A DNA stretch of 34,629 nucleotides from a virus. The notes beneath the pieces are model-generated. The model was not told the DNA's origin. It saw only the letters and a list, made by a program, of their open reading frames with translations, and searched no databases. A program made the position numbers and the translations under genes. The stretch is from IMG/VR virus record IMGVR_UViG_3300010354_007511, positions 1 through 34,629 of that record, one strand, 5' to 3'. Below are positions 1 through 34,629 of the stretch, piece by piece. How positions within the stretch are numbered: position 1 is the first letter of the stretch; the number at the start of each line of letters is the position of its first letter.

Positions 1-1070
1 TGAAACCAAACAGCGATAGTTTAAGTAAATTTTTTGATGTTGATCCGCTAGAAGTTCGTTTGTGGAAAGAGACCGGTGAATTTTTTGCAGGTAAAAGAGA
101 ATTGGATGATACAATAGATTGTATCTTTCAGTATTACCGCAAACATGGTTATCCATATATGAAAATCACCGAACAAGAAAAACATGAACACATGAGAAAA
201 CTACAACAGTTTGATTATGATAGTATAATAAAAGGTGATGATATAATTCAAACCATGAACGGACTTCGTTTGGCATGGTCTTACTTTCCACACGCAATGG
301 AAGTTAAATGTGGAAACTCAAAGATGTCTCCAATGGATAATTTTTTGAATGACCAAACATTCAAAATGACAATACGCAAATGTTTGAAGTGGTTATCAAA
401 ACATTGGGGTAGTTCTTTCCAAGAGAACCGTCTTCGTCAATCACTTAAAATATATTCTGGCGTTCAAGGTGTTTCAAATTTCAGACCAACTGCTGCCGGC
501 ATTATCTATAAAAAATATGGTGGTGATGGTGTGATATGGGATATGTCTTGTGGTTGGGGTGGAAGATTGGTTGGTGCTCTTGCTTCACCATATATTAAAA
601 CTTATATTGGAACAGAACCATCAACGAAAACTTTTGAAGGACTATGTAAACTTCGTGATGACTTTACATATCTTGGCAAAGATATTCAATTGAACATGAT
701 GGGTTCGGAAGATTACATACCACAAAAAGATAGTTTGGATTTGTGTTTTACTTCGCCACCATATTTCGATACTGAAAAATATGCAGACGAAGAAACTCAA
801 TCATATAATAAGTTTCCAACAAGAGAAGAATGGGGATCTGGATTTCTTCAATCAACATTCCGTAATTGTTATCATGGTCTAAAAATGGGTGGCTATATGC
901 TAATCAACATAGCCAACACACCAAAGTATAAAGATTTGGAAGAAATGACTATAAAGTATGCCAACCTAGTTGGTTTCGATCACACCGATACTCTACAACT
1001 GATACTGTCCGCAGTCATGGGAGCTGGCTATAAAAGAGAGCCAATCTTCGTATTTCAAAAAAATCGCTAG
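1..1070 (+). CDS. DNA methyltransferase-like protein (5' end at window edge)
   Basis: SAM-dependent methyltransferase, probably modifying an amino group in DNA. A glycine-rich motif I (DMSCGWGGRLVGAL, about nt 540-580) precedes a catalytic motif IV of the TSPPYFDTEKY type (about nt 747-780). An SPPY tetrapeptide is typical of N4-cytosine or N6-adenine amino-methyltransferases. The first in-frame start inside the window would be a TTG at 60, but the frame is open back to base 3 (KPNSDSLSKFFDVDPLEV) and the window begins with TG. The real start is therefore probably an ATG whose A lies one base outside the window, giving about 356 residues. A role in protecting or marking phage DNA is inferred. 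No specificity can be read, and a non-DNA substrate cannot be excluded. Confidence 0.7.
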   Translation, partial: KPNSDSLSKFFDVDPLEVRLWKETGEFFAGKRELDDTIDCIFQYYRKHGYPYMKITEQEKHEHMRKLQQFDYDSIIKGDDIIQTMNGLRLAWSYFPHAMEVKCGNSKMSPMDNFLNDQTFKMTIRKCLKWLSKHWGSSFQENRLRQSLKIYSGVQGVSNFRPTAAGIIYKKYGGDGVIWDMSCGWGGRLVGALASPYIKTYIGTEPSTKTFEGLCKLRDDFTYLGKDIQLNMMGSEDYIPQKDSLDLCFTSPPYFDTEKYADEETQSYNKFPTREEWGSGFLQSTFRNCYHGLKMGGYMLINIANTPKYKDLEEMTIKYANLVGFDHTDTLQLILSAVMGAGYKREPIFVFQKNR

Positions 1071-1129
1071 GATATTAGGCGAAAATTTCGTATATTACAC
1101 TATGAATTTATTAACCAATAAGGTATGTT

Positions 1130-2068
1130 ATGTTTAACGCTTCACACACAATTTGGAATGAAAAGTATCGCCCACAGACACTTGAAACTTATGTTGGAAA
1201 TGAAACCGTAAAGGCAACCTTTCAACAGTATATTGATACAAGTGATGTTCCACATCTTCTTTTGTATGGCGATGCCGGTAGTGGTAAAACTACTCTTGCT
1301 AAAATTGTTGCAAATACTATTGCAAAGGATAATTATATTTACATCAATGCTTCAGATGAAAACTCGGTAGATACTGTTCGTGATAAAATTAAACAGTTTG
1401 CATCGTCTATTGGATTCGGTGGTCTTAAAATTATTATTCTCGATGAATGTGATTACATGACACCAAATGCTCAGGCGGCACTTCGTAATGTCATTGAAAC
1501 ATTTAGTAAGACTACTCGTTTTATTTTGACTTGTAATTATGTAGATAAGATTATTGATCCAATTCAATCTCGTTGTCAAATATTTAACATAGTTCCACCA
1601 TCAAAGAAAGAAGTTGCACAACATCTTGTAAAAATTCTTGACGGTGAAAATGTAAAATATGACAAAGATAATTTGGTTACTATTATCAATCAATCTTATC
1701 CAGATATTCGCCGTGTAATTAACACAACTCAACGATGTGTTATCGGTGGTGTTTTGAAATTGGATGAATCAACTTTGGTAGAACATAATTATCTTTCTTC
1801 TATCATTGATGTTTTAAAATCAGGTAAGAATAAAAAAGAAAAGTTTGATGGTATTCGTCAGATACTTGCTGACAATCATGTAAGAGACTTCAATCAAATG
1901 TTTCGTTATCTTTATGATAATGTTGATACATACGCCAATGGTTTCGTATCTACAATTATTTTAATTATTGCTGAAGCACAATATAAAGACAGTTTTGTTG
2001 TAGACCATGAAATAAATGCCATGGCTATGTTTATTCAAATTATTATGGAAATTGACCAGAGGAGGTAA
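1130..2068 (+). CDS. 44: Sliding clamp loader large subunit (T4 gp44-like AAA+ ATPase)
   Basis: ATPase subunit of the replication clamp loader, which opens the sliding clamp and places it on primer-template DNA. The protein starts with the RFC-type WNEKYRPQTLETYVGNE segment. It has Walker A GDAGSGKTTLAK (about residues 47-58), Walker B IIILDECD (about 102-109) and an SRC arginine-finger motif (about 148-150). At 312 residues it is close to T4 gp44 (319). AGG lies just before the ATG at 1130. The stop overlaps the start region of the next gene, and the small subunit follows two genes later, as expected for a T4-like replication cluster. RFC-small-subunit homologues also occur in archaea, but the neighbours point to a phage. 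Confidence 0.92.
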   Translation: MFNASHTIWNEKYRPQTLETYVGNETVKATFQQYIDTSDVPHLLLYGDAGSGKTTLAKIVANTIAKDNYIYINASDENSVDTVRDKIKQFASSIGFGGLKIIILDECDYMTPNAQAALRNVIETFSKTTRFILTCNYVDKIIDPIQSRCQIFNIVPPSKKEVAQHLVKILDGENVKYDKDNLVTIINQSYPDIRRVINTTQRCVIGGVLKLDESTLVEHNYLSSIIDVLKSGKNKKEKFDGIRQILADNHVRDFNQMFRYLYDNVDTYANGFVSTIILIIAEAQYKDSFVVDHEINAMAMFIQIIMEIDQRR

Positions 2069-2070
2069 TG

Positions 2071-2337
2071 ATGGGTGTATTTGATATTAACGGCGGTGGA
2101 CAAGTGCCACCACAACCACAACAAGTAAAAATTGATCTAAACCAAGCATCAGACATTGAGTGTTCCGAATGTGGTAATAAATTTTTTCACCAAGTAACAT
2201 TTTTTAAGAAACTATCTGCATTACTTTCACCAACAGGTCAAGAGGCAATAGTTCCAATTGAAACATACGCTTGTCTTGAATGTGGAAACATCAATGAAGA
2301 ATTTATGCCAACAAAAAAACAACAATTAAACGATTGA
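2071..2337 (+). CDS. Small zinc-ribbon protein
   Basis: Protein of 88-89 residues with two CxxC knuckles: CSECGNKF (about residues 30-37) and CLECGN (about 70-75). They are separated by about 35 residues that include a hydrophobic, lysine-bearing segment, so a zinc ribbon is likely. The N-terminus is flexible and rich in P and Q. Two start codons are adjacent (2068 and 2071). The strong AGAGGAGG ribosome site ending at 2065 is only two bases from the first, so 2071 is preferred. It sits between the two clamp-loader genes and is translationally coupled to gp44. A DNA- or polymerase-binding role is a guess from position only. Confidence 0.65.
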   Translation: MGVFDINGGGQVPPQPQQVKIDLNQASDIECSECGNKFFHQVTFFKKLSALLSPTGQEAIVPIETYACLECGNINEEFMPTKKQQLND

Positions 2338-2344
2338 GGAAATA

Positions 2345-2797
2345 ATGAGTAAAAGTTTATTTGACCACATCAAAGGTATTACTTTCCGTAAAACAAAATG
2401 GGAAGAATTATCAGAAGAAGATACGAAGTCATGGAGCAATTATATGATTGCTCGTTTCTTTTCCATGGAATCACAATTTGTTGAAGCTATAAATGAGTTT
2501 CAAAAATATTCCAATGGTGTTCTTACTTCGCGTGATTACTATAAACTTTTACTCGATGTTCTACCAAAACAATCTATATTCTTAAAATATATCAAGTCAA
2601 AAACAAAAGTTGAGATAGACCAAGAGTTTGTTGATATATTTTGTAAACATTTTGAATTGGGTAGAAATGAAGTATATCCATATATTGTTTTTCTTAAAAA
2701 AGAAAACCAAGACGAACTTATTGATATACTTAAAATGTACGGAACAAAAGAAGATGATATTAAAAAATTTGAAAAACAATTAAAGACAATAAAATGA
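2345..2797 (+). CDS. 62: Clamp loader small subunit (T4 gp62-like)
   Basis: Probable non-ATPase partner of the gp44-like subunit. The 150-residue protein follows the pattern of short gp62 proteins of T4-like cyanophages as I recall them. A NYMIARFFSM segment (about residues 32-41) corresponds to the N-R-x-L-S-Y-F region. A DYYKLLLDVLPKQSIFLKYIKSK segment (about 60-82) corresponds to the F-x-F-L-x-x-x-x-P-x-x-R-F-x-K-W region. A helical C-terminus follows. It is shorter than T4 gp62 (187) but near the cyanophage size. GAGGA precedes the ATG. Gene order 44-(zinc ribbon)-62 supports the call; sequence identity to T4 gp62 is low. Confidence 0.72.
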   Translation: MSKSLFDHIKGITFRKTKWEELSEEDTKSWSNYMIARFFSMESQFVEAINEFQKYSNGVLTSRDYYKLLLDVLPKQSIFLKYIKSKTKVEIDQEFVDIFCKHFELGRNEVYPYIVFLKKENQDELIDILKMYGTKEDDIKKFEKQLKTIK

Positions 2798-2805
2798 GGA
2801 ATACA

Positions 2806-3177
2806 ATGTCAATATCAGAAAAAGATTTCACTTTAACACCAACAGGTGTTGTTAAAGAAATGGAAGAAAAGTTTCCAGTAATGACTGCCGAATTTAAAAG
2901 AATACAGCAGGCACAATATGAATTGTTCTGTGCAAAACAAAGTAATTATGGTCCAGATAATATATCAATGGGTAGTACACTTGAAAGAGAAGAAGACCGT
3001 AAACTTTCTTTACAAGGTCTTTTCTTTCGTATAAACGATAAAGTAAACCGTTACAAACAAATGATTATGTTTGGTTCAAAAGATGCGGTTGGTGAAAGTC
3101 TTGATGATACATTCAAAGATATTTCAGTATATGGTATTATCGCTCAGCTTGTTCAGTCAGGCAAGTGGGGTAAATAA
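2806..3177 (+). CDS. DUF1599/Nmad1-like phage protein
   Basis: The 123-residue protein has the pattern SNYGPDN-x-S-x-G followed by GLFFRINDKVNRYKQM and then a SLDDTFKDISVYGIIAQ helix. This resembles DUF1599, also called nucleotide modification associated domain 1, a helical family encoded by many phages and sometimes found with base-modification genes. An ATG at 2794 overlaps the preceding stop, but GAGGA at 2797-2801 fits the ATG at 2806 much better, so 2806 is chosen. The gene is coupled to the next one by TAATGA. Its biochemical role is not established; the link to nucleotide modification is family context only. Confidence 0.5.
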   Translation: MSISEKDFTLTPTGVVKEMEEKFPVMTAEFKRIQQAQYELFCAKQSNYGPDNISMGSTLEREEDRKLSLQGLFFRINDKVNRYKQMIMFGSKDAVGESLDDTFKDISVYGIIAQLVQSGKWGK

Positions 3178-4088
3178 TGATCAACAGAAAAATATCTTTC
3201 TCACAATATCAAATGTGGAAAACGTGTCCTCATAGATGGAAACTAAACTACATAGATAAATTGGGAACATATCAACCATCAACTGCTGCTCTTTTCGGAA
3301 CAGTAATGCATGAAGTATTACAAGAGTATGTTAAGACGATATATGAAAAGTCAATAGTTGAAGCAAACAAACTTGACTTAAATGAAATGTTACAAACTGG
3401 TATTCGTGATGAATATAAAAAATTATTAACTGAAAATAAAGATGTTCATTTTTCAAGTGATAGAGAATTAAAAGAATACTATTCCGATGGTGTTCAAATA
3501 CTTAATTGGTTCAAGGCACATAGAGCCGATTACTTTCAAAAGAAAGATTATGAATTGGTCGGTATTGAATTACCAATAAATATATTTCCATTAGAATCAC
3601 ACCCAACAGTTAAACTTGTTGGGTTTTTGGATTTGGTATTAAGAAATACAAAGACAGGTGATATTTATATTTATGATTTTAAGACTAGCACAAATGGCTG
3701 GAATAAATGGGCAAAGGCCGATAAGGTAAAAACATCACAACTTGTTATTTACAAAACATATTATGCTAAACAATACGATGTAAGTCCTGAACAAATACAC
3801 ATTGAGTATTTGATTCTGCGTAGAAAAATTATTGAAGATGCGGAATATGAAGCTATGAAACAACGAGTTCAAAGATTTGAACCATCAAATGGCAAAGTTT
3901 CTCAAAATAGTATTAAAAAAGAAATAGAAGAATTTATTACAACAAATTTTACCGAAGAAGGTGAATACAAGTTGGATGTTATTCAGACAGCAGAAGGTGG
4001 AAATAATTATTCAAACTGTAAGTATTGTGAGTTCAATGAAAAAGAAGAACTTTGTCCGATAGAAAAAAGAAATATAATACCTTTTTAA
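3177..4088 (+). CDS. RecB/Cas4-like PD-(D/E)XK nuclease with probable Fe-S cluster
   Basis: Exonuclease-type protein of 303 residues. The N-terminal SFSQYQMWKTCPHRWKLNY and the following FGTVMHEVLQ helix are typical of the PDDEXK_1/Cas4/AddB group. The catalytic core is GFLDLVL (about residues 147-153) followed by IYDFKTS (about 164-170), giving the D...DxK signature. Cys17 together with the C-terminal CKYCEFNEKEELC (about 280-292) gives four cysteines in the arrangement used to hold a 4Fe-4S cluster in Cas4 and AddB. It overlaps the upstream gene by one base and ends the replication block. It could process recombination or replication intermediates; no helicase or cas gene adjoins it. Confidence 0.8.
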   Translation: MINRKISFSQYQMWKTCPHRWKLNYIDKLGTYQPSTAALFGTVMHEVLQEYVKTIYEKSIVEANKLDLNEMLQTGIRDEYKKLLTENKDVHFSSDRELKEYYSDGVQILNWFKAHRADYFQKKDYELVGIELPINIFPLESHPTVKLVGFLDLVLRNTKTGDIYIYDFKTSTNGWNKWAKADKVKTSQLVIYKTYYAKQYDVSPEQIHIEYLILRRKIIEDAEYEAMKQRVQRFEPSNGKVSQNSIKKEIEEFITTNFTEEGEYKLDVIQTAEGGNNYSNCKYCEFNEKEELCPIEKRNIIPF

Positions 4089-4113
4089 TTTAGTAATGCA
4101 ATAGGAGTATACT

Positions 4114-4737
4114 ATGCATAAAACTGCTGAAGAAAATGCTAGAAGATTTTTTAACAAATATGTTTATCAATCTACTGAAAATATAAAGATATTAGAAATA
4201 GGATCATACATAGGTGGCTTTAATATACGGTCACTAAATCCACACAACTCTGAATACACAGGAATTGATTTGTGTGATGGTCCCGGCGTTGATGTTGTAT
4301 TAGTAGATCCATACGTATTTCCTTTTTCAGATAACACATTCGATTTTGTAATAAGTTCATCTTGTTTTGAACATATCGATTTTTTTTGGCTATCATATTT
4401 GGAAATAATTAGAGTTTTAAAACCATCTGGAGTTTTTTATTTAAATGCACCATCAAACGGCGATTTTCATAGGTTTCCAATTGATAGCTGGCGATTTTTT
4501 CCAGATAGTGCACATTCTTTAATAAGGTGGGGAAATCGTAATGGCAATAAATCCGTTTTATTGGAACAATACACAAGTGATAAAGAATTTGATATATGGT
4601 CAGATTATGTATCAATATTCTTAAAAAATTCTGATTTTTTATCTAAATATGATAAAAGAATTATACATGATTTTAATAATTACACAAATGGATCAGTATA
4701 TCCACATGAAATTATTTTAAATGAAAAAAAATGGTAA
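4114..4737 (+). CDS. Class I SAM-dependent methyltransferase
   Basis: Methyltransferase of 207 residues with the class I fold signature. Motif I is ILEIGSYIGGF (about residues 25-35), followed by the acidic TGIDLCDG after strand 2 and a DFVISSSCFEHI segment. LEIIRVLKPSGVFYLNAPS is the usual post-motif region of small-molecule or glycan methyltransferases (Methyltransf_11 type). There is no NPPY or SPPY motif, so a DNA target is unlikely. It is the first gene of the glycan cassette, with AGGAG upstream, and may methylate a sugar; that is inferred from position. Confidence 0.75.
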   Translation: MHKTAEENARRFFNKYVYQSTENIKILEIGSYIGGFNIRSLNPHNSEYTGIDLCDGPGVDVVLVDPYVFPFSDNTFDFVISSSCFEHIDFFWLSYLEIIRVLKPSGVFYLNAPSNGDFHRFPIDSWRFFPDSAHSLIRWGNRNGNKSVLLEQYTSDKEFDIWSDYVSIFLKNSDFLSKYDKRIIHDFNNYTNGSVYPHEIILNEKKW

Positions 4738-4787
4738 ATTAAAAAATTACTAGATATTTATTGTAAACTAATATCATTAGGTGTTTC

Positions 4788-6173
4788 GTGAAAATCGCCC
4801 AATTGGCAATAATTGACCTATCTGTGTATAGGGGTATACATACCTTTACAAAAAATATATCATCACTTGATAGTGTTGACACATTTTACTTTAATCCTAG
4901 CGAAACAAATAACTTTAAATCAGAATATCAGAACTGCACAGATATTTCCGAAATGGAAATGAGTAAACTGAAAAATAAATTGGAAGGTTATGATGTTGTT
5001 GTTTTGAACCTCAACAAATTTATTTATGATGTTGATGGTATAGAAAAAAGAAAACCAGAACACAAACAAAGATTGATTGATTTGGCAAAGATGTATTGTC
5101 AGTTGTATACCATAACTGCATTCTTTGACCATGAGATATACCCGTATGAGGGTATGCACTTCAATACAATTTGTGTTCCCGCTATCATAAAGTATAGTGA
5201 TTATTATTTAACATATACGCCGTTCTTTGTAGATGCACTCAAAGAGTATATCGGAATGAGAGGAACTTCTGAATATACTTTTCAAGTCGGTGGTTATATT
5301 GACATGAGTATCTATGACAAGTGGATTGAAAAATCATGGGTAGATAAAAAAGAATTACCATACATTTCAGAATGTGCTTACTATGCTAAATTCAAAGGTC
5401 ATGGGAACTTCAAACCGATAGTAGAAACAATGAGTAAGATGGGATTGAAAGATTTATCTGGTAAGAAATTAGTTCATATAGGAAACACATACTCACCTGA
5501 AAATTATTTCAATCATGTAAAGATATTGGCAGAACACGCGAATGTTTCTCGTAAAACTTTTAGTGATACATTCCTACCAGACTTTGATTTGGATCCAACT
5601 GTGTTCAAAGTTTTTGATAACGATAAACCGATGATACTTGCTGGAACTTACACTATGGAAAGTATGATGGACTTTTTATCTGGATGTAGATTTAGTATAT
5701 CAACAACAAATACAAAAGTGCCGTTCTTCGGAATGTTTATCACACCAAGATTTGAATATGCTCAAATAGAAAAGAACTTGATGACTATTCCAATCTATGA
5801 TAAAACATACATTGACTTATTCAAAGGAACAGAATTTGCTGAATTAGTTTTGTCTTATGATATAAATGATTTGGAAAATTCGTTAAAAAGTCTTATATTA
5901 GATATTAAAAAATTAGAACAAGATGAAGAAGAATATAATAGAAGACGATTGAGATTGATAAGATTAACCAGAGATATGAATAAACTTGATAACTTTATTC
6001 GTGACATGAACGAAATAATTTCAAACGGTAAAAGAAATAAAGATATTTATTCCGAAGACTGGTTCAATTCTTCTCTCGAAGAAATGGGTTACAAATTCAA
6101 ACCTTATAGAAAGATGTTATTGAATATGCAAAACGTTTCAACAAATACAACACAGAAGTTTTTTAACATATAA
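4788..6173 (+). CDS. Glycosyltransferase-like protein, GT-B type, unassigned
   Basis: Protein of 461 residues starting at GTG 4788. The N-terminus MKIAQLAIIDLSVYRGIHTFTKNI resembles the first strand and loop of GT-B glycosyltransferases that pick up a nucleotide sugar. The middle has Rossmann-like strands (VVVLNL, YTITAFFDHEIYPYEG, KLVHIGNTY). The region around residues 300-330 (LSGCRFSISTTNTKVPFFGMF) is where GT-B enzymes carry a donor-binding motif, but I see no clear E-x7-E. The C-terminal 90 residues are helical and charged. It is followed by another GT-B gene nine bases downstream. The glycosyltransferase assignment rests mainly on fold impression and neighbours. Confidence 0.5.
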   Translation: MKIAQLAIIDLSVYRGIHTFTKNISSLDSVDTFYFNPSETNNFKSEYQNCTDISEMEMSKLKNKLEGYDVVVLNLNKFIYDVDGIEKRKPEHKQRLIDLAKMYCQLYTITAFFDHEIYPYEGMHFNTICVPAIIKYSDYYLTYTPFFVDALKEYIGMRGTSEYTFQVGGYIDMSIYDKWIEKSWVDKKELPYISECAYYAKFKGHGNFKPIVETMSKMGLKDLSGKKLVHIGNTYSPENYFNHVKILAEHANVSRKTFSDTFLPDFDLDPTVFKVFDNDKPMILAGTYTMESMMDFLSGCRFSISTTNTKVPFFGMFITPRFEYAQIEKNLMTIPIYDKTYIDLFKGTEFAELVLSYDINDLENSLKSLILDIKKLEQDEEEYNRRRLRLIRLTRDMNKLDNFIRDMNEIISNGKRNKDIYSEDWFNSSLEEMGYKFKPYRKMLLNMQNVSTNTTQKFFNI

Positions 6174-6182
6174 AGGTTTCAC

Positions 6183-6806
6183 ATGGCAAAGAAAAAGATA
6201 TTACTACTTTCAGATGATTTGAGACTAACATCAGGTATAGCAACTGTATCGAGAGATATAGTTTTAGGAACATTACATAAATATGATTGGGTACAAATAG
6301 GTGCGGCTATAAATCATCCAGATAAAGGTAAGGTAATGGATTTATCCGAGGATAGTAATAGTATAACTGGATTAAAAGATGGTTATGTAAAATTATACTG
6401 TCACGATAATTACGGAGATCCAATAACTTTGAGACGTGTAATTAAAATAGAAAAACCTGATGCAATTTTACATTTTACTGATCCAAGATTTTGGGGATGG
6501 CTGTACAATATGGAACATGAAATACGGACCGAAATACCTTTAATGTATTTGAACATTTGGGATGGTGCAGGTTTGATTGGAGATACAGCATCAGATCCAA
6601 TGTGGAATGCAGATGCATATTCTAGTTGTGATTTATTGATGGCTATTTCAAAACAAACATACGGTATAAATAATAGAATATTGAAAAGAGTTAATCAAGA
6701 TATTAGTAATAGTAGAATAACATATGTCCCACATGGAATAAATACAGATATATTTTTTCCAATAAAAGATGATAATAAATATTGGGAATCTTATTTAGAA
6801 CAGTAA
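6183..6806 (+). CDS. GT4-like glycosyltransferase, N-terminal half (ends at in-frame TAA)
   Basis: The 207-residue product is an N-terminal GT-B Rossmann domain: KKILLLSDDLRLTSGIATVSRDIV at the start, HFTDPRFWGWL, LNIWDGAGLIG, then DLLMAISKQTYGINNRIL and YVPHGINTDIFFPIK. This last element normally sits at the hinge before the second domain. The frame ends at TAA 6804-6806, but the same frame continues open after the stop and at once encodes the missing C-terminal domain, with the hallmark FVVMWNNRNIHRKHPGDVI. A full enzyme would be 6183-7607. This is either a nonsense mutation, a read-through stop, a sequence error or a genuinely split enzyme. It has no catalytic E-x7-E of its own. Confidence 0.75.
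   Translation: MAKKKILLLSDDLRLTSGIATVSRDIVLGTLHKYDWVQIGAAINHPDKGKVMDLSEDSNSITGLKDGYVKLYCHDNYGDPITLRRVIKIEKPDAILHFTDPRFWGWLYNMEHEIRTEIPLMYLNIWDGAGLIGDTASDPMWNADAYSSCDLLMAISKQTYGINNRILKRVNQDISNSRITYVPHGINTDIFFPIKDDNKYWESYLEQ
6804..6806 (+). other. In-frame TAA interrupting a glycosyltransferase gene
   Basis: The codon lies in frame with both flanking segments, codon 208 of a 475-codon frame. Translation beyond it reads LKIRNNNENAFVVMWNNRN, continuous with GT4 second-domain sequence, so no base shift is needed to join the halves. Other genes in the window use TAA as an ordinary stop, so genome-wide recoding is unlikely. Confidence 0.85.
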
Positions 6807-6845
6807 TTAAAAATAAGAAATAATAATGAAAATGCATTCGTTGTT

Positions 6846-7607
6846 ATGTGGAATAACAGAAATATACACAGAAAACATCCAGGTGATGTTATTCTTGCCT
6901 ATAAACATTTATGTCAATTAGTTGATAAGAATGGTGGAAATTCAAAAAAAGATTGTATTTTATTTATGAATACACAACCAACAGATAACAATGGAACAGA
7001 TTTGATTGCTGTGATAAATGAATTGTGTGTTGATAATACAGTTGTATTTAATAATAAAACAATAACGCCTGAACAATTAAATATATTCTATAATGCAGCT
7101 GATGTTGTTATGAATATGGCTTCAAATGAAGGATTTGGTCTTGGTACTGCAGAATCTCTTGCATCGGGAACACCAATCGTTGTCAATGTAACTGGAGGTT
7201 TGCAGGATCAATGTGGATTCATAAATCCAAAAACAGATACTTATTTTACTGCAGATGAATATATTGAAATACATACACTACATGATAAATACGAATGGGG
7301 TAATATTAAAAGTGGTGAGTGGGTAAAACCAGTTTGGCCATCAAATATTTCCCTACAAGGTTCAGTTCCAACACCATATATCTTCGATGATAGAGCAGAT
7401 TATAGGGAAATAGGTGATGCTCTATATGAATGGTACAAGACACCAAAAGAAAAGAGAAAAGAATGTGGATTGAAAGGCAGAGATTTTATTATGGAAGAAT
7501 CGGTTGGTATGAGTAAAAAAGAAATGTCAAACAGAATTATATCTAGCATAGATAACACCATTGAACATTTCAAACCAAGAAAAAGATTTGATATACATTT
7601 AATTTGA
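6846..7607 (+). CDS. GT4-like glycosyltransferase, C-terminal half
   Basis: Encodes the C-terminal GT-B domain: MWNNRNIHRKHPGDVILAYKHL, then DNTVVFNNKTITPEQLNIFYNAADVVMNMASNEGFGLGTAES and ASGTPIVVNVTGG. NEGFGLGTAE is the E-x7-E donor-binding motif of family 4 glycosyltransferases (about residues 95-105 of this piece). The listed ATG at 6846 has no visible ribosome site and falls inside the conserved first strand of the domain (FVVMWNNRN), so independent initiation there is doubtful. Most likely this is the distal part of the 6183 gene beyond the in-frame TAA. Whether it is expressed cannot be judged from sequence. Confidence 0.7.
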   Translation: MWNNRNIHRKHPGDVILAYKHLCQLVDKNGGNSKKDCILFMNTQPTDNNGTDLIAVINELCVDNTVVFNNKTITPEQLNIFYNAADVVMNMASNEGFGLGTAESLASGTPIVVNVTGGLQDQCGFINPKTDTYFTADEYIEIHTLHDKYEWGNIKSGEWVKPVWPSNISLQGSVPTPYIFDDRADYREIGDALYEWYKTPKEKRKECGLKGRDFIMEESVGMSKKEMSNRIISSIDNTIEHFKPRKRFDIHLI

Positions 7608-7614
7608 GGTAAAA

Positions 7615-8907
7615 ATGAGTAGTAAGCCCTATATGATATTCTGTGGACCAGTTGAAACTGTTAGTGGTTATGGATCACATGCTAGAGATTTAGTCACATC
7701 CCTTATACAAATGGATAAATTTGATATTAAAATAGTTGCAATAAATTGGGGAGATACACCAATGAATGCTTTGGATAAAAATAATCCGGAGCATTTTGAA
7801 ATAATTTCAAGAATAACAACTGAACCGATTACTTTTAAACCAGATATTTGGATTCAATGCACAATACCAACAGAATTTCAACAAGTCGGAAAATATAATA
7901 TAGGAATAACAGCTGGAATAGAAACTAATATTTGTTCTCCAGAATGGATAGAGGGTTGTAACAGAATGGATTTGATAATTGTACCATCAAAACATGCAAA
8001 GAATGTTTTTGAAGAAACATCATACGAAAAAAGAAATAGAGATAATGGTGAAATTATAGATTTAATAAAAATAAATAAACCAATAGAAGTTTTGCATGAA
8101 GGTGTTAGAACTGATATTTTTGATAAAAACAAAAAAATGAATGATGATGTAGTATCTACTTTAAATAAAATAAACGAAGATTTTGTATTTTTATTTGTTG
8201 GCCATTGGTTGAAGGGTGATTTTGGTCAAGATAGAAAAGATATATCAGGATTGATTCACACTTTTTTAAATACATTTAAAGACACAAAAAATCCACCGGC
8301 ATTAGTATTAAAAACATCAATGGGCACATTTTCACTAACAAGTCTTACTGAAATAAAAAATAAAATAAATGAAATAAAGAAAATGGTTGATGGAAAAAAA
8401 TTACCAAAAGTTTATGTTCTATTTGGTGACATTGGTGAAAATGAAATGAATGCCGTTTACAATCATAAGAAAATAAAAGCATTTGTATCTTTTACAAAAG
8501 GTGAAGGGTATGGCAGACCTATTGTAGAATTTATGACATCGGGTAAACCTGTTATAGTTTCCGGTTGGAGCGGTCATGTTGATTTTGTAAACTCAAATCA
8601 TAATATATTACTTCCTGGAAAATTAAATAAAGTTCATCCTAGTGCAATTTGGAATACAGTAATAAACGAAGGATCTAGTTGGTTTACTGCAGATTATGAT
8701 GTTGCATCGCAGGTATTGAAAGATGTACATTTAAACTATAAGAAATATCAATCAAAATCTAAAATGTCTATAATGGAAGTAAAACAAACGTGGTCATATA
8801 AAAGAATGTTTGATAAATTTACAAAAATATTAGATGAAAAATTACCAAAATTTGCAGAAAGAATTACTTTGTCTTTACCAACTATTAAAAAACCATCGGA
8901 GATTTAA
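7615..8907 (+). CDS. Glycosyltransferase family 4 (GT-B)
   Basis: Intact 430-residue GT-B glycosyltransferase. The N-terminal domain starts MIFCGPVETVSGYGSHARDLVTSLI, with a glycine-rich loop after strand 1. A middle LHEGVRTDIFD element marks the hinge. The second domain carries FVSFTKGEGYGRPIVEFMTSGKPVIVSGWSGHVDFV (about residues 285-320), in which EGYGRPIVE is the E-x7-E motif. It is close in design to the interrupted gene just upstream and shows what an intact member looks like. GAGG precedes the ATG. It should transfer a sugar from a nucleotide donor with retention; donor and acceptor are unknown. Confidence 0.85.
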   Translation: MSSKPYMIFCGPVETVSGYGSHARDLVTSLIQMDKFDIKIVAINWGDTPMNALDKNNPEHFEIISRITTEPITFKPDIWIQCTIPTEFQQVGKYNIGITAGIETNICSPEWIEGCNRMDLIIVPSKHAKNVFEETSYEKRNRDNGEIIDLIKINKPIEVLHEGVRTDIFDKNKKMNDDVVSTLNKINEDFVFLFVGHWLKGDFGQDRKDISGLIHTFLNTFKDTKNPPALVLKTSMGTFSLTSLTEIKNKINEIKKMVDGKKLPKVYVLFGDIGENEMNAVYNHKKIKAFVSFTKGEGYGRPIVEFMTSGKPVIVSGWSGHVDFVNSNHNILLPGKLNKVHPSAIWNTVINEGSSWFTADYDVASQVLKDVHLNYKKYQSKSKMSIMEVKQTWSYKRMFDKFTKILDEKLPKFAERITLSLPTIKKPSEI

Positions 8908-8910
8908 TAA

Positions 8911-9537
8911 ATGATTTCATATACAATAACGGTTCACAATGAAGCAGAAGAATTAAATCTTTTGTTAGGATATTTAATATCAAACATATCAGTAGATGAT
9001 GAAATTATTATTCAAGCGGATTCAGAAAGAGTTACCCAAGAAGTTGAAGATGTTATAGAAAATAATATAGATAAATTTTCAAATATAGTTTACGTTAAAT
9101 TTCCACTAAACAATGATTTTTCAGATTTTAAAAATAATTTAAAAAAACATTGTACAAAACAATGGATATTTAATATAGATGCAGATGAAGTACCATCCGA
9201 TTTTCTTATACAGAATCTTCATTTAATATTGAATGATAATTCTGATGTTGAAATGATATTGATTCCAAGATGGAATATAGTTGAAGGTATTACCGATGAT
9301 CATATAAATAAATGGGGATGGAAGTTTGATGATCAAAATAGAATAAATTGGCCGGATTATCAAACAAGAATATATCGTAATAATGAAAATATAAATTGGA
9401 AAAATAAAGTACATGAAAGACTCGAAGGATTTGAGAAATATTCTGCTTTTCCAGAAGAAAGAGAATTTTCATTATTACATTTTAAAACAATAGATAGACA
9501 AGAAAAACAAAATGAATTTTACAGTAAATTAGTTTAA
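8911..9537 (+). CDS. Glycosyltransferase family 2 (GT-A, WaaE-like)
   Basis: GT-A glycosyltransferase of 208 residues. It begins with MISYTITVHNEAEELNLLLGYL, the first strand and helix of GT2 enzymes. The metal-binding DxD is in WIFNIDADEVPSDF (about residues 87-100). The downstream pattern DYQTRIYRNNENINWKNKVHERLEGFE is typical of the WaaE/KdtX subgroup that adds sugars to lipopolysaccharide core, where an R-x-F/Y-R...W...VHE segment is conserved. It lies three bases after the preceding glycosyltransferase. Acceptor unknown. Confidence 0.8.
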   Translation: MISYTITVHNEAEELNLLLGYLISNISVDDEIIIQADSERVTQEVEDVIENNIDKFSNIVYVKFPLNNDFSDFKNNLKKHCTKQWIFNIDADEVPSDFLIQNLHLILNDNSDVEMILIPRWNIVEGITDDHINKWGWKFDDQNRINWPDYQTRIYRNNENINWKNKVHERLEGFEKYSAFPEEREFSLLHFKTIDRQEKQNEFYSKLV

Positions 9538-9548
9538 GGCATATTCGT

Positions 9549-10271
9549 ATGGTTGCTATAATATTACATCTATATTATCAAGATCTTTGGGGAGAATTTA
9601 AATCAAAAATAATTCCTCTATTAAATGATAACACACATCTGTATATTACTATAAATGAAGAATCGGAATATGCCGAAGATATGCGTAGTTTTTCAAAAAA
9701 TGTATTCATAGTTAAAAACAAAGGAATGGATTTTGGACCATTTGTTTATGTTTGGAACATGATAAAAGATGACGGGTATGATTATATTTTAAAATTACAT
9801 GGAAAAAAATCTGAAAGTGCTAGTATGAAATGGGGACAACATTTTGGTACGGTTTGGAGACATCAATTGATAAACCCTATTATCAATACACAAGAAAAGT
9901 TTGATACAATAATAAATTTTATGAAAGAAAATCCTACAATATACATGGCAGGATCACAAAGACATTTTTATGATACAGAAAGAGAACACATAAATCATGT
10001 AAATAGAATAAATTGTTTAACTTCTATTGAAAAACTTTTGAAAAAGGTGAACTCACAAGAACATGGTTGTTTTTTTGCAGGATCCATTTTTTTGATAACA
10101 ACAGATTATTTAAAGAAATTTTTTGGTGATTGTGATTTAAAATCTTTATATGAAGAATTTGAAGAATACTATTCATCAGACGGAGAAACTTTGGCACATG
10201 CAATGGAGCGTGTAATAGGTTATGGCGTAGAAAGTAATTCTGGAAAATTTTTAACATTAGAAAACAACTAA
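9549..10271 (+). CDS. RgpF-like rhamnan synthesis protein F family
   Basis: The 240-residue protein matches the RgpF/rhamnan synthesis F pattern: VAIILHLYYQDLWGEF at the N-terminus, a YITINEESE strand, NKGMDFGPFVYVWN (about residues 57-70; family form N-x-G-x-D-x-x-P-F), and YDYILKLHGKKS (about 77-88; family form K-x-H-x-K-K-S). RgpF-type proteins act in rhamnose-glucose polysaccharide synthesis and are treated as glycosyltransferases. It is shorter than many multidomain RgpF proteins and appears to be the core domain alone. It overlaps none of its neighbours but is separated by only a few bases. Confidence 0.8.
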   Translation: MVAIILHLYYQDLWGEFKSKIIPLLNDNTHLYITINEESEYAEDMRSFSKNVFIVKNKGMDFGPFVYVWNMIKDDGYDYILKLHGKKSESASMKWGQHFGTVWRHQLINPIINTQEKFDTIINFMKENPTIYMAGSQRHFYDTEREHINHVNRINCLTSIEKLLKKVNSQEHGCFFAGSIFLITTDYLKKFFGDCDLKSLYEEFEEYYSSDGETLAHAMERVIGYGVESNSGKFLTLENN

Positions 10272-10272
10272 A

Positions 10273-11067
10273 ATGATTTCAGTAGTAATACCAACATATA
10301 AATCACCATATTGTTTAGACTTATGTATTAAATCTGCATTAGAAGGTCAGTTTAATATAAATGAGATAATAGTTGTTGTTGATGGTACATACGATATTAA
10401 CAGAATTGTATTAGAAAAATACGATAAAGACATATCTGTTTTAAATTTGGAAAGTAATGTTGGAACTTGCCGTTCTACAAATCTGGGAGTCTATAATGCT
10501 ACCAATGAAAAAATACTAATAGTAAATGATGATAATGTTTTTCCTAAAAATTGGGATCAAAAACTAGAAAATTCTTTTGAAGAAAACACTGTAATTACAC
10601 CTAATCAAATAGAACCATATAGAAGTTGGTTTAGACAATTTGTAATATTAGATTTGGGAAAAACACCTATTGATTTTGATTTAGAAAAGTTTTGGACTAC
10701 ATCAGAAACTATATCAAAAGATGTAAAAAATAATCAAGGTTCAACTTTTCCCATATTTATATGTAAGAAAGATTTTTTAAGAGTAGGGGGTTTTGATGAA
10801 AGTTACCCATCACAGGCAGGTTATGTTGCAGATTGGGACTTCTTCTTGAAATGTGAATTGAGTGGTATGAGAATGATTAGAAATTACAATTTACATTTTT
10901 ATCACTTTGTTTCGGTATCTTCCAAGTCAGAAGAACAAAAAGAAAAATCAGAATCAGAAGAACAATTGTGTCATCAATACTTTGAATACAAGTGGAGAGA
11001 AAAAGCAAGACATAATTCAATTACAAATTCAAAAATGATTTCAAAATATTTTAAAGAGGATAATTAA
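10273..11067 (+). CDS. Glycosyltransferase family 2 (GT-A)
   Basis: The 264-residue GT2 enzyme opens with MISVVIPTYKSPYCLDLCIKSALEGQ and NEIIVVVDGTYD, the nucleotide-sugar binding half. LIVNDDNVFPKNWD (about residues 76-89) carries the acidic DxD-like motif. GGFDESYPSQAGYVADWDFFLKCELSGMRM (about 175-205) is the acceptor-side region, where the D/E-D catalytic base occurs. The C-terminus is charged and helical (SEEQKEKSESEEQ). The ATG comes one base after the RgpF-like stop, so they are probably co-translated. Confidence 0.85.
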   Translation: MISVVIPTYKSPYCLDLCIKSALEGQFNINEIIVVVDGTYDINRIVLEKYDKDISVLNLESNVGTCRSTNLGVYNATNEKILIVNDDNVFPKNWDQKLENSFEENTVITPNQIEPYRSWFRQFVILDLGKTPIDFDLEKFWTTSETISKDVKNNQGSTFPIFICKKDFLRVGGFDESYPSQAGYVADWDFFLKCELSGMRMIRNYNLHFYHFVSVSSKSEEQKEKSESEEQLCHQYFEYKWREKARHNSITNSKMISKYFKEDN

Positions 11068-11068
11068 A

Positions 11069-11725
11069 ATGGCAGTTGGAGTACATAAAGTAACAGAAGA
11101 TTTTGAACATAAATTAGCAGAATATACTGGAGCTCCTTATGTTATTTGTGTTGATAATCAAAGTAATGCATTGTTTCTATGTTTAACATATTATATGCAA
11201 AAAAATAATATAAAGGATATTACAGTTGATGTTCCTGAAAGAACATATCCGTCTGTTCCATGTGAGGTTATTCATGCCGGTGGTAAAGTAAATTTTACAC
11301 CAGTTAACGGTAATACTATAAAAGGTGCATATCAATTATCACCAACGAATGTATGGGATTCCGCTTTAAGATTTACCGCAGATATGTATATTCCAAATTC
11401 TTTTATGTGTATTTCATTTACAGGTCCATATAAACATTTGAAACTTTCAAAAGGTGGAGCAATATTACTCGATGATTATGATGCTTACAAGTGGTTGAAG
11501 AAAGCAAGATTTTCTGGAAGAGACGAGTGTAGTTATCACGAAGATGATTTTGATAATAATCCAGTTATTGGTTGGAACTTTTATATGATGCCAGAAATAT
11601 CAACAAGAGGATTATTGATGATTCAACAGTTTTACAATGCAGACGGTACGCCAAAACATAATGAAGATTTGGAACTACCATATCCAAATCTATCTAATTT
11701 CAAAGTGTATCAGTCTAATAAATGA
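11069..11725 (+). CDS. DegT/DnrJ-type PLP aminotransferase, C-terminally shortened
   Basis: N-terminal and central parts of the DegT/DnrJ/EryC1/StrS family, which transaminates nucleotide keto-sugars. Visible elements are FEHKLAEYTGAPYVICVDNQSNALFLCL (cofactor phosphate region), VDVPERTYPSVPCEVIHAGGK, and FMCISFTGPYKHLKLSKGGAILLDDYD (about residues 112-138), where the PLP lysine is expected. NFYMMPEISTRGLLMIQQF corresponds to the helix that normally precedes the small domain. The protein stops after about 218 residues, whereas family members are usually about 360-400, so the C-terminal small domain is missing and the next frame does not supply it. It may be inactive, a partner subunit or a non-catalytic sugar binder. 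Confidence 0.7.
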   Translation: MAVGVHKVTEDFEHKLAEYTGAPYVICVDNQSNALFLCLTYYMQKNNIKDITVDVPERTYPSVPCEVIHAGGKVNFTPVNGNTIKGAYQLSPTNVWDSALRFTADMYIPNSFMCISFTGPYKHLKLSKGGAILLDDYDAYKWLKKARFSGRDECSYHEDDFDNNPVIGWNFYMMPEISTRGLLMIQQFYNADGTPKHNEDLELPYPNLSNFKVYQSNK

Positions 11726-11751
11726 TTTTTTTTTGTTTTTAGGATATTGAA

Positions 11752-12489
11752 ATGACGTATACAATTTGTACAGCAACAAGAGATTTTGATGCGATAAATG
11801 ATTTCGTTGAATATCATTTAGATATTGGCTTTGATAAGATTGTGATATATGATAATTTTTCAAATCCGCCTGTTAATATTAAAAACGATAAAGTTGAGAT
11901 AATACGATGGGAACATGAATTGGTGGATTCAAATGCATTCAATGATCATATAACAAAAATACGTCAGAATAATATAGAAGGTTGGACGGCTTTTTTAGAT
12001 GAAGACGAATTTATCAACACAGACAACCGAAACATAAAAGATGCAATGGATGAATTTCAATCATATGATTGTTTATCTTTATGTTGGAGACTATTTGGTG
12101 ATAAGATTGATCCAGAAGATGAACATGAAACTAAATTTTGGAAAAAGTATAAATACCATATACCAAATGATGGACCAGGAAGAGATATTAACAGACATCA
12201 AAAAGTTATGTGTAAAAATAGTTCTATAATAGCAATTCACAATCCACACTATGCATTTTTGAAAACTGGAAAATTTTCTATAAATGTAAATGGACAAATT
12301 TCAAGAGGAGCATTTGCATTGGAACCGGTACATGAAAAAATTTGGATAGATCATTTTCATTGTAGAGGTTTGGATGATTACATAAAGAGAAAAAGTATAA
12401 AAATAAATAATAGATGCCCGAGCATAGAACGTATAACAGAATCATATACACATCATACTTCCTTGGCTACAAAAAAACTATTAGTATGA
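11752..12489 (+). CDS. Glycosyltransferase, GT92/Glyco_tranf_2_4-like
   Basis: The 245-residue protein has the pattern of the glycosyltransferase family 92/DUF23 group: TATRDFDAINDFVEYHLDIGFDKIVIYDNFS (about residues 6-36), a short strand with IIRWEH, then WTAFLDEDEFINT (about 79-91) holding the DxD-like acid cluster. A later HNPHYAFLKTG and IWIDHFHCRGLDDYIKR segment fits the conserved C-terminal half, where H and R residues follow the acceptor pocket. It is preceded by an A/T-rich 26-base gap. The specific sugar is unknown. Confidence 0.75.
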   Translation: MTYTICTATRDFDAINDFVEYHLDIGFDKIVIYDNFSNPPVNIKNDKVEIIRWEHELVDSNAFNDHITKIRQNNIEGWTAFLDEDEFINTDNRNIKDAMDEFQSYDCLSLCWRLFGDKIDPEDEHETKFWKKYKYHIPNDGPGRDINRHQKVMCKNSSIIAIHNPHYAFLKTGKFSINVNGQISRGAFALEPVHEKIWIDHFHCRGLDDYIKRKSIKINNRCPSIERITESYTHHTSLATKKLLV

Positions 12490-12509
12490 AATTAAAGAAA
12501 AAGTAAATT

Positions 12510-13178
12510 ATGAAAGTGGCAATAATGCAACCATATTTTTTTCCACATTTTGCATATTTTCAACTAATATCTGCAGTTGATTTTTATGTAAATTTGGATC
12601 ATGTTTCATTTATGAAAAGAAGTTATATGGTGAGAAACAGAATAAAAAATAATACATCAATAAATATTTCTGTAAAAAACGCAAGTCAAAACAAAAAATG
12701 TACAGAAGTTTTTATAGAATCATCATGTCATTATATTGATAAGTTTAAAAAAACTATTAAATTTTTGTACGGTAAACATAAAAATTTTGAATTGATTTTT
12801 AATACGATAATTGAACCAAACTTCAATTCTTCAGAAAAAACAATATCTCAATTTAACATCGAAATAATAAAGTCTATTTGTGATTTTCTTGATATAAAAA
12901 CAAATATAATAAATTCGTCAGAGGGAATTACAACCGAAAAAAGAGAAGATGGATTGATAGATATAGTTAAAAAATATAATGGATTAACATACATAAATGC
13001 AATAGGCGGAATTGATTTATATGATAAACAATATTTTAAAAACAAAGGAATTGACTTATTTTTTTTAAAAACAAATGTAAATAGTTTTGTAGATAAAAAT
13101 ATTTCAATACTTGATTTGTTATTTGAATATGATAAAGAATTTATAGTAAATGAAATAGATAATTATGAACTAATATAA
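12510..13178 (+). CDS. WbqC-like family protein
   Basis: The 222-residue protein begins MKVAIMQPYFFPHFAYFQLISAVDFYVNLDHVSFMKRSYMVRNRIK, which is close to the WbqC family signature (M-Q-P-x-Y-x-P-x-x-G/A-Y-F...D...Y-D...R-N-x-I). WbqC proteins are encoded in O-antigen and capsule clusters and are thought to work in amino-sugar biosynthesis, though the reaction is not well defined. The remainder has regular alpha/beta spacing (GLTYINAIGGIDLYDKQYFKNKGIDLFFLK) as in the family C-terminus. It sits between a glycosyltransferase and an acetyltransferase. Confidence 0.85.
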   Translation: MKVAIMQPYFFPHFAYFQLISAVDFYVNLDHVSFMKRSYMVRNRIKNNTSINISVKNASQNKKCTEVFIESSCHYIDKFKKTIKFLYGKHKNFELIFNTIIEPNFNSSEKTISQFNIEIIKSICDFLDIKTNIINSSEGITTEKREDGLIDIVKKYNGLTYINAIGGIDLYDKQYFKNKGIDLFFLKTNVNSFVDKNISILDLLFEYDKEFIVNEIDNYELI

Positions 13179-13190
13179 ACGGAATGTTAT

Positions 13191-13871
13191 ATGAATAAAA
13201 AAAATAAAGTTATTATCTTTGGAACATTAGATTGCGCAGAATTAGCACATTATTATTTGACAAATGACAGTGAATATGATGTAGTTGCATTTACTATGAA
13301 TGAAGAATATATTGTGAATAATAAATTTAAACCGAGAGGATCAAAAATAGAATATGATATTATTCCTTTTGAAAAACTAGAAAAAATATATCCACCAAAA
13401 GATTATTTTTTATTTGCACCAATGTCTGGCGCAAAAATGAATACATTGCGTAAAAAAATATATTTGGAAGGAAAACAAAAAGGGTATGAATATATTTCTT
13501 ACATTTCATCAAAAGCAACTATTTTTGATAATGATATAGGAGAAAATTGTTTTATTTTGGAAGATAATACAATACAACCTTTTGTTACTATTGGGAATAA
13601 TGTAGTTATGTGGAGTGGAAATCATATAGGACATGACAGTATAATAGATGATCACGTATTTTTTACATCCCATATAGTATTATCTGGTCATTGTAATGTA
13701 AAAGAGAGGGCATGGATAGGAGTGAACGTAACGATAAGAGATTTTACAACAATAGGTAAAGCATCTTTAATTGCAATGGGTTCTCTGATAACAAAATCAA
13801 CTGATGAAAATGGATTTTATATGGGAAATCCTGCAAAAAAACAAGACAAGTTATCATTTGAGGTATATTGA
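13191..13871 (+). CDS. PglD/NeuD-like sugar O- or N-acetyltransferase
   Basis: The 226-residue protein has an N-terminal Rossmann-like domain (KVIIFGTLDCAELAHYYL) followed by a left-handed beta-helix with hexapeptide repeats (IFDNDIGENCFILEDNTIQPFVTIGNNVVMWSGNHIGHDSIIDDHVFFTSHIVLSGHCNVKERAWIGVNVTIRDFTTIGKASLIAMGSLI). This is the layout of PglD and NeuD, which acetylate UDP-amino sugars or sialic acid precursors. The histidine in GNHIGHDS is in the position of the family catalytic base. The C-terminus ends with the usual MGNPAKK motif. Its presence argues that a modified amino sugar is made or expected. Confidence 0.85.
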   Translation: MNKKNKVIIFGTLDCAELAHYYLTNDSEYDVVAFTMNEEYIVNNKFKPRGSKIEYDIIPFEKLEKIYPPKDYFLFAPMSGAKMNTLRKKIYLEGKQKGYEYISYISSKATIFDNDIGENCFILEDNTIQPFVTIGNNVVMWSGNHIGHDSIIDDHVFFTSHIVLSGHCNVKERAWIGVNVTIRDFTTIGKASLIAMGSLITKSTDENGFYMGNPAKKQDKLSFEVY

Positions 13872-13872
13872 T

Positions 13873-14778
13873 ATGTGGGAAAAATTTGGTATCATATTTG
13901 ACGATCATCATTGTCAGTTGCCCGTTGTTGATGAATATGAAAAGTTTTATAGAATATATTATTCCACAAGAATTGATGGAAAAAGTAATCCATTATTTAT
14001 TGATGTTGATAAAAATAATCCTAAAAAAATAATAAAAAAACAAAACAATCCTATTTTGAAATTGGGTAAAAGAGGATCATTCGATTGGGCAGGAATAATG
14101 CCAACTGATATAATAAGCTTTGGAAATATAAAATATCTTTATTATATTGGTTGGTCATTAAGAATTGACGTACCCTATCACAATACTTTGGGTTTAGCTA
14201 TTAGTAATGATGATGGTAATACTTGGACTAAATTTTCAGATGGTCCTATTTTTTCAACTAATAATGTAGAAACAGGATATATTGGAACCGTAGAAATACT
14301 AATAGAAAATGGTTTGTGGAAAATGTGGTATTTATCTTGTAGAAACTGGATAGAATCAGATAAAAAATTTGAACCAATATATGATATAAAATACGCAATT
14401 TCAGAAGATGGAATACGATGGAATCCCACAAATGACATTTGTATAAATCTTGAAAGGTTAGAAGGGGGTATTTCTAGTTGTAGAGTTATTAAAGAAAATA
14501 ATGGGTATAAAATGTGGTATTCTATAAGAGATACTTTCGATTATAGGTTAAATAAAAATCATTCATATAGAATAAAAACAGCAAATTCATCGGATGGTAT
14601 AGTTTGGAATAAAAACAATAATATTGATTTGGATATATCTGATGAAAATGAATGGGAAAATATTATGGTATGTTATCCTTTTATTATTGAAAAAAATGAT
14701 CATCTATTGATGTTCTATAATGGAAATGGATTTGGTAAAACTGGAGTAGGATATGCTAAACAACAAAGAATTAAATGA
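13873..14778 (+). CDS. Five-bladed-propeller glycosidase-like protein (GH43/GH32/GH130 type)
   Basis: The 301-residue protein has repeated beta-propeller strands typical of glycoside hydrolase clans with a five-bladed fold: YRIYYSTRIDGKSNPLFI, DWAGIMPTDII, KYLYYIGWSLR, LGLAISNDDGNTWTKFSDGPI, WKMWYLSCRNW, IKYAISEDGIRWNP, YKMWYSIRD and HLLMFYNGNGFGKTGVGYAK. The exact glycosidase or phosphorylase class cannot be fixed by eye. In-frame starts exist further upstream inside the acetyltransferase gene, but the ATG at 13873, with TTGAGG at 13858-13863, is a much better start. It might trim, transfer or only bind the glycan. Confidence 0.65.
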   Translation: MWEKFGIIFDDHHCQLPVVDEYEKFYRIYYSTRIDGKSNPLFIDVDKNNPKKIIKKQNNPILKLGKRGSFDWAGIMPTDIISFGNIKYLYYIGWSLRIDVPYHNTLGLAISNDDGNTWTKFSDGPIFSTNNVETGYIGTVEILIENGLWKMWYLSCRNWIESDKKFEPIYDIKYAISEDGIRWNPTNDICINLERLEGGISSCRVIKENNGYKMWYSIRDTFDYRLNKNHSYRIKTANSSDGIVWNKNNNIDLDISDENEWENIMVCYPFIIEKNDHLLMFYNGNGFGKTGVGYAKQQRIK

Positions 14779-15496
14779 AAATGGATTTATAGTATTGAAA
14801 AACTTTTTTGACGCTGATTACATAACAAGTGTTAGGGTTGGTGCTGAAAATATATTTAAAATACAATTCAATCGTTTTGGGTACGATGGTGATTTTAAAA
14901 GTAATATGATTAGACTATTCACAGAACATGAAGATGTTTTCATAAATTGTGGAAAAATAATACAAACCGGTTTAATAGAATTGTATAGTCTGGCAATAAA
15001 TGATAAATTATTATCATATATCAAAGGTATAGGATTGGAATTTCCAAATTTATGTACAAGACCTGTTTTATTTTTCAATCATCCAAAATTGGCAAAAGAA
15101 GAACATTATTACAAAACTCCACCACATCAAGATTGGCATTCTATGCAATCTAGTAGCGATTCACTAGTTGTTTGGGTTCCATTAGTAGATGTAAACATTG
15201 AAAATGGTACATTATTATTATGGCCAAAAAGTCACAAACTCGGTCCATTGCCATTCAAATCCGTTGGTGGTTTTGCATCCGTAGAAACAAATAATGATTT
15301 TATCCAGTCGGATTTTAATATTGGCGATATTGTCATATTTTCAACATTATTGGTACATTCATCTGGAGATATTTTAAACGATACAATAAGATGGTCATGC
15401 CATTTTAGATATACAAATATGTTGGATGATGACTTTATTTTAAATGGATTTCCAAATCCATACATATATCAGCCAATAACTAAACAAATAAAATGA
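14753..15496 (+). CDS. PhyH-type Fe(II)/2-oxoglutarate dioxygenase
   Basis: The 247-residue protein has the phytanoyl-CoA dioxygenase fold signature. Metal ligands are HQD in TPPHQDWHSM (about residues 123-128) and a distal histidine in STLLVHSSGDI (about 197-207). An arginine follows in DTIRWSCHFRY and would bind 2-oxoglutarate. The strand LVVWVPLVDVNIENGTLLLWPKSHK is a strong family marker. Its first 26 bases overlap the end of the upstream gene, so the two are coupled. Such oxygenases hydroxylate small molecules or sugars; within this cassette, glycan hydroxylation is a plausible inference. Confidence 0.85.
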   Translation: MLNNKELNENGFIVLKNFFDADYITSVRVGAENIFKIQFNRFGYDGDFKSNMIRLFTEHEDVFINCGKIIQTGLIELYSLAINDKLLSYIKGIGLEFPNLCTRPVLFFNHPKLAKEEHYYKTPPHQDWHSMQSSSDSLVVWVPLVDVNIENGTLLLWPKSHKLGPLPFKSVGGFASVETNNDFIQSDFNIGDIVIFSTLLVHSSGDILNDTIRWSCHFRYTNMLDDDFILNGFPNPYIYQPITKQIK

Positions 15497-15529
15497 TGAA
15501 TATTATTAGAGTATTTTAGATATAAAAAC

Positions 15530-15541
15530 ATATTTATATGT
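15530..15541 (+). promoter_or_regulatory. Promoter-like 12-mer ATATTTATATGT
   Basis: This exact 12-mer occurs here, at 20350-20361, and in reverse orientation at 31574-31585, each time in an intergenic gap and pointing towards the next gene. Here it begins 41 bases before the ATG at 15571, just after the glycan cassette ends. A shorter form (TTATATGTATG) precedes groES. Promoter function is inferred. Confidence 0.4.
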
Positions 15542-15570
15542 AAGTTTAGTATTTTATTTCGGAGAATAAT

Positions 15571-15927
15571 ATGCATGAAATAGCAAGCACTTTGGTTGCA
15601 ATTCAAACACAATTAAGATTTTTTCATTGGCAAACTAAATCATACGCCAGACACCAAGCATACGGTGGTGCTTATTCTGCAATGGATGATCTTATTGATA
15701 ATTTTGTTGAAATACTAATGGGTAAGTACGGTAGAGTTCCAGCCATACCATTTAAGTTATACAACAGAAATGAGAAAGATATTATGGCATTTATAGATGA
15801 AACTATTGGCTATCTGTTAGGTTTAAACAGTCAATTAAATCCAGATTCAGATACAGATCTGTTAAATATCCGTGACGAAATGCTGTCCGAATTTAACAAA
15901 CTTCGTTATTTAATTACATTAAAGTAA
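15571..15927 (+). CDS. Small helical ferritin-like phage protein
   Basis: The 118-residue all-helical protein has the pattern IQTQLRFFHWQTKSYARHQAYGGAYSAMDDLIDNFVEILMGKYGR. The spacing of H, H and D/E residues recalls Dps/ferritin-like helices and matches small phage proteins I have seen grouped as a DUF family (possibly DUF5856). The ferritin-like E-x-x-H iron ligands are only partly evident, so iron binding is uncertain. CGGAG lies upstream of the ATG, and the gene opens the post-cassette module behind a promoter-like motif. Function unknown. Confidence 0.55.
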   Translation: MHEIASTLVAIQTQLRFFHWQTKSYARHQAYGGAYSAMDDLIDNFVEILMGKYGRVPAIPFKLYNRNEKDIMAFIDETIGYLLGLNSQLNPDSDTDLLNIRDEMLSEFNKLRYLITLK

Positions 15928-15948
15928 AACTAATTAAAGGTAATTACT

Positions 15949-16137
15949 ATGAGTGAACAAGTAGAACAAATGGAAAATGTAGAATCAAAAGGTCTTGGCG
16001 ATACTATTGCAAAAGTAACACACGCCGTTGGTTTAGACAAAGTTGCAGAATCTGTTGCTAAAGCAGTAGGTAAAGACGATTGTGGTTGTAATAAAAGACG
16101 TGAAATGTTAAATGATTTGTTTCCATATCAAAAATGA
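15949..16137 (+). CDS. Small conserved phage protein with CGC...FPY ending
   Basis: The 62-residue protein has an acidic N-terminus, then GLGDTIAKVTHAVGLDKVAESVAKAVG and a C-terminal DDCGCNKRREMLNDLFPYQK. The GLGD...(T/A)...G...CGCxxR...LN..FPY pattern recurs in small proteins of tailed phages in my memory, but I know no function. The CxC pair could bind a metal or act in a disulfide. The gene overlaps the next one by ATGA, so the two are probably co-translated. Confidence 0.65.
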   Translation: MSEQVEQMENVESKGLGDTIAKVTHAVGLDKVAESVAKAVGKDDCGCNKRREMLNDLFPYQK

Positions 16138-16772
16138 AACCTGAACACATACATAAAATTGCTAATAAAATGAACATCAAATGGGATGGTGATACGGATT
16201 TTATGTCATGGTGTAATAAAATAATTGGTAAAAAACATTTAGATGACATGACTGAAATGGAATTGACATCAATTTATGGTAAAATAAAGAACGGTGAATA
16301 TAAACAAAACATTTCAGAGAAGTGGTCAGCTAAATACAAAAAATCTATTAACTGTTCAAACCCCAAGGGGTTTAGTCAGAAAGCACATTGTGCTGGAAGA
16401 AAAAAGAGAAAAAAAATGTATAAAGAAGTAGAAGATGCTAACTATATTATGAGTATGATGGAAGATGTTTTCGGTCATAGAGTAACTTCGTATTCTCCAA
16501 AAGATACCAATATGCTCAAAAATAAAATAAGACAGAAAATGAGTGATAAAGAGAGGGAAGAATTTGTTGATAAAGTAGAACCTCTTATGAATAAGAAGGC
16601 ATTTGTACCAAAAGGTAGAGACAAATTTTTGGATTCGTTTGTTGATTTAGACACAAGAGTTAGTCAAAAAGATTTTGATCAAACGATTGACTTGGATAAT
16701 TACAAAAAACAAACAAGGATAATTTCCTTCAAAAAGGATGATAATGAAGAAAAACCAGAAGATAAGAAATAA
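16134..16772 (+). CDS. Basic phage protein with CSNPKGFSQKAHC motif
   Basis: The 212-residue, lysine-rich protein begins KPEHIHKIANKMNIKWDGDTDFMSWCNKIIG, a small helical domain. At residues 78-93 it carries INCSNPKGFSQKAHCAGRKKRKK. The C-x-N-P-K-G-F-S-Q-x-A-H-C motif is recognisable from other large-phage proteins and could be a zinc or nucleic-acid binding loop, since a basic run follows directly. The C-terminal half is charged and helical. It overlaps the preceding small gene by four bases (ATGA). Structural or DNA-binding function is possible but not shown. Confidence 0.6.
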   Translation: MKPEHIHKIANKMNIKWDGDTDFMSWCNKIIGKKHLDDMTEMELTSIYGKIKNGEYKQNISEKWSAKYKKSINCSNPKGFSQKAHCAGRKKRKKMYKEVEDANYIMSMMEDVFGHRVTSYSPKDTNMLKNKIRQKMSDKEREEFVDKVEPLMNKKAFVPKGRDKFLDSFVDLDTRVSQKDFDQTIDLDNYKKQTRIISFKKDDNEEKPEDKK

Positions 16773-16797
16773 ATAGTATATTTATTATTAAATAGTG

Positions 16798-16829
16798 CTT
16801 GCGAAAGTTTTAAAAATATTGTATATTAG
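16798..16829 (+). promoter_or_regulatory. Bacteroidota-type promoter candidate (CTTG-N20-TATATTAG)
   Basis: CTTG at 16798-16801 and TATATTAG at 16822-16829 are separated by 20 bases. This is close to the Bacteroidota housekeeping sigma pattern TTTG-N19-TAnnTTTG, with seven of eight positions fitting in the -7 element. It lies 11 bases upstream of the ATG at 16841. The same TATATTAG octamer occurs at 18575-18582. Confidence 0.45.
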
Positions 16830-16840
16830 TGGAGAATATA

Positions 16841-17482
16841 ATGAGTTCCTTAAAAAAATTTGTGCGTGAAGAAGTAAATAATGCTTTGAGAAAAGAAAGT
16901 GCACGCATACACTTTAAAGAAATGCAAAAGAATTTGTATGAAGCGGTTAATACTATGGCTTCTTTAAAGAAAAAAACAATGGAATCAAAAAATGAATCCG
17001 AATTAAAAAGAAATTACAAGAAATATAAGATTGCTAAAAAATTAACAGAACAAATAGAAAGTAAACTTTCAATTGCTTATAGAAAATTTGAAGGACAAGA
17101 AGAAGGTGAAGATAAAATGATGAAAGCTCAACTTCTATCTATTATGGAAAATGCAGAACGCATATATCATATGATAGATGAAGGTGAAATGTTTGAAGAC
17201 TGGCTTCAATATAAAGTAACTATTGCAGAAGATTATCTGCGTGCCGTATCTGGTTATTTGAAATACTATAATGGAGAAAACAAAATGAAAGATGACTACG
17301 AATTAGAATCTGATGATGAATTTGAAATGGATGACACAGACTTGGATGACGAAGATTGGGATGAAGATTTTGATGACGTTGAAGAAGACGAATTGGATTA
17401 TGAAGATGAAGGATGGGATGATGATGATTTGTCTGATTTTGATGATGAAGATTTTGATGATGAGGATCTTGATGATGAATAA
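16841..17482 (+). CDS. Probable virion-associated protein with acidic tail
   Basis: The 213-residue protein has a helical, lysine-rich body (about residues 1-150), including KRNYKKYKIAKKLTEQIESKL and EDWLQYKVTIAEDYLRAVSGYLKYYNGEN. The last pattern resembles small helical virion proteins of marine T4-like phages. The final 65 residues are almost all D and E, low-complexity and probably disordered. A GTG at 16829 is in frame upstream, but GGAG at 16831-16834 points to the ATG at 16841. The N-terminus MSSLKKFVREE has the same layout as a T4 capsid-targeting peptide (F7, V8, E10), though V rather than L or I precedes the x-E. Confidence 0.6.
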   Translation: MSSLKKFVREEVNNALRKESARIHFKEMQKNLYEAVNTMASLKKKTMESKNESELKRNYKKYKIAKKLTEQIESKLSIAYRKFEGQEEGEDKMMKAQLLSIMENAERIYHMIDEGEMFEDWLQYKVTIAEDYLRAVSGYLKYYNGENKMKDDYELESDDEFEMDDTDLDDEDWDEDFDDVEEDELDYEDEGWDDDDLSDFDDEDFDDEDLDDE

Positions 17483-17675
17483 TCCCTTTATGTTTGTTGA
17501 TGGTTGGAATTTTTATTCAAACAACGGAAATAAAACAAAAATATTTAAGAAAGATTTAAAAGAAGCAAAAAAGAAAGGCATCACAGAAGAAGAAATTAAA
17601 AGTATGGCTTATGAATATTTGTCCGAACCAAAGTCAATATACAGAGAAAGTATCACACAAACCACATATAACTAA
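17475..17675 (+). CDS. Small hypothetical protein
   Basis: The 66-residue protein MNNPFMFVDGWNFYSNNGNK... overlaps the end of the acidic-tail gene by eight bases. GAGGA at 17462-17466 suits the ATG at 17475 (another ATG sits at 17472 in a different frame). The N-terminal half is aromatic. The C-terminal half is helical and charged (KKDLKEAKKKGITEEEIKSMAYEYL). In-frame sequence upstream of the start is only a shadow of the acidic tail. No family recognised. Confidence 0.55.
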   Translation: MNNPFMFVDGWNFYSNNGNKTKIFKKDLKEAKKKGITEEEIKSMAYEYLSEPKSIYRESITQTTYN

Positions 17676-17676
17676 A

Positions 17677-17958
17677 ATGAATTTTGATACAAGAACGGTT
17701 ATAGATATAATAACATTAAGTGATGAATTAAAAAAAGAATTGCAGTCAATGGTGGATAATGAATTAACATTTCTATTGTCCACCAGTGACTTTACAGACG
17801 ATGATTTTTTTAATGCACTTCACCCACAAATAAAATATCAATTAAAATTGTTTTTTAAAAGCGAATTAAAGTCAATAGATTTGCCAATAGTAAAGGGGGT
17901 GGTAAATTTAAATTCGGTAGATTACAAATATCTCATTGATTACATTACTAAAATATAA
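17677..17958 (+). CDS. Small hypothetical protein
   Basis: The 93-residue protein MNFDTRTVIDIITLSDELKKELQ... is predicted by eye to be mostly helical, with an acidic patch (TSDFTDDDFFNALHP) in the middle and a C-terminal VNLNSVDYKYLIDYITKI. It starts one base after the stop of the preceding small gene. No strong ribosome site is visible, so translation may depend on coupling. No family recognised. Confidence 0.5.
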   Translation: MNFDTRTVIDIITLSDELKKELQSMVDNELTFLLSTSDFTDDDFFNALHPQIKYQLKLFFKSELKSIDLPIVKGVVNLNSVDYKYLIDYITKI

Positions 17959-17971
17959 TAAAAGGTTTTTT

Positions 17972-18154
17972 ATGTTTGATAAGTTTTTAGAATTTATTTA
18001 TGTGGGTATATTAACGCCCATATTATACATATTCTATTCAGTCGCTACTATATTATTGGTATTCGTTTTAGGATTACCGATAGTGATGGGTTTTTATTTA
18101 ATACAATTAGCAGTTTCATATATTTTTGAAAATATGTTGAATGTTAGTATGTAA
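17972..18154 (+). CDS. Small membrane protein, two helices
   Basis: The 60-residue protein is dominated by two hydrophobic stretches: IYVGILTPILYIFYSVATILLVFVLGLPIVMGFYLIQLAV, which could form two membrane helices with a short turn at the GLP. Both ends are polar. AAAAGG lies before the ATG at 17972; an earlier in-frame ATG at 17936 lies inside the upstream gene and is less likely. A holin or other membrane-active role is possible because an endolysin gene lies 2.5 kb downstream, but nothing specific supports it. Confidence 0.5.
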   Translation: MFDKFLEFIYVGILTPILYIFYSVATILLVFVLGLPIVMGFYLIQLAVSYIFENMLNVSM

Positions 18155-18186
18155 AATTATTTATACAAAATTTTAATGAGGTAGTT

Positions 18187-18516
18187 ATGAATTATCCGAA
18201 ATACCGTGTAGGTAAAGATATTCAAATTAAATTAGCGCCACAAGTTGGTATTATGAGTTGTGGGTTTAAACACCTTTCTCGTACTTTCGGAAATCCACTT
18301 TTTTCTGTTGATTATGGTGATGATTTTGATGGAGTTGAAAAATGCGCTTGGCACATACAATTTCAAAACGGTGATGTTGCAAGAATATGCGATGTTAGAC
18401 CATTTGGTAGTAATGATTTGGATTACAAAGCAGTGCAAGAATGGCGAGTAAATTCACATAATCCAGAGGTATATGAATGGATTAAACAAATAATACGAGA
18501 TGCCAACCCAAAATAA
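18187..18516 (+). CDS. Hypothetical protein
   Basis: The 109-residue mixed alpha/beta protein includes YRVGKDIQIKLAPQVGIMSCGFKHL, then WHIQFQNGDVARICDVRPFGSNDLDYKAVQEWRV and a C-terminal EVYEWIKQIIRDANPK helix. GAGGT precedes the ATG, and a TTATTTATAC stretch lies about 20 bases further up. No recognised family or catalytic motif. It is the last gene before the secreted-protein module. Confidence 0.5.
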   Translation: MNYPKYRVGKDIQIKLAPQVGIMSCGFKHLSRTFGNPLFSVDYGDDFDGVEKCAWHIQFQNGDVARICDVRPFGSNDLDYKAVQEWRVNSHNPEVYEWIKQIIRDANPK

Positions 18517-18551
18517 TCATATAAATGCCAATCAAAAACTATAAATAATGC

Positions 18552-18582
18552 TTTGTCAATTCACATAAATTACTTATATTAG
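18552..18582 (+). promoter_or_regulatory. Bacteroidota-type promoter candidate (TTTG-N19-TATATTAG)
   Basis: TTTG at 18552-18555 and TATATTAG at 18575-18582 are exactly 19 bases apart, the standard spacing for Bacteroidota housekeeping promoters (TTTG-N19-TAnnTTTG). The -7 element fits at seven of eight positions. It lies in the 119-base gap before the T9SS-CTD gene at 18636 and could let host RNA polymerase read this module directly. Confidence 0.55.
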
Positions 18583-18635
18583 TGTTGAATGATAAAAGAA
18601 CTAATTGTATTATTATTAACCAATATGGAGTTACG

Positions 18636-19076
18636 ATGATGAAGTATATCATTGCTCTTCTTTTTTGTTGTACCATAGGTACTGCAAATGAAACTTCACC
18701 ACACCTTCTGAAAAAGATTGTTGTTGGTGGAAACAATAATGCGTCACTTGGTCAAGTGATTGCTGGTTACTCCAATGGATTCCATATTGGAATCCGTATT
18801 CCGAGTAAAGTCGCGCTGTCTGTTGGTGATGAACAAGATTACCAACTGTCAAGATTTGATGCCCAAGTCTTTCCAAATCCAACTAATAATGGGTACTTTA
18901 ATGTGAAAGCAGATGACATCAAACACATTCAGATTTTTGATTTGAATGGTAAATCAGTCGGTAATTATTTTAATTTTACTGGCGAGACAATAAACCTTTC
19001 TAATAAGGGTGTGTATATTGTTCGTATAACAAACAAGAACAATTCAGTTTATTCAACAACAGTTATTTTCAATTAA
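18636..19076 (+). CDS. Exported protein with T9SS type A C-terminal sorting domain
   Basis: The 146-residue protein has a signal peptide (KYIIALLFCCTIGTAN, about residues 3-18). A short linker follows, with ASLGQVIAGYSNGFHIGIRIP. The C-terminal domain starts at VFPNPTNNGYFNV (about residue 78) and continues IQIFDLNGKSVGNYF, INLSNKGVYIVRIT and VYSTTVIFN. This is the pattern of the Por secretion system type A sorting domain (PNP-x-G, V-x-D-x-x-G-K, G-x-Y-x-V), which directs proteins through the type IX system to the surface of Bacteroidota cells. GGAG at 18627-18630 supports 18636 or 18639; in-frame sequence further upstream lacks a start with a site. There is no obvious enzymatic domain; a surface display or receptor-masking role is speculative. 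Confidence 0.8.
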   Translation: MMKYIIALLFCCTIGTANETSPHLLKKIVVGGNNNASLGQVIAGYSNGFHIGIRIPSKVALSVGDEQDYQLSRFDAQVFPNPTNNGYFNVKADDIKHIQIFDLNGKSVGNYFNFTGETINLSNKGVYIVRITNKNNSVYSTTVIFN

Positions 19077-19097
19077 AAAATTATGAGGAATTTATTT

Positions 19098-20270
19098 ATG
19101 CGTTACTTTATGCTCGCACTATGTTTTATCTTTGCAGTTAATCTTTCTGCACAAACAAGTTTACAATATCAGGCACACGTTCCTTCCGGAACACCTGCTC
19201 AGTCAAAGTTTTCCGTATATTTGGCAACAGATGCATTTGATGAAAATTCGCATCTTAATACATCTGCACTTTGGTATGTAGAAAATGTTGATATTACAGT
19301 ATCAAATGGTATTGTCAATTACACACTATCAAATGTTCCAGATAACATTCTTGTTGCAAATCAATCAAATATTTTTGTGTACGCGTATGTCAATGGACAA
19401 ACTCTTGGTAGATTGCCACTTTACAAAGTACCGTATGCTTTGAAGTCACAATTTTCAACAACTGCAGAACTTGCTAACAATGCAACAAATGCTTTATCTG
19501 CAAAAACTGCAGAAAAAGCCGATACTGCTAAATTCGCAACAAATGCCGGTTCATCCGTAACATCTACTTTTGCAGACTCAACCAGAATCAGTAACCGATC
19601 AAATACATCTGGATTTGCAGATACTGCTCGTGCCGCCGGTAAGGCAACTTTATCTGACTTGGCAACATATTCATCAACATCTGCTCATGCTGCTAAAGCC
19701 GATACATCTGTTTATGCTAATACTGCAGGTCATGCTTTTGATGCAGACACATCAACATTTGCTTACGATGCTAACCATGCAGATTTTTCTTCAACTTCTG
19801 CATATGCAACAAATGCAGCTCGTTCTGTAATCGCAGATACTGCAAAAACATTGATTGATAATTCAATTGAACATCGTCATTTCCAATCACAATCCGTTAG
19901 ACTGTCTTCACTTGAAGGTAGTTCAACGGCTCCGGTTGGTTCTTATGCGATTCGTGGTGCTAGTGGTATTTCATGGGAAGTAAATCCACAACATAGAACA
20001 TCCAGTGTATCAATTTATACTGCTGCTCCGGCATCATTACCAACAGATTCACGATGGGTTGTAAGTCGTGTTGCTGTTGATTATGATATTGCAAGTGTAA
20101 CATCACCAACAACCGGCCAACTTGTAACGGTTTACAATGGTGCCACTGCTAACAATGTATTCATAAAAAATTCTGTTTGGGGAACAGATACTGCACTTGA
20201 TTATCCCGTTTGGCCTGGTCAATCAAGAACACTTTGGTATAATGGAACAACATGGGTTGTAGTTCAATAA
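19098..20270 (+). CDS. Exported A/D/T-repeat fibre-like protein
   Basis: The 390-residue protein has a clear signal peptide (MRYFMLALCFIFAVNLSAQ). The N-terminal domain TSLQYQAHVPSGTPAQSKFSVYL ... RLPLYKVPYALKSQF is followed by about 120 residues of degenerate repeats around A-x-x-A-x-x-A-D-T (about residues 125-250), which are typical of trimeric fibre shafts and of Bacteroidota surface proteins. The final 130 residues (SVSIYTAAPASLPTDSRWVVSRVAVDYD ... TLWYNGTTWVVVQ) look like a compact beta domain. An ATG at 19083 is in frame, but GAGGA at 19085-19089 serves the ATG at 19098. A phage tail fibre would not normally have a signal peptide, so this may be a protein exported from the infected cell. 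Confidence 0.7.
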   Translation: MRYFMLALCFIFAVNLSAQTSLQYQAHVPSGTPAQSKFSVYLATDAFDENSHLNTSALWYVENVDITVSNGIVNYTLSNVPDNILVANQSNIFVYAYVNGQTLGRLPLYKVPYALKSQFSTTAELANNATNALSAKTAEKADTAKFATNAGSSVTSTFADSTRISNRSNTSGFADTARAAGKATLSDLATYSSTSAHAAKADTSVYANTAGHAFDADTSTFAYDANHADFSSTSAYATNAARSVIADTAKTLIDNSIEHRHFQSQSVRLSSLEGSSTAPVGSYAIRGASGISWEVNPQHRTSSVSIYTAAPASLPTDSRWVVSRVAVDYDIASVTSPTTGQLVTVYNGATANNVFIKNSVWGTDTALDYPVWPGQSRTLWYNGTTWVVVQ

Positions 20271-20303
20271 TCTCAATAACCATGTGTTAATAGAGTTACG
20301 AAG

Positions 20304-20330
20304 TCGCCAGATTATGTCTGGCGATTTCTG
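20304..20330 (+). terminator. Rho-independent terminator candidate
   Basis: An eight-base stem, TCGCCAGA (20304-20311) with TCTGGCGA (20317-20324), and a five-base loop, followed by a T-rich stretch running to about 20338. It lies 34 bases after the stop of the exported fibre-like gene and before the next promoter-like motif, so it would end that two-gene unit. Confidence 0.75.
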
Positions 20331-20349
20331 TTTATTTTGGTTCTAATTG

Positions 20350-20361
20350 ATATTTATATGT
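20350..20361 (+). promoter_or_regulatory. Promoter-like 12-mer ATATTTATATGT
   Basis: Second exact copy of the 12-mer, 40 bases before the ATG at 20390, directly after a terminator and in front of the collar/endolysin/RCC1 block. The position is what one expects for a promoter of a new transcription unit. Confidence 0.45.
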
Positions 20362-20389
20362 GACAATTTTATGTTTAATATGGAGTTAT

Positions 20390-20683
20390 ATGATGGAAAC
20401 TTACATAGGAATGATTGCACAATTCGCATATTCAAGAAAAAATCTTTTATACTGGTTGCCTTGTAATGGTCAATTATTGGATATTAAAGGACATGAGGCA
20501 TTATTTTCTTTAATTGGCTACATGTTTGGTGGGGATAATCACGCTCATTTTGCCATTCCAGATTTAAGACCAAAGGATGAACATGGAAATCCAATTCATT
20601 TAGAAGTTGGTGAAATATATCAAGGTAAACCATACATACCATATTATATTTGTGTAGAAGGTTTATATCCACAATTTGATTAA
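20390..20683 (+). CDS. Phage tail collar domain protein
   Basis: The 97-residue protein is a compact collar domain (PF07484 type): METYIGMIAQFAYSRKNLLYWLPCNGQLLDIKGHEALFSLIGYMFGGDNHAHFAIPDLRPKDE. The C-N-G-Q-L, the LFSLIG...GGD and the F-A-I-P-D-L-R are family hallmarks. Collar domains occur at the ends of short tail fibres and in related adhesins, where they shape the receptor-binding tip. Here the domain stands alone, without a long shaft. GGAG at 20382-20385 serves ATG 20390 or 20393; the leader AATATGGAGTTA is shared with the gene at 18636. Confidence 0.85.
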   Translation: MMETYIGMIAQFAYSRKNLLYWLPCNGQLLDIKGHEALFSLIGYMFGGDNHAHFAIPDLRPKDEHGNPIHLEVGEIYQGKPYIPYYICVEGLYPQFD

Positions 20684-20698
20684 GTAAAGGAATTTAAC

Positions 20699-21304
20699 AT
20701 GGAAATTGGTAAATTAAAAGGTCAAATATCTGATAATGTTTATAGTGAAATACCGTCTGTTATAGATAAGTTTGGAATAAATACCCCAACAAGATTATCA
20801 CACTTCCTGGGACAATGCGCCCACGAAAGCGGTAACTTTAAGTTTACAACAGAAAACCTAAATTATTCAACAAAAGGTTTATTAGCAACATTTCCGAAGT
20901 ATTTTAAACAACCTGGACTTGCTGAAGCTTATGCTAGAAATCCGGAACGTATTGCTTCAAGAGTTTATGCAGATAGAATGGGTAATGGTTCAGAAGGAAC
21001 TGCCGAAGGTTGGAAATTTAGAGGCAGAGGTTACATACAACTCACCGGTAAAAGTAACTATACTGCATTCGATAAGTTTGTGAATGAAAACATTATACTC
21101 GAACCAGATTTAGTATCTAAAAAATATCCATTACTATCAGCGGGATGGTTTTTTCATAAGAACAAATTAAATACAATATCCGATAAAGGATTAACCGAAA
21201 CAGTTATACTCGAATTAACAAAAAGAATAAACGGTGGGACAAACGGTTTGCAAGACCGCATCAAATACACGGTAAAGTTCGGTAAGATACTTGGAGTAAT
21301 TTAA
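20699..21304 (+). CDS. GH19 endolysin (chitinase-like muramidase)
   Basis: The 201-residue glycoside hydrolase family 19 protein cleaves the peptidoglycan sugar backbone at lysis. HFLGQCAHESGNFKFTTENLNYSTKGLLATFPKYF (about residues 35-69) holds the two catalytic glutamates expected in HES (E43) and EN-x-N-Y-S (E52). VYADRMGNGSEGTAEGWKFRGRGYIQLTGKSNYTAF is the conserved substrate-cleft region. No signal peptide or binding domain is present, so a holin would be needed for release. AAGGA precedes the ATG. Confidence 0.92.
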   Translation: MEIGKLKGQISDNVYSEIPSVIDKFGINTPTRLSHFLGQCAHESGNFKFTTENLNYSTKGLLATFPKYFKQPGLAEAYARNPERIASRVYADRMGNGSEGTAEGWKFRGRGYIQLTGKSNYTAFDKFVNENIILEPDLVSKKYPLLSAGWFFHKNKLNTISDKGLTETVILELTKRINGGTNGLQDRIKYTVKFGKILGVI

Positions 21305-21305
21305 T

Positions 21306-22940
21306 ATGATTAACTATAAAAATCTTTTAGCAAATTCAAATATAATACTTCAATCGATAAGAGAAGTGTTAAATGAATCATCAAAAAAAGAAGAACTTAT
21401 TGATGAAGTAACTACATTGAAAGAAACAAATACTCCAGAATTTAAAGAAGGATTGGTTGTTTACTTTGCATCATTACCTTCTGCTAAGTTAAAAATAATA
21501 GAAGATAAATTAAGCAAACCAGAAAACAATCAGAAAAAAATACAATTACCTGAACCAGATAGTGATGAATATTATGGAGCAAAATCATATGGTCTTGTGA
21601 TAAATGCCGTTAAACATTTATCAAATGATATAGTTAAAACATCAGAAAAAGCATTTTACTATAATGCCCTTTCTGTTGCAAAAAAATTACAAGAAATATT
21701 TAAAGGTCCAGTTGAGGCAGATAGAGGGGATGCTACATATTCAAAATTAAGAAATAAAGCAGTTCAACTTATTAAAGAAGGTTATGAAATGGCATTAACA
21801 GCAGACAAGTGGTGTCCTGCTGACATATACATTTACAATGACGATAGTGCTCCATCAAAAATGCTAACTGCAGATTCTCTAAATATTGGCGATGATTCTT
21901 TTAATGCTTATTTCCAAACGGATATAAAAAATACAAAAGATGGTTTAGTTGGTATTTCATTGAAAGAAGAAAAGGCACAGGCAGGTAAAGCAACATCCTT
22001 TTTTAAAACACTCGAAAGGAAAGAAAATTATCCAGATGCACCTAAACTTTCAGGAAATTCAAGATATGTTTTAAGTATAGCATATAATTTTGATCAAGCA
22101 GTAAAAAGTATATCTAAAGATCCCAAAAAGGCAATAGGTTATATTGCAACTGCACATGCTTCTGCTGAAATAATTTCTTCAAAATTGAAAGAAGCGGATG
22201 TGGTTAAAAATGATATGTTTAAAATATTAAAAACAACATTCGGTGCATCTGACTTAAAAAGTATAAAAAATCCAAAAGGTAGATACGATAAAGATGAAAC
22301 GAGAGAATTGTTTAGTAATAAAAAATTAAAATCATTTGTTATACCAAGTTCTGTTCAAAAAAATGTAGATAAACTATTTGCATCTGTTAGAAAGAAAACA
22401 GAAACAGAATATAAAAAAGCAAGAAAAGAATTTTTAGATGTTCTTGGTAAAAATAATATGGAAGTTCCAGCTCAAACTCCAGATTTAAAATCAATGGGCA
22501 TGGAAACTATACTGAAAAAGACATCATGTTACATGGTTGCTTCTTGGGTATTAGACGGAATAAATAGTAAAAAACTAAATATACCTCCAGTGTATCAAAC
22601 TATAATAAAAGAAAAGAATGCATTTGTTGCAATGACCGCATATGCAATAGGTATGGCTGGAATATCGCCCACATTCTTTAAGATGATTGGAAACTCAAAA
22701 GGAGGAACCGCTCACTTGGAAACATTTTATGGTTCTGGATTTCTCAATCTTGATGAAAAACAAAATGTAATAATAGGTGATAATCCTGGAAGAAAAGGAT
22801 TTTTTGTAGAATTTATTACCGCAGTTAAGTTAGAAGAAAAGAAAGGAAGTAAACCTGTCAGTAGATATAAAGTTTCTCTTGATTTCAGATATGCGGGTGA
22901 GGCAATAAATATAGAAGTTAGTGAATTGAAGGCGGTATAA
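21306..22940 (+). CDS. Large unknown protein with tag-like N-terminus
   Basis: The 544-residue protein begins MINYKNLLANSNIILQSIREVLNESSKKEEL. The first residues resemble the MIKLKDIL leaders of the minus-strand operon, and an L-N-E site lies at about residues 22-24. The body (about 60-400) is helical and lysine-rich. The C-terminal part has LKSMGMETILKKTSCYMVASWVLDGINSKKL, then AFVAMTAYAIGMAGISPTFFKMIGNSKGG, and ends in beta strands. It starts right after the endolysin stop, in the same unit. I do not recognise the family; packaging in the virion is possible. Confidence 0.6.
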   Translation: MINYKNLLANSNIILQSIREVLNESSKKEELIDEVTTLKETNTPEFKEGLVVYFASLPSAKLKIIEDKLSKPENNQKKIQLPEPDSDEYYGAKSYGLVINAVKHLSNDIVKTSEKAFYYNALSVAKKLQEIFKGPVEADRGDATYSKLRNKAVQLIKEGYEMALTADKWCPADIYIYNDDSAPSKMLTADSLNIGDDSFNAYFQTDIKNTKDGLVGISLKEEKAQAGKATSFFKTLERKENYPDAPKLSGNSRYVLSIAYNFDQAVKSISKDPKKAIGYIATAHASAEIISSKLKEADVVKNDMFKILKTTFGASDLKSIKNPKGRYDKDETRELFSNKKLKSFVIPSSVQKNVDKLFASVRKKTETEYKKARKEFLDVLGKNNMEVPAQTPDLKSMGMETILKKTSCYMVASWVLDGINSKKLNIPPVYQTIIKEKNAFVAMTAYAIGMAGISPTFFKMIGNSKGGTAHLETFYGSGFLNLDEKQNVIIGDNPGRKGFFVEFITAVKLEEKKGSKPVSRYKVSLDFRYAGEAINIEVSELKAV

Positions 22941-22941
22941 T

Positions 22942-23223
22942 ATGCTTAACGGGTTTTGGGCTAGTTTAGAAATTGATGATATATCTGATTTAGGTTATAT
23001 GGAAAACACTCCATACAAAACACCAGAACAAAAAGAAGATGTTTTGGAAAAAATTGATTGGATTATTTTGAAGTTACACAAAATAAAAGATTCACGAAAG
23101 TACGATTACGATACGGTAATTAAAATAAAAGATAAAATAAAAATAATGGATTACTCACTAACAATGAAAGGTGTTGAGTATCTAAATACAATAACCAATG
23201 AATTAAAGAATAATACATTTTAA
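22942..23223 (+). CDS. Small helical hypothetical protein
   Basis: The 93-residue charged, mostly helical protein (KTPEQKEDVLEKIDWIILKLHKIKDSRKYDYDTVIKIKDKIKIMD) starts at the base after the upstream stop and ends six bases before the RCC1-like gene. No signal peptide, membrane segment or known motif. Its position between two probable virion genes suggests a related role, without direct evidence. Confidence 0.5.
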   Translation: MLNGFWASLEIDDISDLGYMENTPYKTPEQKEDVLEKIDWIILKLHKIKDSRKYDYDTVIKIKDKIKIMDYSLTMKGVEYLNTITNELKNNTF

Positions 23224-23229
23224 TATATT

Positions 23230-25596
23230 ATGGCAAAAAGAAGAAGAATACCAAATGATACAATATCGGATATGCTAACTGGAAAGTCTGGCATAGATGC
23301 ACTTAAAAATTTATCCGATAATAGATCTATTGGTAAAATAGATTATGTTGCAATGCAATTAAGTCAGCCATCGTTAGTGTTCAAAGAATTGATTACTGAC
23401 GAAGAAAAACTTATGATTACTGATAGACATGAAGAATTTAATAAAGCTCTTTGGTCAGAAGAAGATATACGATTAACGAAAATATTTACAAGTTCTTTAC
23501 AGTCAAACGAAACTAAAATATATTATAGAAATGTTTACAAAACAAATGATGCGGATTTAGGTCCAGAATTTACAATATCATATGGTGATTATTATGGCTA
23601 TGGATCATCTACTGGATCTTTTGGAAATATATCAACAAATGTTTATGAATCAAAAGCAATATACTCAAAATATCAAAATCTATTATTAGGTTCTGATAAA
23701 GAATTTTTTAAGTTTAATTTTCCAAGCTGGTCTAATGTAATTAGTAGTGGTGCCAGAATTTTATCTGCAGGTAAAAGTATAAGCACAAATTTAACAACAT
23801 ATAATTCAGAACAACAATTATATTTTGTGTCAAACTTTCCACTATCAAATTGGAAATCTGTATCAAGTGGTTATACATTTACTACTGCACTAAAGCAAGA
23901 TGGTACTCTGTGGTCATGGGGAAGTAATGGTAATGGTGAGTTGGGTATAGGAACAACAGAAAATTCAAATGTTCCTGTTCAAATAGGAACGGATAGTGAT
24001 TGGGTATTTCATACATCTGGAGCATTTCATTCATTTGCTATAAAATCGAATGGAACATTATGGACTTGGGGAAAAGGATCGGATTATAGACTTGGAACGG
24101 GAGCAAATACAAATGTTTTATCTCCAGTTCAAATAACATTACCCTTTCCTAAAATATGGAAATATGCAGCTGCAGGACAAGGACATTCTATTGCAGTAGA
24201 TAGTGATGGAAAACTTTGGGGATGGGGATATAATTCATCTGGACAATTAGGAACCGGTGATACTTCAAATAAAACTATACCAACACAAATTGGAAGTGAT
24301 ACCGATTGGGCTACCGTATATGCCTCAATAGAATACTCGGGAGACTGTTTTAGTTTAGCATTAAAAGAAAATGGTGAATTATATGGAATGGGATTCAACG
24401 AAAATTATCAACTTGGTTTAAATAATTCTTTAAGTCCAATAACAAATCCTACAAGAGTAACACGTACTGGACAAAATGATTTGTATGTGAAGGCATCCGC
24501 TGGTGGTAAAAGTAGTATTGCATTAGATTTTAATTCAAATTTGTGGAATTGGGGAACTTTCAATAGTGCAATTTGGCCATCAGCTAGCATATTTAGTGTT
24601 GCTGGTAGTAATTGGATTGATGTTAAAATATCAGCATATAACGCAATAGGATTAAAGTCTAATGGATCTGTTTATACGTGGGGTGAAAACGATTTTGGTA
24701 GTTTAGGGAATGGAAGTACCGATAGTTATTTGAATAGTCCTAAATCCATAATAATAAATCCAATACTAGAAGAAGATAAAAAAGTAGATGTAAGAAACAT
24801 ATTAGCCATTGAAACATCAGATTATGATACATTTGGTTCATTTTCTACAATAGTATCTAAATACGATTTCGATGAAAAAGAATATCAAGAGTCTGATTTT
24901 ATTTATGTAATAAATGTAAACAGAAATAGATTCAAAGATAATATAAAACCTGGAACTTGGCAATTATCTTTACTTCCAGTTGATGTATACAATAGACCGA
25001 TAACAGGAAGCATTCCCATTACTTTGATAGATGATTCCAGTTTATACAATTACGATGTTGATAAAAAAGATGTATACAATGTTTATAGTGGAAGTTTAGA
25101 AGATGGATTTAATATGAGTGAATATTCTGTACCATATGGTTTGTTCTATCCAAATCATGGCATTATAGTATTGAATGGTCGCTCTCTTTATTCATTTGCC
25201 TCCATTTTTACAAATAGATCTCTACCAACTGCGAGCGGTCAATTTGAATATTCTTCTAATGCAGATACGTTGTTTACATCGATAAGTGCATCTATGGATT
25301 ATGATTCATCAAAATATTACTTTCAAGGAATGTCATCAGAAAGAATAGAATCTTCTTACATATTTGTTCGTATAAAATCTGATGAATTTAATTACACTAA
25401 CAATCCCACATATGTTACTGGTGATAATGGTAGAATAAATCCGAAATATAGAAATAATGATTTTGGATTAACTTACATAACAACTATTGGGTTATATGAT
25501 GATGAAGAAAATCTTGTTGCTGTTGCTAAATTAAGCAGACCAATAAGAAAAACAATAGAGAAAGAAATGGTAATAAAAATTAGAATACGATATTAA
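23230..25596 (+). CDS. Virion-type protein with RCC1-like propeller (paralogue 1)
   Basis: The 788-residue protein has three parts. Residues 1-170 carry KIYYRNVYK ... FTISYGDYYGYGSSTGSFG ... ESKAIYSKYQNLLL, a pattern I associate with structural proteins of marine T4-like phages. Residues about 210-510 contain at least six RCC1-type repeats of about 50 residues, each with an L-W-x-W-G core (first cores near residues 226, 277, 327, 383, 437 and 480), which would fold as a beta-propeller. Residues about 540-788 carry FIYVINVNRNRFKDNIKPGTWQLSLLPV, PYGLFYPNHGIIVLNG and DFGLTYITTIGLYDDEENLVAVAKLSRP. The gene downstream is a paralogue with the same three-part design. The propeller is probably a surface-exposed binding module. 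Confidence 0.75.
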   Translation: MAKRRRIPNDTISDMLTGKSGIDALKNLSDNRSIGKIDYVAMQLSQPSLVFKELITDEEKLMITDRHEEFNKALWSEEDIRLTKIFTSSLQSNETKIYYRNVYKTNDADLGPEFTISYGDYYGYGSSTGSFGNISTNVYESKAIYSKYQNLLLGSDKEFFKFNFPSWSNVISSGARILSAGKSISTNLTTYNSEQQLYFVSNFPLSNWKSVSSGYTFTTALKQDGTLWSWGSNGNGELGIGTTENSNVPVQIGTDSDWVFHTSGAFHSFAIKSNGTLWTWGKGSDYRLGTGANTNVLSPVQITLPFPKIWKYAAAGQGHSIAVDSDGKLWGWGYNSSGQLGTGDTSNKTIPTQIGSDTDWATVYASIEYSGDCFSLALKENGELYGMGFNENYQLGLNNSLSPITNPTRVTRTGQNDLYVKASAGGKSSIALDFNSNLWNWGTFNSAIWPSASIFSVAGSNWIDVKISAYNAIGLKSNGSVYTWGENDFGSLGNGSTDSYLNSPKSIIINPILEEDKKVDVRNILAIETSDYDTFGSFSTIVSKYDFDEKEYQESDFIYVINVNRNRFKDNIKPGTWQLSLLPVDVYNRPITGSIPITLIDDSSLYNYDVDKKDVYNVYSGSLEDGFNMSEYSVPYGLFYPNHGIIVLNGRSLYSFASIFTNRSLPTASGQFEYSSNADTLFTSISASMDYDSSKYYFQGMSSERIESSYIFVRIKSDEFNYTNNPTYVTGDNGRINPKYRNNDFGLTYITTIGLYDDEENLVAVAKLSRPIRKTIEKEMVIKIRIRY

Positions 25597-25606
25597 GGTT
25601 TTATAC

Positions 25607-27937
25607 ATGGATAAAAATACATTCATAAGAAAAAAAATAGATTTGTCAACATCATTTTTATATGATAGAAAAGAAGTTGTAACTGCTCCGATGTGGCCTA
25701 ATAATTCTTCTGAATTGAGAAACATATACACAAGCTCAAACCAACCACATCATCAAAAAATATATTATAGAACCATATTTTCAGATTCAGCTAAAACGGG
25801 TAGTCTTGATGTTGATTTTAGTATAGCTTACGGTCATTATGCTGGCAGTGGTTCATCAACTGGATCATATGGATTGTTAGAATATAATGGTGCAGTGAGT
25901 GAATCACTTGCAATATACTCACAATATCGTAGTATGTTATATGAACAGGATAAAAGAAAATATTTATCAGATGGTAAATTTAGATTCTATGGATTGACGG
26001 ATGTTTACTTGGGTGCATACGCATTTGGTAGTAATAATATTGACAACGTTTTAAATTATTTAGATAGAGTAAAAATACCTGGAGTAAAATCATTTAATTT
26101 AAATAAAATAAAAAGTATATCATCTTACAAGTACGATGAATACGCCAATGCTAATATAAAATTTTATCTCATAAATGAAGAAGGTAAATTATTCTACAAT
26201 CAAAATGGTCAATTTGATCAAATAATTCAGATAGGAACAGATGAAGATTGGGAAATGGTATCATTTGGTAGTTCACATAATCTTGCTATAAAACAAGATG
26301 GAACTTTGTGGGGGTGGGGTAGTAATTCATTCGGACAATTGGGTATAGGATTTTCAGGAAATAGCTATAGCGAACCAACAAAAATAGGAATACAAAAAAA
26401 TTGGAAACAGGTGTATGCTGGTAGGGATTTTGCATTTGCAATAAATTCAAATGGAGAATTATATGCATGGGGAAGGAATATAGATACTGATTCAATAGGT
26501 GGTGGGATTTTAGGATTTGGCGATTCTCTTGATAGATATTATCCACAAAAAGTTGGTTCAAATACTTGGAAAAAAATATCATTAAATACTATAAATAGTA
26601 CAATACATGGTGTTTCTAAATATTGTATTCATGCGATAGACACAGACGGTAAATTATGGGGATGGGGTAATAATTCATTAGTAAATTATTCAATAGAACC
26701 AACACAACTTGGAACTGATACGAATTGGAAAGATATAGCCGCTGGATATGATTTTGCAATAGGAATACAAGGTGACAACAATGAGTTGTATGGTTGGGGT
26801 TCAACCGGATTATCTGGAGAATTATTAGCCGCATTAACTCCCATTCCAAGTATAACATATCCATCGTCAGTACCATTTTCTTCAAAGAAAAACTTAACAT
26901 CCGGTAACATATACGGAATACCAGAATCAGGTTGGACATCTGTGGATTGTGGACCAGATTTTACATTTGCAATAAACTCAAATGGAAATATGTACTGTTG
27001 GGGTAATAATTCAGACAATCAATTAAATGTTTCCGCAAATCCATTAGAGATTTCAATACAGCAATCAAGTCAATTATCCGGATGGGATATAATTTCTTGT
27101 GGATCTTTTAACTCAACGGCTGTAATAAATACACCAAATAGAAATGTCAATAGTATGGTTTCGGATGATATTTACGTTATCAATTTTAACCGATGGAATT
27201 TTAGAGACAAGATAGATTCAGGTACTTGGCAATTATCATTAAGAACTGTTTATACTGGTTCTGGTCAACAATTATTATATGAACCAGCTCCATCAACTTC
27301 ACCACCATATTCAACCATAACTTTGATAGATGAATCTGTAAATTTACAAGGTACTGAAGCAGAAAATCCCATGTATGATGTTACCAGTAAAGGTGGTATA
27401 GTTTATGGTATTTATAGAGGTAGTATTGAAAACGGAATAGATGAATCTGCTGTTGATTCTCCTTATGGACTTTTCTTTCCAGAAAATGGTATAATAATTT
27501 TGAATGGAGAAATTTTAGTTAATCCTGGATCCAGACAATCAATAACTATACAAACACGAAGAACACCCGCAACATCAAGTGGTGCTTATCCATTTTCATC
27601 AAATGCTGATTTAATGTATGCATCTATAAAAGGTGCAATGGAATTAGATGAAAAGTATTTTATTGCAAATACAGTTGAAACAAAAATTCCAACATATTGT
27701 TTTATACGAATAAATAATGATGAATTTAACTATACAATGAATAGAACAAAGTACCAAAAGAATGATAGTTTTTTATTAAAAGATAAATTTAGAACGGTTC
27801 CATACCCATTCACTTACATAACAAGTATTGGTTTGTACAATGACAATGATGATTTATTGGCTGTTGCTAAATTAAGTAAACCTATATTTAAAAACCCTTC
27901 AACAGAATTAGTTGTTAAAATTAAATTAGACATATAA
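25607..27937 (+). CDS. Virion-type protein with RCC1-like propeller (paralogue 2)
   Basis: The 776-residue tandem paralogue of the preceding gene starts 11 bases after it. The N-terminal backbone reads KIYYRTIFSD ... FSIAYGHYAGSGSSTGSYG ... ESLAIYSQYRSMLYEQDK. RCC1-type cores lie near residues 234, 284, 349, 393 and 461, with longer insertions than in paralogue 1. The C-terminal backbone has DDIYVINFNRWNFRDKIDSGTWQLSLRTV, PYGLFFPENGIIILNG and PYPFTYITSIGLYNDNDDLLAVAKLSKP. The backbone halves are better conserved between paralogues than the propellers, which fits a constant scaffold with a varying exposed domain. Last plus-strand gene before the convergent terminator. Confidence 0.75.
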   Translation: MDKNTFIRKKIDLSTSFLYDRKEVVTAPMWPNNSSELRNIYTSSNQPHHQKIYYRTIFSDSAKTGSLDVDFSIAYGHYAGSGSSTGSYGLLEYNGAVSESLAIYSQYRSMLYEQDKRKYLSDGKFRFYGLTDVYLGAYAFGSNNIDNVLNYLDRVKIPGVKSFNLNKIKSISSYKYDEYANANIKFYLINEEGKLFYNQNGQFDQIIQIGTDEDWEMVSFGSSHNLAIKQDGTLWGWGSNSFGQLGIGFSGNSYSEPTKIGIQKNWKQVYAGRDFAFAINSNGELYAWGRNIDTDSIGGGILGFGDSLDRYYPQKVGSNTWKKISLNTINSTIHGVSKYCIHAIDTDGKLWGWGNNSLVNYSIEPTQLGTDTNWKDIAAGYDFAIGIQGDNNELYGWGSTGLSGELLAALTPIPSITYPSSVPFSSKKNLTSGNIYGIPESGWTSVDCGPDFTFAINSNGNMYCWGNNSDNQLNVSANPLEISIQQSSQLSGWDIISCGSFNSTAVINTPNRNVNSMVSDDIYVINFNRWNFRDKIDSGTWQLSLRTVYTGSGQQLLYEPAPSTSPPYSTITLIDESVNLQGTEAENPMYDVTSKGGIVYGIYRGSIENGIDESAVDSPYGLFFPENGIIILNGEILVNPGSRQSITIQTRRTPATSSGAYPFSSNADLMYASIKGAMELDEKYFIANTVETKIPTYCFIRINNDEFNYTMNRTKYQKNDSFLLKDKFRTVPYPFTYITSIGLYNDNDDLLAVAKLSKPIFKNPSTELVVKIKLDI

Positions 27938-27941
27938 CAAA

Positions 27942-27970
27942 AAACCCCTCGAAATCGAGGGGTTTGTTTT
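27942..27970. terminator. Bidirectional terminator between convergent units
   Basis: An 11-base stem, AAACCCCTCGA (27942-27952) with TCGAGGGGTTT (27955-27965), flanked by A-rich sequence on the left and T-rich sequence on the right, so it works in both directions. It lies five bases after the stop of the second RCC1-like gene and four bases before the stop of the minus-strand 387-residue gene. Confidence 0.9.
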
Positions 27971-29132
27971 ATCTTATTCCTTTGTCACCGACTATCGCTA
28001 TTGCTCGTTTAAAGAAGTTATCCGTTTGTTTTATTTCTTCTATCTTTATATTGAGTTTCTTCAAGTTTTTATCTATTGCAGTTAGGAATGTGTTATCATA
28101 GTTCTCGCCTTTTGCCTTCTTAATCATACCAACCCAAATGGCAGCTTGAAATTCTGGCGGTGTCATTCCATATTTACTTGCCCATTGTTGTGTTAATCTT
28201 GCCATATAAACATAGTTTGGTGTCTTTGCTAGTATTTTTGATTTTTGTTTCTTATCAAGTTGTGGATAAAAGAATGACGCCATCCAAGTATCCATTGTAA
28301 CTGGAACCCAACCTAAATCTTCAAAACTATAATTAGGATCGAGAAGGTTTAGTGTAAATGAAAATACTTTCTCTGCAGATATAACAGTTGTATCTTCAAG
28401 AGCACCGCTTGGTTTAATGTGTCTTGATATTTCTTTAACTGCTATTTCTCTTGTTATTTGATAGTTGTTTGCTTTAAGTAGTTTCAAGAATCGTAGAATG
28501 TTTGGTAGATATGTGTTTACGCCCATGTTTCCCTTAATCATACCACGAACAGTCGCCAAGTCTTTGTAAGCGTCTTCTCCTTTCATTCTCTTATACAATT
28601 CGGTTGGTTCAATTTCCATCATCTCTTCTAACTTTGCCTTTGCCTGTTCACTTTCCAAATCTTTTTTCAATCCACGAAATGTTTGAGCTGCAAGTTTAAA
28701 GTTTTGTGATAGAGGATTTCTCGGTGAAAATATTGCAAGTAATACAAGAAATATTGTTCCTTCATTATCACCGAATGTTTCTAACATAGTCTTATTCATT
28801 TCAGCATACCAAGTCTTTGCTTCACCACCGAGTTCAAGTAGTTCTTCAATACCATCCATTATAGAACCATCTACTTTCAAAACACCCTTTACTTCTTCTA
28901 ATTCAGCAGGAGACATTTTTGTGTAGTCTAATTCTTTTTCGTCAATCTTAACATCTACAACTTGATTTAAGTCTGATTTGAATTTATCGAATATCTTATC
29001 CAACTCTTGTAATTGTTTACCGTTTAATTCAACTTCAACATCACCAGTTGATTCATTCACTCTACGATATTTTGTCATTCTGTCTTGTTCCTCTTTGGTA
29101 TTTTCACCTATGATGTCTTTTAACTTAATCAT
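27969..29132 (-). CDS. Candidate capsid-targeted protein, 387 residues, helical
   Basis: The N-terminus MIKLKDIIGEN has the layout of a T4-type capsid-targeting peptide with an I-x-E cleavage site at residues 8-10. The body is helical. Notable segments are EAKTWYAEMNKTMLETFGDNEGTIFLVLLAIFSPRNPLSQNFKLAAQTF (about 105-155), KVFSFTLNLLDPNYSFEDLGWVPVTMDTWMASFFYPQ (about 255-290) and TPPEFQAAIWVGMIKKAKGEN (about 330-350). The K-x-x-x-F-x-x-N-L...V-T-x-D-x-W pattern resembles a phage family whose name I recall uncertainly (DUF7178-like). AAGGAG precedes the ATG, which overlaps the upstream stop as ATGA. Last gene of the minus-strand operon. Enzymatic role unknown. Confidence 0.6.
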   Translation of the reverse strand: MIKLKDIIGENTKEEQDRMTKYRRVNESTGDVEVELNGKQLQELDKIFDKFKSDLNQVVDVKIDEKELDYTKMSPAELEEVKGVLKVDGSIMDGIEELLELGGEAKTWYAEMNKTMLETFGDNEGTIFLVLLAIFSPRNPLSQNFKLAAQTFRGLKKDLESEQAKAKLEEMMEIEPTELYKRMKGEDAYKDLATVRGMIKGNMGVNTYLPNILRFLKLLKANNYQITREIAVKEISRHIKPSGALEDTTVISAEKVFSFTLNLLDPNYSFEDLGWVPVTMDTWMASFFYPQLDKKQKSKILAKTPNYVYMARLTQQWASKYGMTPPEFQAAIWVGMIKKAKGENYDNTFLTAIDKNLKKLNIKIEEIKQTDNFFKRAIAIVGDKGIR

Positions 29133-29887
29133 TTTTTAATCTCCTTTTTAAATGCACCGTATGCTTTTTTATATGATTGTTCTGTTTCATCTTTTGCGTT
29201 GTCTGTATACTGCCAATTCCAAAATAGGTTGTCTGGTGTTTTGAATCCGTAAAAGTTTAATACTTTCTGTTGAACACTAACAACATTCATTCCATTCCAA
29301 TTTTGTCCTATACAAATGAATCCGGCTTCTTTATCACCGATTATATTTTCTTCACCTAATGTGCTATGACGATTTTCTAACCATGTCAATCTCTCAATTA
29401 ACTTTTGGTATTCTGCATTTGTCTGTCCCCAACGGATAGACGAAAAGAAAAGTATAATATCTGCTTGAAATAAATCCTTTGATACTTTCCATAGTTCATC
29501 GGATTCATTATTTACACTTGCCCAACATCTATGTTGACCAGTTGGATTCTTTTCTTTATCTTTCAATACCGTATCTTTAACACCACAAGTATTACCGTCT
29601 CTATGTGAAACATTGCCTTCACACGGTAGTATTTTCAATTGTGGTATATCAATCCATTTAGTTTTGTTCGGTATAGACTTCTTAATAAATAGTGCCAATT
29701 CAGTTGATTTAGGTAATTCATCTTCTACACCACCTTTATCATAACCAGTATTGAATGGGTATCTTGTTGATGTTGTAATGAATAATACCTTACTATCTTT
29801 CTTTGATGATAGATAGTTTATTGTTTCGGTTACATTGTTTGATAGATTTGTATTCTCTAACAAAGATTTTAATTTTGGTATATTCAT
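29129..29887 (-). CDS. FMN reductase/flavodoxin-like protein in the tagged operon
   Basis: The 252-residue protein has a flavodoxin-like fold. SKVLFITTSTRYPFNTGYDKGG (about 32-53) gives the first strand and phosphate-binding loop. STELALFIKKSIPNKTKWIDIPQLKI is the typical helix-strand of NADPH-dependent FMN reductases. DIILFFSSIRWGQTNAEYQKLIERLTWL (about 148-175) is the loop and helix that close over the flavin ring. A cysteine- and histidine-bearing insert (CEGNVSHRDGNTCG...QHRCWAS) is unusual. The N-terminus MNIPKLKSLLEN is a variant of the operon leader with L-L-E at residues 9-11. It is coupled upstream by TAATG and downstream by ATGA. Confidence 0.65.
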   Translation of the reverse strand: MNIPKLKSLLENTNLSNNVTETINYLSSKKDSKVLFITTSTRYPFNTGYDKGGVEDELPKSTELALFIKKSIPNKTKWIDIPQLKILPCEGNVSHRDGNTCGVKDTVLKDKEKNPTGQHRCWASVNNESDELWKVSKDLFQADIILFFSSIRWGQTNAEYQKLIERLTWLENRHSTLGEENIIGDKEAGFICIGQNWNGMNVVSVQQKVLNFYGFKTPDNLFWNWQYTDNAKDETEQSYKKAYGAFKKEIKK

Positions 29888-30474
29888 TATTGTTTAGTAA
29901 TAGATTGTAAAAATGTTTTATAGTCATCTAATGATTTAACTTCAACACCGCCTGATTGTTGAGCCCACTTCTCTCTACTAGGAAATAAGAATGTTGGAAC
30001 ACCTGCACTAGTTGAAGTCTTAATCAATCTTTCGGTCTTAAACCCCATCTTACATTTTCTACTGACATCAACATCCATTCGTTTAATATATCCCATTGCA
30101 TTCGGAATGAATCTATCCTTTGAATAGATACGGTCTTCGTATTCCTCATAATCATCTTTACCATGTTGGTCTTGCCAGTAATTGTAAGCACCGCCCTTAT
30201 ATTTGTTACCCAATTTAGTTCCGTCTAATTCAAACCGAACAAAGTAACATTGGAAGTTACTTGTATTCTTTGTATATCCTTCTACCTTTGTTCTTGCTAC
30301 GGACATATAATACCCTTCATCATACTTTCTGCCGGGATCAACATTGCCACCAATTGGAGTAGGACTTAACATGAAACGATTTGTTCCAATGATATTATCA
30401 GCCGCCTCTGTATTTGTAAAGTGGTATACCACATCGGAAACACGTTCCATCAATATGTCTTTTAATTTAATCAT
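29887..30474 (-). CDS. Candidate capsid-targeted ADP-ribosyltransferase-like protein
   Basis: The 195-residue protein starts MIKLKDILMER, with L-M-E at residues 8-10. The body resembles the ADP-ribosyltransferase fold. DVVYHFTNTEAADNIIGTNRFMLS (about 14-37) puts H18 where the NAD-binding histidine of H-Y-E enzymes sits. EGYYMSVARTKVEGY (about 53-67) follows, then FVRFELDGTKLGNKYKGGAYNYW and EEYEDRIYSKDRFIPNAMGYIKRMDV (about 110-134), where E113 is a possible catalytic acid. An in-frame ATG six codons upstream (30492) lies inside the previous gene. The 30474 start gives the ATGA overlap seen at other junctions of this operon and has GGGAG upstream. The enzyme class is a fold-level reading, not certain. 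Confidence 0.6.
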   Translation of the reverse strand: MIKLKDILMERVSDVVYHFTNTEAADNIIGTNRFMLSPTPIGGNVDPGRKYDEGYYMSVARTKVEGYTKNTSNFQCYFVRFELDGTKLGNKYKGGAYNYWQDQHGKDDYEEYEDRIYSKDRFIPNAMGYIKRMDVDVSRKCKMGFKTERLIKTSTSAGVPTFLFPSREKWAQQSGGVEVKSLDDYKTFLQSITKQ

Positions 30475-31346
30475 TTTCTTGGTTTCTCCCATCCAATTGC
30501 TTTACGGTATTGATCATAATTATTAACTACCCAATTAACCGCATCCATATGATTACTAAATGTAATCAATTCTTTTCTTTTCTTTGAATAAATACGAAGT
30601 GAACCCATCTTATCATATATGGGAACAATGTCTGTTGCAGTCTTACCATTGAATATAGTTTGCATTTCATCATCTGCAGAATGGAAACTGCGTATACCTG
30701 AAGCACGGAATACCAATATCGTTCCGTCACCGTATTTGACTGTATACCCTTCCAAACCATATCCTGCAAAGTCTTCTACCGTATATGCAAAGTTATATCC
30801 ACCGAGTTTCTTTTCTGCACTCTTACCATCAAACCATGTGGTCAATCCTAACTTTGTCCAATCCTTAACACCACGAATGAAGCCTTGTTTAGCCATGAAC
30901 GCTGCATCCAATTGTGATGTTCCATGAACTAACCATTGATTCTTTACCAATTCGGGTTCTTCTAACCAATACCATGAGGGGATATGTTCTGAACCAATAT
31001 CTAATGAGTTATACAGACTTTCAAGACCCATACCCGCCATTCGTAGAAGATAGAACTTGAAGATTGCCCCATAATCTTCTTTATTCTTCACTTTCATAAC
31101 ATCAAACGAACCATATGAATCCCATTCATCTTCTTTGGCCATCTCTACTTCAGCGGTTTTCCAACCCTTTCTGACATCAGAGTTACCAACATAATACTCT
31201 ATCATTGAATCATATCCAATAGTATTCTCTAACTCTCTGAACTTCTGTTCCGGTGTGGAATTAAGGTATGCCATGAGTTTAGTTATGTCGGTATCAACAT
31301 ACTCTTTTATTATAGATTCTTTTAATATGTCTTTTAGTTTTATCAC
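30471..31346 (-). CDS. Candidate capsid-targeted ADP-ribosyltransferase-like protein
   Basis: The 291-residue protein starts at GTG 31346 with MIKLKDILKES (L-K-E at residues 8-10). Residues 11-130 are helical. The C-terminal part has WLVHGTSQLDAAFMAKQGFIRG (about 138-159, H141), GGYNFAYTVEDFAGYG (about 182-197), GDGTILVFRASG (about 206-217) and SADDEMQTIFNGKTATDIVPIY (about 223-244, E227). The order histidine, aromatic loop, strand, then glutamate in front of a short strand is that of H-Y-E type ADP-ribosyltransferases. Its GTG overlaps the upstream TGA (GTGA), so it is probably translated by coupling. Target unknown; T4 Alt, a packaged ADP-ribosyltransferase acting on host RNA polymerase, is the obvious comparison. 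Confidence 0.6.
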   Translation of the reverse strand: MIKLKDILKESIIKEYVDTDITKLMAYLNSTPEQKFRELENTIGYDSMIEYYVGNSDVRKGWKTAEVEMAKEDEWDSYGSFDVMKVKNKEDYGAIFKFYLLRMAGMGLESLYNSLDIGSEHIPSWYWLEEPELVKNQWLVHGTSQLDAAFMAKQGFIRGVKDWTKLGLTTWFDGKSAEKKLGGYNFAYTVEDFAGYGLEGYTVKYGDGTILVFRASGIRSFHSADDEMQTIFNGKTATDIVPIYDKMGSLRIYSKKRKELITFSNHMDAVNWVVNNYDQYRKAIGWEKPRK

Positions 31347-31573
31347 TTGTATGCTTTTATCAAATAACCTAATATATTTCCTCTACCCACAACTTTACCT
31401 GTTCGGTCTTTTGTGTAATTGTATTTTGAATCGTATGTCCCAAGTAATCTTCCTTCGGTATCTCTAAAAATAAATTTACCATCCGATGATTTTGTTACAT
31501 GGCCTATAACTTTGCCACTATTATTACGGACATACTCTCTACTTTCGTTTAATATTTCCATCAATTTTATCAT
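31343..31573 (-). CDS. Small tagged beta-repeat protein
   Basis: The 76-residue protein is the first of the five-gene minus-strand operon. The leader MIKLMEILNES has L-N-E at residues 8-10. After it come three short strand-turn repeats built on G-x-x-x-G: SGKVIGHVTKSSDGKFIF, EGRLLGTYDSKYNYT and TGKVVGRGNILGYLIKAY. Such repeats resemble small beta-flower or beta-hairpin proteins seen in Bacteroidota. No ribosome site is visible before ATG 31573, and a second in-frame ATG at 31561 would shorten the leader to MEILNES. Removal of the leader would leave about 66 residues. Function unknown. Confidence 0.6.
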   Translation of the reverse strand: MIKLMEILNESREYVRNNSGKVIGHVTKSSDGKFIFRDTEGRLLGTYDSKYNYTKDRTGKVVGRGNILGYLIKAYK

Positions 31574-31585
31574 ACATATAAATAT
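31574..31585 (-). promoter_or_regulatory. Promoter-like 12-mer (minus-strand copy)
   Basis: On the minus strand this reads ATATTTATATGT, identical to the copies at 15530 and 20350, and points into the five-gene tagged operon. It lies unusually close to the first ATG (31573), directly adjacent, so a transcript starting here would be leaderless for that codon or would use ATG 31561 or the downstream genes. Confidence 0.35.
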
Positions 31586-31593
31586 ATTTGTAT

Positions 31594-31620
31594 AAAAAAA
31601 GCCCCTAATAAATAGGGGCT
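31594..31620 (-). terminator. Rho-independent terminator after groEL
   Basis: Stem AGCCCCT (31600-31606) with AGGGGCT (31614-31620) and a seven-base A/T loop. Read on the minus strand it is followed by a run of T (plus-strand A run 31594-31600). It lies 22 bases past the groEL stop and separates the chaperonin pair from the tagged operon. Confidence 0.85.
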
Positions 31621-31641
31621 TTGGCTAATTGGAATTGTATC

Positions 31642-33586
<1,945 letters not shown>

Positions 33587-33620
33587 AAAAAACCTCCAAT
33601 TAAATTAAAACAAATTGTAA

Positions 33621-33631
33621 CATACATATAA
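33621..33631 (-). promoter_or_regulatory. Promoter-like TTATATGTATG before groES
   Basis: On the minus strand the sequence TTATATGTATG lies about 35 bases before the groES ATG. It shares TTATATGT with the three 12-mer sites and TTATATGTATG with the one at 31574-31585. It overlaps the very end of the upstream HTH/HNH-like gene's non-coding side and would start a groES-groEL transcript. Confidence 0.35.
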
Positions 33632-33634
33632 CAT

Positions 33635-34330
33635 CTATTCTTTATCGGGAGTTTCATCCCAATCAAAAAACTTTTCTTGTTCTTCTTTTGTCTTTTCTTG
33701 TTGTTGTTTGATACGTTCTTCCAATCTTCTACGGTATCTGCCGTCTCTTGGGCGTTTCTCGCCATACCAAGGTGTCTTTGATACTGTTCCGTATGTCCAT
33801 CCTTGATACGATGTTGATGGTGTCCTTACAAGATTGAAATAACAATTAAAACATAACAGACGCAAATTGTCTAACTTACAATTACGCCAGTTATTATCTA
33901 TGAAGTCTATCAGAAGTGGATAGTTACCATCAGTCATTCTCGGTTCATCCCATCCACAAGCGGCACAGACACATGGAACCCATCCTGATAGTAATAATCT
34001 TTTTCGTAACTTTTTTGTTTCGTATGCAGGATATTTTCCATCGAGAATATCCTCTAACCTTTCTTTGTAACCTTTATTACAGTCAAATGATTTACCATTC
34101 CACTTATCATCTTTCTTTTCACGTGTAAGTGGAACACCTAATTTTGAATGTAATTGGAATAGAGTTTTACCGGTATCACTATCAATGTGTTGTTGTGCCC
34201 ATCTTTTGTAAGTTCGGTAATCTACTTTGAGAAATCTGGCAGCATCCTTATTACCAAAACTGTTTTGCATTGCATAACGGATTTGAGCTTCGGTAAGTAT
34301 TAGTGGTGGTCTGCCCATTTTTTTATTCAT
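33635..34330 (-). CDS. HTH plus degenerate HNH-like zinc protein
   Basis: The 231-residue protein starts MNKKMGRPPLILTEAQIRYAMQNSFGNKDAARFLKVDYRTYKRWAQ, a helix-turn-helix of the type that reads a short DNA site (about residues 13-46). The second half holds CVCAACGWDEPRMTDGNYPLLIDFIDNNWRNCKLDNLRLLCFNCYFNLVR (about 115-165), with the zinc-binding CxxC pairs and D-N-L-R-L-L-C motif of HNH nucleases. The usual H-H before the D-G-N segment is replaced by DF and the final C-H by CY, so the nuclease centre is probably lost. A basic glutamine-rich tail follows. Three tandem repeats lie directly upstream. A DNA-binding regulator derived from a homing-type nuclease is one reading. Confidence 0.7.
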   Translation of the reverse strand: MNKKMGRPPLILTEAQIRYAMQNSFGNKDAARFLKVDYRTYKRWAQQHIDSDTGKTLFQLHSKLGVPLTREKKDDKWNGKSFDCNKGYKERLEDILDGKYPAYETKKLRKRLLLSGWVPCVCAACGWDEPRMTDGNYPLLIDFIDNNWRNCKLDNLRLLCFNCYFNLVRTPSTSYQGWTYGTVSKTPWYGEKRPRDGRYRRRLEERIKQQQEKTKEEQEKFFDWDETPDKE

Positions 34331-34366
34331 AACACACTAACCCATAACACTAAAACATAACACTAA
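34328..34366. repeat. Three tandem short repeats (CATAACAC-TAA)
   Basis: Copies at 34328-34340 (CATAACACACTAA), 34343-34353 (CATAACACTAA) and 34356-34366 (CATAACACTAA), with starts 15 and 13 bases apart. They fill the space immediately upstream of the minus-strand HTH/HNH-like gene, and the first copy includes its start codon. They could be operator sites, or a leader with repeated elements. Confidence 0.6.
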
Positions 34367-34440
34367 TAAATATAGTATAATGTTTCAAAACATATACAAA
34401 TATACAAATTTTTTTTATCAATACAAAGCACAAATAAAAA

Positions 34441-34465
34441 AGGTGAGTCAAAACTCACCTTTATT
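34441..34465 (-). terminator. Rho-independent terminator of the right-edge gene
   Basis: Stem AGGTGAGT (34441-34448) with ACTCACCT (34453-34460) and a four-base loop. On the minus strand it is followed by a T-rich run (plus-strand AAAAA at 34436-34440). It starts six bases after the stop of the right-edge gene fragment and isolates it from the HTH/HNH-like gene; the plus side is also T-rich, so it may act in both directions. Confidence 0.8.
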
Positions 34466-34629
34466 TTATCGTTGGTCTAACAGAGCAAAGTCTGTTATTC
34501 GGAAATGGTTATATGGATTTATCGTTCTCTTACGATACCATACGCCCCCACCATCCCATTCTCTACCGCTTTTACCGGAACTGGTATTACCTTCAATAGT
34601 AGTTCCACCTTTCCCTTTCCATTTATCAA
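34466..34629 (-). CDS. C-terminal fragment of a minus-strand protein cut by the window edge
   Basis: An open frame of about 53 codons runs from the right edge to TAA at 34468-34466. It reads DKWKGKGGTTIEGNTSSGKSGREWDGGG and then VWYRKRTINPYNHFRITDFALLDQR. The glycine/serine-rich start suggests a linker followed by a short C-terminal peptide. It is supported by the terminator placed six bases downstream on the same strand. The rest of the gene lies outside the window and I cannot assign a function. Confidence 0.5.
   Translation of the reverse strand, partial: DKWKGKGGTTIEGNTSSGKSGREWDGGGVWYRKRTINPYNHFRITDFALLDQR

Follow-up and report, generated by a model that had tools for sequence, protein, structure and literature searches.

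Why would a phage encode a protein with a sorting domain of the type IX secretion system (T9SS)? This question is raised by one small gene in a 34,629-nucleotide stretch of viral DNA (IMG/VR record IMGVR_UViG_3300010354_007511), here called the window. An earlier note on this DNA had ascribed to the gene product a signal peptide and a C-terminal T9SS domain, had placed the gene in a phage behind a Bacteroidota-like promoter, had drawn host information from it, and had proposed a search with T9SS type A models and a search for homologues in related phages, both of which were run. What the note overlooked is that the small gene belongs to a conserved pair, the other member of which encodes a predicted exported, fibre-like protein. 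Here, we describe this pair (Table 1) and propose, with modest confidence, that the locus is probably a two-gene unit for surface display, carried by a lytic-type, T4-like phage with a T9SS-bearing host; its export, partnership, timing, and purpose are what we infer.

Table 1. Features of the two-gene unit and its upstream region, in window positions
Feature	Position	Strand	Basis
Promoter-like TATATTAGTG upstream of the unit	18575..18584	+	2 in window versus 0.42 expected; recurs in other phages
Small T9SS cargo gene (predicted), first of the unit	18636..19076	+	Open ORF, 146 aa
Signal peptide (predicted), about residues 1-17	18636..18686	+	Sequence features, heuristic scan; MKYIIA...-type start kept in homologues
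Mature peptide between signal peptide and sorting domain, about 60 aa	18687..18866	+	Top conservation among 19 phage homologues
T9SS type A C-terminal sorting domain (CTD)	18867..19073	+	PF18962, TIGR04183; 19/19 homologues match
Partner fibre-like gene, 395 aa, own signal peptide (predicted) ending NLSAQ	19083..20270	+	18/18 testable phage contigs
Fibre N-terminal beta domain, common to cellular secreted proteins	19155..19457	+	hhalign 96% probability, E 4.9e-9 (cellular set); AF2 pLDDT mostly 60-88
A/D/T-rich repeats (ADTA..A type), fibre-shaft-like	19458..19847	+	Sequence, fibre alignment
Conserved fibre C-terminal domain (GQLVTIYNGSTAN...QSRTLW.NG..W)	19848..20267	+	Fibre alignment

Genome context

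The phage setting was confirmed. In addition to being an IMG/VR virus record, the window holds a T4-type clamp loader gene (phrog_168, 2.9e-86), a GH19 endolysin gene (20699-21304, neighboring the pair), and a tail-collar gene. The gp23 major capsid family, absent from this 34.6-kb fragment, is present in three related long contigs (G001, G509, and G510), and the phage is therefore T4-like, as the clamp loader also indicates. Elsewhere in the window, phage-type GroEL and GroES genes lie side by side (31642-33267 and 33284-33586, minus strand), and two adjacent large RCC1-repeat proteins (23230-27937; first protein, Pfam 1.1e-52) stand where tail proteins are expected. About one-third of the fragment (4114-15496) is occupied by an extended series of glycosyltransferase-like and sugar-modification-like genes, among which phytanoyl-dioxygenase-like and acyltransferase-like open reading frames were recognized by eye; the corresponding block of contig L003 differs and holds a thiamine-diphosphate enzyme-like open reading frame.

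The Bacteroidota-like promoter fared less well. The promoter argument is weak: the window shows no enrichment of exact matches to the Bacteroidota promoter consensus (5 versus 3.75 expected), its own box, TATATTAG, is one base off TAnnTTTG, and only 6 of 20 upstream regions contain that motif (1.4 expected). A related box, TATATTAGTR, occurs at 18575-18584 of the window and recurs ahead of the unit in several (about half) of the other phages (L066, L068-L070, L073, and L075, roughly at position −42 relative to the small gene); it could be a host-type or a phage-specific promoter element.

The small protein

The 146-residue protein starts with MMKYIIALLFCCTIGTANE, a basic n-region followed by a hydrophobic core, and its signal peptide was predicted from such sequence features and from conservation across homologues. 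Its C-terminal part contains PNPT (residues 80 to 83), DLNGK (102 to 106), and GVYIVRI (125 to 131), and both CTD models matched residues 78 to 144 above their curated cut-offs: PF18962 over its full profile (2.8e-10; 40.8 bits, cut-off 27) and TIGR04183 (3.7e-10; 39.7 bits, cut-off 23). The architecture described in the earlier note was thus upheld, and the outcome that the note had named as refuting its reading, a failure to match the CTD models, did not occur. Domain models and conservation together support a predicted T9SS type A cargo.

Two close relatives from a first search (87% and 75% identical) have the same gene order, and further searches, in which the partner gene and later the mature-peptide alignment served as queries, raised the total to 19 other IMG/VR contigs that encode the small protein. 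All 19 full-length homologues tested (window copy included) matched TIGR04183 at E ≤ 0.01. Pairwise dN/dS was 0.11 to 0.23 for the whole small gene, 0.05 to 0.15 for its CTD, and 0.14 to 0.17 for the fibre-like gene, so that purifying selection acts on both genes, CTD included. Since the matching homologues come from separate phage contigs and are under purifying selection, the CTD match is not due to chance, and its low dN/dS indicates that the domain is kept by selection. One could suppose instead that the CTD is a decaying, unused leftover of a gene captured from a host, given that the cargo is short and that the scores of some CTDs lie close to the cut-off or under it; but the dN/dS values, the complete set of matches, and the PNP, DLxG, and GVY-type motifs, largely kept among the phage homologues, make this highly improbable.

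The best conserved stretch of the protein is the mature peptide (LLKKIV.GGN.NA.LGQV.AGY.NG.H.GIR.P), with 13 invariant columns among the 19 phage homologues. Neither the small protein nor the fibre-like protein was matched by tblastn in 50,697 public phage genome records. As a separate observation, the T9SS CTD consensus gave only weak matches in public phage records, among them two huge-phage lineages (LR756502, 325937-326140; LR756501/LR756503, 48860-49051; genomes of 642 kb and 735 kb).

The two-gene unit

Wherever the contig extends far enough (18 of 18: window, L002, L003, L065-L069, L071-L073, and L075-L081), a fibre-like gene of 328 to 407 codons with its own predicted signal peptide lies 4 to 21 bp 3' of the small gene; L070 and L074 stop before the fibre position and were left out of this count. 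The hydrophobic N-terminus of the fibre-like protein, with a NLSAQ/NAFAG-type cleavage motif, is conserved in the phage homologues. The protein has no sorting domain and matched no Pfam or NCBIfam family, nor did its conserved C-terminal domain. The tail-collar gene, which lies further 3', varies from phage to phage and was therefore left out of the unit. In one phage (L057, 4778-5317; also L076, 4176-4715), a gene is inserted immediately before the unit; its product is thioredoxin-like and has a signal peptide and a WCPPC motif.

Structure-based searches gave little. AlphaFold models of the small protein and of the fibre were poor (mean pLDDT of 43 each), Foldseek with these models returned nothing at E ≤ 0.001, a PDB sequence search yielded chance-level matches only, and no PADLOC defence model matched.

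Cellular counterparts

In a sample of 296 genomes, the fibre had one direct cellular match, in a Bacteroidota genome (E 3.2e-5), and the adjoining upstream gene there encodes a small protein that combines a signal peptide with a T9SS domain. Searching with a profile of the phage fibres gave three further cellular loci; in two of them a small gene of this kind, with a signal peptide, immediately precedes the fibre, and in the third such a gene lies downstream. With a profile of the fibre N-terminal domain, relatives were detected in 103 of 395 genomes; the phage and cellular N-domains are homologous (Table 1), and the cellular relatives also begin with signal-peptide-like segments. Some genomes encode several paralogues of the fibre homologue. 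SprA is encoded by all 10 cellular genomes tested, each of which has fibre-gene relatives. The partner gene's relatives in cells support a predicted T9SS-bearing, Bacteroidota-type host for the phage (Bacteroidota in the GTDB sense), as the earlier note had suggested from the small gene.

Among the 30 best cellular loci, the upstream neighbor of the fibre carries a T9SS domain in 11; eight of these genes are small (L023, L025, L027, L030, L031, L037, L040, and L045) and three are large (L026, L029, and L036), and four (L025, L027, L030, and L040) fall below the curated TIGR04183 cut-off. In ten genomes, the number of T9SS domains per genome ranges from 35 to at least 150, or about 1.3 to 4% of genes (assuming 0.9 genes per kb), so that about 1 such neighbor is expected by chance (binomial P for 11 of 30, about 1e-8 at 4%), with the caveat that surface-protein genes may cluster in general. 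The enrichment is not circular, because the fibre domain was the sole criterion by which the loci were picked. In the other 19 loci, no T9SS gene was detected in the adjoining upstream position, and the fibre therefore does not always need a T9SS neighbor.

Among the systems closest to the phage unit are GTDB Bacteroidota pairs of a small T9SS cargo (SSG..GQ..GFW) and a "YQG" fibre-like protein (L019, L021, L022, L025, L027, L030, L031, L037, L040, and L045). They share with it the gene order, signal peptides on both proteins, and the homologous fibre N-domain, and the small gene mostly has a T9SS CTD (that of L022 matched no model). They differ from it in that the mature part of the small protein is longer and not detectably homologous, and in that the fibres are mostly larger, some ending in an S74 fibre chaperone. 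A search of 395 genomes at E ≤ 0.001 revealed no cellular homologue of the phage mature peptide, and its comparison with the cellular small proteins was not significant (hhalign, 2 to 3%), a GQ..G motif being all they have in common. As the mature peptides lack significant homology, only position and CTD connect the small genes of cells with those of phages. Capture of the phage unit from a host would thus rest on the fibre domain, the CTD, and gene order, none of which gives a direction of transfer. Two other candidates were dropped: a CTD suspected by eye to be fused to the fibre homologue L097 (G046; IPNPHDG...SGRYEYRL) had no NCBIfam or Pfam support, and the comparison of the phage C-terminal fibre domain with a cellular one (L098) was not significant.

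These data bear on whether the fibre-like protein is simply a virion tail fibre, with the small gene as an accessory and the signal peptides misread. Its A/D/T repeats are phage-fibre-like, a tail-collar gene lies next door with large RCC1-type putative tail genes downstream, and the S74 chaperone of some cellular homologues would suit a fibre of this kind. Tail proteins, however, are assembled in the cytoplasm, which conflicts with a predicted signal peptide whose hydrophobic core and cleavage motif are conserved among phages and whose like is found on the cellular N-domain relatives, and we regard a virion role as improbable.

They bear also on whether the small protein acts by itself, as a T9SS-secreted effector of about 60 residues directed at the host surface or at neighboring cells, the fibre being an independent periplasmic or surface protein that shares its operon. 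The strong conservation of the mature peptide, which appears to be phage specific, agrees with such a role, but the strict pairing in phages and the repeated pairing in cells speak for a joint one, and a lone effector seems rather unlikely to us.

Proposed function

Proteins with a Sec signal and a type A CTD pass through SprA, and the CTD is removed. If the surface-display unit that we favor works by this route, the small protein would enter the periplasm via Sec, be recognized by the host T9SS through its CTD, cross the SprA translocon, and lose the CTD; what remains, either surface-bound or released into the medium, would be a peptide of about 60 residues. Such a peptide would be small for an enzyme and large enough for an anchor, an adaptor, or a peptide ligand. 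The fibre-like protein would also be exported by Sec, with no sorting domain of its own, and the small protein is most likely the T9SS-sorted partner that helps the fibre to reach the cell surface or to stay there. A more specific version is that the minimal peptide is an export or anchoring partner acting in trans on a fibre that lacks a sorting signal, a cellular Bacteroidota mechanism adopted by T4-like phages to coat infected cells; we offer this version tentatively. The pair would alter the surface of the infected cell and would be made late, late expression being probable because the pair adjoins the tail-collar and endolysin genes.

The purpose is most plausibly receptor blocking, by which re-adsorption of progeny or superinfection would be prevented. 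Phage T5 offers an analogy in Llp, an outer-membrane lipoprotein that masks the receptor, protects progeny, and excludes other phages. The likeness would be functional only, lying in a phage-made surface protein with the protective or exclusion role proposed here, whereas Llp is a lipoprotein and not T9SS cargo. Next in rank comes adhesion, in which a captured host adhesin pair would make infected cells aggregate or attach and so favor spread, rather than block superinfection. The resemblance of the cellular homologues to secreted trimeric fibres, with their several paralogues in some genomes, is consistent with adhesion, but nothing here separates it from masking, and we treat it as a possible, less probable purpose.

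Relation to known systems

The use of T9SS cargo by phages, which the earlier note presented as new, is already known in principle. Cryophage, a 76-kb Bacteroidetes phage, encodes cargo with a T9SS type A sorting domain, as does the phage described here; hijack of the host T9SS was proposed and superinfection exclusion already suggested (PMC7468147, 2020). Its cargo proteins (an endoglucanase, a GH39 protein, and a PA14-domain protein) vary between phage variants, whereas the cargo described here is about 60 aa long, is conserved, belongs to a T4-like lineage, and has a fixed fibre partner. In crAss-like contigs, T9SS sorting domains likewise occur near phage structural genes, and one open reading frame joins a BACON domain to a T9SS domain (PMC6949934, 2019); the phage group and the cargo are different, and the available part of that paper describes no fibre pair. 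In the literature searched, we found no description of a conserved unit of minimal cargo and fibre or of its cellular counterpart. What is new here is a minimal cargo with a fixed fibre partner, its persistence in a T4-like lineage, and the cellular counterpart.

What had been a single curious domain is now a conserved two-gene unit that a T4-like phage lineage shares with many bacterial genomes, and the function of the phage unit and the role of the cellular pair both become testable in one system. The unit marks T9SS-bearing Bacteroidota as likely hosts of uncultured T4-like phages. If the small protein does export the fibre in trans, it would add a route to the surface via T9SS for proteins that have no sorting domain.

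What the first reader, a model, noticed from the sequence alone, without database searches (positions are those of the whole stretch)
27969..31573. Operon of unrelated proteins sharing a capsid-targeting-like leader: candidate injected effectors
Seen: four of five consecutive minus-strand genes start with nearly the same peptide (MIKLKDIIGEN, MIKLKDILMER, MIKLKDILKES, MIKLMEILNES) and the fifth with a variant (MNIPKLKSLLEN), while their bodies are unrelated. Known: T4 internal proteins and Alt carry an N-terminal capsid-targeting sequence (for example MKTYQEFIAEA) removed by the gp21 prohead protease after [LI]-x-E. Alignment by position is exact: a hydrophobic residue at 4, hydrophobic at 7-8 and E at 10. 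Inference: these are cargo proteins loaded into the prohead, cut after E10 and delivered with the DNA, so the operon is a cassette of early anti-host effectors in a Bacteroidota phage. The set (two ART-like, one flavoprotein, one helical unknown, one beta-repeat) is unlike the T4 set.
Basis: partly seen in the sequence, partly recalled or inferred. Interest (0 to 1): 0.87.

Follow-up and report, generated by a model that had tools for sequence, protein, structure and literature searches.

The report
Shared tag for phage head cargo
Viruses related to phage T4 that infect Bacteroidota bacteria appear to put the same ten-residue tag (MIKLKDILxE) on dozens of otherwise unrelated proteins, most likely to load them into the virus head and deliver them into the next cell, so that delivered proteins could be recognised from sequence alone.

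Summary
Four of five overlapping minus-strand genes (27969-31573) start with MIK-L-[KM]-[DE]-I-[IL]-x-E on unrelated bodies; the fifth has a degenerate form. It is far beyond chance: the degenerate DNA pattern occurs in at least 120 IMG/VR stretches, essentially all read at gene starts, and a permuted control finds none. I collected 81 unrelated body families with the leader; conservation stops after Glu10.

The best reading is a capsid-targeting sequence (CTS) like that of T4 internal proteins. The strongest positions include 4, 7, 8 and 10, those shown experimentally in T4 IPIII to direct targeting (4, 7) and processing (8, 10). Relatives that retain the capsid region encode a gp21-type protease (PF03420) and a gp23-type capsid protein with L-[IVL]-x-E at the T4 cleavage position. 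A strand-specific ATATTTAT element precedes structural genes and first cargo genes, including this cassette.

Virion loading, cleavage and injection are untested here. 'Early anti-host effectors' is plausible (ORF3 models as an ART fold near DarT/Tpt1; cargo elsewhere includes NUDIX, RimK, a zeta-toxin-like kinase), but some tagged proteins are lysozymes. T4 CTS is known; this clade-wide leader was not found in the paper library. New variant of a known kind.

The parts
27969..29132 (-). ORF1, 387 aa, leader MIKLKDIIGE|N; DUF7178-like body, mostly helical
   Evidence: Pfam DUF7178 28.5 bits over cut-off 27; AF2 model pLDDT 69, best PDB match the HhH glycosylase AGOG (prob 0.94, E 0.05, TM 0.28: weak)
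29103..29132 (-). leader of ORF1, residues 1-10
29052..29060 (-). second candidate cut site in ORF1 (V25-N26-E27); E27 invariant in 10 orthologues
   Evidence: alignment A3; role inferred
29129..29887 (-). ORF2, 252 aa, flavodoxin/FMN-reductase-like; degenerate leader MNIPKLKSLLE|N
   Evidence: FMN_red below cut-off here, over cut-off in orthologue L048:7608-8417, which has a perfect leader MIKLKDILLE
29855..29887 (-). degenerate leader of ORF2, residues 1-11
   Evidence: same L-x-x-L-L-E spacing as ORF4 orthologues MIRLKPLLEQ
29887..30474 (-). ORF3, 195 aa, leader MIKLKDILME|R; ART-like (DarT/Tpt1 fold)
   Evidence: AF2 pLDDT 78; PDB ranks 1-6 and 8 are Tpt1 and DarT; H18, T20 invariant, R61 and E113 nearly so
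30445..30474 (-). leader of ORF3, residues 1-10
30471..31346 (-). ORF4, 291 aa, GTG start, leader MIKLKDILKE|S; possible ART (HGT, GYNFAYT motifs)
   Evidence: motif only; no PDB or Pfam match; alignment A4
31317..31346 (-). leader of ORF4, residues 1-10
31343..31573 (-). ORF5, 76 aa, leader MIKLMEILNE|S; small beta-repeat protein, first gene of the cassette
31544..31573 (-). leader of ORF5, residues 1-10
31578..31585 (-). ATATTTAT late-like element 4 nt before the start of the cassette
   Evidence: strand-specific enrichment before structural and first cargo genes in relatives

Best explanation
The leader is a capsid-targeting sequence of a T4-like phage clade infecting Bacteroidota. Mechanism: the cassette is transcribed late from an ATATTTAT-type promoter; the N-terminal peptide M-I-K-L-x-x-[IL]-[IL]-x-E docks each protein into the prohead core through residues 4 and 7; the gp21-type prohead protease cuts after [IL]-x-E10, freeing the body inside the head; the bodies are then carried with the DNA into the next host and act at once. 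Shown: leader conservation on unrelated bodies, its positional pattern, protease and capsid-site logic in relatives, cassette plasticity, late-like element. Inferred: docking, cleavage, packaging, injection, and the effector role of each body (ART, flavoprotein, DUF7178, beta-repeat).
For: 1) 81 body families share only the leader; nearly invariant I2, L4, L8, E10. Over 49 families taken from genomes, information is L4 3.46, E10 3.28, L8 3.21, I2 3.18, [IL]7 2.82 bits, against 0.63 at position 9 and 0.50 or less after 10. 2) In T4 IPIII the first 10 residues suffice, targeting depends on 4 and 7, processing on 8 and 10 (PMC9026906). 3) A motif M..h..hh.E picks 5 of 276 T4 gene calls, among them ipII, ipIII (MKTYQEFIAEA) and gp24 (MAKINELLRES), all gp21 substrates. 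4) PF03420 in all 7 leader-bearing contigs of 145 kb or more and in G001, G003, G008. 5) Capsid proteins of all 10 relatives have L-[IVL]-x-E-[ASGT] aligned to T4 gp23 LTE65|A; immuto has IVSE|A; gp22-like scaffolds carry 21-29 [LIV]xE sites. 6) Same slot, changing cargo: between groEL and ORF1 the relatives carry different leader genes. 7) ATATTTAT enriched strand-specifically before genes in relatives (e.g. G014 44 against 1.1 expected; reverse 1), including tube, sheath, portal and first cargo genes.
Against: No virion data exist for this clade in what I could search. The window is a fragment without capsid genes, so protease and capsid site come from relatives. PF03420 also occurs in 4 of 13 background contigs of 60 kb or more (3 of 5 of 130 kb or more), so co-occurrence alone discriminates poorly. 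Some tagged proteins are lysozymes or M23 peptidases, odd for cytoplasmic effectors. ORF2 is degenerate and orthologues in G003/G004 lack the Glu; some ORF4 orthologues have Q10; one ORF1 orthologue (L007) lacks the leader. Codon 7 is ATA in 52 of 55 (background 0.45), a nucleotide-level constraint the CTS idea does not predict.
Confidence: 0.8

Rival explanations
1. The leader is a CTS, but the cargo is mainly structural, lytic or DNA-condensing filler rather than early anti-host effectors.
For: Tagged lysozymes, M23/tail-lysozyme and cell-wall hydrolases; many tagged bodies have no known domain.
Against: Cargo also includes NUDIX, RimK ATP-grasp, zeta-toxin-like kinase, DEDD exonuclease, 2H phosphoesterase and ART-like families; the swapping of cargo at one locus resembles an arms race.
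Confidence: 0.3
2. The leader is a nucleotide-level element (translation-initiation or mRNA regulatory site, or a recombination hot spot for cargo swapping) and the peptide similarity is a by-product.
For: Ile7 is ATA 52/55 and Asp6 GAC 28/41, well above background, while Ile2 follows background.
Against: 17 different DNA encodings of MIKLKDIL; frame-dependent amino-acid conservation with a free position 9 and a hard stop after E10.
Confidence: 0.08
3. The leader targets another destination (tail, membrane, host secretion, or a replication compartment) rather than the prohead.
For: Tagged cell-wall hydrolases; no direct localisation data.
Against: The [IL]-x-E ending equals the capsid-protein cleavage site of the same genomes, and the pattern matches T4 CTS and gp24.
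Confidence: 0.08
4. Chance or recent duplication of gene starts.
For: None beyond the shared peptide itself.
Against: 0 hits for the permuted pattern against at least 120; unrelated bodies and varied DNA encodings.
Confidence: 0.01

Closest known systems
T4 internal proteins IPI, IPII, IPIII and their capsid-targeting sequence (Mullaney and Black 1996, as reviewed in PMC9026906 and PMC3012670)
   Same: 10-residue N-terminal peptide on unrelated bodies; hydrophobic 4 and 7, [IL]8, E10; gp21-family protease; variable cargo with a conserved tag
   Different: Consensus MIKLKDILxE instead of MKTYQEFIAE; far larger and more swappable repertoire (81 body families sampled); Bacteroidota phages; no virion proof
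T4 Alt, packaged ADP-ribosyltransferase
   Same: ART-type cargo with an N-terminal MELITELFDED that fits the pattern by eye; N-terminal propeptide cut by gp21
   Different: ORF3 is small and DarT/Tpt1-like, not an Alt homologue; Alt is cut at ITE6 (PMC5694885)
T4 gp24 vertex protein propeptide (MAKINELLRES)
   Same: same spacing L-L-x-E10
   Different: shell protein, not cargo
SPN3US/phiKZ head propeptides (MEROPS S80)
   Same: prohead protease frees packaged proteins
   Different: propeptides mostly far longer, different motif

Membership tests
T4-type CTS-tagged internal proteins | short N-terminal tag of about 10 residues shared by unrelated bodies | tested here: met
T4-type CTS-tagged internal proteins | targeting positions 4 and 7 and processing positions 8 and 10 conserved | tested here: met
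   one search compared with PMC9026906; caveat: selection by PSSM
T4-type CTS-tagged internal proteins | gp21-type (S77) prohead protease in the same genome | tested here: inconclusive
   absent from the 34.6-kb fragment; met in relatives G001, G003, G008, G011-G017
T4-type CTS-tagged internal proteins | protease specificity [LI]-x-E seen in capsid protein and scaffold | tested here: met
   relatives only
T4-type CTS-tagged internal proteins | late expression with head genes | tested here: inconclusive
   shared ATATTTAT element; that it is a late promoter is inferred
T4-type CTS-tagged internal proteins | protein present inside the virion, cut after residue 10, ejected with DNA | not testable with these tools
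   needs virion mass spectrometry
ADP-ribosyltransferase fold (ORF3) | ART fold with NAD-binding residues | tested here: inconclusive
   AF2 pLDDT 78, top PDB matches Tpt1 and DarT, prob 0.98-0.82 but E > 0.01
ADP-ribosyltransferase fold (ORF4) | ART fold | not tested
FMN_red flavoprotein (ORF2) | Pfam PF03358 over cut-off | tested here: inconclusive
   18.4 against 24 in the window, 25.7 in an orthologue
DUF7178 (ORF1) | Pfam PF23802 over cut-off | tested here: met
   28.5 against 27 bits

The most novel reading that the evidence does not exclude
A whole branch of uncultured T4-like phages of Bacteroidota uses one conserved, swappable peptide tag to load a large, fast-changing arsenal of injected enzymes, so that injected effectors can be listed from sequence alone by their first ten residues; the tag also carries a second, nucleotide-level signal (GAC-ATA-TTR) that may couple regulation or cargo exchange to the cassette.
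Probability: 0.5. Interest if true: 0.87.

Novelty: new variant of a known kind. Interest (0 to 1): 0.76.

Why it matters
Proteins that phages inject with their DNA are the first to meet host defences, yet few are known outside T4 and giant phages because they cannot be told from other unknown genes. If this leader is a capsid-targeting sequence, every gene bearing it in environmental phages becomes a predicted packaged protein, and the T4 CTS model (targeting at 4 and 7, cutting at 8 and 10) gains a large independent natural data set. It would also give a ready tag for loading proteins into phages of Bacteroidota. One by-product: T4 gene 61.1 (MKTFKEFIKED) is predicted to be an overlooked packaged protein.

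Tried and rejected
Protease co-occurrence as statistical proof: random large IMG/VR contigs also carry PF03420 in 4 of 13, so I do not use it as discriminating evidence. Using a MIKL-trained PSSM on T4: the sequences differ too much at positions 2-4 and IPs score low; only the reduced hydrophobicity pattern works. ORF4 as an ART by profile-profile comparison with ORF3: only the leader aligns. PDB sequence searches for ORF1, ORF3 and ORF4 gave nothing. ORF1 as a DNA glycosylase: model too weak to claim. PADLOC found no defence system among the bodies beyond scattered weak matches and a DEDDh exonuclease. Literature: no paper in the held library contains MIKLKDIL, none on Mel-JY01, none found with immuto virion proteomics. 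Rhodothermus phage RM378 shows no repeated leader of this type.
Full report
What is there. The window is a 34.6-kb virus record. Its minus strand carries five tightly overlapping genes, 27969-31573. Four begin MIKLKDIIGEN, MIKLKDILMER, MIKLKDILKES and MIKLMEILNES. ORF3 starts at the ATG at 30474, ORF4 at a GTG. The fifth, ORF2, begins MNIPKLKSLLEN. Among all 946 gene pairs in the window only the pairs among those four share 5 or more of 9 N-terminal residues. Profile-profile comparison of the ORF4 and ORF3 families aligns the 13 leader residues and nothing else.

It is not chance. A permuted pattern with the same residues and degeneracy found none. In relative or leader-bearing genomes a PSSM finds 2-12 leader genes each, against 0-1 internal Met positions of comparable score. 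Together I collected 81 body families, aligned in A1: nearly invariant I2, L4, L8, E10 and no consensus afterwards.

Relatives. Ten IMG/VR contigs encode ORF1. The closest annotated phage is Microcystis phage Mel-JY01, followed, by capsid protein, by Flavobacterium phage immuto at 54%. Between groEL and ORF1 the relatives keep the cassette but change its content: G001 and G002 have all five genes, G003 has a different tagged repeat protein where ORF3 and ORF4 would be, G004 only three genes, G008 and G010 other tagged genes. So the slot is plastic and the tag constant.

Why a capsid-targeting sequence. In T4 the first ten residues of IPIII suffice for packaging; amber-suppressor tests placed targeting at residues 4 and 7 and processing at 8 and 10 (PMC9026906). 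Over 49 body families drawn from genomes, information is highest at 4, 10, 8, 2 and 7, is 0.63 bits at 9 and 0.50 or less after 10. The set was chosen with a PSSM covering residues 2-11, which inflates the conserved positions but not the contrast between 8, 9, 10 and 11. In T4 a reduced motif M..h..hh.E selects five of 276 gene calls: ipII, ipIII, gp24 and gene 61.1, plus one apparent start artefact at dexA.1; the internal proteins and gp24 are gp21 substrates (PMC5694885). Alt begins MELITELFDED, which fits by eye, but is known to be cut after ITE6.

Protease and sites. The window holds no capsid genes. In relatives, PF03420 is present in G001, G003 and G008 and in all seven leader-bearing contigs of 145 kb or more. 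This is necessary but weak evidence, since 4 of 13 random large contigs also have it, and those four lack the leader. The only background contig with a hit to the broad pattern encodes MITFKEFLVE, itself T4-CTS-like. Stronger is the substrate logic: the major capsid proteins of all ten relatives have L-[IVL]-x-E-[ASGT] exactly where T4 gp23 is cut (LTE65|A), and gp22-like scaffolds hold 21-29 [LIV]xE sites. The capsid proteins' own N-termini (MKISSLLED, MSTINQLLES, MANLVQSLLTES) resemble the leader, as if cargo and shell dock on the core with a similar peptide; this is suggestive only.

Timing. ATATTTAT is enriched upstream of genes on the sense strand only (for example G014 44 against 1.1 expected, reverse 1; T4 instead shows its known TATAAATA, 17 against 0.7). 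It lies before tail tube, sheath and portal genes and before cargo genes that head an operon. The window's copy, 31578-31585 on the minus strand, is 4 nt from the start of ORF5, the first gene of the cassette. In the window as a whole the motif count is not unusual (14 of 100 shuffles reach it), so its meaning rests on the relatives.

Cargo. ORF3 models with pLDDT 78 and its PDB neighbours are Tpt1 and DarT, ART-fold enzymes (prob 0.98-0.82 for the first four, none below E 0.001); H18 and T20 are invariant and R61 and E113 nearly so. ORF4 has ART-like motifs by eye only. ORF2 is FMN_red-like. ORF1 is DUF7178; its weak model resembles HhH glycosylases. Elsewhere the tag sits on NUDIX, RimK ATP-grasp, zeta-toxin-like kinase, DEDD exonuclease, 2H phosphoesterase with a sub-threshold Acb1 match, NT5C (in immuto), a sigma-70 region 2 protein, lysozymes and M23 peptidases; a SAM-lyase family protein has only a degenerate leader without E10. 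T4 precedents for injected anti-defence proteins are IPI against GmrSD and IPIII for strain ECOR17 (PMC3012670, PMC9391042). An early-effector role is therefore likely for part of the set but shown for none.

Loose ends. ORF2 orthologues in G003 and G004 lack the Glu; some ORF4 orthologues have LLEQ, where [LI]-x-E is kept one residue earlier; ORF1 has a second invariant site at E27; one ORF1 orthologue has no leader. Codons 6-8 show a nucleotide bias (GAC, ATA) not explained by codon usage.

Verdict. Direct virion evidence is the missing and decisive step.

Noticed in passing
leader genes in window and G001-G017: Codon 7 is ATA in 52 of 55 leaders with Ile7 and Asp6 is GAC in 28 of 41, far from background, while Ile2 follows background: a nucleotide-level constraint on top of the peptide.
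   Followed up: partly
T4 NC_000866 18966-19130 (gene 61.1): The product starts MKTFKEFIKED, a good CTS match; predicted to be an overlooked packaged protein.
   Followed up: no
window 31578-31585 (-) and upstream regions of relatives: Strand-specific ATATTTAT/TATTTATA element upstream of structural and cargo genes: candidate late promoter that is the reverse complement of the T4 type, often only 4-8 nt before the start codon (near-leaderless mRNA).
   Followed up: partly
window 18582-19076 (+): Protein with a type IX secretion C-terminal sorting domain (PF18962, E 3e-10), a Bacteroidota host signal and an unusual gene for a phage.
   Followed up: partly
window 23230-25596 and 25607-27937 (+): Two paralogous proteins of about 780 aa with RCC1 beta-propeller repeats in what looks like a tail region.
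   Followed up: no
immuto 1803, 118632; G014 59398, 148605; immuto 25061, 111675: Other repeated CTS-like leaders: M[DE]NFDLKKFL[VI]EN and (R)MQ.LAGIITES, same h-x-x-h-h-x-E spacing with longer N-termini.
   Followed up: no
PP395634 (Mel-JY01): Host is given as Microcystis elabens, but the nearest capsid relatives are phages of Bacteroidota; the true host may be an associated bacterium.
   Followed up: no
window 21306-22940 (+) and homologues in G001, G003: 544-aa protein of unknown function with a conserved I[IV]QS[IV]R..L.ES near residue 24, reminiscent of a prohead-protease site.
   Followed up: no
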